Positions 1 through 64,000 of a stretch of DNA of 64,000 nucleotides are shown piece after piece (position 1 is the stretch's first letter; each line of letters opens with the position of its first letter). Location of the stretch: positions 4,234,404 to 4,298,403 of the forward strand of contig OZ004597.1 of the NCBI GenBank assembly GCA_963924555.1, in the 5' to 3' direction. Below the pieces are notes generated by a model. It did not search any database and was not told where the DNA came from. It saw nothing but the letters and a program-made list of their open reading frames with translations. Both the position numbers and the translations under genes were made by a program. The stretch is from Crambe crambe. Taxonomy: Eukaryota > Porifera > Demospongiae > Poecilosclerida > Crambeidae.

Positions 1-1140
1 TTCTGGGGTTCTCGTCAGTCCCGTAGGCTAGCCTGGATTCAGAGAAGACACTCTAATTCTAACTGGGAATGCACCAAGTCAGTTAACAACCTGAATAGAT
101 ATCGAAAACAAAGTCACTGTTGGGGCTATATAATCATAAGGTGAGGTAAATGACCACTGGCTGCTTGCTCGCCCAACTAATGCTATACGAGCATCTCTAG
201 TTATGATTGTGGAGGGCCTGGCCTGGTACGCGAAAATTTTATAGAAATCATAGCGTGGGTGTGTCCCATTCTCATCACATACGTCACCATGACGAAACGG
301 TGCTACGCCCACGAGTTCTCTGCAAAACATGGTCAAACTTCAAAGGAGCCCCGAAGGCGTGCTAGGTAAGTGCTAGTCCCCCTCTGGCTAGGTAAGTGCT
401 AGATAGCAGCAGGATTGATATTATTAAGGGTGGTGGCACATAGTAATTAAGGCATGCGCTAGTACAAGCACTAATTAACCGGAACCACAAACACTACCGC
501 GCTAAATAACAGATAGTGCTTTGGCACATATAAAATCCAGAATAATGAACAAGTCATTGCAACTCAGGAACTAAGCATGGCAATAAGCATATGGCAACTA
601 CTTGAAAAAGTTATATTTTGCTTTAGTTTATAGCTAGTACAGAATGTGCAGGACACAGGATCCTATAATGGAAAAGTAGAATGTGAATTGACAAAAACTA
701 AATGTAATCTTTATGGCAAAAAGTATAACAAGCTGTATATCAAATTGATTCCAAGTGGTCATTGAGCAGTTTACCTTGAGAATGAAAATCAGTCATAACA
801 TCAGTCATTTTGATTGGTCCTCCTTCATTTTTTGTGTATGTAGTACTATTCTGATACTTAATAACGTGGTGCAAGTTAGAAATTTCTATCATGTAAGTTA
901 ATTTAACTTAGCAACCATGCGTGGGCGGAGTGTGCCTGCATCCTTAAGTAGATTTGCTCTGTAAGAGAGCCAACTTTCAAGTTAACCTTCTGAAAAATGC
1001 GCATGCATGTGCTATGAAATCCTTTGGCGGTAATATTTTGCTGCTTGCATTCCTTTGCAAGTGGCACATACAGTGATGTTGTACAGCAGTAACCGTCAAC
1101 TGTGGAGAACCGACAGACCTGGTGAACAGTGTCCTGCTAA
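1..1140. other. No recognisable gene
   Basis: I see no supported gene here. A minus-strand open frame at 79-336 reads protein-like, but I do not recognise it and it has no neighbouring exons. A 16-bp sequence (gctaggtaagtgctag) occurs twice as a direct repeat at about 361-376 and 387-402. The rest is AT-rich and unremarkable. Confidence 0.5.
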
Positions 1141-2904
1141 AATAAAGTTGAAGAGTGTCCTGAGAAGTATGAATGTTTCTGACCTGGCCAGGTGGAGGCT
1201 GTTCTTCCTGTTGCCCATGGCAAAGATTTCTTTGTTAAAATGCCCACTGGGGGAGGAAAGTCACTATGCATGTACTTGGTGCCACTTTCCATCAGTAATG
1301 AGGCCATGGGTATTGTGATAAGTCTGCTGGTAGGTCTCATGGTACAGCAGGTAAATAAATAGTGTAATGTTGTTGGAAATTAATAGGTGACTCAACTTAG
1401 TTCAGCTGGTGTGTCAGCTGTCCATGGCTACAATTCAAGTCACATTGAAGATATAACAGCTGGGAAATTTACTCTAGACATAATTACAGTTTTTATTTCT
1501 CCTGAGATTGCACGGTTAATGGAGTGGAAGATATTTACTGACCCCATATATTGAAGGGGAAGATAGCACTTGTTGCTATGATGAGGCACACTGTATTTCA
1601 GAGTGGTTAGTACACCCATGCTAAAATTTTCTACTGTATAAACATACATTTTATTGATTAACAGGGGTACTGATTTTAAGGAGGCTTTTAAGGAAATGGG
1701 GGGATTACGAGCATTAATAGAAGCTCCTTTTATGGCACCTACTGCATCGGCTCCACCTGCGGTGCAATCGGAGATTATTTCTTCACTTTTTCTAGTAAAT
1801 CCTGTGTCGTGTGACCTTAATAGGAGGAACATTTTTATCTCGGCCAGTCCCATTAGGAGTTTAGATGTAGGTATATATAGCTGTTGGTTAACTCTTCACT
1901 AACAGAGATTTGGATGGGATATCAAGCATGCTGAAGTCACCCAATAGCTTCATCATACCAAAAACAATAGTGTACGTGCAGACCAAGGACATGGCATTGA
2001 AGGTGTATAGCCACATACAGAGGCAGTGTGCAGAGTGACATTATCATGTAGGAGTGTACCATGCTAGTCTAACACAATCTTCTATTTATCGTGGCTTCAA
2101 GAGCAGTGGTTCCACCATGAGATGCCTCATAGCTACCATAGCATTTGGAACGGTGTGTGACTAAAATCGAAATAGCATTATGTAATAGTGAATCTTTGTT
2201 AGGGCATGGACATTCCTGATGTTGAAGTTGTAGTTGTTTATGGGGCCCCAACAAGTGCCTCTCAACTGTATCAGGTGTGAGTTATGCAGTACAGCGAAAC
2301 CAACCAGGTCACCCAATAAGAGTATCTCTTTGTAGAGATATAGCTAGCAATAATTTACCAGACATTCTGGGTTGGTGGTTAGTTTCACTGTACTAGGGAG
2401 ATATTTGACTTAATTGTAATGTTACTTGTGTTATGAAAATAGCTGTTTGGACGTGCTGGAATGCCTTCCTGGACACATCTATTTTATAGCTCAAGGAAAG
2501 GTGCCCACAATTAATTTTTGGAATCCTTTATTGTGAACAGGTGTTGCAGGCAGTCTATACTGGAATGTATAGGAGGTTCAGTACAAGGAAGAGGCCATGA
2601 TTATGGGTGTTGTGATGCTTGTACTGGGAGAGTGGAAAGTAGCAGGCTTGACATACTAACTAGTAAAGTGAGCAAATGGAAACCAAGGAGAGTAGTGAGC
2701 CCTAATTTAGAGGCAAAGTTGATGGCCGCAAGAGAAGAAATTTTGGACACACACCCATCATTTCGAATGGTTGGCATTAACTTCCTGTGCCCAGATTCCA
2801 TCATCAAGACACTATGCAGCGAAGCACAATTTGCAAATAATACACAAGATTTCACAGTTCAAATTAGATCTGAATTTAGAGATAAATTTTTTGTGTTATA
2901 TTAG
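1141..2904 (+). pseudogene. RecQ-like DNA helicase, degenerate multi-exon gene
   Basis: RecQ-family helicases are ATP-dependent 3'-5' DNA unwinding enzymes. Pieces of the core appear in order: a motif 0 region (F-stop-PGQ near 1177-1191), Walker A (KMPTGGGKS at 1237-1263), SPE at about 1500, the DEAH box (DEAHCISEW near 1580-1605), a TASAP motif near 1745, then the second RecA lobe (KTIVYVQTKD, VGVYHASLTQ, LIATIAFG, GMDIPDVEVVVVYGAP near 1960-2272) and a Cys-rich zinc region (CCRQ...CCDAC near 2540-2625). Short introns fit the reading, for example 1351-1386 and 1606-1664, both GT-AG. Breaks: TGA at 1180-1182 replaces the motif 0 arginine, frame changes flank 1550-1580, and a second TGA lies at 2036-2038. 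The gene is convergent with the DUF6589-type gene. The family is clear; function is lost. Confidence 0.82.
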
Positions 2905-2934
2905 GGTCCTCATCATAATTAAAAAAAAAAAGAT

Positions 2935-3130
2935 TATCATTAGTAAGGTGACTAGAAGGCTAACTGGAGTGTCACACAATGGTCAAACAACATGAGAATG
3001 TAATGTGCCATAATCTTTCTTCTCTCTCTCCGAGTCCTTCATTACATAACTCGTCCAGACTGGCATTTTGCAAGTGATACAAAAAAATAAGATTTATTAA
3101 GAATTATTAGGGTCTAGTGTTTATTTTTCA
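2935..3130 (-). repeat. Partial duplication of the 3' end of the DUF6589-type gene
   Basis: The stretch from about 2935 (ggtgactagaaggctaact) to about 3072 (cgtccagactggcatt) repeats, with divergence, the sequence from about 3131 to 3300, which holds the end of the DUF6589-type gene. The copy is a truncated direct repeat and explains the odd similarity on both sides of the stop codon. Confidence 0.5.
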
Positions 3131-3159
3131 AAAGGTGACTGGAAGGCTAACTGTGATGA

Positions 3160-5876
3160 TCAAACCACATGAGATAGCTCATAATTTAAATCTAACGCAT
3201 CATAATCTTCTCTCTCCTCTCTCTCCAGGTCCTCCACTTCAACCCTATCCAGAGTATCCCTGATCCATGTGCTGTTACACAGCTTGTCCAGACCGGCATC
3301 TGTTGGATCGACAAAAGCTGGTGAGTTTCTTTCTTTTCTCTGTTGGACCACTCCTTTCTCCAGCAAATGGTTGGAGAGCTTTGTGATGTCCTTGCATGCG
3401 TCTAAGGTTGTGTGGGCTGTAGTACGATGGGCTGCAAATTCTCTGCCTATCTTCTTCGATATGTCCATCATGAATAGCCCACACAGAGAGAGATCTTCAA
3501 TGTGACAAGTCATGAGGTTTGACCCTCCAGTTCTCATTGATTCCTTATAATTATAATGGAGTGATAATTAAGTTTCCTACCTGTAATTATATACAGCATG
3601 TAAATACTAGGCCTTGCCTTATGTAAATACTAGGCCTTGCCTTATGTAAGAGTCCTAAATAGAGCACACCAAAGGAATAGGCATGCTAGTATAATATATT
3701 GAACCTTATGAACTTACAGATTGTAGTTCTCAATCATTTGATCGATGGGTTTGCCGTGGCCAATTTCCCCCGTTGTGTTAACGGTTTGATTGTGCATTGC
3801 AGTGTACGCCACATGTTTGGGGAGATTGGCAAACAAATTGGCCAATAGGTGGACGGTTTTACACGCATAATTTTTCCTGCCAGTCCCAATAAACTGTGGC
3901 AGCCATACCTTCCGTAGCCTCACAATGTGAGGCCCATTCTCATGTCGGATTGCAGCCCTCGAGTCTACATACAAAAAGGATGTGTGGAGGAATGTCCTGT
4001 GCATTTTGAAAACAGGATCTTTTGATGATGTTGGCATGAGTGTCAGCAACAAGTCGCTCAGCAGCAGATCGAAGCCACTCGTATGTATTTTCATGTGGAA
4101 TGGCATCCGTCACAGAATTGATCTTGAATGAGGAGCAGATGCTTGCTGTCAGATGTGCCTTGAAGACGTGCATGAGAAATTCATCTCCAACATTAAAGAC
4201 CTTGACACCCTTATCAACCTGCAGACGCCTCACATGTTCTCCCATGTTCGACAAGGACCCATGTTATGCCAGAGTGCCCCAAAAGGTGAGAAAAATCACC
4301 TTCAGACACTCGGCATAGAAAGTGGAAGTCACCTGTGTGGTATAAAAGTACTTTTACAAATACATAAACATCCTATATATAATGTATGTATGTACAGGGT
4401 TTCATACAGGAATTTTTGATAGAGGGGGACTATGCATGTGGGTGTGCTTGTGTGAGGAAAATGCTATATAGAGATTGTACAGACACATTCAGTAATTGGT
4501 TTGGAAAGGAATTTTAATCAGAAGGGGGATTCCCTCCTTCCCCCTCTGCTGTATGAAACTGTAATGTATGTGTGTAGTGCCCACCAGGATTTTCATGAGC
4601 CCATGACAGCTTGTCCTTGGGGTGAGGTTCTGTCACTCACCACATCTTGCATCCTCTGATATCCTTGCAGGTGAGCTGGTCGCCTACAACCACCTGTATG
4701 ATTGTTACATGGCAATTTTTCTTTGTATGTGGCTCAGAAAAGAAATCAATACATACCTGTTCATTACCCATTAGGTCAGCATCATCAAGTAGCTGTGTCA
4801 CGATCTCTAAGGTGATGCTCTTATATTTCTCATCCTTGAATAGAATGGAACCACTTCTGATTTTGTTACGGGATGAAGTAGTTCTGTTGGTGGGATCAGC
4901 TCGGTGAGGTGTTTGAGATTCTCTACAAGGAACCTCATCATATAGCTCACTGATCGTTCCTTTAATATGGCAGCATCAATTTCACTAGGCAGAAAATCGT
5001 CAATGGTCAGAGATGAGCGAGATCTTTTTGGGGTGTTGTCTGACCAGCTGAAGTCAAAATCAGGAAAATAGCAGATCTTGATTGCCAACTGTGATGTCAG
5101 GTTGGTCATAGTGGAACGACGCTCTGGAGGTATGTATGTAATGATGCTACTTTGTAGCCAAAATAGAGCACACCAATTTTCATATCATGGGTGTAGTTGG
5201 GCCCAATAACCTGCCTAATTACTTCCAGGCTGTTGTATAGGACACGCACACTCCAGCATGGTTGAGCACTGTTATCACCTAATCATTTTAGATATTGGCT
5301 GGAAGTTTCTGTACTAATAATTTGTGTGTCTTACTTGTTTATTGGTAGCCCGAGCAATGAGCATGATTGATATGAGGAGTTGCAGTCCAAGGACCTTGAA
5401 GGGCCATTGCTGACCACAGTTTGGCGATATGGAGATGTATGTCACCTTCATCACTGTGCAGTCTCCCAACTTGTCCATGACATCTGGGGCATTAGAAGTG
5501 AAACTCATCCAGCATTGAGTCCAGTGAGAAATCATGCATGTGTTGAATGGTATCTGGACCGTGGTGGGCAATCATGTTGGGGGTGAGCAGGGACTGGATT
5601 TGGTCATCCAACATCTTTGTAAATTTTGATTCCTGCTCTGACTGGGCTACCCTCTGTTTCAGCTGCACCACATCCTGCTCCAACTCTCTGTTCTTCCTGA
5701 TCAAAGATGACTGACTCTCAGTGCCCACGTCCTTCTCTATGCCATAGATGTATGTGTGTCTTTCCTGCTTACTGTATTTGGAACTCATCCCTGATGGCAT
5801 GGCCTAGATTAATAATGTTGACGCCTGTAGTAGGCACAATCTCCATAGCAGCTTCATCCAAAATGTCAGATAACAT
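3160..5876 (-). pseudogene. DUF6589-type transposon-associated protein, frameshifted multi-exon gene
   Basis: DUF6589 proteins are large and poorly characterised; they are found in repeated copies in sponges, cnidarians and fungi and are thought to be transposon-encoded. Here a signature block GDQLTCKDIRGCKMW is read on the minus strand at 4671-4685 and following bases. It is preceded by LLDDADLMGNEQ and a VENLKHLTELIP segment (4807-5109). It is followed by a VFNVGDEFLMHVFKAHL segment (about 4110-4230), the VSLPQFI-like region (3714-4030) and a C-terminal part (3160-3537). A glutamine-rich coiled coil lies N-terminally (5570-5720). Plausible splice sites occur, for example GT after the GCKMW block. 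Several frame changes (near 4845, 4020 and 5770) make it a probable pseudogene. It is convergent with the RecQ-like relic; whether the two once formed one element is open. Confidence 0.65.
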
Positions 5877-6714
5877 GTTTCCATGGCAATCACAACAAAA
5901 AAATAATTGTGCCAATAAAAATATGTGGAACACTTGGTTTTGTGATCGTTGCTAGTTAGCCCTAGCACTAGCATGCTAACTTAGCAGTAGGTGGTATTGA
6001 ATCTGGTCTAGCTGGAATGGACCATAAATGATCTAATCTCGATCAGCCTGCAGAATTCTTCACGAGTGTTGGTAAGTCTTGGTTGTGAATCAGTCCTTTT
6101 GTTTTACGCAGTGTCTACTGAGCCGGTACGGCATCGGAATTTTCTTCGTGGAGTGCCGGTGTCATAATGTTTTGGGGACCCCCTATTTCAGGGACCCCCG
6201 TCCCCAAATCTACGTAGATATGGGGATCCCCGTCCCCACATCGACGTAGATATGGGGATCCCCATCCCTAAATCTACGTAGATATGGGAACCTCCGTCCC
6301 CATATCTACGGTAATGGGGACCTTGCTAATAGCAAGCTTGGGGAGAAAAAATCAGTCTGGGAACTAAGCTGTTCCCCTTTATATTGATATAGCATGCTTG
6401 TAGGTATACGTAATATAAACCACAATAATAGGCTAGTCTCGTGAACCAGACCCTACGCGCGTAGGGTCTGGTTCATGTGACTAAATAATAGGCTATAATT
6501 GTTTCAATTTGGGGCAAGATGTCTGAGGGTGCCTCACTGTCACAAACTGAGACAGAGAGGTAAACAGAGGTTTTCAAATAAGCAATCCTTGGCCAGCATT
6601 ACAAAGGAGCAGGTTGCAGATGAGAGACCACCTCGTGAAGATGATACAAGTGAAGTAGCTAGACCATCTAAAAAGTTCTTATAATTATCTATGAAGATTC
6701 GTGGATGAGATATC

Positions 6715-7150
6715 CTTTGATCAACATACATTTGGGGATGGGGTCCCCATATCTACAGATGGAGAATGGTACCTACGGTATATCTGGATGAGGTATCTTT
6801 ATTGATAAACATACATTTGGGGATGGGGTCCCCATATCTACAGATGGAGAATGGTACCTACGGTATATAGATCTGGATGAGGTATCTTTATTGATAAATA
6901 TACATTTGGGGATGGGGTCCCCATATCTACAGATGGAGAATGGTACATACGGTATATCTGGATGAGGTATCTTTTTTGATAAGCATACATTTGGGGATGG
7001 GGTCCCCATATCTACAGATGGAGAAATGGTACCTACGGTATAACTGGATGAGTTACATTTGGGGATGGGGTCCCCATATCTACAGATAGGGTACTGTAGC
7101 TACTTAGCTAGCTATAATAGATTCATACATTTGGGGATGGGGTCCCAGAT
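6715..7150. repeat. Tandem repeat, about 85-bp unit, five to six copies
   Basis: Each unit contains acatttggggatggggtccc, then catatctacagatggagaat, a ggtacctacggtatat block and a gatgaggtatcttt-ttgat block. Copies start near 6727, 6809, 6900, 6986, 7056 and 7127; the later ones are shortened. The motif is the same GC-rich block found in the ends of the surrounding element, so the array probably grew from its terminal sequence. Confidence 0.8.
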
Positions 7151-7289
7151 GAGGTAATTTAGTGGTGTCAAATTTTTAGTGGATGCCAGTACAGATATTT
7201 TATCATTGAATCTACAGATATATTAGCTATTGGAGGTCGTTAAATCTATGTTGGATTTTTGCTGAAAGTGTGGTAGAGGAATCTGACCT

Positions 7290-7293
7290 ATTA

Positions 7294-7333
<40 letters not shown>

Positions 7334-7345
7334 TATCATTATTAT
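7290..7345. repeat. (ATT)n microsatellite
   Basis: A run of about 14 uninterrupted tta/att units is followed by interrupted copies with tca substitutions. Confidence 0.9.
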
Positions 7346-7522
7346 TATCATTATCATTAAAATAAAATAAGCATTATGAAATAGTAGTGATTAAAAATTA
7401 ATATGGATAAAAAAATTAATGCAAGCTAGGATAATGTAATTTTGTATTTTTTTTATATTTTTTTTTAATATTAAACTATTGGAGGGCCAAAACTGTGGTC
7501 CATATGGATGACAGCCTCAAAC

Positions 7523-9204
7523 CATAGATACTATAAACTACGTGTACGGGATTGGAAACGGCACATTAACCCGTTGAATCCGTGTCCGAGGGCGTAGCCT
7601 TGCCTAACTCTTTATCATCCGCGAGCAACGTAACGCGGGAGATTGCCGCTGCTACTGATCTCTGTGATCCTCTGAGTTACCTATGGCCTCTTGCATTCCA
7701 CAAGTTAAAGGTTAGCTGACAACTTATTATTGTATAAAAAAGGGAGGGAGAAAAATGAAAATTAGGTAGTTAGGTGATATTTAAGTTAGAGGCTACTTCA
7801 TATCTGCAGATAGTTGTGTGGAAGTTATAAAAGCTGCTTGCCATAATATGAGCATGGATGCAGATTATGATACCTCCGTGGATAATTGTAAGATTGTAAT
7901 TGACATGGCTACAAAGTTATACGAGCTATACCAGCAACCCAATTCCATTATTACTGAGTTCAGTAAATGGCTTCTAGATTCTATCTCAAAAATCATTACA
8001 AAAGGTATAGAAAATTTTCAAGTATTAAGGAAAAATTATGGATTGAGTTTCACTCACTCCGGAGTTCATCTTCATTTATTGATAAGTGGGTGAAATTCCT
8101 CACTGATTGTGGCATAACCATTGAGCCCAGCAACTTACTCTGAATTTATTCACCTCACTGATAGAAAAAGCATTACCTGCGACAGTTGATGATGATGTAC
8201 ACACCAATATAAAGGAGCTAATATATGAAGGACAGTGTGCAATTAGGTATATTAGAGGCTACATAATCAGATCCATTCACAAAGACTGCACAGTCAAAGA
8301 AATTTTACTTGGACTTGACGACTTACATAACAGTGACAATATCTGAATCGGAGGAATGGATGTGTGCCATCGATAGGGGAGGTTTAATCCTTTTATTATA
8401 CCCTATGTGCCATAGAATATAGTACACGGTGCCATTTTAATATAACAGGAATAGATACTCTCCCATGCACATTAACAATATTGTTGAAGATGTTATCTCC
8501 CCTAATTCTGCCTCTTTTACATCTCTGCAGATTCGACCCAATCATCACTAGCACTGTGAGACTTGCTGTCTTTTAGCATTGGAATACATACATTTCTTTG
8601 ACTCATAGCTATAATTCAATTTTAATAATAGCCATTTTCAAAAAAGTGTAACAAATTAACTGTTTTCTCTAGCATCAAAAGCTTATTACAGGTACATATG
8701 GTAAGCATTGCTCTACCACTTTCAGTAGAGTGGTAGGCATTTTAGCTAATAGTAATGTAGGAAGTGTTACTACAGTTGAACTGGTTTTTTTCATCCAAAT
8801 TGTCCACTCTGCTGAATGTAATAGTATTACATGACTTAAAATATGGTTAAGCACATGTAAGAAACTATTCTCCAACTAATTTTCATTATCATTACTGTTC
8901 ACTGTGAGTTCTAGGCAAGTTAATGTTACTAACATGCAAAAAAGTAGCCATTTTCACGGTAACTAGAGTTTATGAACTATTTCTGCAACTCTTTCATGTA
9001 AAAGCTTTGCATAGTTACCTTGCTAATCCACCGCAGGAACTATTCCTCCTTTGGAGATGAACTTGGGATGAGTAGAACACGCGAAATTCGCCAAAACAGG
9101 AAACTAACTTGTCTACGAAACCTCGGACAAGGATGAATTACATTGCCATATACGGATGCGGGGGCGGGTTTCCAATCCCGTACACGTAGTTTATAGTATC
9201 TATG
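7523..9204. mobile_element. Nested DNA transposon with 7-bp target-site duplication
   Basis: The ends are inverted repeats of about 37 bp that begin CATAGATACTATAAACTAC at 7523 and end with the inverse at 9204. They are flanked by a perfect direct repeat ctcaaac (7516-7522 and 9205-9211). A relative with the same terminal pattern, ending in a shared GGATTGGAAAC, lies at 30187-31256 and also has a 7-bp duplication. The element carries a broken coding region (7818-8402) related to the minus-strand gene at 58.6-59.8 kb, which links this family to that protein. A 7-8 bp duplication would suit a P-like superfamily, but that is inference. Confidence 0.82.
7818..8402 (+). pseudogene. Broken relative of the transposon gene at 58.6-59.8 kb
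   Basis: The first part reads VIKAACHNMSM...SIITEFSKWLLDSISK. A frame change in the A-run near 8033 then gives EKLWIEFHSLRSSSSFIDKW, which parallels REHLWKKFHLIRMKNELCSLW in the later gene. Further on, RYIRGYIIRSI (about 8245) and EEWMCAIDRGGLILL (about 8352) match RYVGGYVARKLL and KWMDTVNRGGLYHL there. At least two frame changes and a stop show it is dead. It lies wholly inside the nested element at 7523-9204. Confidence 0.7.
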
Positions 9205-9497
9205 CTCAAACTGAATAGCCCACTTCCCCATAGCTATTATTCAACCCTAAAACAGTAAAATAAGTACTAGCTACAGATGGGCTAACTTACCCAGCTTGAA
9301 CCGAATATTTCACTCTCCCTCACTTTTGTTTTATCAGCTATGTAGCAATAGATATAAAGCGCGAGGACTGGGTGTCCCTATATCTATGGGGGGGGTCCCC
9401 ATATCTACGGTAGATTTAGGGACGGGGGGTCCCTAGAACTCTGGGGTCCCCAAAACTTTATGACACCGGCAGGACACTTAGAAAATTTTCAAAGATT

Positions 9498-9596
9498 GAA
9501 AAACCAATTCGGGAATCGAATCCGAGACAGCACGTTCAATAGCACACGGCACTAACCGATGCGCCACAGTACCGGCTCAGTAGACACTGCGTTTAT
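9498..9596 (-). repeat. tRNA-derived (SINE-like) sequence
   Basis: On the minus strand there is a good A box (TGGCGCATCGGTTAGTGCC) and, about 32 nt further on, a B box-like GGATTCGATTC whose TCGG/CCGA stem can form. The acceptor stem does not pair well, so this is not a functional tRNA. A shortened inverse partner of its outer part lies near 6108-6142. It is most simply a tRNA-derived SINE head or tRNA pseudogene. Confidence 0.5.
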
Positions 9597-9880
9597 CTTA
9601 ACGAAACGGAGCAGAAATTCTTGAACATATAATAGCGCCTTGGGTCCAGCAGACCAAACTCCAGCTCAAATGCGTGGGCAGGGTCTCATGCACTGCCCAA
9701 GCCCGATTAAGACGGTTCTATCCCCCCAAGACTTCGCGTACCAGACCCTCCACATTCACAACTAAAAGAGGGCCTTGGGCACGAGGCTAAATTTTTGCGC
9801 AACAATGATCACACGTCACAATATAGAATATCAACTTTAGCAATAAAAATTAATAACAAAATGAAATTTTGCAAACTATT

Positions 9881-10144
9881 TCATTTCCAGTTGAGATCAT
9901 CACTCTGTAAAGTTCGCTGAACTTGTCTCATTTTCTTTAGAACTTTTACTGGGGAATCCATAAATAAAAATAAATTTCCATTATAGCCCAATTGTTTATG
10001 CTTTCTTCGAACAAGTATCAGTTCATGTATAAGAGTTAGTTGTTCAGATGTTTTTCCTATATTTAGTTGGATACTTCTCAATTTAAGTTCCTTCTTTCGT
10101 AGCTCCATTGGGTCTTCATATTTTTTAAGACTGGATGCCAATAA
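9881..10144 (-). CDS. CEP57: CEP57-like protein, C-terminal exon
   Basis: The last exon of the gene whose other exons lie at 22-23 and 29.4 kb. CEP57-family proteins are centrosomal coiled-coil proteins with a C-terminal microtubule-binding part. The exon encodes a basic helical segment (LRKKELKLRSIQLNIGK) and ends VLKKMRQVQRTLQSDDLNWK then stop, which resembles the conserved C-terminus of vertebrate CEP57 (Leu-rich, ending near a CWD motif). A likely 3' splice acceptor ends at 10145-10146 (AG on the minus strand). One or more exons between this and 22,047 were not found, so the join is inferred. The intervening 11.9 kb is filled with transposons. Confidence 0.62.
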   Translation of the reverse strand, partial: LLASSLKKYEDPMELRKKELKLRSIQLNIGKTSEQLTLIHELILVRRKHKQLGYNGNLFLFMDSPVKVLKKMRQVQRTLQSDDLNWK

Positions 10145-11381
10145 CTGGTACTCACTGTATCAAAATCAGAACACAAACAATAGTCAACAAGATATGTATA
10201 AATAATTGTCTACAAATCTAGAATCAGTCAAAGTTATACCAGGAGAAAAAACCACAAAGTATAATGATCAATATCAACCCTTAGAGTCCATCAAATTGCC
10301 CAAGACAAAGATATATCACCCAACTCTTGTTCCGATGAGCTGAAAGAAACCATTCTACATATCTGACTCAAGATCAAGGAACCTATCTTTCCATTTGACA
10401 GCCTTGCATGCAGCAGCCTGTGGTGCTCAGATTGATCAATTTGTCAGTTGGGTGTTTACCACTCAAAGTTACAGGATGCATCAAGTAGGAAAGCTCCACT
10501 GACCCTCAGTATTCCTCAACAAGGTGTAAAGAGAGGAGAACACCGTTAGAGGGGAGGGTATTTTTCGAATGAAAGATTTCAAGTCTGACAAGAAACATTG
10601 GTTTTGAGATACAGAGATCCAATAGGTTTCTGCCTTAACACTTTATTGCACAGTTAGAGATAATTTGAGAGGTGAAATTTGAGAAAGAGTTTTCCTGAGG
10701 TTTCCTATGAAATATATTTGTAACTCGAATCAGCAAGCTATATGATAAGAAATGGTCTTCACTCAATTGCTGATACCACATCATTGGTGGTCAGAGTTCG
10801 TTCTATAACTTGTTCATGTGTTATTTTTTGGAAGGAGGCCATGGGGTGACTTCAAGAGAAACATGGGTATTACTTGGATCATGAACTGTGTGAGCTGTCT
10901 GGAGGTACACAGCTCGAAAATTAGAGTCTCTTCTTGGTTTAGTTCAGATCCAAAGGTGTGCACCAGGCTCTGAGGTTGTTGGCACGGACAGGAGTGTGAC
11001 GAGGTTGGCTGTTTTTTCCCTTGGGTTTACCCTGGGAGGACTTACATGATTTTGGCAGAACCAATTAAAGCACCGGCCACTGGTCTTTGGGTCAGTGTTT
11101 GAATCTCGAGAGCCAAAAAACAGGGGATGCGTCCTTTCTTAACTTCGTCTGGTAGGCTGAGGATTCACTTTCTCTCAGCCAATCAATTTCTTGAGTGTAG
11201 AGAGTAGTACAGCCATATCTAGGTCAGAATTTGCTACAATATGTCTCAATTTTGGGGGTTACCGAGCCAGGACAGGCTATAGTATGGCTTCATAGGAGGC
11301 AGCTTTAAATTCCAGAGAACCTGAAGAGCCCATTTTTTGCTCAGTTTATATGTCCACATTTCATCACATTATTTTCAATTA
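10145..11381. other. Presumed CEP57 intron sequence, no gene seen
   Basis: This lies between the last CEP57 exon and the 7.3-kb inverted-repeat element. All frames are closed frequently and I recognise no repeat family. Confidence 0.5.
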
Positions 11382-12361
11382 CAGTGCTCCAAAGTAGATT
11401 TTTTTAATTTTTGGTCCTTTTTGTGTTTCTGCTTATTTTTCTTGTACTACAGGTTCTGGAAGACTAAAACTTGGTACAGATGTACAGACACCCTTCTACA
11501 TCATATATATGGAATAAAATGTCATTGAAAGTGAACTGTGCTTTTATTTTTCACTGTATTGTGTGCATACTTTTAGGTCCGTAGTACAAAAAGTGTTTAG
11601 TACAGGATTTCCACATTTTTTATGGTTAAGGTCTATTATCCACTGAGAACCTTCCATTTGGACCAAAGTTTAAGGTCAACCATTATCCAGAACCATGGTA
11701 CCAGGTAAGTTCCCACAAACAGCCACAAAGGTAAGAATTTTGCCCTTTTTTCAGAAAAACAGAACTGTTTAGGCCATAACTCCCCTAAATATTGTAGTTA
11801 AGGTCTCTTATTGAGATATGCTATGCATCTACAACCCAGCTTAATTGGTACCAGGTTTGGACTCTAAATCATCAATAGTTCTTGAAATCATCTAAGTTTT
11901 ATACCGGGTGGTACAGCCAAAACAGCACTCTCGGTTAAATTTTTCTACGTCATCAGTTTGCAACAGCATCCCTTGACCTTCGTACTGAGGCCCACATGGC
12001 ACTCAAAACTTGGTTCAAATAACTGGTATGGAAGAAGAGAGGTTGTGAAGTTGTTATTTCAGACTCTACTAACATTTCTGATGCTACAATGCAAGAGAAG
12101 CTGTACTGCCAAGGCTGGAGAAAATATCCAAGCGCGGGCAACTGGCGGGTAAATCGCGCTCTTGTGGGCTTCGGTGCAGGTTGAGTTTCTCACTATTAAG
12201 ATCTTCTATCAGATGCATTAGAGGTGCACGCTCACACATCAAGTCTGCACCAGTTGACCTCATACACACTGAATCTGGTTTTCACCTTGTGGAATAAACT
12301 TATTGCAGCGAGCGAGCTGACTCTCAGGTCATGATCATTGAAATTATAAATATAATATATA

Positions 12362-12526
12362 CAGGGGTTTTCAGGTTGGTTGACCAGTAGAATTTGCACA
12401 TGTGCAAGATAAATTCAAGCGAGCACAATATACTGTCATATAAATGCAATGATCTTAAATTTTGCGAGCACGAATTTAATTCTGCACAGTCGGCAAATTT
12501 TGTGTCAACCAACCTGAAAACCCCTG
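12362..12526. mobile_element. 165-bp MITE, Tc1/mariner-like ends
   Basis: Terminal inverted repeats CAGGGGTTTTCAGGTTGGTT on the left and their inverse on the right (12504-12526) are bounded by TA on both sides (12360-12361 and 12527-12528). The right TA is also the left TA of the neighbouring Tc1-like element. Confidence 0.82.
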
Positions 12527-12599
12527 TACAGAAATTTCGAAGTCGGTTATCCGAAAAATCTGCGCATGTGCTAGCTTTGCCCTTAACCTCCTGGATATT

Positions 12600-13697
12600 A
12601 TGGCGGCAAGAAGAGGGGTTTCTGTTACGGTTTGTCACTGGTCAAATAAACAGTTAACACTAATCCAGCAGTTTCAGCGTCAGCAAAAGGAAGGCCTTGT
12701 GAAAGACACCCTGTCTCAACCACCTTTAGGCCGACAACCTCCAAGAGAGGTCCAATCTCAGTCATTTGTAAGGCAAAGCCAGCGCTAGCATTTGAAGGAA
12801 CTGTTGTCTCAGCCAGTAGCAGCCGACGGGCAGAGTCTACAGTCTCTGAAACAAGGTCAGTTTCAGTCACAGGTTCAGCAGGGAGTTCGATTAAAGGTTG
12901 TAAAGAAAATTCTTGTAAAAGCTGTAGACAAGGATAAAGGGAAGGATTCCAAGATATTTACTTTAAGGAATATTCCAACTGACTCTGTTTCTTCATGTGG
13001 TGACTTAAAAAGGGTGATAAAAAATCAGCTGGATAAGGATATTATTGACAGTCCTTTTGATGTTGGTTTCATGCAAAATAACTCTGCTATTAGCATAAGA
13101 AGTGATGAAGACTTGATAGAAATCTGGGATCAGGTTCACAGTGGAAAGATTATTACACTTTGGTGTGATGGTCTAAAATCTAGTCGTGGCAAAGCTAATA
13201 AACGTGCACATTCTGAAGAGTCAAATGATAAGGATGTGAGAAGTAAAAAGAACAAGAGTGATAAGCGTGACACATCAGTTAGGGTCGAGGAAACAGAAAC
13301 AAAGTTGAAAGAAGCTCATGGGACCACCTACACTCAAATGCAATACAAAGTTTGGGCTGAGATGTTTGTAGGGGGTGCTTATTCTAGCCTTCAAGACCCT
13401 CCTTCAAGTCAGATGTTTATTCGATGTGGAACTGGAGGAGCTAGTATCTCTAAATGAGGGTCATCAAACGTAGTCCAAGCTATTGAGAAAATTTCAACTG
13501 CACTTTCTCCCAGATCTTCTGTGCAATCAGTATCGTCATCATGTAGTCCCGGAAGGATCATTGAAAATTGATCAAGGTGCTACAAGCAGCTTGGAGAATT
13601 GATGAATTTGAAGGCTTCTGGTGTACTCTCAGAGGAGGAGTACCTTTCAGAGAGAGAAGCAGTAATGGAAAGTTTAAAGAGTCTTAAAACCATTTAG
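12600..13697 (+). pseudogene. Accessory ORF of the Tc1-like element: PB1-like and SHOCT-like segments
   Basis: From ATG 12600 a single frame runs to TAG 13695-13697 (365 codons before the stop), broken only by three in-frame stops: TAG 12786, TGA 13455 and TGA 13569. There are no frameshifts. A Gln-rich N-terminus with an HWSNKQLTLIQQFQRQQ segment (residues ~16-32) is followed by a PB1/ubiquitin-like region (about residues 105-195) with FDVGFMQNNSAISIRSDEDL and an LWCDGL end. A Lys-rich stretch then leads to a C-terminal helical motif, YKQLGELMNLKASGVLSEEE, typical of SHOCT domains. Its role is unknown; lying inside the TIRs opposite the transposase, it appears to be a passenger or helper gene. 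The stops look like C-to-T decay. Confidence 0.7.
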
Positions 13698-13833
13698 CTA
13701 GCTTTACTCAAGTCTTAATCGTGAACTATCTATTCTAGCATTGGCAGCTAGTAAAGTCTTTAATTCCTTTTTTTTTTTTTAATTTTTTTTTTAAAATTTA
13801 ACAGTTGATCATGACAAATATTCATCATAGCTA

Positions 13834-14814
13834 CTAAATGTAACCTGAATTATAAATATGACCATTACAATCCTCTGGTGAAATCATGGAAAATAGCAAA
13901 GTAAGCATGGTTCTTGGAGAGGTTGTTACTTCAAACAAATCACGAGAATCTTTCATCATGCTTTTGATTTGACTGAAGACACCCTCGCATGGATTCAGAT
14001 CCGGTGAATATGGTGGAAGAAAATAATCTTGCACCAGCTTGTTCTTCAATCAGGTATGATACTTGGTCAACATGATGAATGCTTGCATTATCCATTAGAA
14101 CAACTGAGAGTGGATTGACATGGTTGAATGGATTCAAAATAGGTAAAAGAGATTGTTCAATGAATCCAGCAAAAGTTGCACCATCCACAGTTCCCTCTGA
14201 AAGGTAAACATCATGCATACCTTGAGTGGTATGGCTGAAAATCTAGTTCCTTGTACAAGTAGTCTCTGATCACATAATGGTCTTCCTCTGATACTGTACC
14301 CATACTTGCGAACTGTGTGACGGCGGTCACAGCCACTTTCATCAATCCATAGCAGCATCTGAGGATCATACACCGAGATGTCAGCAAAGAACTTGGCTCT
14401 TAATTCATCTGACTTTTGAATAGCAACTCTGTGCATTACCTGAATAGCAACTCTGTGCATTACCTGACGTGAATAACCCATAATATGTAGAGTACGGTGA
14501 ATAGTGGATAGACAAATATTAAAGCCATACACTTCAAACAGTCTGTCTCTAATTTCCCTCAGATATATTCCAGGGCAGTCAAGTATAATTCTTAGAAGTG
14601 TTAGCTGCTCAAAAGGTCCCAGGATCAGGGCTGGTCCATTTTTATCTTGGACAGAAGCAACATCTCCACACTGTTGGAACTTCGTGGTGTATCTTCTTAC
14701 AGTGTGCTCAGAAATATTGAAAAGACTGGCCAAATCTTTAACAGTAAACTCAGGGTTACACGATCAAGCCAAGATTACTCTTAGCCGAAGATCCAGAGAG
14801 TAGGCTCGAGGCAT
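13834..14814 (-). pseudogene. Tc1/mariner-type DDE transposase, frameshifted
   Basis: Starts MPRAYSLDLRLRV at ATG 14814. TGA at 14764-14766 interrupts the frame, which continues as a helix-turn-helix (LASLFNISEHTVRRY). The catalytic core shows LLWIDESGCDRR (first Asp), VVLMDNASIHHVD (second Asp) and PPYSPDLNPCEGVFSQIK (final Glu), so the triad is preserved. Frame changes occur near 14225 and 14045. A 24-bp tandem duplication (about 14422-14469) doubles MHRVAIQV. The DESG and RKYGYS.RG features suit Tc1-like DDE_3 enzymes, which cut and paste at TA. Confidence 0.88.
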
Positions 14815-15642
14815 GCTTGAGTCTCAGCTGCATTTCAAAATAGTGCGCATGTGCGAACTGCGAGAAAAATTTTTGGACAACCGACTTCGAAATTCCTGTA
14901 TATCTAGCCAAAATGCCCCAGGTGTACGTACGTGTCCCAAAATAGTAGCGCTGTGCGCGTGCATAATGCACATGCTCCAATTAACTAGTAAATGCTCGTG
15001 TAGCATTGTTGGGCGAGCGAGCGTATTCAGCAATTGAATTCCTTTTCTATTTTTTTTCTATTTGTCCTTTTTATCCTTCTAGCTAATTGTTTGTTTGTTT
15101 TTTCCAGCTCATTTATAATTACTTTTGCAATGTTAATGTCATTGTATAAATGCACAGTAACTCCTACCATGTAGCTGTCCTGGCTATATTGGATTTGGCT
15201 AGCTCAGTTAAATCTAAATTGAATTACTTACTTTAATACTATGGTTTCTTCAGCAATCATTTGTACTTTGACTTATTGGGCTAAGATATTGCAGTGGTTG
15301 TGGCAGCTGCATATACAGGAGGCTGTATAATGCTTACCACAAGCACTTAGAAAGCCAAGCACCTGCAGTCCACCTAGCTGCCTCTATGACAAAATGCTGT
15401 AGAAAGCAATAAGCTCTAGCTGTTTATTGGCAAGTGAGTGAGACACACACTTGTCATGTCAATCGAGATTCGCAAGATATATATGTATATATCCCACCTA
15501 ATACATTTACTCCCATAGAGAAAAGTGCTCTTACTGTCATAAATTCCCTCCCTTAGGGTAAAGTGCGTTATGACTCATAACGCACAGTCATAACGTACTG
15601 TTCCCCAGGCTATGAATAACAACAGTTTTAGGTTTTCTGAAA

Positions 15643-15885
15643 CTGACTGTTGGAAGAAGATGATAATGAAGATAATCTATGAGATAATGATCAGATAACA
15701 TTGTCATTACCTAGCTATTACTAAAGAGTTTATTTCTGTCTCTGTATTATGTTGGTAGTTTATAGCTGACTGTTGGAAGAAGATGATTATGAAGTTAACG
15801 ATCAGTATATAACATTGTCATTAACTATTACTAAAGAATCTATTTCTGTCTCTGGGTAGTTTATAGCTGATTGTTGGAAAATGAA
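15643..15885. repeat. Tandem duplication, about 120-bp unit
   Basis: The segment ctgactgttggaagaagatg through ctatttctgtctctg is present twice in direct orientation (starts near 15643 and 15765), with the start of a third copy (ctgattgttggaaaatgaag) near 15866. Confidence 0.65.
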
Positions 15886-16255
15886 GAAGTCATCTGGTGC
15901 TGGGTCACAAGGAAACTTCTTTTTTTTTTTTGCAATTTTCCACAAGAAGAAATTATTTCTAAGGCCCATTGGTATTTGGCGTCATACCTTCCGCTAGCTT
16001 CGCTGTCGCTAGCAAACACAAAACGTGGGTGGAGGAACTCGTTAATAGCTGGGTGTGGTGGGCATGGGAGGAGCCTCGTAGTTCGTAGTCTTGCTTGAGA
16101 GCACGAGGCTAGAGTTGGCGTCTGAACAACGGCACATCACAGGACAGGGACAAGCCATGGCAGGAGTTTTCGTTTTGTTTCGTAACTAAGGGGTAGCTAC
16201 GCTCTAGCTACAGACCGACCAATGAAATCGTGCACCCTGGGGATATATAACAGTT

Positions 16256-16360
16256 AGAACACGGTAGTCCTGGTGATTATGGCCAAATAAACAACCTTAT
16301 CCTCGGGCTGCGCCCGGATTCGGTTGTTTATTGGCCATAATCACCAGACTACCGTGTTCT
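16256..16360. mobile_element. Short hairpin element
   Basis: The arm agaacacggtagtcctggtg onward (16256-16296) is repeated inverted at 16322-16360, around a GC-rich loop (cctcgggctgcgcccgga). It is a typical hairpin MITE. Confidence 0.7.
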
Positions 16361-16390
16361 ATTACATATATAATATTTGGTACATCAATA

Positions 16391-16757
16391 GCGGGCATAG
16401 TTAATAATACGCATGCGCACGTTCGTTTGACCTTTGAACCCACAAATGAAACATGCCCATAGCATTTAGAATAAACAGCTAGAGCTTATTGCTTTCTACA
16501 GCATTTTGTCCGGTAGAGGCGCTAAGTGGATTGTAGGCGTAAGTGCTTGTGATAAGCATTATACAGCCTCCTGTGTATGCAGCTGCCACAACCACTGCAA
16601 TATCTTAGCCCAATAAGTCAAAGTACGAATGATTTTCACCAACTGCTTCACTCGCTGTTATACGAACATACCCTAGTTCTAAGTGCTATGGGCATGTTTC
16701 ATTTGTGGGGTCAAAAGTCAAACGAACGTGCGCATGCGTATTATTAACTATGCCCGC
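16391..16757. mobile_element. Inverted-repeat element with 73-bp arms
   Basis: The arms 16391-16463 (gcgggcatagttaataatac...) and 16685-16757 are reverse complements with few differences. The interior repeats, in inverted orientation, the sequence at about 15250-15430 (gtggttgtggcagctgcata). It is therefore a small repeat family with at least two local copies. Confidence 0.65.
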
Positions 16758-16784
16758 TAGCTATTGACGTACCAAATATATTAT

Positions 16785-17037
16785 ACAAGTGAGCGCAAAA
16801 AATTTCTTCCAAATAAAAAGGTTAAGTAGGGATAGCCTAAAATCTAGCTGGGCTATATAATGTACCGCAGCCTCGTATGAAAACAATCCCTACATTTACA
16901 TCCACTACCTATAGCTAGCTATGGCAGTTGTAAAAGTGTTTTCATACGAGGCTGCGGTACATTATATAGCCCAGCTAGATTTTAGGCTATCCCTACTTAA
17001 CCTTTTTATTTGGAAGAAATTTTTTGCGCTCACTTGT
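16785..17037. mobile_element. Foldback element with 100-bp perfect arms
   Basis: Bases 16785-16884 and 16938-17037 are exact reverse complements over 100 bp, starting ACAAGTGAGCGCAAAAAATT, with a 53-nt loop. A truncated relative of the arm end and loop is visible near 30040-30115. Perfect arms suggest recent insertion or gene conversion. Confidence 0.85.
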
Positions 17038-18889
17038 TTCTATCCTTTTTTTCTTAGTGCTTGAAGTTGAATGTAAGTTTGTGTATGTAAAGAATTGAGT
17101 GGCAGTATTGACCGTCACTTCAACTGAGAGTATGCATGCAGTGATTATTAATTTGACATGAGTCTACACTACAGCAAAGCCAGCTCTACATAAACCTTAT
17201 TTTTTTCTTTTGTGGGTACATACAGTGTCTCTGGTTGAAGAATTTGTTTAGCTATTTAAGTTTTGTTGATATAAAACTTTACAGCAACAGCAATGTAAAT
17301 GACATGTGCATGGCATGGTGAAGTGAGCTGACTACACTACAGCCAAGTACTGGCTATAATACTACTATAAGATGAGCATCTGTACTTCAGCAAGAACACA
17401 TCAAGAATAAATAGCTAGCTAAAACGATTAACTAGCTAGTGTTCCGAGAGCTCGAATAGTGAAGTAGAGCCTTAGTCAAAACTAATAGCAAAAGATCAGC
17501 CTCTAGGTGCCGCTCTAACAGATGGCTAAAGCAGAATTTTGATGACTATAGCCAGTAAGCTGGTATGTTGATCTGATTATTATAAAGAAATAGAACAAAA
17601 GTCAATTTTAGACATCATTTTTTTCTTATGTTATCGAATGAATTTTTGGTTTTTGAACATTATCCTCTCTTCTTTGTAGATGTAATAATTCACTGTAGCC
17701 TTCTAAGAACCTGTAGAGTAAGGGTAGAAGAGAAAGAAGAGTTTTTAGTTTATACAGTCTTATGACCTTTGACCCGCCATCCCTACTTAGTGCTAGCGCA
17801 CTCTCTGATATATCGCAAATCTCGATTGACATGACAAGTGTGTGTCTCGCTCGCTCGCCAATCAAGCTAGATACAGTCTTTTGTCATATAGGCGCTAGGC
17901 TTATCTAAGTGGATCGTAGACGCTTGTTATCTAAGTGCTTGTGGTAAGTATTTACAGCTTTCTATGTATGGAGCTTCCCGGTTGGTACCACAACTTACAT
18001 GACTCTTGTCTCTGACAGCAAGCACTGGACCTATCAGCTACTCACTTGCTCACTGTCAAATGCTGCACATTGCTACATGTGTAGTAGTAGTTGTAGAGGC
18101 TCTAGCCTGGTACTTTGTTACATAAATCTTCTAAAGAGTTGTAGCGCTAACTTGCTTGCTCACTTGCTGTCAAAATTAATAATGTATCAAAGTGAATTGT
18201 AGGCGCTTGGCTCATCTAAGAGTCCAAACCTGGTACCAAGTAAGCTGGGTTGTAGATGCATAGCATATCTCAATAAGAGACCTTAACTACAATATTTAGG
18301 GGAGTTATGGCCTAAACAGTTCTGTTTTTCTGAAAAAAAGGGCAAAATTCTTACCTTTGTGGCTGTTTGTGGGAACTTACCTGGTACCATGGTTCTGGAT
18401 AATGGTTGACCTTAAACTTTGGTCCAAATGGAAGGTTCTCAGTGGATAATAGACCTTAACCATAAAAAATGTGGAAATCATGTTCTAAACACTTTTTGTA
18501 CTACGGACCTAAAAGTATGCACACAATACAGTGAAAAAGCACAGTTTCACTCATTTTATTCCATATATATGATGTAGAAGGGTGTCTGTACATCTGTACC
18601 AAGTTTTAGTCTTCCAGAACCTGTAGTTCAAGAAAAATAAGCAGAAACACAAAAAAGGACCAAAAATTTAAAAAATCTACTCTCTAAGTTTGGAGCACTA
18701 TAATTATGAAAAGTAATTTTCATTATATTAGAATTATGTGATAACGCCTAACAATTAACCAGACACATAGACCGCCAGCCTAAGACTGCATGGTCTTACA
18801 AATGACTAATGATGACAAAGAAAGAAGTCAATGACATTACTACAATACTATAGTCCGATACATGAATGCTGTTTGTTGTTTTTTCTTCT

Positions 18890-19690
18890 TCAAGAATTTG
18901 TCTTTAGCAATAAGAGGCCCAACTTGTGTATAGTCCGAGTCCATCCTTTCCTGGTGATACGACCCATAGGCCAAGTGGTAGGGATCATTCCATCTTCGTT
19001 CAAAACAAAGATGTCTTCGATAGCAAGATATAGGTTTGTGCCACTTTGCATATTCCTCAGGTTGGTTAGATAGTCTACAGACCATTTCTGCCAGGAATGC
19101 TTCACTAGGTTCTGACAGATGCTAGCGACATAAGTTATAGAACAGTAATAGAATGTGGGGTCAGGTAACACTTCAAGAGGTCTGCCTATCAGAGAAAGTG
19201 GCCCAGAATCAATGCGTCGCATCTATCACCACATGAGAGGGCTACTAGTGGACGGCTGTTCAAACATGGTTCCGCCTGTACAAGGACAGTCATATTCTTC
19301 AAAGGTCAACTTGACTCCTAACAAGACACACATAATTGTTTCTTGAAACACATGATTCCCACAATCCACCAAAGTGCGGTGAGTGCTCTGGAATGAATTT
19401 CCTGACTATCTTCTGAGAGATGGCATTCTGAGTCTTTTGAATTTCCAAGAGATGCTTAAGCTCCTGAGCACCAACAAAGTTTGATCCATGGTCACTCCAC
19501 ATGAGTGAAGGTTTCCCCGGCATGCTATGAATCATCTGACGAATGCCTCGGTGGTTAGATCAGACACTAACTCAAAGTTGCGATGCCTTTACAGATAGTG
19601 ACACAAAAACAAACGTAGGTCTTGACTACTGTGCAAGGGGTCTAAAACCATAGCCTGTCTTATTTTACAAGCCATTCAGGAAATACACGA
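18890..19690 (-). pseudogene. BEL/Pao retrotransposon integrase and DUF5641 fragment
   Basis: On the minus strand, LVSDLTTEAFVRQMIH is followed by MWSDHGSNFVGAQELK and then FIPEHSPHFGGLWES, the typical end of a BEL/Pao integrase core. Downstream, LIGRPLEVLPDPT, HSWQKWSVDYLTNLRN and WPMGRI match the C-terminal domain (DUF5641) of these polyproteins. The parts are in different frames, so this is a decayed fragment. No long terminal repeats were identified. It lies in a CEP57 intron. Confidence 0.8.
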
Positions 19691-20778
19691 TTTGTAAATT
19701 GTCATGAATTAACATGCAGTGTAATTTATAAATAGCACAGATTTACAGAACACGCCTAACAATAAGCACATTTTACATAGAAGATACTAGGTTACAGACA
19801 TGGCCATACTTGGTATATGGGTCCGTAGTCCATTCCAACATTCTCTGGAGTCACATGTTCAAAGCGGTAGCCAAAGGTCTTACAAGGGGGTATGTCCAAT
19901 TGTGAATGTAGGCCTATATTTAAGAGGTTATCCCTCTGTATCTTTCTCCCTCTATGTCATGCCCATGATTTCTGAGCCTTTGGTTGGACAACCTAACACC
20001 CTTATCTCCTGGGATTGGACCTAGCCAATATTTTGAGTACTGAAGCAAACCTATACAGTAGATGTTTTGATTGGGTCCAATTACTATTGGGAGTTCATGT
20101 TAGAGAGTGTTTGTAGGAGAACCAATGGGCCCACTCCAGTACACAACAACCTGGGTCGGGTATTGTCCCCATCATCCCACAGCGAGCCTAATCAATGTGC
20201 TGTGAACCTTAGTGTTACTCACATGGTCAACGTTGAGACATTTCCGAGGAGTTTTACTGTACTTTGGAAGATCAAGTCCAAGCATTCTGGAAATTAGAAG
20301 CCTGACTAAAAGAGGATGTTCTATAATGATTTCACTGGTGTTATGAAGTTGAAAATGGGCAATACAAGGTACTTCTACCTCGGAGAGAGTTCCATGACTC
20401 GTTGCCAGACAACTACCAGCTGAGCGTTAACCAACTCCAAGGTTTGCTGTGTCGGCTCAAACAAGATCCAGGTATCCTCAAGTATGATGGTATAATACAA
20501 TACCAGTGAATAATTGAGGCAGTACCACTCCTCCAAGGTCCACCCATTATCTACTGCATCATGCTGTAGTGTTATTGAGACAAGTCCACAACAAAGGTGC
20601 GTGTATACTTCAGCCAAGAGTGCCGACAGTCCCTCAATAACCGTCCCCTAAGAGTCCAAAATTCAACTGACTCGTCTTCGAGTGATTTAGATCATACAGG
20701 ATAGTTCTCACTGCTGATCTCGACCGGGCTCAATATACTGGATCTGTCTGTCAGTCAGCTGTGGTGAGTGTGTCCTGA

Positions 20779-21055
20779 ATGGCTAATTCTGATCAACCAA
20801 GCTCTTCTGATGTTGAATCTACACCTATGCCAGAGATATTCAGAGGAGTTGAGGCCAGTAGCAAATTGGCTCACAATCTGTTAACCATCACGAGGAAACC
20901 CACTGTCGGAGATATGTCCTGTGAAGACTTCAGCTCCTTACAAAGGTTGCTCAGAGTCACTGTATATATTCCTGAGAGCAGTGAGCCACAGTGGAAGCCT
21001 GATTCGAATCTTCTAATTGACCTCTCAAATGGACCTGGTTCTTCAAAGGGATTTT
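20779..21055 (+). pseudogene. Possible BEL/Pao pol fragment, opposite orientation
   Basis: The frame reads QPSSSDVESTPMPEI and later SSLQRLLRVTVYIPE, resembling the segment just after the BEL/Pao RNase H domain (WPS... and LLRVTAYVLRF). After the stop at 21055 another frame reads LKGLWRCGGYLPPPPPLLEF. A purine-rich tract, agggggagaatg near 21486, could be a polypurine tract. It runs opposite to the fragment at 18.9-19.7 kb, so the two would be separate insertions or rearranged. The assignment is weak. Confidence 0.4.
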
Positions 21056-21739
21056 GAAGCCCTGAAATGTGAATTCAGCCAGCTCAAAGGACTGTGGAGA
21101 TGTGGTGGCTACCTACCACCACCTCCACCTCTGCTGGAGTTCAGGCTCAAGGAAGACCCAGCTTTCACGTGGATTTGTGGGCCCCTGAGCTGAACTTGTG
21201 CTTCAAGAGATCGACAGTATGTCCTGTTGGAGAAGACCACTCCAACTTCTCTATCAACTGGAGATTCATGAAGCAGATAATGACGAAAACCGGTTCAAAA
21301 GATGCACCTGCTGTCAGTACATATCGTTGTATTACAACCCCAGTCAAGGAGCAGGAGGGGGCTCTTAGAGATGCTCTAGGCGTGCTGCAGCTGAAAGAGC
21401 CAACCAGAAAATGAGAGCTTGGACTCAATAACTTGAACTTAAATTTTGCATTTAGTAACACCTCAGTTGACCACTTCTGGTCAACAGGGGGAGAATGCTT
21501 GATGAACTGCTAGTCTTACACAGAATCTTTATTGTAAGTCATTTTTTTTAACCAAAAAAATTTTTTTCTGTATAAATCAAACCTATGATCCTTGAACTAT
21601 ACTCTGTGCCAGCTTGAACTAAAATTAGAAAAAAACTTCAAATAAAGTGGTAACTTGTTACAGAACAGAAAGTTATGTGGAAAATCAAAGAACTAAAGTA
21701 CGCTTTTCAGCTTATATGCTTGGAAATATGAACTAAGCA

Positions 21740-21895
21740 ATCTAGGCTACCTTCAGTTGGGTTTTAGTCGATGTTTCCCTCTTAGTAGTGTGCAGATGTG
21801 ACTGAAAATAACATACAAAGCTATCTAGGCTACCTTTGGTACTTCTCTGGGTTTAGTTGGCACTTTCTTTTTAGTAGTGTGCAGACATGACAAGA
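21740..21895. repeat. Direct repeat, about 85-bp period
   Basis: ctaggctacctt followed by gttgggttttag or gggtttagttgg and then ttagtagtgtgcaga occurs twice (near 21743 and 21826). The copies are diverged. Confidence 0.45.
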
Positions 21896-22046
21896 AATAA
21901 ACACTAATAGACGATAACTAGGCATCAAGGAGCTGGAGCTTTCAAATAGCAAGAAATTTTAATCTTTGCTGAGTGGGTTTTCCCAGAGCTAGTCACATAT
22001 GACCCACAATACCTTGAAAATGTAATTTGTAGGTAATCTTACTCAC

Positions 22047-23073
22047 AATATTAAGTTGCCTCTTTTTCTTTCAAGATTTGATAGCAGAAGATGCAATTCT
22101 TCTATAGTCATTGTACTTTGCTTAATCCTTGAGAGATTGATACATGTTTCATTCCCAACCAATTTTCCAGGTGAATAACACATGGGGCTATGAATTTTCA
22201 TAAGTGATAGCATATGCTGGAAATTGGCAATTACTGAATGTGATGGCGTCGTACTCTAATTGAAAAAAAATAATAGTAATAATAATAATTGGATTATAAT
22301 ACTGAAAAAAAAAACCAGAGGAGATATGTGCCTCATAAAAATGCTATACTGTTGCTGTATTACATAACACACTTGTTATAACTGTCCCTCATGCAAAGTG
22401 TTAGCTTTGTACCCAGGCCCTTTCCATGAAAGGAAGGGCAGGATAGCTTTGCATCTGTCCAAGGCACAAGTAGCAGTGCAGTCCATTTGTAGCTACAATG
22501 ATATGCTACAAAAATAGCTGATCATTGAATCAGCTGATTCTTACGAGAGGAAAGGTAAAACGATTTCTCATTCTTCACTCAACCCAAGGGCCACAATTAA
22601 CCTTGCACCAAAGCTTTAACTACTCCTACATGTGTAGTCTTTATTCTTCATACATTTTTTTTGGTAGTTAACTACCTATATCCAAAATGGCTGAAGGAAT
22701 ATAAAATAGAGAAGAAATAATTCCTGATCTTAGTGGTAATGTAGTGAAAGAAATAATGTACAGAAAATTAGGCTGTTTTTGTAAGAACATAAGTAAAAAG
22801 AGTGCTAACTCACCATGCCAACAACAAATGGAACATCTTTCAAATTTAGATGATAGTGACTTTTATAACTAGATATTCCATTTTCATTCATGTGACCACT
22901 ATCCTGAAAACAATCGGTATAATTAAGAAGGAAAAAAATATTGATAACTTTTACAAGTGAATTGAAGCCAGCAGTATGGTCATACAATTTACTTGATAGG
23001 TTGACTTGCACACCCTTGGAATGTGAATGAATACACCTAGCTTGTGACTTTTGAGTAGACAAAATTTCTTCAT
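22047..23073 (-). CDS. CEP57: CEP57-like protein, three internal exons
   Basis: Three exons on the minus strand with GT-AG borders: 23073-22955 (EEILSTQKSQARCIHSHSKG...), 22903-22814 (ending NLKDVPFVVGM) and 22255-22047 (starting STTPSHSVIANFQHMLSLMK). The last two join as ...DVPFVVG-.STTPSHSV.AN.Q.ML.LMK, which matches the conserved stretch of CEP57 and CEP57L1 just before the microtubule-binding domain. TIEELHLLLSNLERKRQ follows and resembles the start of that domain. CEP57 acts at centrosomes and in spindle microtubule attachment. The reading frame is open in all three exons, so these look like live host-gene exons. Confidence 0.8.
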
Positions 23074-23627
23074 CTGCATAACAATTACAAAAAACAAACG
23101 AAGTTAGTCTTTATGCCTTAGCACTTATGTATGCAACTTATAATTATTAGTTCTGGGCCACTGCACGATTCTTAATAACACTTACTGCTGCACTTATAAA
23201 ATAATTATGCAGCCATGTGGTCTTTGAATGATTTCACTGTTCCTGATGCCTCCAATTATCATGGCTTTAGGTAGTCCTGAGAATCAGCTCACTCACTGTA
23301 ATTACCATGTACCAAGTCCAAAAAGACTGAAGATTCTTCTCGTTTCTTGGCATTTTCAAATGAGGGTACCCGGAAACATTTTCTGCTGAACACGCACTCT
23401 ATCATATCTGGTTGGTCATTGTGTCTGGCCTGATGTCTGACTAATTGATTGTCTGGCCTGTAGTCATCTCTTCTGTTTTCTTGTTGTGTTTTGGTTCGTA
23501 CTATGAGACTGAGTACTGACTCGCCTAGTGGCACTAATTAGAGCGAGTGAGACTGACTCGCCTAGTGGGCACTAATTAGAGCAGGTGTGTTTGACTACCC
23601 AGAACAGACAGACACAGCAATCAAGTC

Positions 23628-24529
23628 TTGATGGCAGCCAAGAGAAGTACTGGCAAATCAACACCAAACTTGCCAGCAAGGACAGGCAGATCCAATAAAG
23701 GCAAAAATCAGGTTATCTGTACTATGTGTAATGAAATCATTGTCGACCCAGTGGGCAGTAAACCAGGTGATGATTCAGTATATTGTGACGGCAACTGCTC
23801 TTCTTGGCTTCATTGTCACTGTGCCGGTCTAACTAAATCTGCCTTTGTTACCATCAGTAAGTCCGATAATCCATTTCATTGCCCACACTGTAAAATATCT
23901 CTTCATGAAGAAGAGATAAAATCTTTGAAAATCTGGTCATGAATTTGTCTAGCCACCTGAGCATAGTGTCAGACAAATTGGAGACAGTTCAAAAGGAGAT
24001 GAAGGAAATGTCACAAGTTCCTTCCAAGACAGCCCAACAAATCAGCTATGCGGCAGCAGCTGGCAAAGGGGAAAGTAATCCAGCAGTGAATGCTCGTGCT
24101 CCAGCTATAGACAATAGGAAATTCAATGTGATATTTCACAATGTCGCAGAAAGTCGTACTGGAACACCACGATCTCAACGCCAATCGCAAGACTTGGAGA
24201 AAGTTGTGTCTATTTGCTCAACAGCTACCGATTCCATTCAAGCAGATGCAGTTAGTGATTTATTTAGGCTGGGCAAATACAGGAAAGACCAAAAAAGGCC
24301 AAGACCGATTTTGGTCAAATTTATACGATCTGCTGATGCTCGAGCAATCCTGTCCAACTCTAGAAATGTGAAATCCCCATCCTATATAAAGCCAGATCTG
24401 CCATTAGCCACTAGGAAAAGGGACTCGGCACTCTTAAAGGTTCGTTGGAATCTAGTGCAACAGGGGATAGACAAGGGTAAAATAAAGATACGTAAGGACT
24501 CAATCTATGTAAACAATGTTCTGCACTGA
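23628..24529 (+). pseudogene. CR1-like ORF1 with PHD finger, one frameshift
   Basis: The first frame (23628-23942) has a C4HC3-type PHD finger: CTMCNEI...YCDGNCSSWLHCHCAGL...FHCPHCK (residues ~28-90). A one-base change in the AAAA run near 23927 shifts the frame. It continues as a coiled coil (LSIVSDKLETVQKEMKEM) and a C-terminal domain (FNVIFHNVAE... RPRPILVKF) of the kind found in ORF1 proteins that bind RNA, ending at 24529. The protein would act as an RNA chaperone in the retrotransposition particle. Confidence 0.78.
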
Positions 24530-24751
24530 AAGGTAGACAGCTCAAACGTATATACTCCGATCCTAGAAACACTTGATACAAATTCTCGAAATGAGGAAGA
24601 CACTTCATCAAACCACTCATTCCCTATTATTTTACCACCTGAAGTCTCGTCCCCTGTAAAAGCAATGATTCCCCTACACTCTGCAAATGCAGAGAATTCA
24701 CCCTCACCCATCCATGTCAATTTAGATACGAGCCTCCCCAAGTCCCAAGAT

Positions 24752-27549
24752 TGACTAGGCACAGGGCTAACAGTTTGTGTCTGGAATGTTCGTAGTTTAA
24801 CCAAGAAACTACTCGACCTCAATAAGTTGGTATACTCGTCAGATTTCTCAATCATTTGTCTGACCGAAACTTGGCTGAACAATACAATATACAATAGAGA
24901 AATACTCCCGTCTGGCTATACTATCTACAGAAAGGACAGAGGCCAATGAGGTGGAGGAGTTCTAGTGGCCATAAAAGATACCTGTTCGTCAAAAGTACTG
25001 AACTCTCCATCTGATCTTGAAGTACTCACTATTGATGTCGGCTTACCTGTGAGCCTGACTATATGTACTGCCTACATACCTCCGAACTGTAGTAAGAATT
25101 ACACAGACAATTTTATACAATATTTTGACGCCTTGGGTGAAACAAATCGTCTGGTAGTGGTCGGAGATTTCAATTGCCCAGACATTTGCTGGTCCACACT
25201 AACAAGTACCTCTCCGTTCTCCTCTCAACTATGCGATATAGTGTTCAAGCACAACCTTTTACAAGTTGTATCTGGCTCAACCCATGTCAAAGGTAACTTA
25301 CTTGACTTAGTGTTAACAGATACGGAAAACTTGATAGGAAATATGCAAATAAAAGACCTGAAAGAGAAATCAGATCATTTTATGCTAACATTTGACATCC
25401 GTGTACAGAGCCTGCCCCAAATACATTCCAGCCTAGAGACAAAGCTGACTGGATGTCTCTCTGCAACTACCTCTTAGATGCTGACTTCAGTGCCTGTTTT
25501 GAAATGCAGAATGTAGAAGAGATATAGACAGCCTTTAAAATGATTCTATTTGAAGGTATGAACTTATTCATTCCCAAAGTCAGATTAAAATCTGGACCAC
25601 CCCTGCTCTATGACATCAACTCAAATGTATCAACACCCTAAGAAAGCGTAACCAAAATCGTCCTACTGCTGCAAAAGAAAGAAAGCTTCAACAAGCCGAA
25701 GCCTTATTGCAACAAGCAATTGCAGAAGCCAGGACGAGTTACGAAAACCAACTGCTTGATGGTTTGAACAGTTCGAAGGTATTCAGGTATATTCATACTC
25801 TGAAACAGACTGGGGGTATACCCTCTACTGTGTACTTAGGTTCATGCCAAGCTACATCCAATTTGGACAAAGCAACACTATTTAATGAATATTTTCATTC
25901 AGTTTTTACTGAGAGTTCTTTCACCATGCCGGACATAGTAGACCAGACTACAAATCTAAGCGACATCGAATTCACTGAAAGCGACGTCTATAGAATAATG
26001 TCAACCTTAGACATCTCCAAAGCAAAAGGAATCGATGGTCTGGGGCCAAATATCCTGAAGTTCTGTGTCGATGCCCTATACGAACCACTCTTTCATCTAT
26101 TTCGATGTACCATCAGCCAGGAACAAATACCAACCGAATGGCGTCTACACAAAATAACTCCACTTCACAAGGCTGGTGATATCAATGACGTAAGTAATTA
26201 TAGACCTATATCATTGTTGTGCACAGTATCCAAGGTCCTTGAGAAGTTAATATGTGAAGGTTGTATGGACTTCCTATCGGGCTCCATTTCTCCTTTCCAA
26301 TTTGGTTTCACCAAACACCGCTCGTCTTTGCAACAAATGCTCCTATTCTATAGTGAGGTATTTGAATCCTTGAACTCAGGGATCCAGACGGATGTAATAT
26401 TTCTTGATTTTGCTAAAGCTTTTGATAGCGTTCCTCACGCAGAGTTACTGTTCAAACTAAGACAGCGGGGCATTGGTGGCAAACTGTGGAAGTGGTTCAT
26501 GGCATATCTTGCCAATAGAATGCAATGTGTATGTGTGGAGGGAGTCTGCTCAAATTTTCTACCAGTCAAGTCGGGGGTACCGCAGGGAAGTCTGTTGGGT
26601 CCCCTCCTCTTTCTCATATATATAAATGACCTACAGCCTGTAACCTGCCGTTCCAGGTTATATTTATTTGCAGACAATACTAAATGTCATTATCCTGTTA
26701 CGTCTCTCCACGACTGCCAAAATATGCAAGATGACTTAAATTCTTTATCCGAATGGAGCCAAACTTGGAAACTTCTATTCAAACACCAGAAATGTACCCA
26801 CCTTGCAATACATTCTGGTAAGCTAATAGAAAGTACATATTGCATGAATGGAAATGCGATAGCAACCAAAGAAACCCATAGAGACCTCGGCGTTGTGATC
26901 TCTTCCAATTGCTCTTGGGAGCCTCATCATGACCACATAATTGCCAGAGCATATAGGACGCTTGGTCTACTTAGGCGCATTTTCCACCATGTGAACAGTG
27001 TCCAGAGAAAGAAACAGTTATATATCTCATTGGTCCAATCTCAGTTCCTCTATTGTTCACCAATATGGCGTCCTTGCCTGATCAAAGATATTGTGAAGTT
27101 AGAAAGGGTGCAGAGAAAAGCTACAAAGTTTATACTATCTAATTATAGTCTAGACTATCCAGTTGGACATGCTGCCTTTGATGTATCTACTGGAGATTCA
27201 GGACATATTATTTTGCATCCGAAGTCTTAAGAACAATGGCGACCATTTCAACATACTGAAACACATTTCCTTTGGCAAGAACTCAACTAGGTCAGGCGAT
27301 TCAAACAAGTTGGTTCACACCAGAGCTAGTGGGAAAAATAGGCATTTTTATTTTAATAGACTTCCTAGGCTTTGGAACGCTCTTCCTGCCATGGACCTCA
27401 CTCTCTCAACACAAGTGATCAAACACCAACTCATCAGTTTCTTGGTAAACATATTTCAAAAATCATTTCTGTCAGACAAACCTTGTTCCTTTCACTACTG
27501 TTGCCCATGTGCAAAGTGCTCAAAAAATCCCTCTGCCACTATGTTTTAG
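24752..27549 (+). pseudogene. CR1-like ORF2, endonuclease and reverse transcriptase, inactivated
   Basis: The apurinic-type endonuclease shows WNVRSL, LTETWL, GGGV, VVVGDFNC and KSDHF (24776-25400). TGA at 24947-24949 interrupts it, most simply an Arg CGA to TGA change. The linker (25480-25700) has several frame changes. The reverse transcriptase (25707-27230) has NYRPISLL, FLDFAKAFDSV, GVPQGSLLGPLLF and LYLFADNTK. The last should be FADD, so one catalytic Asp is Asn (codon AAT 26676-26678). A further frame change near 27160 separates the C-terminal RSLKNNGDHF... segment, which ends at 27549. Confidence 0.85.
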
Positions 27550-28458
27550 ACCAGTTTTATTTTTTATTTTGCTTTGTTAATTTACATAATAACTTTTTAT
27601 CTGCATGTACGGGCTGCAGGTTTCGCCTGTTGACCCTCAATACTGTTCTCACATTTGCCTTTCACTTTTCAACTGCTTCATTGTCCTCTTTATTCATAGT
27701 ATTGTTAAGCAATAAAATAAAATAAAAATAAATATAAAAAAAATTTCTACAAATTTGGCTTCTGTTTTCTGATGGCTCAGACACTCTAAACACTGTTTTA
27801 ATGTAATGTATTCGCATGAACACACAGTGTGCTACTAATAAGACAGGCTTCCAGGTATCTCAGCACTTTACTGTCATTGCTGAATTCTGGAAAATCATGC
27901 AAGCTTCTCTCACTCTATGGACACTTTTTGTGAATAACGCTGATAGCTAGAGTCAGTGTTATGAAGATCAAGAGCTAGTACTGTACTTCTTTCCCAAATG
28001 ATAATTGCCTACTACATATTCTCCAATAAAGAGCCTGCATGGTACCTGGTACAAGGCTAGTAGAACCACAATGAACCACAATTGTGCACCTGTAAATTAA
28101 TCGATGTTCAAGTTATGGTCATTGGTTACTGAGTGAGACTTTTCTTCTGGGGTAGAGGCATTCATCTTATCAAACTGGAAACTAATAGGATGGAATATAA
28201 TATTCAGAGAAGGGATAGTTGCTGTCCTAATTTAATTTTGCTGAAGAGTCGGGTTCTGAAGGACATTCACTTTTCTAAATTACATACAAAGTAGAAAAAA
28301 AAAGAAGAAGAAAATATGTAATGTAATCAAAGCGTGTTTCTTTTCTGAGTACCTCAGCGCCTTGTTGCCATCATGGATCTGTAAAGCAACTTCGCTCTTC
28401 TTCATGCTATTAACTTAGAGCGCCTAACTCTACTTCGTTTTGGACTGAACATCAGGTC

Positions 28459-28800
28459 AAATTGTACTACCGTCTCCATGTTGATAATCTTTACCATATA
28501 ATTTAAGAACATGTGCAAGCAGTAGTAGCGGCAAGCCTTGATTGCAGACAGAGATGAGACTCTGCTAAGCACAGGCATTATGTGGTTTAGGTGAGTATCT
28601 AGTCAGCTTTAGGCCTACTATCATCAGTAATTGTACTACTGTCTCCATGTTGACGATTTTTACCATGCAATCTAAGAACACATGCAAGCAGAGGTCTTTA
28701 GCTTTCTCCTGTAGCGGCAAGCCTTGATTGCAGACAGAGATGAGACTCGTCTACAGGCATTATGTGGTTCAGGTGAGTATCTAGTCAGCTTTAACTATCA
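28459..28800. repeat. Two-copy tandem repeat, about 165-bp unit
   Basis: The block attgtactac-gtctccatgt through ggtgagtatctagtcagctt occurs at about 28459-28608 and again at 28630-28793 in direct orientation, the second with a 20-bp insertion. The sequence between 27,750 and 29,380 otherwise contains no recognised gene apart from possible small CEP57 exons. Confidence 0.7.
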
Positions 28801-29382
28801 TCTGTATTAATAGCTGACCAAAAGAGTTAGGTCATAGCTAATCAACTGCTTGTATTATGGAAATGTTTCCTAGGTTATGGCCTTCCAGCTCGAATAATCT
28901 GTGACTTGGGACACTAGTGAGAGCTCTCTGACCTTTCACCTACAAAATAATATTTTAAATGATCAAAATAATTATTGCTTGACAGCTTCTCTCAGTGACA
29001 CATCTGTAATGTAAAAAAGCATACATTATACATATGAATAAGACTTATTGCCTGTTTTTTCTACTTGATATGTGGTCAACTCTTGAAGAAAAAAAACAAA
29101 AAACAAACAAACTGTTTTCTCCTGACTGGACGATCGAGATGCAATATATATATAAGTAAAACCTGTTCTGGACCTCCATAAACAGGATTGCCAAATTTTT
29201 GATCTTCAAATACCACTCACCTGAGCCGTAGAATAGCAAAATATTTTACTAGACACAGTGCACCCTTGTGCAGCAGAGCATAGCAAATTGTGCATGTGCA
29301 GCTCAATGGCATAGTAGTGAAAACGTAGGTAGAGTTTAAGTGCAGGTTTTGCTGAACAGGAGTGGGTAAGTGGCTAATTTAC

Positions 29383-29532
29383 CTTGATTACGAGAAGTGC
29401 ACGGATTGATTAGTGTGTCCACTGTATCTTCAGAAACATTTTTCATGTAGTCAAGTCCTTTTAATGGTGCCTTCTTGTCTGCTTCTAGTTGACGAATTTT
29501 TTCTTGAAGAGCTTTTAAAGCAGATACAATAG
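29383..29532 (-). CDS. CEP57: CEP57-like protein, N-terminal coiled-coil exon
   Basis: The minus-strand exon, bounded by AG at 29534-29533 and GT at 29382-29381, encodes IVSALKALQEKIRQLEADKK then LKGLDYMKNVSEDT. The SALK.LQEKIR.LE core is the hallmark of the N-terminal centrosome-localisation coiled coil of CEP57 and CEP57L1. A small candidate next exon reads ELTTYQVEKT near 29063-29092, continuing the coiled coil. The intron that follows contains the CR1-like element. The first exon with the start codon lies further right and was not identified. Confidence 0.75.
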
Positions 29533-30186
29533 CTAATGAAAGAAATAATATGCATGAACAAAATATTCCGTACTCTTCTAAGTAGGGATGGTGGGTCAAA
29601 GTCATAAGACTGAAAACTCGCTCTAAAAGTTCTCAGAAGGTTATAGTGAATTACATCTACACAGAAGAGGGACTGTTTAAAATTTTGTTCGCTAAAGAAT
29701 TCTTTTTCTTTATAAAATACATACTGACTCACTGGCTACTGTTGTCACAATTCTGTTATGGCCATCTGTACAGGCTGATCTTGGTTTTGACTAAGGTTCT
29801 GCTTCACAATTCAGTGATATCAATAGCACTCGGAACACTAGCTAGTCTTTCTCTGTCATTTTGAAACCAGCACAATTACACTGGAGGGGCGGGGCTATGT
29901 AGGATAGGCACACACACCTGCTTGCGGATATGGCTTACAGAGCTAACTAGCTCTTCTCTTCAGCTTAGGTAGCTAAGTTAGCATAAGGTCTTCACATCTT
30001 ACAAAGAAAAAGGATGGAAACAAATAGTGCTAAGTAAAAAGGGATGAATCTAGTTGCAGCCTCATATGAAAACAATCGTTATAACTGGCATTAGCTAGTT
30101 ATAGGCAGTGGATGTATCCACTGTGTCGCTAACCCATGGGCCACCTGATTATTACAATAGTACAACAGGTGCATGGAACCTATGAT

Positions 30187-31256
30187 CATAGATATACTAG
30201 ACTACGTACACAGGATTGGAAACAGGCTCATGTGCACCCATAATGACAATACCGACAATCCATGTAGGCAGCTGTTCGTGCTAAATTGCCCCAAACAAAC
30301 AGGTAGTGTGCCAAATTTCTGCTAAACTATAGCCAATTGGTAAGTTTAAAGAATGCAAAGAGTGGGCTAGTATAGTGCTAAACAAGCATAGTTCTTAAAA
30401 AGGCTGGTTCCTCAAGTGTTAGAGGGTATAATTGCGAGTAACAATGGTAGTTCGACTTTGTGGACCTCTGGAGCTTGGATGTTAAAAGTATAGTCTCTTT
30501 TTTTCCACTAATCTGTTAGGTAGTAATCATTCATATGTACTTTTTAAAGGTGTCTGTAAAAAAATCATGTCAATGTTACTGTTTCTTCAGATTACCCATG
30601 GTTGGCTGTCAAGAAAAGCTAGCTATAGTAAAGAAGGATACTATAATGTAGCAACTAATACTGTCACTTTACACATATTTCCTTTCATGTTTATGAAAAT
30701 GATAATAACAAGTACTGATAGTACACTGCTGAACATCCAATTCATCGAGAGATTTGTTGAGGGATCAGGATGAAGAGTAAAGCTGCCCCAGTGTATCCTT
30801 TCCTGCCCCTGATACAAAAAGGTATCTCATCTCCTCACATAAGAATAACAACATAGTGAAATGGCCATCAATGGCAAATGGCATGCCATCTCCAGCCCTG
30901 CACAAAATTAAAACTACTTGAGTACATATGGTCGACTAGTATCTTTCATTTTATACCAAAAATAAGGCAGCTAGACTTCTATCTTAGTAGTAGGAGTGCC
31001 CCAAAACTTTTCAGTCACCTGTTTCCACGTTTTTCTTCAATAAATAGACTAAACTGACATGATAAACTACTACAGATAGGTCATTGAGCCTTTTCACTTA
31101 TAATCATAATTATTGCTGCACTAAATACCTTGCCTTTCACCTCTTTCTTATTTTGTGTAAGATTTCTCTGTTCACCAGGTACCTACACAGATGGTCTATA
31201 AATTATACGCGCATGCCCTATTTCCAATCCTGTGTACATAGTCTAGTATATCTGTG
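30187..31256. mobile_element. Non-autonomous element with 7-bp TSD, same family as 7523-9204
   Basis: The left end reads CATAGATATACTAGACTACG and the right end is its inverse (CACAG variant), with a shared GGATTGGAAA. Perfect direct repeats ctatgat flank it (30180-30186 and 31257-31263). It is 1,070 bp long, with only a short unrecognised plus-strand frame (30567-30773), so it presumably depends on a transposase made elsewhere. Confidence 0.82.
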
Positions 31257-31929
31257 CTATGATCAACTGTAGCTGTACAGCTGTAAAGAGTATAAGTATC
31301 AGTCGTTGCTATGGTTACCACCTATTTAATATAGTGCCCTTTAATCATATAGATCTTGAGGATCAATATGGATGAACGGCTGCAATGGAGCGAGCGTTAG
31401 GTGTAAGGACGTACCACACACAATTGTGACTCCAAGGTTAGGCAACACCCGCCCAGTTTGCAGTGCGCACCCCAAAGGGCTCCCTCTAGGGAAACCAAGA
31501 GACTTATAGTTGGGGCCGTATCCATATTGATCCAATCTTGCTGCAAGAGCAAGAGCTAGCTCACTAACTACTAACCTATACTGTTGCTTTCATGCTCGCC
31601 AGATATTGGTAACTCCACTTGGTGATCAGTAGAAACTGTAGTTAGAGGAAAGTATGTTGTAGATAGGTGATCAGGAATACTAAGTATGCCAGAAAACCTG
31701 TCATCATCTTCAACATCACCCATAGTCGACAGTGAGTCACCCTGCTCCGGCCATATAGTATAAAAAGGGGTGTGAATCTTGCGTATACATAATACGTATG
31801 TACGTACGTACGTACGCACGCGTACGATCGCGCGCGCGTGGAATGCAGATTGTTTCTGGATAGAATCTGAGCTTAGTCGTACCTAATGCGATAAATTCTC
31901 TCTCAATCACCAGCATTGAACCTAGGCTA

Positions 31930-31966
31930 CATATAGGCCTAGGCCAGCTTCGCTGGCCTATATGTA
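31930..31966. repeat. Small perfect hairpin
   Basis: acatataggcc and ggcctatatgt flank an inner taggccagcttcgctggccta hairpin with a tetraloop-like cttcg. It may be a hairpin MITE remnant. A GC-rich alternating stretch (acgtacgta...cgcgcgcg) lies just upstream at 31797-31840. Confidence 0.5.
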
Positions 31967-31977
31967 TTATTTATTTG

Positions 31978-34548
31978 CCGGTGTCACAGGAAATTCGGCA
32001 CCCCCTATTTTTTGTACACCCCTACCAAATCCACTGAAAAATGTGGTAGTGGATTTTGTATCCCCTTAGGCATTTTTGCACCCCCTGTTTTTAAAGGATA
32101 TAAGTGTGGCTCTAGGGCTGAGAAGTAGCTAGGAACATTTCTACGTGATAAAAACTCCAGAGGTGACTTTATCATAGGGGGTGCTAGCAAGAAATATCCG
32201 CGCGATTACGCTCGGAAAATTTTTATCCAGCCACGCCCACTTTCCCACTAAACCGCGCCCACTTGATGCGACCTTTGAACTAATATATAGTAGCTAGCTA
32301 TAGCGTTAGCAGAAGTTAGCAAGAGTAGTTTTTACAGTTTAGCTTAATTTGAGCTTGGTGGATCTGGGAGAAAATTATTAAGTACGTAGATCGTCTCAGT
32401 CTAATCGCCAGCGTGCATCCGGTTGTATTTACGCAATACAATTTCATTTACATGCTCATCACGCAGAATATACGGACACTAGGATACTAGGAAATTTTCA
32501 TGACCTTGTATCTCTGGATTCTGTCAACATAAATCAACAAGACTTGGGTGGCAGTTTTAGGCCGGCACAGATGACCTTTAGTGTGAATTTGGTACACGTA
32601 GCTATTACCACTAGAGAGTTATCAAGCCATGTCTCAATTTCAAGTGTATTGTTGGATTATAGGGCCATTTCCTGTAAACAAGTTATTTCATTTTGATACC
32701 AGGTACATTCTATAGAGGAATACTTACTGCATGTATAAATCCAACAATCATTTCTGTTCAAACATAACACAGTATAAATGACACCACATCTTTGCCACAA
32801 ATAAATCACAATACACACTATAATGACTACAGTCTTGACAGCTTTGTTTCTTGAATTTCTACTTCAGTGCCTGCAGTGATCAATGACAAGTAAAGTACAT
32901 CAGAGTAAACGTGGCCCCTGCTACATTTGTGTCATAAGGAGAGCGTGCAGTATACACATTCAGAGAATATGGAACAAATGTTAATTTTGGATCCAATGTC
33001 AAGCTTGCAATAACCGAGTAGCAGGAAATATAAATTTTCACCCAGGACCGAAGGCCTAAACCAGTAACTACTGGTATATTAAACTGCAATGCAAAATAGG
33101 GTCTACAGGCATACTAACATAGCCACACCTTCTAACAGGGAAATAACCGGTGGTGTTCACTGTGAATAACACTGTAAACACACTTTCAAGGAACACTACA
33201 TTCAGGTTTACAGTACCTTGCAACTTGCAAGCTCATAGGGAGTGAATGTGTATCAGATCCAACACAGAGAACAGTACTCTAAATATTGCCCATCACCCGA
33301 CATATCAACCCTTATTTGAGCCAGATCAGCAATGAACAGTCTACCCTATCAAAGTAGACATGAAAATTATTTGAGACAGATGAAAAATTCTAACTTGAGA
33401 ATGATTCTAACACTGCTATGATTATACTAAACATACATTTATATATAAACACATGGGCCATTTGCTGTAAAATGTAAGTATCAACCTAAAATATGGACAT
33501 ACATGTTAGAATACATACTGACTATATGTTTGTAGTAAGATAACTTCTGTTCATCTCTCTGAAGGGTCTTTAAAAACCATCTAAACTTCCATGACTCTCA
33601 ACCACCATGGCTATTCTATGCTAAAAAGAGTTACTGTTTACTTACATAGCGGATAGTAAGGTAGAATAAGCCTATCACCATCTGTTGAGAACAAACCTAC
33701 CACCTATAAAGTATCTAGTCTGATGAAAAGCCGAGCTCAAGAGATGTACCTCAGCGGCCATTTTCTCAAAAATTATGACGTCATCATGTAATACAAAAAG
33801 TATTGTAAATGTACGCTGGCGTGTAGACTGGTCTGTTAGGTAGCTATTACACATCCGGTGCAGCTCAAAGGGGGTGCTCGAGCCCCCTGAGCCCCTCCCT
33901 GGCTACGCGCCTGCTAGACTAGTGGTAACCTTTTACTTTCTGTAAGACTAGAGTCATTCTCCCTTCCTCTGCTAAGAGTAGGAGTGGTATCTAGCTACAC
34001 TAGCTATGTTACTCAATGATTATTTTGTAATTGGCAAAACTATGGAAGAAGTTCAGCTGCTTCGTGTCCTTGCTTACAAGTATAACAAGGTTCATATGTT
34101 GACCAGCTAAGAATTAATAAATTGTAGCTACAACAGAACTACAACTAAAATATTATCCATGAGTTCGAGTACGAGTACATGCATGCAGTACACGTGTAGC
34201 CAACCCTAAATAGCACGCGCGTTAACGGCATGCAAACAATCATACATTATTGCTAGCTATTTAGTATTAGGTAGTGGTTAGCTGTTAAGAGTACCAAATC
34301 CACTGAGTAAGTAATCATGCCATGGGGACACCAAAACCACTGGATGGTGTTGGGGTACAAAATATTGGGGGTACAAAAGCCATGCTATGGGGATACCAAA
34401 ATCACTGGAGGGATTCAAAATACACTAGGATATTTTGTGTGGGGGTGCAAAATCCACTAGGATATTTTACATGGGGTACAAAATCCACTAGGATATTTTG
34501 CATGGGGGTACAAAATATTGGGGGGTACCAAATCCACTGTGACACCGG
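31978..34548. mobile_element. Non-autonomous element with CCGGTGTCACAG ends
   Basis: The left tip CCGGTGTCACAG (31978) and right tip CTGTGACACCGG (34537-34548) are exact inverses. Inside both, accaaatccactg and gtaccccc or tgtacccc blocks recur, several times at the right end (34322-34535). The layout parallels the element at 6154-9471, which shares CCGGTGTCA. No coding region was found inside; 32,300-34,300 contains nothing I can name. No target-site duplication is apparent. Confidence 0.65.
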
Positions 34549-34577
34549 GACTGGTGGCTTGAACGGACCGGACGGAT

Positions 34578-34706
34578 CCCGTTGCCGGTGTGACAGGAAA
34601 TTCTGTCACGGTGACAGGATATTCTGTTGTAGAGTGACATGATTTTTTGTCGCTTCTGGGAAATTTCGTTGCAGCTGTAACAGGAAATTCTGTCGCTCAT
34701 GTGTCT
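34578..34706. repeat. CCGGTGTGACAGGAAATTCTG repeats beside the previous element
   Basis: About five variants of tgacaggaaattctgtc occur in 130 bp, the first preceded by ccggtg as in the ends of the adjacent element. It may be the left end of a third family member whose right end was not found. Confidence 0.5.
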
Positions 34707-34820
34707 ATAGATACTGAAACAATATTTTTAAGTGGTGTAGCCATTCAAATAATCAAGATCTTTAACTATAATAATGTTGAATATTAAATTAAAGATATAT
34801 TAGCTAGATATATTTTAGAG

Positions 34821-35640
34821 CTACTGCATCATGTACTGCATGCAATTATTGCATAGCCATTGTGCATCAGAAGTGTCCAAACACTCTTCAGGTATATCAT
34901 AGCAACATGCATTATGATCCCACTTGAAATAGTTAGTGCACTCAATCATTGGAACTTCCTTTAACTCTGGCATCCTGCAATAACAATAAATGTCAATAAT
35001 CTCCTGTAAAGCTCTTTTTGGAGTGACAAATCTTTCTTTGGAAGGAAATGGTTTGTTTAACGAAACAATGAAAAAGAGGTTTTCTCTCATCATCATATAA
35101 ACACACTTCAGGATCTTCTCCAAATGCTATTGCTGTTGCAAAGGCTATAGCAAACAAGCCACACTCACTACTTCCTGACTGCATATAAATCAATTATATG
35201 TTGCATGCATGTATTTATATTAGCTACATATTACCTGTGTTTGCACATCCATTATATTAACCTGAATAGTATCACTTTCAGTACACATCAAAGCAGCAAT
35301 CTGTGCTTGAAATAATGTGGTGAGGGTTGTGTACCGACTATCATAGAGTTTTACTCCATTGGTTAAACCATGGCCAGTAGCTAACAGTCACCCAGTGGTT
35401 AAGAGGTGAATGCAAAATTTGTAAGAATTCATCAATAGGGATGTGGAAATTCACTGCAAGTCCCATTTCAACATCTTGGAGTATATAGGTCAGGAAATTG
35501 CCGTTTTAACAAATTTTGTGCTGCATTGATGATATTTAAAGTAAGCCATCCTACAGGATTGAGCAGAATATTTCTACCAGAATCATCCAGTTTTAGATCA
35601 GCAATCCAGTATTTCTCTGATGTTGAAGTATGCACTGATA
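34821..35640 (-). pseudogene. C48 (Ulp1)-like cysteine protease with C-terminal PHD finger, frameshifted
   Basis: Read on the minus strand in order: KYWIADLKLDDSGRNILLNP, then GWLTLNIINAAQNLL, a catalytic-His segment (HSPLNHWVTV, about 35398), KLYDSRYTTL with the Asp (about 35330), and after a short intron (about 35234 to 35185) QSGSSECGLFAIAFATA with the nucleophile Cys. It ends with a PHD-like finger (CYCRMPELKEVPMIEC...WDHNACC...WLCNNC) and a stop at 34821. The order His, Asp, Cys fits the C48 fold. Frame changes near 35480, 35385 and 35055 make it a pseudogene. Such proteases are known as accessory genes of large DNA transposons. Confidence 0.72.
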
Positions 35641-36335
35641 CTCATCAACGGTTACAACTTTCCTGTACAGATACATATTATATTAATAAAGATTTTGCTA
35701 CAGCCATGCATACATAATAGCTAGCTAGCTAATGAAAACGAAACATTGACTTTTAATGGAAATTCCCATATGCTCCTTAGAAGCTACTCAAATATTCCAA
35801 CTAACAACTAACCTTTTCTTTCTCTTTGTACATTTCTTCTGCTGCTGTAAAACATTAGTTTTTGTGCCAACACATTCAGTTTTAGTGTGGCTTGTGAATC
35901 AGTCCTAAAATACAATAATTAGCTTTAATAATATGCATAAAAAAGACTTACATAATAGATGGCATGGTTCGTACTTCAGTTTTCTCTTCAAGTGATCTCT
36001 TGCTCCCAAGAGTTGAGGAAGTATTAAAGGAATCTCACTCAGGTTATCGCCTGTATACTACATGCATACACAAATAATTGATATCAGGCTCTATTTTCAA
36101 TAGAGCCCGGGGATGAGGCTAGGATGAAGGATGGAAATGAGATGAATCATTACTGCACTATAATCTGAAGCTAGCTACTTGACGTAGTTATACGTAGAGA
36201 TTGTTGGCTGGATATACAGAACAAAGATTGATCCTATTTCCATCCTTCCCTACTCTTTTGTTTCTTTACTTTTTCGAGCAGTGGTAGCTAGCTACATCTT
36301 TTTTAATTTCATGGAAATGTTTTTCCCTCTTGTTG

Positions 36336-36370
<35 letters not shown>

Positions 36371-36380
36371 GTTATTTTAT

Positions 36381-36435
<55 letters not shown>

Positions 36436-38037
36436 CATTATTATTATTATCATTATTAGAAAACAAACTCTGGATTCCATTCTCAAAAATAATTTTTCCT
36501 TCTGACTTGTACTGCTTTCTCATTTCAGATGCCCATGACATTAATAGATCAACTTGCAACACATGGAGTTCAAGGTCACACCGGGACTGTAGACACAGCG
36601 TTGAACTAATCCAAATGATTGAAATCATAGTTCGTCAGTACATTAGTATTACAGCAATCAAAACATATAGGTACGTCCACAAGAAAAAGACGTTCATAAA
36701 TTCATCAACCAATCATTTCATTGTGGGAGAAAATAGGTGACAGTACAACCCGCCTTCGGCACCGTGCCTCGAGGTGCCGAGGCAAAAATACTAACTGCAT
36801 CCGGATCCAGGAAGAGACTTTAGAAGTAAGTTGCAACAGCAGGATGGTCATCAGTGATTATATAATACTATAGCTAGGTTATAGATACATAGTAGTGTGA
36901 TATTATTCAAACAAATTCTTAAATTTATGTTAAAAAGGCAAGATTTTATAAAAAATGTTATTCTAAGAGATTTGCAAGAATAATGCTCCAGGTGAATGGG
37001 CAGATGTCCAACAGCAGACCACCACAGTCTTGTGTTCAATAGGAGACAGCAATATCATCATCAGGTGCACTTCCAGAGGTGTTTGAAAATCATCTATCAA
37101 ATAAAAGTTGCTGTACCACACACATACATTGATGAACAAGTACATTCATCATATAATCTTTTGAACAGCTTGAGATTGTTGGTGCACCTGTGGTTAATAC
37201 CTGCTGATGTTCATTGGGTAAAGTGGTAGTGCACAGATGATCAGTAGTAGATGGAAGAGTGCTTATGAAGTTGTGCATGCTATGCCAACAAGATCACCAC
37301 ATTCTCCAAGCACACTGACCTGTGTACTACAATAATACACACAGTCTAAGTGCATCATTCAATAACTCTCTGAAATCATCTAACACAAAATGGAGGACCT
37401 CAATTTTGGAAAAGGTGCCAATACTCTTTTTCCATAGCTTAGATTCTCCAAGTATTTAATAAAGAATTGAAGCTCCATGCAAGCTAGACTCTTCTACAAT
37501 AGATATCCAGTGTAAGAAAATCTAACACAAAGTTGTTACTAGGGAAATCATTCATTTCATTCGAGGTATACCTCAAAAGTGTCGGGCTAGTCAGGGTGGA
37601 CTACTATAGAGAAGGGACTAGAGAGAACAGAGTCGGGGTGGACTACCATAGAGAATTGACTATTGGGAGGTGGACTATTAGCAGTATCATGTATGATTGT
37701 CATAGTTTTGCCCCAACTATCATAATCCACAAGAAAATTGAGATCAGATACAACTGTGCTACTCAAATCTTGCCCTCGCATGCATGGCCTAGGATTAAAT
37801 CAGATGATGGCATTTTAAAAAGCACCCTGTTGGACTGGAAGTTTAATCATTGTTCAAAAATCTCTTATACCCCTATGCTTTGTGCTTGTGAGACTCGTTG
37901 CCAATGAAAATGTTTAGTAACAAGATTCCCCTGTCCCACTAGGAAATCAATGACTAAACTTATGACAGTGGGGTCACTAATATGACATAAAAATAACAAA
38001 AAATATAACAACAATAAAAACTAATAATATTATGAAG
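35641..38037. other. Intergenic, microsatellite and minisatellite only
   Basis: Contains a long (ATT)n tract (36339-36460), a small hairpin (ggctctattttcaatagagcc, about 36088-36108) and a 29-bp minisatellite around 37587-37675 (ggtggactac-atagagaa, three diverged copies). No gene is supported. Confidence 0.55.
36339..36460. repeat. (ATT)n microsatellite
   Basis: About 40 att units with occasional gtt and atc interruptions. The long open frames over it in several frames are artefacts of the repeat. Confidence 0.95.
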
Positions 38038-40234
38038 TCAGGATTTCTTCATTGCTTCCCAATATGCTCTTTCTTCAACACCTTCCCAGTGGCGAATTTT
38101 CAAAGGTTTAAAGAATTTATTTTGTAGATCAATACTGATACTAGCTTCCTTTTCATTCAATGGACAAATCGCAGCATCAATATTCCTTTCAACTTCATCT
38201 TCATTATCCATGCTAACCAATGTAGTGGTGACCTAAGGTTGTCAAGCAATCAATCAATGCAGAAAATAATAATGGTGGGCAAATTTTGAAGGAAAATATC
38301 ACATTGTAGTCACATTATAGTATACCCATGCACTTATGAATAGATAATTATTGTATGCACAGTTCAGATGTTTATGACTAGTTAAATCTCTGGGTGTATA
38401 CAATCGGTGGACTGGACTCACTAGAGAATCACTCGTTATTGCAGAACAAAAGGCTTGAACATGAGACTGACTGTCACGACAGCTTAGCATATCTGCTAGC
38501 ACTAGTGCACTGCACACCGTCAAAATTTGAAGCATGTGCAAACTAGCTGGCCATGGCTATGGTGTTGAAGTGGGTTTGTACATCTAAAGTTGAAAAATAG
38601 GTCCAGTCAGGAAATAAAAACGAAAATGTTAACAGACTCGGATCTCAATAATTATAGAGAAGAGAAGTAAATCACTCCTTCACTGAAATCATTCACAACT
38701 ACACAAAATGAATCTTTACAATGTTCCCAATTTTGTGAACTTTACTTTGTCTAGTCCAATAGTCCAGTAGTACAACACCATATTATAGCTATAGCCATAT
38801 AGCACCCTGCAAAATCAAAAAGCAATTTTGAGTTTTGTCAGCACACACTTCAAATTTTCCACACAGCATGCTAGCAGATATACAGAGCTATCAAGTCTCG
38901 AGTATATATCTAGACAAGAGTCATGTTTGAACCTTGTTCTGGAGTTCTCTAGTGAGTCTGTAGTCCAGTCCAGTCCACTGATTGTATACACCCTAGGAAA
39001 TCAAAGTCCCACTGTCTAGCTAACCTCAAAATTTTAATAATTGTTGCACCAGTCCGGTCTTGCATTTGAAAATAATAGCACAGTAAAATTTAAGATTTCA
39101 TGTACATAGATACTGTTTGGAGAATGATAAGTTAGTTCTTTTATGGTTTAGCTATTTAGTGTGCCTATGTTGTAATCATAAAGCAAGCTTAGCAAGCATC
39201 AATCTATTGAGTCACATGTGCTATCCAAATTGTTATGAAAGAAAAAAGGTGCTCTAGTCTCATACCAAACTCTAAAATATGCAGGAGGTTAGTATATATT
39301 TGGATATCAAATCCTTTGCCAATGGTATACTATTAACTGGGATGTCTACCTGCAATATACAACTTAACCTTACAATTTACAGTTCGATTATAGGTACTAT
39401 AATAATATTATGTGGGCCTGATAATGTATACTATGTACTTGCCTTTTGAAAACTAGTAGAGAAATTCAGAGCAATGCGGGCTATGTTTACGCCTTGGTCT
39501 TCACAAAATTTCACTGCTTGAAAACAGGCATCTTTTATCTCTTTGCATGCAGGATGCCAGTCTTGAATTGATGCTGGTGCTAATAAGCCCATACCCAAAG
39601 GACTTGCATTAATTATTCCAACTCCTTTGGTCTCATAGAAATCTAAATCATCCACTAAGGATGTATCATTTAAAGTGAGACGACAATAGCTTAGTATAGT
39701 GTCAATTTCTATCTTGCTATTCGTTAACACAGTCTTTAAAGCCAATAATGGATAACCAGTTATTCCAATATGTCGACAAAGTCCACGTTCTTGCAACAGC
39801 TTCAGAGCTGGCAATGTTTCATTAGTAATCATCTCTACTGTTGGAGCAAATTCAATATCATGCACTTGTAATAAATCGACATAATCCAAGTTCATCCGAT
39901 CTAAACTTTGTTCTATGCTCTCTTTTACTTTAGCTGCACTGAAATCAAACATCCTAGGGATGCTGCGTTCATAACGTCCAACTTTTGTTCCAATGTAATA
40001 TTTAGTCCTATCGACTCCTTTTAAAGCTTTACCAAGAAAATGTTCAGATACACCTTGCCCATACCAAGGAGCTGTATCAATATAGTTGATACCTCTATCA
40101 AAACCATAGAGAAGTCCTTTTATAGCTGCTTTTTCATTATAATCACCATATACATTGCCATACCCAGATCCTCCCATACTCAAGATAGAAACCTTCATTC
40201 CTGTTTTACCAAGCAAACGGTACTGCATAGTCAT
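38038..40234 (-). CDS. Aldo/keto reductase, L-galactose dehydrogenase-like
   Basis: NADPH-dependent oxidoreductase of the aldo/keto reductase superfamily, predicted cytosolic. Exon 1 runs 40234-39443 and exon 2 38232-38038, giving 328 residues, close to the usual 320-330. The donor is GC (AAG then GCAAGT at 39442) and the acceptor AG at 38234-38233; the join is in phase 0 and restores FQKVTTTLVSM, the typical C-terminal segment. The catalytic tetrad is visible: Asp53 and Tyr58 (NYIDTAPWYG), Lys84 (IGTKVGR) and His125 (LLQVHD). The ATG at 40234 starts MTMQYRLLGKTGMKVS, a normal N-terminus. No disruption is seen, so it is a likely functional host gene. Substrate is inferred only from resemblance to L-galactose/D-arabinose dehydrogenases. 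Confidence 0.9.
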
Positions 40235-42602
40235 CTTGATATACCTGCATCATAATGATAATAGATGGCTTCTAATTTCATGATTAGGTGATTTTCACTA
40301 TCAACCCCAAGGTAACAATTTGTTCATGGGACATTTCCCTTATAAGTCAATATCAAGAGTTACCCAGTTACCCTGTAAATTCAAAGTAATAAAATTATTC
40401 ATGTCTACAAATTATTCATTTTTGTTGTTACAGTAATTTTAAATCAGTTCTTCAGATTCAGCAAGCAGACTCTGGGTTGGTTAAAAGTTGGTAGGTAAAT
40501 TGCCAATGTACTGATCAGTAGAGTCACCATGCCACTTACTATGTTAATGATCTATCTCACAATTATAGTATTTTCTCAAGTGAACACAAATGAACAAGAG
40601 AAAAAACTTAGAATACTATAAATAGTGATAGAGTGATAGATAAATGATTACTGTAATGACACAAGTCAGTGAACAACACACACGAGTCAAAGGTCACTTC
40701 ATGCCACAAAACAATCTAAACATAATCTTGCATATCAAGCTATGTAAGTTAAGGTGAGAGAAAATTCTGATAACTGTAATAAGTATCAGGTGCATACTCA
40801 ATCAGATCGACAGGTTGAAATACATGCGCAAACACACTTTGATAGAAATTGCATATGTGTTAAATTTCCACTTACGAGTTTGCTAAGTGAAGAGAAATTA
40901 AAGTACTTCATACTGTGATTTAAGGCTCCATCTGTTAATTTATTACCTTCAGGCTCAGTTGTTTTTTTTGGGTAGTAGAAGGTACTCTTTCATGAAACAA
41001 ACTTTCTAGCAGCTGAAGTGTTATAATTACATAGCATGTTGGCGAAAACTAAGCTAGTTTACATGCTTGCTCACTTATACTTTAGATTATATATCCTCAA
41101 TCAGTCCCACGAATTGCCACAAATTCTTTTTAACTGTTACTCAAAGATCAGAGCAGAAGTGCTACTACATCATGTAGGAGCATGGGATTTCCTTTGTAGT
41201 CTATAAGATAAAAGCATGAATTTGAAGCTCTGATAGACTAAATTTTTGCCTTGCAGAAGCATGACTCATACACAGCTGCTCATCCACAGTCAGTATTTCT
41301 GATCCTGCTCAAAAGAGTTTCTGGACTTATATATCCCACTTTCCTATGCAGCCAGTGTTGTGTTCAATACTAGTTCTCAGGTTGAGTTCAAGACATGCAT
41401 TGACTTGAAAAAAAATCAAACTTGTTCCAATAAAGTGTGTGCGTGCATGGCCACATAAAATTTCTGACTTCTCTACCAAAGCATATGTCAGCTGTTCACT
41501 GAATAGTTGAGTCTGAAATAATATTCCATCAATATTATATTCAGAAGAGATCAAATGTTCATTGGGGCAGGGAAGGGGGGGGGATCTTGCAATGAAATGA
41601 CATCAATTGAAGCAAAGAATTTTGCATCATGTGTTACATAAGAAAAGCTGACAACCCCACCTAGTACTGATCAGGGAAAGACTTCCAACTGGCATTGGCA
41701 AAGTATTTGTTTTCAAGTGTTTCCTTTCATGTTCAACCATAAGTGTGGCCTGATTGGTACTGATAGTTGTGCCATCATTTTATCATTGATGGTGGATGAA
41801 GTCTGAGGGGGAACCTGTTGATCGCTTAAAGGAGAGTGGCTCATGGATAAGGAATTACTGGCCACTATGAGTAGTTCTAGAAGTGCTTCTCTTCTCCAGG
41901 GCTCATTGCAATATCTTTCTTGAAGCGCATGCTTATACACATAGCTATGTAAGGGGTACCATATACGAGTTAATTTTGGCGGGAGTTTTATTTGGGGTTT
42001 GTACCAAGGAAGGCTGTTGGCGGACATTAGCGGTGTGTTATTGCACACTCACAGATGCCGCTTCCCTCTCTTTTTTTGGGGTCTCGGTCCTCTTCACTTT
42101 ACGATCTATCTCTTTTAACTATCAACTGAGCTTCCATCAAGGAAACACAAGAACTTTCGAAGAGCCATCATATCGCAAAACAGCTGGAAACAGAGCTAGC
42201 TAGCTGTTTGATCTTGAGTCTGCAGCTCATTGCTTGCTGCGCACGTGAGATACACTCGAGCCCCACCCCTGGGTCCAGCCCCCCGGCCCCATAGCTATGG
42301 ATATTGGCAGACATTATTGGCGGTTCCAAGAGACCGCCAAACTGTCACACCACCCACACCGCCAAATTTAACTCGCATTCGGTATTCCGAATGGTTGGTA
42401 ATCCTGAATTGTTAAAATATTTCTGAGACTTCTGAGCTCAATGTCAGAGTACTATAAAGTAGAGCTCATAAGCTCGAGGAGTTATGAAAATATTTTGACT
42501 GTTCGGAATGGCCCCGCTTTTTGATGTCAAGCACTGTTATGAGGTTGGAATTTTGTGATATTTTGGTGCATGTGTGAACAGTGGGTAATAGGCTCTATTT
42601 CC
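40235..42602. other. No recognisable gene
   Basis: AT-rich sequence upstream of the aldo/keto reductase. Open frames around 41713-42203 overlap on both strands and show no family features. A promoter for the reductase must lie near 40250, but I cannot point to a specific motif. Confidence 0.5.
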
Positions 42603-43209
42603 TAGTCTCGCAGGCCGACCCTTTACTAGCCCAAGGGAAGGGAAAGGGTCTGGTAAAACTCGCATGAGCATTTCGTTCTGCACACTCAGCAAAAGAATGA
42701 TTTGCATGCGTCACAGTGCGTCACATTATTGCGTGCATGGAATAGTGCTACAATAATATAATATGCTGTATGCAGGTTAAAGAGCTTCTCTTCAACCTTC
42801 TGAGCCTGATCAGGCCCTGATGCCATGGATTTCAGCTAGCACTCACAGCTCGAGCACAAGCACAATCTCTGCTGGGCTTTCCAAAGCCACAGTAGCTGCT
42901 GTGTAGTCTCACAGCCGACCCTTCAGCGGCACAACTAGCTCCATGCAACTTAAGATGGCTTAGTAGCTAGAGCAAGCCAGCAGCTGCTCTCTCCGGCAGC
43001 TCGCTCTCAATCGATCGCTAGTTTATGCCCGAATGACTAAACTTACACACCAATTTATTCTTAACATTATTCACAGCTTTGAGGTTATTTTACACTGAAT
43101 TAATCATCAGTCCAAGAAATTCCTGGACCAGTAGACCAAAACGCTCATGCGAGTTTGACCTGACCCTTTCCCTTCCCTTGGGTTGGTAAAGGGTCAGTCT
43201 GCAAGACTA
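42603..43209. mobile_element. 607-bp non-autonomous element with 8-bp TSD
   Basis: The left end TAGTCTCGCAGGCCGACCCT and right end (inverse TAGTCTTGCAGACTGACCCT) extend for about 75 bp and include aagggaagggaaagggtc. Perfect direct repeats ctatttcc flank it (42595-42602 and 43210-43217). Eight-base duplications and these ends suit a hAT-like MITE, which is inference. A partial internal copy of the tip lies near 42905. Confidence 0.82.
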
Positions 43210-43326
43210 CTATTTCCTGCCAGCCTAAGCCCCCAATATTATAGGCCTGGTTACATCATATACCATGGTCATTTACACAAACGACAATATGCATTCAGAA
43301 TGCACCAGATTCAATCTAAATTCATT

Positions 43327-43345
43327 GGGGGGGGGGGGGGGGGGG
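43327..43345. repeat. Poly-G tract
   Basis: About 19 consecutive G. A matching poly-C tract lies at 49227-49247. Length in such tracts is unreliable in assemblies. Confidence 0.85.
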
Positions 43346-43741
43346 CATGAACCCCAAACCTCCGTTTGGTGCACACTATAAATAGTCAGCACCCCCTCCC
43401 ATGGCCTTTTTGACACTATTAACTTACTACTTATTCCTGTCTTGTCGTTGTTGAAACTTTGCAAGATCGATCCTGCATTAGGCCATAGGGGGAGTGGCTG
43501 TTAAAATACGCGTACACTCGTGCCAAAAACGTGCAAAAAAATAAATTCATGGGAACTTGTAAAAGCTGGACTCTGGACTGTGGAATGGACCGTGGACTGG
43601 ACGGTGGACTAAATAGATTTAAAAAATTTTTTTTTGGTATTTTTAGTATGTATTTTTTTTATATAATATATTTTTGAATATGCACTGGTACATGGTTTGG
43701 ACATAGATATACCATGGTTTGGATAACAACTAGCTTGAAAA

Positions 43742-46155
43742 CTATGACCAAATATTCTGAGCTTGTGAAAATATGTCTTGTGAAATAGTTACTTTAAACA
43801 TCAGTCTCAAGTATTCTCGGTGAATGACAGTTAACAATGGTATAATATCTTGTGGAATCCTTAGAGAATGTGTAATGAAATTTGGCTCTGCTGCTATTAT
43901 GCAGTCTAAACGTAAATGGTAGTGACAAGTTTGTTCTTGGCGTGGAGTCACTAAGGTCCCATTCTTATCACGAAACTGACGCCTCTCTGACCTGGCTACC
44001 ACTAAATCAAATGGAGGGGGTGGAATAGATGAATCCGATAACCGAACAGTGGTCTTGCACCCCTGACACATCCTAATATTTCCTTGAATAAATTTGACAT
44101 AAAATGGATTGATGTTAGGAGGTAGTATTGGCATACTGGAAGTGCTCAATTGTGGAGGTGTACAAACAATTGTTATGGGTGGATTTGAAGATGACGTGGT
44201 AGGAAGTTGAGGAGTCACAGATTGGTGTACTGACACACAAGCAGAGGCCAAAATATTGCATGCATTTGTTGAAGGAGTCACTGGTATACGACTCCCAGTA
44301 GAACCTTGTTTCTCAAAAACTGGCCTGGGAACACTAACCTCGGGACTAACAGCTGGATTATGTGACTTGGTACGACGAGGAACACCACCTTTCTTTCCTC
44401 TGCCTGATGGAAGTCCAGTCATTGCAAGAGAAGTAATATTTGGCTGTGCATTGGAACTATTGTACCAAGATAGAAAATCTGAAAGATTATTATCCATTTC
44501 TGCCACAGCTAATGAATGAGAACAGACTCCGGAAGAAGACCAATTCAAGCACCTGCTATCACAAATATATCGGCCTCCAAATTCTTTCTTGACAAGGTGA
44601 GGCATCTGTGAAGATGTAGAAAGAACCATTTTAGCTGAAATATCACCAGGGGCTGGTGTAATAGCATTTTTTGTAGCCAAGAGCTTCTCTGCCTTGTCCC
44701 ACATGAATTGCAGGGTTGCCAGTGTTAGCTTAGATATGTTGCTATCTTCTACTCTTATACTTAAATGCTTCTCTTCATTAACATCCTTTTGGTTACATAA
44801 TTGAGGGACAGATAATCTACTTTTCAAAGTGGCCTTATCAAATCTTGCTATAATTTGGCGGCGCTGTTCTGGTCTCATTTTCCCCCACTCGACTGCAGAT
44901 ACTGTGTAGTGACTATATTCTGGTAGCAATCGGTATCGACCTCTGGATGACAACGCTCTAATGACTTCTTCTCGCTGCTGCTTCACCAATACTCTCACCT
45001 TATCATTAAACTCTGGCCACTCAGATTCCTTAAAATTCACTTTTAATTTTAATACAGAATTTATACTCTCGGATGAATTTGTGGTAAAAATACTTGGTGG
45101 AAATCCCAAACCAGCTTTTTGCCTGATATCTTTGCACATACAGAAGCAAACGGCTTGAGCTTTGTATCGCATAAAATAATCATAAAATTTAGGAGCCTCG
45201 GAACAAGTGTGCTTTGTTTCCCTTGCATTCCAGGTATGCATACAATTATTAAGGCGCTCACTAAACTCCTCTTCAGATGCTGAATCAACTAGACCTTCAT
45301 AGTAGGTACTTCCAGATCGTTTTCCAAATATGTCTGCAACAAATTCATCTGCTATCTGACCAGATATTCCATACTGAGCAAGTTTTTCCAATATGTTCTT
45401 AAAATGTATGAAACATCTCAATTGTAATGCTGATGGAAAGCTGTGGCTGAATGCTTCAATTAGAGCCTCTTGACCATCTGTGCCAAAAGCACGTATATTT
45501 CTTAAACACTTGTTAAATCCAACTAAAGAACTTCCAAAATAGTTAAAGGTGGCAAAATCCATCCTTTGATGGACAAGAACTGGTCCAAGAATGAGTGGAT
45601 GCTTTTTACTACAGGTGTCTTCAAGCATCAGATGAGGAAAAGTTGTTGGAGTGACGTAAAACTGACCCAAATTATATGTTGGATCAGCTGTTAATATGCC
45701 AAAGTTTTTGTTCTGTGTCAAGAATCTCTCCATATCTTCCAATTGCCAATCAAAAAAAAGGATACTCTGAGGGTCTGGTGCAGCTTTGACATCCCTTACA
45801 AACGCTTCCTGTGTTCCCTGTGCAAGCTTACACGATAGCATTACACTATATAAAACATTGTCATCTTTTTTGTGCTGCTCCCTTCGAAAATTGGAGATTT
45901 GCTGTCGATTTCGAGGTAAGGATGACATTCCTCTGGCCTCTACCTCACCACCTTCTTTCTGTGTAGCAAGAAAAATGACTTCTTTGGGCTTATTCCTTAT
46001 AGACAGCTCCTTGTGGAATTTCTGTGCAGATTCAGAAATGCGAAAGAATGGAACATCAGATTTAGAATTCCCATGAGGCTTGATTTTTATTTCCATCTCA
46101 GGTCCATCAAAATAATACTGTAACATACAGTACTTATTTTGAACCCTTGTAGTAT
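43742..46155 (-). CDS. MULE-type DDE transposase with SWIM-like finger, main exon (exon 4)
   Basis: Last and largest exon of a four-exon gene. It opens DTTRVQNKYCMLQYYF after an AG acceptor at 46157-46156. The core has the three acidic residues of a MULE RNase H fold: GILTADPTYNLG (about residue 358 of the full protein), AFGTDGQEAL (about 432) and TTNSSESINS (about 566). A helical insert with LRCFIHFKN lies between the second and third. A SWIM-like zinc motif ICDSRC...GVCSHSLA follows. The Pro- and Ser-rich C-terminal third ends with a Cys pair (MCQGCKTT). No stop or frameshift is seen. Mutator-like transposases cut DNA at the element ends, so this copy could be active. Confidence 0.9.
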
Positions 46156-46883
46156 CTAAAAAGGAATTAATAAATTATTATTAGATCATAGCTTAGTAGA
46201 AAAACAAATCACCGGTCAGCACAGTGCATTTTTTTTTTACATTAGTTACTGTATCTAGCAACTTTAGGGGGGAAAGCACCTGCTGAACAGTTAGCAAACA
46301 AGTGGTTAGTTTCTTGTACACGGGTCACTTAGATAAAATGCAGTCACCTTTTTGATGTAATGCAGATAGCCATAATAAAAATATGGTGTATCTAGGATGA
46401 CATCACTACAGGCTCTGAAATATGAGCTCAAGATAAGTGGGCAGAAATTGTTTGCCTGGACAAATTTTGATATTTGTATCATTCTATAGCAGAATGATTG
46501 TCCTGTAACAAATTAAAAATAAAAAATTCCCATCAAGCAACTTTGATCTGCCAAAAGTTGTCTCATTTTAGATAGCCATAGAATAAATAGTTATTGCATC
46601 CTTCAGTATTATGGAATACTATTATTACACCCTCCTCATGTGTAAATCATGGTATTCCATACTCTGAAAGGGTGTAATAAATAGGGAAAGGAAGGGTACA
46701 AAAAATTGGTCGTACACATTGATTTTTATGTTGACCGAGGGACTCCTTAGCAATTTTATTAAAGTGACAGTCCCCTCTAGAAATCAATTAGTTTGCTTGG
46801 ACTGTCACATACTGGCCAGATTGAAGCATAGTACATTATATAAGTATCAAGGTTGTGTATTAACCTATAATCATAGAACTTGC

Positions 46884-47460
46884 CTTGTATATCACAAATG
46901 ATGCGATGAAAACGCTCATAAGTTTTGTGGACATAATACCTTCGAATTAGCAAAAAATAATTGCTACGATCAGCTCCAGCAGTGGCATATACTAAAGAAT
47001 TAGATGTAGTATAACGAAAGTAGGTTCGTTTTGTACCGGTAGACTTCCAAGAACCTAAATCATCTGCTTTAAGATCACCAAAGCCAACTGAGTCGATATC
47101 AATGAGAAAGATAGTATTTTTTACAATCCCTAATGGCTGCACTTTACACACACGAGAAAGATCCAGATCTTTAGATAGAAGTGTTTTGATAAGCAAATGA
47201 ACAGGATACCCACTGCCCATTTTATCAAAAATCGGAAGTTCTTTGTCTCCATCATAATATTCCAATTCAGCAACAGTACTACTTCCACTCTCACTATCAC
47301 TGCTAGAAAAACCCTCTTCAAATTTCAATCTACAGTAATAAAAACAAAATATCCCCGAATCATTGATATTGCAGATTTTACATACCTTTTCTTTGCCAAG
47401 CATAGGATCGATGGAGAAACCACATCTTCATCTGAACTGGAATCAGTCGCACAGTAAGAT
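46884..47460 (-). CDS. MULE-type transposase, exons 2 and 3
   Basis: Exon 2 (47460-47386) encodes an acidic, Ser-rich segment (SYCATDSSSDEDVVS). Exon 3 (47329-46884) continues with SSSDSESGS, then a domain with PLGIVKNTIFLIDIDSVGFG and LKADDLGSWKSTG, shared with the second copy at 60.4-60.8 kb (VPFSLSINGIFVVDLS...CDDMGVWTWNG). Intron 2 is GT-AG. Intron 3 has a GC donor (CAAG then GCAAGT at 46883) and ends AG before 46155. Phases match on both sides, so the four exons sum to 3,015 nt, 1,004 codons plus stop. The acidic N-terminus and the shared domain have no function I can name. Confidence 0.82.
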
Positions 47461-47617
47461 CTATAGGAACAAAGAAGTGTTCTTCATGAGTTCATATTTT
47501 TTATGTACAAATGTAGGTCCCAATGTCATACAGGTATTCAGCTCTCTCCCCAATCGGTTCTTTCTTCATATAACTTGTACCGAGATTACATCATAGTGAT
47601 GCAATAATGATATATGG

Positions 47618-49065
47618 AGCATAGTCTCTCTGAGCCTCTCTTGGTCTCTTGCAGTCTCTCTTGGTCTCTTGCAGTGTCTCCGAGTCTCATGTACTTTCTC
47701 TTGGTCTCTTACAGTCACTCTGAGTCTCTTGCAGTCTCTCTGGGTCTCTTGCAGTCTCTCTGAGTCTCTTGCAGTCTCTCTTGCAGTCTCTCTGAGTCTC
47801 ATGTAGTCTCTTTTGGTCTCTTGCAGGCTCTCTGAGTCTCATGTAGTCTCTCTTGGTCTCTTGCAGTCACTCTGAGTCTCTTGCAGTCTCTCTGGGTCTC
47901 TTGCAGTCTCTTTGGGTCTCTTGCAATCTCTCTGAGTCTCTTGCAGTCTCTTGCAGTCTCTATGAGTCTCTTGCAGTCTTTTTGAGTCTCTCTTGGTCTC
48001 TTGTAGTCTCTCTGAGTCTCATGTAGTCTCTTGCAGGCTCTCTGAGTCTCTCTCAGTCTCATGTAGTCTCTCTTGGCTTTTGTAGTCTCTCTGGGTCTCT
48101 TGCAGTCTCTCTGAGTCTCTTGCAGTCTCTCTGAGTCTCTTGCATTCTTTCTGAGTCTCTTGCAGTCTCTCTGAGTCTCACGTAGTCTCTCTTGGTCTCT
48201 TGTAGTCTCTCTGGGTCTCTTGAGCTCTGAGTCTCTTGCAGTCTCTCAGAAAGACTGCAAGAGACTCAGAGACTACAAGAGACTCAGAGTCTCTTGCAGT
48301 CTCTCTGAGTCTCATGTAGTCTCTTTTGGTCTCTTGCAGTCTCTCTGAGTCTCATGTAGTCTCTCTTGGTATCTTGCAGTCTCTCTGAGTCTCTTGCAGT
48401 CTCTCTGAGTCTCTTGCAATCTTTCTGAGTCTCTTGCAGTCTCTCTGAGTCTCATGTAGTCTCTCTGAGTCTCTTGCAGTCTCTCTGAGTCTCTTGCAGT
48501 CTCTCTGAGTTTCTTGCAGTCTTTCTGAGTCTCTTGCAGTCTCTCTGAGTCTCATGTAGGTTCTTTGGGTCTCATGTAGTCTCCCTTGGTTTCTTGCAGT
48601 CACTCTGAGTTTCTTGCAGTCTCTCTGAGTCTCATGTAGTCTCCCTTGGTCTCTTGCAGTCACTCTGGGTCTCTGGGTTTCTTGCAGTCTTTCTGAGTCT
48701 CTTGCAGTCTCTCTGAGTCTCATGTATAGACTCTCTTGGTCTCTTGCATGCAGTCACTCTGAGTCACTTGCAGTCTCTCTGTGTCTCTTGCAGTCTCTTG
48801 CAGTCTCTGAGTCTCTTGCATGCATGCAGTCTATAGCTCTCTGAGTCTCTTGGCCGTAGTCTCTCCGAGTCCTTTGCAGTCTCTCTTGCATCTCTTGCCG
48901 TCTCTTTCAGTCACTCTGAGTCTCTTGCAGTTTCTGAGTCTCTCTTGGTCTCTTGCAGTTTCTGAGTCTCTCTTGGTCTCTTGCAGTTTCTGAGTCATGC
49001 ATGCAGTCTCTATGCAGTTTCTGAGTCTCTTGCATGCATGCAGTCTCCAAATCTATTATAACTCT
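47618..49065. repeat. Left subterminal satellite array, 20-bp unit
   Basis: Dozens of copies of ctctgagtctcttgcagtct with variants (atgtagtctctcttggtctc). A short inverted patch occurs at about 48246-48290 (agactgcaagagactcagag). Long open frames across the array on the minus strand (Arg/Glu-rich repeats) are by-products of the 20-bp period, not genes. Confidence 0.95.
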
Positions 49066-49492
49066 AGTCTCTGTTAGTCGGAACCATGGGGGCCAGGGAT
49101 AGGAGACAATTATACATGACTACATGTGCAAAGTGAAACATTTTCAACTCTATTTTTGACTCTTGTTTTTTTATTAAATCACAACTATTGTCTGGTACAC
49201 ATGGTGCAATGGGGGTTTGGGGTTGGCCCCCCCCCCCCCCCCCCCCCAAGTAAATTAATTTTCCTCCACCTATGAGAATTTTTATGGCTCTTCAAGTTAA
49301 CACAACTTTAGAATTGTATATCTACCCCCTACATGCAATCAGAAAGAAAAATAATTGTAATGATAATTATCAATTATACAAGAATCAAACCTTAATAATA
49401 TAGCTAGTTATTAGTTCCATGCATAGAAATCAATGAACTAAATTTCGGCATTTAAAGGGCCATGAATGCATCAAAATTGTGCTGATGCTCCT

Positions 49493-50757
49493 TTAAGAAA
49501 TTGTCGACATCATGAGAATTTTTTTTCTAATAGGTAACTTCTCTTCAAAGGAATCCACGATATCCGCGATAGTATTAAATATTTGTAATATATTGTTTGC
49601 ACTTGGTTCAATTTCTTTATTTTTTAAATACTGCAACACTCCTTCTAAAATAAAAAACTCAAATTTTGATCTTGCTCCAGGTGACATGTCTTCACCCTCA
49701 GCGATACCGAAAACAGCACTCTTTTTAATATTGATTTGGTGGCTATGCCTTCTGCATTTTCGTGTGTGCAGAAGTACTGCTTCAGGTCGTCTTCCATGCT
49801 CATTTCCACAGTTCACACATCTACAAAGTGATGTGCACATTCGATTGCTCTTTAGACATGAACACCGGATTGTAGTAGTATACTTAGAGGTTATTGGCAC
49901 ACAACTTTCTGCTTCTTGAGTGACTGCATTTTTACCACATGTACAATAATCAATACGAGTTTTGGGAACTTCCACCACAGTTATTGAGGTTAACTCAGAT
50001 GCCACGGGTACGACTGCATCATAATGTCCCAGACCATTATGATTGTATGCAAGATACACTGGTGTAGCACATTTAATTTCTTGTGTTACTATCTGGATAA
50101 CTGGATAACATTCAAGAGTTGTAAACACTATAAAGTGTATTCCAAGAGCTTTTGACAAAGCATGTAAAACTGTGTCCCCTAAGTCAGAATAAAAATATCC
50201 TAATTGGTTGAACTTCTCAGCTTCCTCTTGTATATTACATTCACCTAGGAAATCTGTGTAATAGCTGCTGTTATTAGTCCATTCACGTACTGCAATCTGG
50301 CGTAATTGCTGGCTCAGAGAATGCACACAGTTATATCTTAGTTCTGGATGAACTATTTTCAATTCAGAGGATATATTGGTGTTAATAAACTTAACCCAAT
50401 AGCTACTGCAACAAAACAGCAATTTCCATCTTTACTGACTTCTTGCCTCTTCAATTTCCATGAATTAATAATGCCATCAAGATTTGTACTATGACTGGGA
50501 GCATCAGTGCTTAAGTTACTGAAAAATATACTGGATACAGAAGATACAAAAGGAAAGAATTGGTACTGAAACAGTGAATTTGAATTCATTGATTTGGCTG
50601 CATTCCAAAGGTGAAGTCCCTTTTCAATTATATTCATAAGTTCTTCAATAGTAATAAGTTTTGAAACACTCTCATCCAGTGCCAGTGTTGTTGTGGTTGA
50701 CTTATCAAAATCATAAGTATTATCTATGGGGTGAATACCCCATATTGTTTGTTCCAC
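49493..50757 (-). CDS. OTU-like cysteine protease and CXC (Cys-rich) region, C-terminal part of the transposon gene
   Basis: Minus strand, following the DDE part after a frame change. 50757-50359 ends in RQEVSKDGNCCFVAVAIG, the OTU catalytic Asp-Gly-Asn-Cys block. After a second frame change near 50365-50420 the domain continues (HPELRYNCVHSLSQQLRQIA) to the catalytic-His block AYNHNGLGHYDAV. Next comes a CXC/tesmin-like cluster: YCTCGKN...IRCSCLKSNRMCTSLCRCVNCGN (about 49960-49800). The frame ends at 49493. OTU proteases remove ubiquitin-like modifiers and CXC clusters bind DNA in other proteins; here they would be fused to or translated with the transposase. The two frame changes mean this copy is either dead or mis-assembled. 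Confidence 0.78.
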
Positions 50758-50764
50758 ATCTTTT

Positions 50765-52384
50765 TCAGTTATGCCGTAATGATATTTTGATGCACTCTCT
50801 TCTTCTAAGGTGATTGACTGTCTTTCTGTTTCTTTTCCTTGTGACTTGCAGTTGTATTGATATAGCTAGTAATACTGTCATTAGTGCAAGTGCCATAGGC
50901 AAGCCTAGACGAGTCCTACTAAAATGAGGTTTGATGTGCCGATGCAATCGCTCGTTGCGGTTTATTCCAAAACCTGGAGGAATATCAGACAGGCATCCTT
51001 TATTTATGTGGATTTCAAGATTTTTTGCTTCGTTTAATACATTTTCATTGAGTATTACCCAGCCATTTGTATCACAGTAACTCCACTTTTTGATGAACTT
51101 ATTCAGATTATCTATAATCTTTACAGGATTTGGAGTATTTTTCAATCGCTTGTAACCTAAATCATCAGGTTGTCGAAAGATAAGCCTCAGGTCAGTAATG
51201 CATGGGGAATATAGTGGATGATGTTTGGGCATTTTTTTGGTAAGCCGCTGTACAGCATGGAATAAATCTAATTTTATATTAATTTCATTACCAAACACTT
51301 CAATTAATTTTCCTTTGATGCTACAGCAGTTATCTGCAATTATAAGGGTTTTATGATTACCTACATCCATCCTTTCTTTAACACCAAGAAGAAGTGTCTT
51401 AACATTATCCATTGATGTAGTTTCGGTAAATTGCCAAGCCATTACCTGGCCTTTTTCATTAAGCACAATAAATACAGAATCATACTGTGTTATCCATTTA
51501 CCATCACTTCTAAGGTAGCCAATATTAGCAGCTACTTTAAAGGTATGATCAAAGCTGATGGATTCTTGTGCAAGTATCCTAGACATAGCATTAGTATACA
51601 TCTTCCTATTGAGCATATACTCAGCAAGAAAGCACTTGCAGATCATATCATTACTTGGGTATGGAGTTTCGAGGAGTAATGATGGGATGATCTGGCTTAG
51701 GTCAAGTTCATTTAATGACAGTGTATTAATAACCTGATCTGATCTCCTCAAACTAGCTAATTTCCTTTGCTTACTGACAAATCTTTCCACAGCTGAAACA
51801 GACAGTCCCTCTTCAATTAACCCAATAACGATATCAACAAAGGATCTCAAGAAACCATTATTATGAAATAGTATGAATGGAATCTGTTCAGATGTAATTA
51901 GTTCAAGGACTCTTGGATCAGTAGTAAAGAATTGGTGGCTATTTGGGCAAACATAACGAGCTGAGATGAGGACAACTGTTGATTCAATACTATGCAATAA
52001 TCTAGGTTCGAGTCCTGCAGATGTGCCAAGTTTCCATGCATTTCTTTTGATTTCTTGATTGCATTCTACACATTGAAGATTCAATGATGGAATTGACAAA
52101 AATGGGTCCCATACAATAACTGGTGGGAGAAACATTTGAGCGGGATTACTGCTAGATATGGAATAAGGAGGAGGAGGAGGGACAATGACACACTCCGGAT
52201 TCCTAAATTCACAAAAAGATTAAAAAGTCCACTAGCTACTTACAGTTAGCTAATACCTCAAAAAATCTTCAACCACTTTAGATAGATACATTTTCCATTC
52301 AAGAGGAACTTTGAATCCTGATGTAACTTGGATTTCAGTAGCAAATACTAACGAAAAGAAACAAATAAGCCTCACTGCATCCAT
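50765..52384 (-). CDS. DDE transposase with N-terminal DUF6729-like zinc region
   Basis: Exon 1 (ATG 52384 to 52257) and exon 2 (from 52202) join in frame as VVEDFLR-NPECVIVPPPPP across a 54-nt GT-AG intron. Then comes a zinc-binding region IVWDPFLSIPSLNLQCVECN...ARYVCPNSHQFFTTD, resembling DUF6729. The RNase H-like core has SISFDHTFKVA (Asp196 of the 456-residue exon 2 frame), LIIADNCCSIKG (Asp268) and NRNERLHRHIK (Glu395), with a conserved KLDLFHAVQRLTKKMPKHHP helix in between. This DDE spacing marks a cut-and-paste transposase. The frame closes at 50765, but a better continuation (YQYNCKSQGKETERQS...EEESASKYHYG) in another frame leads into the OTU part. Divergent from the ATPase gene. Confidence 0.85.
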
Positions 52385-52542
52385 TTTAAATGCTATATGT
52401 ACACGTGGTTTTTTTTCTTAAATAATTGAATATCTCATGCTTTTGCATGCTCAGCAACAGATTTTGACTGAAGTTTAAAGATGAATGACTCTTTCCAGCA
52501 AGCAGCAAACCAGGAGCTCCATCGAGAGGTATTGTAGATATC

Positions 52543-52581
52543 ATAATTGTGCAGGTATAACAATTATACCTGCACAATTAT
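52543..52581. promoter_or_regulatory. Perfect palindrome between the two divergent transposon genes
   Basis: ATAATTGTGCAGGTATAA (52543-52560), a CAA spacer, and its exact inverse (52564-52581). It lies 159 bp upstream of the DDE start codon and about 60-100 bp before the first recognisable ATPase codons. Its position suggests a protein-binding site or a shared control element, but this is inference. Confidence 0.55.
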
Positions 52582-52639
52582 TTAATCAAGCATGCTAGCT
52601 GGCTAAGTTGACATACTGACATTTAGCTATACATTTCTT

Positions 52640-55600
52640 TTCTAAGTTTTATAAGGTTGACCTGGAAAATTCCACATTTGGAACGGTCTCTGCCAAGGGG
52701 GAGTATAGGGAGAAGTCTAATTTTCTATTGATTTGGCCACTTATGTCGACTCAGAAAATGCTGGATTCTTTGCTTGGATAAAACGCAGAAGCGATGGACA
52801 AAAAAGGTAAGTTCAGTGATAGCAAGGAACCTTGAAGACCTAGCTAGGGTTATTATTTCTGTAATTAGTTCACTTCACGAGTTATAATGAAGTTGGTTCC
52901 CCCCTCCCCCCCCAAAAAAAAAAAATAAATAAATAAATAAATAATAATATATATATATATATACATAATCAGACCAGCTTTGAAAGAGTTAATTCTATGT
53001 CTCAACCTTTAATTATACAGGCTGTGCTATTACACTATTGATTCCATGCTTCTGCGACAGACTTTCCTTAAAGACATAAAATTGACATTTGGATCTGGGG
53101 GGGTTCGTGTGCTCCCTTTCAGATAAGGAAGTTTCTGAATTTCAACAGCATCTCGAAAAAAATTTTGCTTTTAATGATCCAACAAAAGTTAAAAAAGGAT
53201 TGCTCTGTGCTGGAAAACAACCTGGAGATAATGTCTGGGTTATAAATAGATCTCTACATATTAATGAAGATGGTATTCAGATACAAGAAAGTGAATCTAA
53301 ATGGATCTGGCAGCCAATTGGAGGACCATGCATAGACTTTAGTAGCAAAAATAAAAATATGCCATACACAGTTATCAATCTACAGAATGATATCAAACTC
53401 CCCCTTCAATCTGTGAAACCATTGAACGACCTTTTTGAGCTTATGAAGAAAGTGTTCAAGCATAACTTCATACCATGTAAGTCAGTCACATTTTCCCAGG
53501 CTTACAATGCATTTCATCAGCACCTATATATGTGCTAAACAGTTAACTAAGTGGAAAAGCCAAAATCACATAACACCTTGGAAATCTTCTAGAAGTACAG
53601 TGTGGTTGCAGAGTGTGCATTCATATCTGTTAAGCTCGCAATGTATGCTAATTTGCTGTTCTGGCACTGGTATCCAATAATTATTACATCACAGACCACT
53701 TTTCATATACTCTACATAGGTCATATTCATAGCCATACCCAAACCACTTTGGAATCCCTGTATTATTATTCCTCAATCTAGGTGTGCTTTCTATGGCAGC
53801 AGCCATTATGGTACTTCATTATGAATTGCTGGTAGAAACATACAATGCATGCCCTCTTCCAATGCTGGTTGGAGAAAGTGAAACAGGTATTTTTTTTAGT
53901 GTCAGCTTACATGGACATGTGGTTTTTTTGTTTTTGTTTTTTGTGTGTATACTTAGTGTAAGCTGCAACCTTTATCCATGCAGGTAAATCTTCAGCAGTA
54001 AGGTGTGCTTTGTCTCTGTGTGGCCAGGAAGATTGTGGTAATTTGATGAAAACTAAGAGTACATCTGATACTTTATGTAAGGAAAGGTGTTGCAAGTCCA
54101 CCTTACCATTCAGTCTTGATGATCCCAAGAGTGCAGATGGGATAGATGAAATTCTTATTGACCTTTGTAATGGGCGACAGACTGGAAACATGAAAGTTGG
54201 GTTGCAAAAGCCCCGATCTATCCCTGCAATTTTACGATGGGAACAATTCAAAGGTATGGATATTCAGTGTATGATTTTAGTTTTAGCTGTATAGCAAAAC
54301 AGTTGTTCCAAAAATGGTTTGATTGTCCTTGTACTCATACGCACAACTTGCCACCATTGAGGCAAACAAATTTGCAAGAATGATTACATCTCTTTGGGTG
54401 TTAATTTGTTACACTGTATAGAATGTAAGTTATAATATTGTTTCTGCACTCAGGTACAGTTCACGAGCCCTTTTACTACCATTTACCACTCCATCAATTG
54501 GACCCAACACAGAAGAAGAAGGAAAGGAATTTAGCTTACTAGCTAAGGTACAAAGAGAGGCATCAAGTGCTATTGGGTGGGCAATCAGTTTGGGGAAAAA
54601 ATTCATTGAAAGTGGCAAAAGTGATATCTCCAGCCGAATCAACCCTGCAGTGAGAGATAGACTTCCTGGAATTGATCCTCGATTATGTACAGGGTATGCC
54701 TGTCTTCTTTACTTTGCAGAACAGGTATAGCTAACTATTAGAATTGCCAGAATTAATTGTTCTCATCACTAAATAGCTAATTGAAGAGGCACAGATGCCA
54801 TACTTGAAAGAAGAAATAGAGGAATTCATGCAAGAAATCCATCCACATCTGACCTCAAGTCAATCTACTTCAGTCATGCGAAGTACTTCTGGTGATCTGA
54901 ATGTTGTAGCTGAAGTCCTAATGCAATTAACAGAATGGGCTAAGAGCCACACTCATGCTGGAAAAATCTATAGCTAAGGCCAGTATTTCACACTTCTAAC
55001 GATACCTACTGTAATGTATTAGCATACACCTTGGCACCAAAGTGCTGATGTGCCAGTGCTTCTTGCTTGAGCGCTCATGCTTGACTCTTTGTACTACTCA
55101 GTACAACGGTAGCTATCTTCTATTTGAAGTGTAGGCTGGTATCTATCAATTTGACTGCAGGGGTACTAATATCACATATGTATCACCACTGTAGCTAACC
55201 CCAGCAGGCACTATAGTCTTAGGCTAACTTATTAGAAGTGTAGCTATTTGCATTATCTTAAAAAAAGACAACAGCTATACTTTACTGTATATTATATTTC
55301 CAGGTACTTCAAGCAATGAGAACAGGGATGACATATAATGGGAAGGAGGTAGTTGGCATTTGCCTTGATGATATCCCTGTATCGGTAGATCAAGCTTTCT
55401 TCAGAAAAGCAGTGAAGGAAAATAGTATGGGCAAGCACAATGTAGCGAAGGATTTCGTGCCATTGGATAGCAAAAATCCAGTAATTCGCAGACGGACTAA
55501 TAGTAGATCAAGAAAATGCACAGTAATTTGGCTAGACAAACTGCCACCGTCTCTTCGAGCTGCAATGAAGCAAGGTATTCATTCTGTCTCCAATGATTGC

Positions 55601-55983
55601 TTGATTATTATATACCCATGTCAAATTGCTTTCATGCAGTTACATCACCAGCTGCCTCTGCCAGCACATCTTCAGACAAGGAAGAAGACAGTCTTAAAGA
55701 TAAGGAAGAAGACAGTCCTCTTGCTGAAGACCTGAAAGATAACATTGCTGAAGATGGCAGGATTTCTCCTACTGAAGATAAGAGTCCTCTTTCTGAAGAT
55801 AAGGAGAAAGACAATCCTGATGGCAATAAAGATGCCAAAGACAATACACAAAGAAAACCAAGAAAGCGTACTGAATATTCTGAAGATGACTGTCCATGTC
55901 CACCTAAAAAGCATACCAGACAAAATACAGCACTTCCGGATTGGAGTAAAGATATAAACTCAGATAATCCACTTGGACTATAA
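52640..55983 (+). CDS. P-loop ATPase with acidic C-terminal tail, multi-exon transposon gene
   Basis: Exons read: about 52640-52806 (STFGTVSAKGEYREKSNF, then NAGFFAWIKRRSDGQKR after a one-base frame change near 52720), 53021-53476, 53782-53886, 53984-54253, about 54454-54725, 54778-54976, 55304-55575 and 55640-55983. The Walker A motif GESETGKSSAVRCAL spans the intron between 53886 and 53984; the conserved FSLDDPKS and DLCNG blocks follow. Later blocks are SSRALLLPFTTPS, LIEEAQMPYLKEEIEEF and ICLDDIPVSVDQAFF. The last exon is an acidic Ser/Glu/Asp run with Lys-Arg patches (RKPRKRTEYSEDD). A frame change also occurs at 53118-53124. I recognise a transposon-associated ATPase but cannot name its role; remodelling of the transposition complex is a guess. 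Confidence 0.75.
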
Positions 55984-56267
55984 TTGGATGATAGCTACCC
56001 TCAATTTGATTCATGATTCTGAATAATCTTTCATTCATGCTTTGTTTTGATTGTTTAACGTTTCATTCAAAATGTGCAATAATTATATATAATTTGCTGT
56101 TGTATGTGCACATACCAACTAATTTTAAGCACACACCCTCTAAATGACGATGTAGTGCTCGTCATAATTACTTAAACAAAAAATACCCAACCATTAACTG
56201 GTGCATGTATGCAGATACTAGCTATATGCTTTGGATGTACTGGACTTGTTTAGTGTGTAAAGGTATT
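55984..56267. other. 3' flank of the ATPase gene
   Basis: AT-rich sequence between the ATPase stop codon and the right satellite array, with no gene. Confidence 0.6.
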
Positions 56268-57352
56268 CTGAGAGACTCATGAGACCGCAAGACATGCAAG
56301 AGACCAAGAGAGACTCAGAGAGACTACAAGAGTCTCAGAGAGACTGCAAAAGACTCAGAGAGACTGCAAGAGACTCTGAGACTGCAAGAGACCGAGAGAG
56401 ACTCAGAGCGACTGAAAGAAACTCAGAGATTCTGCAAGATACGCAAGAGACCAAGAGAGACTGTGCAAGAGACTCAGAGACTGCATGCAAGAGACTCAGA
56501 GAGCCTTCAAGAGACTCAAAGAAACTACAAGAGACTCAGAGAGACCACAAGAGACTCAGAGAGACTGCAAGAGACTCAGAGAGATTGCAAGAGACTCAGA
56601 GAGACTGCAAGAGACTTAGAGAGACTGTAAGAGACTCAGAGAGACTGTAAGAGACTCAGAGAGACTGCAAGAGACTAAGAGAGACTGCAAGAAACCAAAA
56701 GAGACTGCAAGAGACTCAGAGAGACTGCAAGAGGCTCAGAGAGACTGCAAGAGACTCAGAGAGACTTCAAGAGGCTCAAAGAGACTACAAGAGACTCAGA
56801 GAGACCACAAGAGACTCAGAGAGCCTTCAAGAGACTCAAAGAGACTCAGAGAGACTCAAAGAGACTCAGAGAGACTCAAAGAGACTCAGAGAGACTGTAA
56901 GAGATTCAGAGAGACTGTAAGAGACTCAGAGAGACTGTAAGAGACTCAGAGAGACTGCAAGAGACTCAGAGAGACTGCAAGAGACCAGGAGAGACCGCAA
57001 GAGACTTAGGGTGACTGCAAGAGACCAAGAGAGACTGTAAGAGCCTGCAAGAGACTCAGAGTGACTGCAAGAGACCAAGAGAGACTGTAAGAGACTCAGA
57101 GAGACCACAAGAGACTTAGAGAGACTGTAAGAGACTCAGAGACTGCAAGAGACTGCAAGAGACCAGGAGAGACCAGGAGAGACTGCAAGAGAGACTCAGA
57201 GAGACTGTAAGAGACTCAGAGAGACTGCAAGAGACCCAGAGAGACTGCAAGAGACTTAGAGTGACTGCAAGAGACCAAGAGAGACTGTAAGAGACTCAGA
57301 GAGACTGTAAGAGACTTGTAGAGACTGCTAGAGACGCAAGAGACTCAGACTA
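56268..57352. repeat. Right subterminal satellite array, 20-bp unit
   Basis: Copies of agagactgcaagagactcag with variants. It is the reverse complement of the left array at 47618-49065, so the two form very long inverted subterminal arms. Sub-variants (agactgtaagagactcag, agaccaagagagactg) come in runs, as expected from local unequal exchange. Confidence 0.95.
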
Positions 57353-57482
57353 TGTTCTCTACAGGCCGTATATCATTACTACATCACTATGATGTAATCT
57401 CGGTACAAGTTATATGAAGAAAGAACCCCCCAATCTAAGCTAGCTGTGGTTGATACAAGAGATCAAAAATAGCGAAACGCAC

Positions 57483-57562
57483 CTTTTACTTGGAGTGAAT
57501 ATAACACGAGTGTCAGGATCTGAAGAGATCACAATCGCTGACGTTGGGCCCTCACCTTCCAT
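57483..57562 (-). CDS. MULE-type transposase, exon 1
   Basis: ATG at 57562-57560 starts MEGEGPTSAIVISSDPDTRV and ends in phase 2 before a GT donor (57482-57481). Its partner acceptor is at 47462-47461, 10 kb to the left; the join completes an Arg codon and continues SYCATDSSSDEDV in the correct frame. The intervening intron holds the whole 9.87-kb element. The start is about 100 bp inside the right MULE end, where a promoter is expected. An acidic Ser/Asp-rich N-terminus is shared with the second copy. Confidence 0.75.
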
Positions 57563-58090
57563 GCATGACAGTCACAAACGAGGCAGTATATACAGCTAGC
57601 TAGCTGCTAGAGCCTACGCGCATGCGTAAGAGATTTTGCATGGTCCATGATCCAGTCCACGGTCCAGACCACGGTCCATTCCACCGTCCAGAGTCCAGCT
57701 TTTACAAGTACCCGTGCTAAATCATACTTGGGCTCTAAATAGAATCACGAGTGAAAGTTCTACACTAGACTACAGGTTTTGCTAACTTGGGTGAGCGTTT
57801 ATCATAGAAAAGTTGGAATGTTCTGTATATTTATCCCTCTAGAGAAACTCTGCTCAATTATTTATGTCTGCCACTAGAAATATTTGCTTAGTATGGGTTA
57901 CACTAATGTATGCAGCAAGTAGCCAGTCCTTTTCAGGTTCATTTCTGCCACAATTGCTTAAATTATGTTCAAACTTGTTATAGTTTCAATTATCCCTGTA
58001 AGTCAGTGCATTGTCATAGTATATTGTTTCAATTTGGTGTACTGTTAGCTGATATGTATGAGCAATGTATGCATATCATACTTTTTTAGC

Positions 58091-58795
58091 ATGCCTTACA
58101 GAAAGAGATTTCAACACCGAAAAAAACAAGCAAGGGAGAAGCGGGAGAAAAAATTTCAGCAACGGTTGGAATCATCTGATACATGTATTCCTCTCTCTGA
58201 AACTGATACTATACTAACCTCAGAATCCTCTTTCACTACAACTGATGAATCACAATCACTTTCTGGAGTGACTGATCACATTGGTACATGCGTAAGAGAT
58301 TCCCCAGGTGATACTACATCGGCTAAGGATAAAGCCAAAATGATGTTGAGCAGAGAAACTTTAGAAGGCATAGGAATGACTGGTAATTTACTGTTTCAAT
58401 AGAGGTAACAAATTCACTGGTTTTCTTTGATTTTGCAGTGATGTCATTTGTCGAAATAACAAAGTATCTACTATCACAGCCAAAAGATTCGGATCAGAAA
58501 CTATATGTGTTGAGTGAGAGGATATCTCAGGACCCCCTTGAAAACTATTTTGGTAAACAAAGGGCTCGAGGTGGAAGGAATGAAAACCCCAACCTACAAC
58601 AATGCCTCCATAATGCTGCTGGGATCCAGCTCTGCTCCAGGAGGCTGAGTAAGAGTCAGGCCCACAAAATCAATGGCCCTAGAACCTGTTCGAGGTAATT
58701 GTAGCAGAAAGAGACGCTTGTTTGGTGATGAAGAGCCAAAAATAGACAATACCCCCCTGCCCAAGCGTAGACGCACACAGAAAAAGAAAAAGTAA
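58091..58795 (+). CDS. Transposon protein, P-like C-terminal region, one frame change
   Basis: Exon 58091-58382 encodes a basic start (PYRKRFQHRKKQAREKREKK) and a Ser/Thr-rich stretch. A GT-AG intron leads to an exon from 58439 with TVMSFVEITKYLLSQ, LSERISQDPLENYFGKQRAR and GGRNENPNLQQCLHNA. The SQDPLE.yFg..RarGG.n.NP block is the conserved helical signature in the C-terminal part of P-element/THAP9-like transposases. A one-base shift near 58650 then gives VRPTKSMALEPVRGNCSRKR, also typical of the end of these proteins, followed by a Lys/Arg tail (KRRRTQKKKK). An N-terminal catalytic part is not seen here, so this may be a fragment or a separate subunit. Convergent with the next gene. Confidence 0.6.
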
Positions 58796-59822
58796 TATTT
58801 TATATGAAAATGTTTATTGGTATATAGAGATTTCCGCAGACCAGTAGACTTTTGAGTGTTTATTTTTTCTTTACTTTTATATATTTCCATCCATGACCCA
58901 ACTATCGCAAACCCTCGTACAGTAACAAAGAGCTTTACTACTTCACTTAGCAAGCAGTGGGAGTCTTCTGCAGATTCAATGTCTTGTGATAGCAATGTCC
59001 AGTGAAATTGGACGTCTTCATTTTCCAGTATCTTGTCATGTATATTTCGTATATATAACTCTTTATCAGATGTCTTAGATTGAGCCAGATATTTTGGAAG
59101 GTATGTTTGCACACACTTCTCAATTTCTATAAACAAATGAAAAGTTTCATCATTTAAATGATACAAGCCACCTCTGTTTACAGTATCCATCCACTTTGTA
59201 GTGTATGATAGCAGGCTATCTCCCTCTCCCTCTCCAGCAACAGCCATTTCACCTAGACAAGTTGTGTATTGGTTATATACATCACCAAACATCTTTTCAT
59301 AACGTAGTAGTAGTTTTCGTGCAACATATCCACCAACATATCTCATTACGTTTAATTCATTTGCAGAGAGGATATCATCAGGATCAGTATCAGTACTACT
59401 TTCTAACTTACAGTATCAGTACTACTTTCTACTGTTGTGTCAAAATGTTCTTTCAAACACAGTTCAAATATTTCTTGATACAGAGACTGTTCAAGTAGTG
59501 TATCAGTAATGTCTACGTTTAGTTTTTCAATCATTTCCTTCCACAAGGAACATAGCTCATTTTTCATTCGAATCAAGTGAAATTTTTTCCATAAATGTTC
59601 TCTCTTAGAGCTACTTAGTTTATACTTTGTAGCTGTAGAGCTTACAATGCCTTGAAGGTACAATACTACCTCAATAGAAAAAGTATCAAAACTTTCCTCT
59701 TCACTTTGTGACTTCTCTAGGATCTGTTTTCCCCATTCCCTCAGCTTACAGCTCCTTGGAGACTGGGAAGAAGTCTTGTCGATTACTGCTAAGAGTGCAC
59801 TCTTGACTGTTTCAGCAGCCAT
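58594..59822 (-). CDS. Transposon-associated protein of the RYVGGYVARKL type, broken by a tandem duplication
   Basis: ATG 59822 starts MAAETVKSALLAVIDKTSSQ. The first part (59822-59403) is helical, with REHLWKKFHLIRMKNELCSLW. A 26-nt direct duplication (gaaagtagtactgatact... at about 59398-59431) then breaks the frame. The second part (59346 down to about 58790) has NVMRYVGGYVARKLL, KWMDTVNRGGLYHL, FHWTLLSQDIES and LFVTVRGFAIVGSWMEIYK. The open frame runs on to 58594, overlapping the 3' part of the plus-strand gene, but the real protein probably ends near 58790. I do not know its function. A decayed relative sits inside the 7-bp-TSD element at 7523-9204, which argues that both belong to one transposon family. 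Confidence 0.65.
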
Positions 59823-59959
59823 CAAAAAAAATAAAAATAAAAATGCAGCAGGACAATATTGACACGTGCGTGCGCATTAATTTTTTGATGATGTCATCCA
59901 TAACGCGGCTGATTTCGCAAAAAAAATACCGTTTCCAATCCCTCCTTCCTCTTTTATCT

Positions 59960-62900
59960 ATGGTGATAGTAATTTCTGACTCCGACTCTGACTCTGATGG
60001 ACATCTGCAAAGTAAGTGGATTTTAACTTCCCGGGCTGGAGTCAGACTCATGAAAATGGGGGAAATCGGCATGGGTTGTAGTTACATAGGGACCCAGGAC
60101 CACCAGTAGTTATTTTGCACTGTAACCAGCTAGGAACATATTATCTTCCAACAGGATCAGTGACTCTGATGAAACTGTTGGAGAGAGGTATGTGTGCATT
60201 AGAGTTGTGATTCTTTTTTAATGTAGTAGCTATGTAATGACTATAGTGACTTTTCTGAAGAAGAGGAGCCGGTAATTAAAATTGTGGATCCTTCAAAATC
60301 TCCTGTAAAGTAAGATTATCAACAACATCAACTTCCCTCATGAAAACCTGTTGTTGTTGTTGAATATGAATATGCATTCTAGGGTGAAGCATGATGCCAA
60401 AGTTGAACCTGGTATAGGTCTCCTACATGATAAACCAAGTCTACCTATATATTCAATGAATAATAAATTTCTTACCACTCAAGACGCTGTTAATGTTTTG
60501 CTTGACCCTGATCTAAAGCCAGATATCATTTGCACTCAAGTTCCATTCTCTTTGTCTATTAATGGAATATTTGTGGTTGATTTGAGTAAACTTAACTCAA
60601 TTAAAGATTTACTATGTGATGACATGGGTGTTTGGACATGGAATGGGAGTTTCAGAAGGTGGTGCACCATTTCTCAGGATGGTTTGGTCAAGCTTCTTGA
60701 AAAGAATATTTCGTCAAATGAGTTGAGGCCTGATTCGTACTGTGTGTGGAAGCGATACTATTTTCTAAAAGCTAGTCCAGATGTACGGAAAATGTTGATG
60801 CTATTAGAAGGTACCTATTAGTCGTACTTTAGTATTAGATCAGAGCTTCCATCTGGTAACCGTTAGTTACAAGAGTATAGCAAAATGCCAATAGATATGG
60901 TCCTCCCCCCACAAAAAAGGTATGAAAATCTTTGATATTCTTGAATGACCCAACCCTTTCTTCCTAGACTGGTATTATTATTATGAGTTCTCTTCATTTT
61001 TCCAGATGCAGATTCCAATACATTAAGCCTTGCTCTAGTTCAGTATTACTTCAGTCAAGGAGAACATGAGGTCAAGGTTGCCCCTCATGGAAATTCGCGA
61101 TCGGGAGATGCATATGTTCGAACATTGCCAAGTGTCATGAGCAAGCTTAAAACTGTATCCTCAGAAAAAACTCCTAAACGAGCTATCAACTTTACATATG
61201 ATGAGCAGGGTGGTATTTTACAAGCATCTAGTGCAGGATCTTTACCCAGGTGTAGGCAGCAGGTGAAAGATATGAGGAGGAAAACTCAACAAGATGATCC
61301 TTTATTTTCTGTAATGTTTATGTGTAAGTCAGAGGAAGGTAAAGGAAAGGACCCATTTGTGAGATTAGTAAATGCTGCCCCTTTTCCCATGATGGTGTTG
61401 ACACATAATTATAGTTTATGTGATATTAATCGTTTCTGCACTAATAAGGATAAATTTAGTGTCCTTGGAGTTGATCCCACTTTTAGTCTTGGTGACTTTG
61501 ATGTTACTGTTACAACATATCAACATCTAATGTTGTCCTCTCATGAAACTTCAAAGTATCCAGTTTTAATTGGGCCCATGTTTGTACATATGAAAAAGGA
61601 TTTCTCTGCCTACCATTTTTTTACATCCGCTCTAATTGGATTGGAGCCCAACCTAGCCAATCTACAAGCATTTGGAACGGATGGTGAAGCAGCATTAGTT
61701 AATGCTTTATCTATGTCATTCCCTAAAGCTTGTCATCTGAGATGTTTCCTACATTTTAAGGGAAATATTGAACGGAAGCTTACAGAAATGAGATTGCCTA
61801 ATGATGTAGTTAAAGAATTTATGCAAGATATCATGGGAAAGCCATCCCATTTCCAACTTGGATTGGTAGATGCTAATGACTCTTCACATCTTGATGATCT
61901 GTTGAACAACTTTGAGAACATATGGAATGTGCGTGAAGAACCTTATCACTCGCCTCCAGATTTTTTCTCCTGGTTCAAGAAGTATCAAAGAAATGTTATC
62001 GCTGAATCAATGACTCGTGAAGTACGGATCAAAGCAGGACTAGGGAATCCTCCTTGTCCGTATTATACGAATGATGTTGAGTCAAAGAACAATGTATTGA
62101 AACAGCATGTACGTTATAGAGCTTCTGAGTTGCCAAAATTTGTTGATAGTATGAAAAATTTGTTTATTGAGCAACGCAATGAAATTTAAAAGGCCATTAT
62201 AGGCCAAGGTGAGTATCGCATACGAAAGGAGTATAAAGCTTGTACAATGGACCCAGCAAAATGGTTTACTCTTTCTGAGATGCAGCATCGTAAACATGTA
62301 GATAAATTGATGAAAACAAATGTATCTAATGTGCCTGCTGCAGGGAGTTCCAGTAATATTCCTGTCATAAGCAATCCACTTGATCAGCTTTTGCTTCCAC
62401 CACATTTTACTAATACTGTGTGGACGAAGGCCAAAAAATTGGCATCAAGTGAGAATATGATTGTGAAATGTCTAGGTGACGCCATGTCATGGATGGTGTG
62501 GAGTGAAAGTAATCAAAGACCTCACTTTATCAGACCAGCAAAAAAAAAAGGTGGATTCCTTTGTGATGATCAGTGTTTAGCGTACAAATGCTCAAAAATA
62601 TGTTCACATTCAGTTGCAGCAGCAGTCAAAACTGGAAACATTGATAACCACATTAAATGGTATCAAACTATGAAGCGGGAAGCCACTGAATTTAATGTTA
62701 CTGCTCTTGCTGATGCTGGTAAGCCAGCTACAGCAGGCAAGAAGCGAAAGGGCATCTCCAAGAAAGCATCTAAACGTGTTAAATCTCTGTGCTTAGACAC
62801 TGATGATTCTCTTTGGAGTTATCCACATACCAGTAACCCCAGTGGTGCATCTCCCATGGCACCAATTCTTCAAACTCCAGTTTCTTTATCATCTCAAAGT

Positions 62901-63230
62901 CCAGTTCCTCAAACTCCAACATGTATTTCGGCTGTGGCTCAGACACCTATTGTGCAGACAGTTCAATATCCACTTTTGTCGAATACCACTGTGCAGTCTC
63001 TTGGTACTATGCATTCACCTACCACTGTGCAATCAATTACTTCATTTTCAGCAGTCCAAACTCCAACTGTACTTCCCCCAAGCCAGACATCGTTCAAGAA
63101 TGTTTCTGGTATGCATCAGAATTTTTATTCTAACACAGTTCAAATCAGCCCAAATCCATCAAGATCACCATCTGGGTCATTCCATGTCAATTCAACACAA
63201 AAAATCCCCGCCCCCTTCCAATTTTCATGA
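59960..63230 (+). pseudogene. Second MULE-type transposase copy with one in-frame stop
   Basis: Paralogue of the gene at 43.7-57.6 kb with the same order: acidic Ser/Asp exons (59960-60011, 60155-60187, 60247-60309), the shared domain (60383-60810; FVVDLSKLNSIKDLLCDDMGVW) and a large exon (61006-63230). The core keeps SVLGVDPTFSLGDF, QAFGTDGEAAL and YYTNDVESKNNVLK, so all three acidic residues are present. The SWIM-like motif is FLCDDQCLAYKCSKICSHSVA. The C-terminus is a Gln/Thr/Pro-rich run (QTPTCISAVAQTPIVQT). TAA at 62187-62189 interrupts an otherwise open frame. Exon 1 as drawn does not match the phase of exon 2, so the N-terminus is uncertain. The TIRs of the first copy were not found here. 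Confidence 0.85.
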
Positions 63231-63857
63231 AAGTTGGTGAGCATTATGTATCCATGAAGTAACTAAGCCACACTGAATTTTAGTGCCATAGGTTTATTTT
63301 CCCCCAAGATATGGTCATTTGAAATTTATTAGTTTCTCAGGTTTTTCACTGTACCATTAGTACTCTCATACCTATAACTTCACAAATATTGGAGATAAAA
63401 TTCAAAATAAGATATCATCTTGAAGTTCTTTTGATGCTCTTTCATATGATATGCTATATTCCAACAAAATAATGAAATTAAAGTTTAAACGTTATTGTTA
63501 ATCTTTGACCTTCCTTTTTTAAAAAAGGGTATTTTCAAATTTTTTCAAAAAATTTTTTTTGAAGTTCTTAAATCAATCTTTTTCATTCCTCAAAGTTTTA
63601 ATTTGGGACTCCAAAGGGTTCCCACGTAATAAAATAAAGACATTCATATCAAAGTTCGAAATGGCCATTACATGTAATAGCATGATTTAATACAGGATGG
63701 GAAAACAAAAAAGGAAGTATCATCTGTGGGAATGAATGCACCATTATGACCTATGTACTTCCATATCTTGTTTCCTCTTCCTCATTTTTTTCACCCTCCT
63801 AGCTATTAATAGAAACAGATCAAAGAGGGTTGACCAGGTTATGGATAACCAAATGGG
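63231..63857. other. AT-rich spacer
   Basis: No gene or repeat recognised between the MULE copy and the promoter at the right edge. Confidence 0.5.
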
Positions 63858-63867
63858 TATATAAAAG
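63858..63867 (+). promoter_or_regulatory. TATA box upstream of the edge gene
   Basis: TATATAAAAG lies 41 bp upstream of the ATG at 63908, a normal spacing for a TATA box with a very short leader. Confidence 0.5.
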
Positions 63868-63907
63868 AAGCGCTGCATGCATACACATATTAAGACTATT
63901 GTTCAAA

Positions 63908-64000
63908 ATGGATAAACCAAAGTGGAAAAAAACCTGCTGTAATCCCTTTCGTCAGCCTAATCACTCAAAGAAGAGCAACCTCCGTCATGTTTTATCATGG
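63908..64000 (+). CDS. N-terminus of an unidentified protein, cut by the window edge
   Basis: An open frame of 31 codons starting MDKPKWKKTCCNPFRQPNHS and ending SNLRHVLSW at the edge. The Cys pair and basic start followed by a Trp are the kind of N-terminus seen in transposon-encoded proteins of the DUF6589 type, but 31 residues are too few to name it. A TATA box lies just upstream. Confidence 0.45.
   Translation, partial: MDKPKWKKTCCNPFRQPNHSKKSNLRHVLSW

Follow-up and report, generated by a model that had tools for sequence, protein, structure and literature searches.

Introduction

Eukaryotic cut-and-paste transposons are usually viewed as working with a single enzyme; Mu, Tn7 and IS21, in contrast, need a partner ATPase. 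Extra genes are carried by MULEs and by fungal TET transposons, cysteine-cluster domains are found in Zisupton/KDZ elements, and DUF3987 proteins are kin of phage primase-helicases. To our knowledge, the two-protein systems MuA/MuB, TnsB/TnsC and IstA/IstB have no OTU or CXC domain. IstB, MuB and TnsC are described as AAA+ proteins dedicated to transposases (PMC11208146).

The eukaryotic families offer further points of comparison. A DxxH motif after the second D of the DDE triad is common to MuDR, hAT, P, Kolobok, Dada and IS256 (PMC3706591), target-site duplications measure 4-10 bp in the IS256/MuDR group (PMC10045372) and 8 bp in Zisupton (PMC12730594), and Ulp1 protease domains occur in Ginger1 and in some Mutator elements (PMC2836005). 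The last paper also describes Ginger1 as having an OTU protease domain on the C-terminal side of its DDE transposase, the latter being a Gypsy-type integrase that carries a GPY/F motif; nowhere in its text is the word ATPase used (PMC2836005).

Results

The window is the whole 64,000-nucleotide stretch of Crambe crambe contig OZ004597.1 that was analysed, and all coordinates below refer to it. Positions 47556-57427 are a genuine transposon. Its left TIR (47556-47617, plus strand, 62 bp) begins GGTTCTTTC and matches the right TIR (57366-57427, minus strand), which terminates at 57427 as the reverse complement of GGTTCTTTC, at 59 of 62 positions; the 8-bp target-site duplication CCCCAATC flanks it at 47548-47555 and 57428-57435, with 8/8 agreement between the copies. 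When we scanned positions 44001-60000 for 14-bp pairs around both genes, with at least 11/14 matches and an exact 8-bp duplication, two matches were returned: the 47556/57427 pair at 14/14, and an 11/14 pair inside repeat arrays. The left subterminal array (about 47622-49034, plus strand) has a 20-bp unit composed of two 10-bp halves, and the right one (about 56271-57345, minus strand) has a unit of the same kind, inverted. Between them the arrays share 426 12-mers in inverted orientation versus 153 on the same strand, so their relation is mainly inverted. The original prediction of a single TIR transposon at this position with a perfect 8-bp duplication is thus upheld. It had also called the element complete, which is true of the ends and not of the genes, since both the minus-strand transposase gene and the plus-strand ATPase gene are broken in the window copy.

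The DDE-OTU-CXC transposase gene is split over three frame pieces, all on the minus strand. The first (50768-52219, with a frame break near 50865) holds the DDE core and an N-terminal region containing C/H pairs; the core residues are D at 51548-51550, D at 51332-51334, the Asp of DxxH at 51266-51268 and E at 50951-50953. The second (50362-50865, frame break near 50400) contains a linker and the beginning of OTU, with DGNC (Cys codon 50419-50421), and the third (49496-50431) carries the OTU remainder (GHYD, His codon 50024-50026), the CXC cluster at 49802-49945 and the C-terminal region. A C11 sister transposase, 98% identical to that of the window, reads through the first two break sites in an open frame of 857 aa and has an interruption of its own in the CXC region. 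DxxH follows the second D, along with the DDE triad, in all six rows of alignment A1 that hold the DDE core (the seventh, L050, has no core and is left out of the count).

Among four near-full-length relatives, the OTU model (PF02338) scores above cut-off in two (L006, 3.4e-6; L053, 1e-7) and below it in L005 (0.0028), and Pfam gives no OTU match in L002. The MSL2-CXC match is sub-threshold (3.2e-4; best 21.2 bits versus a curated cut-off of 26.7), as is that of the TCR model to the window transposase (18 bits versus 23.5); the cysteine pattern itself is visible in the cluster. A PDB search with the transposase profile reached an MSL2 chain at 0.008, and its top match was an unrelated PTS protein (0.0024), ahead of the MSL2 and OTU chains. 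AlphaFold, given the window DDE core alone without relatives, returned a pLDDT of 33. The predicted run from a DDE core into an OTU protease and a CXC-like cluster is present in all three parts, the CXC by sub-threshold match and pattern. The DUF6729-like zinc region that had been proposed for the N-terminal part is not supported, Pfam giving no match at E<=1. A 923-aa transposase frame from C11b1, compared with prokaryote genome contigs, drew 13 stretches, none confirmed, a comparison that probes an animal element only weakly.

The ATPase gene, on the plus strand throughout, contains introns, one of which, as read by eye, splits the P-loop GESETG/KS. Its possible first exon or exons (52660-52806) were placed by eye because they resemble the beginning of the C11b1 gene, and the frame there is broken in the window copy. 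The exon for the N-terminal domain (53014-53475) has a start set by eye and a frame unlike the sister's near a G run. Downstream come the first P-loop part, GESETG (53784-53888); the remainder, KS, with Walker B LDDP (53983-54255), an exon that lacks the sensor-1 Asn segment present in the sister; an exon with the SR....PF arginine motif (54452-54727); a possible exon (54777-54974) assigned by eye on the strength of an open frame, with no relative compared; a C-terminal exon matched in C11a, C11b2, C16 and C3b (55304-55573); and an acidic tail (55643-55983), whose basic stretches are possibly a nuclear localisation signal. The P-loop and the tail exon agree with the P-loop ATPase and acidic tail that had been predicted.

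We refer to this protein as the type 1 ATPase. Across 11 loci, Walker B is found in 10, the sensor-1 Asn in 9, SR....F in 10 and an unsplit P-loop in 5, and the motif set (Walker A, Walker B, sensor-1 Asn, SR..IPF) suggests an AAA+ or superfamily-3-like machine. No family exceeds its cut-off: the best Pfam match is DUF927 (0.0014; 18.8 bits versus 22.6), which ranks first for the C11b1 ATPase, is not matched in L015 and L017, and has its sole genome-wide match (E 0.36) on the ATPase locus C3:1935528. An AAA+ clamp-loader profile reaches 4.9e-4 on the C11b1 ATPase. By tblastn the same protein found nothing better in phages than an AAA+ clamp loader (E 0.08), while the C10a ATPase drew only two ABC matches from plasmids (E 0.7 and 1). 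Alignment A2 of the ATPases found nothing below 0.6 in the PDB, and a search of IMG/VR for relatives with the ATPase alignment gave 150 pattern stretches, none confirmed; the spliced C11b1 protein matched the EngA GTPase (0.008) and general P-loop proteins in the PDB.

Every locus compared belongs to a single genome, that of the host, in which four more elements have both ends. C8 (11,072 bp) has the duplication AGAAATCT at 8/8 and C11b1 (9,066 bp) has CATGAAAA/CATAAAAA at 7/8; these two are distant families with complete ends, their DDE cores being 35% and 42% identical. The duplication of C11a (13,381 bp) measures 6 bp and would reach 8 bp only had its right end lost two bases, and C11b2 (17,394 bp) has none. 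Each of the five delimited elements has inverted subterminal arrays at its two ends, and the array units measure 20, 20, 19, 27 and 20 bp. One lineage in the host has four copies that closely resemble one another (C1, C3, C17 and C6). Searches for ends at C10a, C10b, C3b and C16 gave no full TIR pair; C16 and C3b each have one end of a sister TIR. Ends starting GGTTNTTNC with 8-bp duplications, which the original prediction proposed to look for elsewhere, recur in the distant C8 (8/8) and C11b1 (7/8).

The prediction also asked whether homologues of the two genes are neighbours within 10 kb, and in the host genome they are: a type 1 ATPase lies at most 10 kb away at 10 of 28 transposase clusters, compared with a mean of 0.2 and a maximum of 4 in 20,000 within-contig shuffles, and a transposase lies equally near 10 of 23 type 1 ATPase clusters. 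At four further clusters of the 28 a DUF3987 ATPase adjoins the transposase. Near the remaining 14, several of them fragments and with flanks read for a minority, neither ATPase type was found; at C3:975212, for example, a TIR and a truncated DDE gene have no ATPase within the 10 kb read. Gene order and orientation differ between loci. The correlation between DDE identity and ATPase identity is weak over 36 locus pairs (rho 0.25, P 0.14), and C8 is placed differently in the DDE and ATPase trees (both unrooted), from which we conclude that partners have probably been exchanged. Recurrence of the pairing in distant relatives within the host genome suggests a little-known kind of two-protein transposon.

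All 4 known copies of the C1 lineage have the DUF3987 ATPase in tail-to-tail orientation to the transposase, some 1.9 kb away. This ATPase is above the Pfam cut-off (1.4e-14) and matches a phage primase profile (1.2e-9); its best match among phages is a helicase (6e-3), and the PDB gave no match. Aligned with hhalign to the type 1 ATPase alignment, it gives a probability of 8.7, limited to the P-loop surroundings.

Discussion

How should the pairing be explained? The reading we prefer, though we hold it to be an even call, is that the window element represents a two-gene DNA transposon, now decayed, from a lineage of transposons that is old and diverse in this host, and that the ATPase works with the transposase. 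It might instead be a divergent Mutator/IS256-clan (MuDR) transposon with the ATPase as optional cargo, like the extra genes of MULEs and TET. The DxxH mark it shares with that group, sub-threshold matches to MULE (best single protein L008, E 0.011, below cut-off) and IS256 (0.006), the variable gene order and orientation, the different ATPase type of the C1 lineage and the 14 of 28 clusters with no ATPase found (flanks read for a minority) all favour cargo. We nevertheless find it rather unlikely: the type 1 ATPase with its conserved motifs is kept across families with DDE cores of just 31-42% identity, and the MULE model PF10551, in a genome scan that scored the best candidates only, gives 88 places at E<=1, 0 of them within 4 kb of 27 DDE loci, on which we reject MULE membership.

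A smaller chance attaches to the group being catalogued already, as a Repbase superfamily or as deposited, unpublished animal elements. Repbase superfamilies with 8-bp or similar duplications do exist, Zisupton and MuDR among them (PMC12730594, PMC10045372). Against this, KDZ membership is rejected, since PF18758, a positive control with 72 genome matches (35 places when collapsed by hand), has none within 4 kb of the 27 DDE loci, and full-text literature searches turned up no DDE-OTU-CXC transposon with an ATPase. That the ATPase is a MuB/TnsC/IstB-type target-selection factor, inherited with the transposase from a bacterial ancestor, seems to us very improbable. Those AAA+ proteins are dedicated to transposases, and the clamp-loader match is of the AAA+ kind, but IstB, TniB, MuB and TnsC are not found against the ATPase at E<=1 (Pfam/NCBIfam), DUF927 tops the Pfam list of the C11b1 ATPase, and a DUF3987 protein substitutes for the type 1 ATPase in the C1 lineage.

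In the preferred reading, the transposase would bind the subterminal arrays and TIRs, with the CXC part probably assisting as a DNA-binding module, cut the ends and insert them into target DNA through cuts staggered by 8 bp. Its OTU domain could remove ubiquitin either from the transposase itself or, at the break, from repair factors. The ATPase, as a putative AAA+ or superfamily-3-like DNA-remodelling machine, might unwind or copy the transposition intermediate, or might load it onto the target in the manner of MuB, TnsC and IstB in bacteria. We place helicase-type remodelling slightly ahead because the C1 lineage has the DUF3987 protein, of primase-helicase kinship, beside its transposase instead. 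More tentatively, and short of an even chance, we propose a new eukaryotic superfamily in which a C/DxxH DDE-deubiquitinase-CXC transposase has a dedicated, exchangeable P-loop ATPase, paralleling MuA/MuB and IstA/IstB; one lineage would have swapped the DUF927/SF3-like ATPase for a helicase-like DUF3987 protein. If an ATPase is kept beside the transposase in a eukaryotic lineage, it becomes possible to study whether animals too evolved two-protein transposition, target control or helicase-assisted copying, and the apparent partner swaps become a natural series for comparison.

The original prediction took an element with both an ATPase and a deubiquitinase-like domain of its own to be unusual. 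An OTU domain on a transposase is already published for Ginger1 (PMC2836005), and the window lineage resembles Ginger1 in its C-terminal OTU; unlike Ginger1, its transposases match no integrase-type family in Pfam at E<=1. The unusual part is the dedicated ATPase. Likeness to MuDR/MULE lies in the DxxH after the second D; the OTU plus CXC tail and the P-loop ATPase set the window lineage apart from that clan. The duplication is 8 bp in the window element, and 4-10 bp is the range given for the IS256/MuDR group (PMC10045372). Zisupton/KDZ shares the 8-bp duplication, exact in the window element and C8 and less regular or missing in the three C11 elements. Phages and mobile elements have DUF927 and DUF3987 ATPases that resemble the partner in its P-loop region, although the type 1 ATPase never rises above the DUF927 cut-off. 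MuA/MuB, TnsB/TnsC and IstA/IstB, finally, are bacterial or phage systems, and have in common with the window lineage a DDE transposase with a dedicated ATPase.

Pairing of transposase and ATPase genes across the genome

We searched the 143 Mb genome (119 contigs), in which the window occupies G000:C20:4234404-4298403, and ran the check proposed with the original prediction, namely whether homologues of the two genes co-occur within 10 kb. The introns and repeats have an animal-like look, and the host may be a sponge. Hits from several searches were merged and retyped into 28 transposase clusters, some resting solely on OTU or CXC matches, and 23 clusters of type 1 ATPase (the P-loop kind of the window). 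An ATPase lies within 10 kb of 10 of the 28 transposase clusters; when the ATPases were shuffled 20,000 times within their contigs, the count averaged 0.2 and never exceeded 4 (lengths are known for eight contigs and assumed to be 6 Mb elsewhere). In this count the two pieces of one interrupted element, C16, stand as two clusters, and of these only the CXC piece has the ATPase of that element within the 10 kb limit. The genes are head-to-head in the window, C11a, C11b1 and C3:2437012 (the last by hit coordinates), tandem in C8, C3b, C10a, C10b and C16, and tail-to-tail in C11b2.

At the C1 lineage (transposase copies C1, C3, C17 and C6) we find no type 1 ATPase; all four known copies have a DUF3987 P-loop protein about 1.9 kb from the transposase, tail-to-tail, which scores 1.4e-14 against DUF3987 and 1.2e-9 against a phage primase. 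Neither type is found at the other 14 clusters, several of which are fragments and a minority of which had their flanks read, and the truncated, TIR-bearing copy C3:975212 shows no ATPase across the 10 kb that were read. At two similar ATPase loci, G000:C8:3463266 and C8:5405831, no DDE-OTU gene was detected. A very weak match to the MULE model (E 0.55 and 0.91, respectively) lies on the same strand 8-11 kb upstream of each and may mark a more divergent transposase.

Ends and subterminal arrays

The TIRs and perfect 8-bp duplication originally claimed for the window element are borne out: the 9,872-bp element (window 47556-57427) has 62-bp TIRs, identical at 59 of 62 positions, with CCCCAATC on either side as target duplication. 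When window 44001-60000 is scanned for 14-bp end pairs around both genes, requiring an exact 8-bp duplication, two pairs match at 11 or more of 14 positions and only the 47556-57427 pair at all 14. Internal to the TIRs, a 20-bp tandem unit forms arrays of about 1.4 kb and 1.1 kb, mainly inverted between the ends. A solo window-type TIR with subterminal repeats lies at G000:C5:4555915 (minus strand), with no partner end in the 12 kb read.

Four other elements are delimited at both ends: C8 (3769012-3780083; tandem genes; TIR GGTTGTTACTTGG, duplication AGAAATCT, 8/8), C11b1 (2464086-2473151; head-to-head; transposase frame open over 923 aa; TIR GGTTATTTCCC, duplication CATGAAAA/CATAAAAA, 7/8), C11b2 (2480673-2498066; TIR GGCTACTCC, no duplication) and C11a (5109496-5122876; 110-bp stretch of TIR without a mismatch, flanks matching over 6 bp, or over 8 bp given a right end two bases shorter). 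Across the five, the duplication is thus 8/8 in two, 7/8 in one, ambiguous in one and absent in one, and every element has mutually inverted subterminal arrays at its two ends (units of 20, 20, 19, 27 and 20 bp). The window and C11a copies are about 97.5% identical (6,947 aligned bases, 85 mismatches), which we read as a sign of fairly recent activity in their subfamily.

Among the scanned window ORFs the clearest host-type gene is an aldo/keto reductase (272 aa, 39431-40249, minus strand, 2.6e-42); a reverse-transcriptase ORF of 538 aa lies at 25614-27230 (plus strand, RVT_1 2.1e-26).

The transposase gene

The window transposase, on the minus strand, is in three frame pieces; frames are open in the relatives L005 (923 aa) and L006 (907 aa). 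The predicted run from DDE core into OTU protease and a CXC-like cysteine cluster is present. C-terminal of the core is an OTU domain bearing DGNC and GHYD, motifs with catalytic roles; among four near-full-length relatives, PF02338 (OTU) exceeds its cut-off in L006 and L053 and does not in L005 or L002. A cysteine cluster follows, with MSL2-CXC and TCR matches both below cut-off. A PDB profile search taken alone proves nothing, because an unrelated PTS protein (0.0024) outranks MSL2 (0.008) and OTUD3 (0.075).

By alignment, the window triad is D, 71 residues, D, 126 residues, E, and a DxxH begins 22 residues past the second D in all six alignment rows with a DDE core. This mark is common to hAT, P, MuDR, Kolobok, Dada and bacterial IS256 (PMC3706591, PMC10045372). 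No model matches the core convincingly, the best being MULE 0.011 (L008), IS256 0.006 (L053) and ISKra4 0.16 (L005). Genome-wide searches, with scoring limited to the best candidates, place PF10551 (MULE) at 88 places and PF18758 (KDZ) at 35 (72 matches collapsed by hand), all in other elements, and no match of either model comes as near as 4 kb to any of the 27 DDE loci compared.

Two alike-looking MULE-like transposase genes flank the window element and point away from it (43742-46174, minus strand, MULE E 0.135 from the genome scan only; 60987-63230, plus strand, MULE 1.3e-4, below cut-off); by eye, each includes a cysteine/histidine stretch of SWIM-like character. KDZ transposons in this genome may also be accompanied by a P-loop ATPase, since two of eight DUF3987 places (G000:C3:3148685 and G000:C3:2571898) have KDZ matches 1.9 and 3.6 kb away.

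The ATPase and its history

By eye, an intron splits the P-loop of the plus-strand window ATPase; the P-loop is unsplit in C10a, C11b1, C11b2, C21 and C10b. Pattern searches of 11 type 1 loci find Walker B [DE]DP in 10, a sensor-1 Asn segment in nine (the window lacks it) and SR....F in 10; C3b shows none of the three. No family exceeds its cut-off for type 1. DUF927 matches the same profile region below cut-off in three genes (window exon 0.11, C11b2 0.021, C11b1 0.0014; 0.0051 for a longer spliced C11b1 protein), with no match at E<=1 in the sequences L015 and L017. SF3-type models match C11b1 only (0.03-0.2), and its ATPase scores 4.9e-4 against a clamp-loader PHROG. Type 1 is most safely read as a P-loop ATPase of AAA+ or SF3-like kind. 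The C11b1 ATPase gene also holds a MITE-like short inverted-repeat insertion, by eye (about 2520-2700 of its stretch, L042).

In small, unrooted trees, the DDE sequences join the C1 lineage to C10 with support 0.98; since the C10 members have type 1 ATPases, we infer a change of partner. C8 groups with C1/C10 in the DDE tree (0.94) and with C16/C3b in the ATPase tree (0.96), while C16/C3b group with window/C11a in the DDE tree (1.00). DDE and ATPase identities correlate weakly over 36 locus pairs, which are not independent (rho 0.25, P 0.14), and close relatives (window-C11a, C16-C3b, C10a-C10b) are concordant. Taken together, the ATPase therefore looks like a recurrent yet exchangeable partner, which favours, without proving, a useful activity over passive cargo.

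Proposed mechanism and comparison with known systems

The component parts, the ends, the duplication and the recurrence are observed. In the scheme we propose, transposase and CXC module would bind the subterminal arrays and TIRs, and the ends would be cleaved and then joined to target with an 8-bp stagger. The OTU domain might trim ubiquitin at the break, as has been suggested for the proteases of Ginger1 and Mutator (PMC2836005). The ATPase could supply ATP-driven remodelling, either helicase-like or in target loading, the latter described for IstB (PMC11208146). As for the set of domains being unusual, an OTU domain on a transposase is already known; the dedicated ATPase is the unusual part, and full-text searches of open-licence papers listed no such P-loop ATPase beside an animal DDE transposase of this type. 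A new superfamily is a live possibility. Polintons also carry an ATPase, but it is of the packaging type (PMC5718144).
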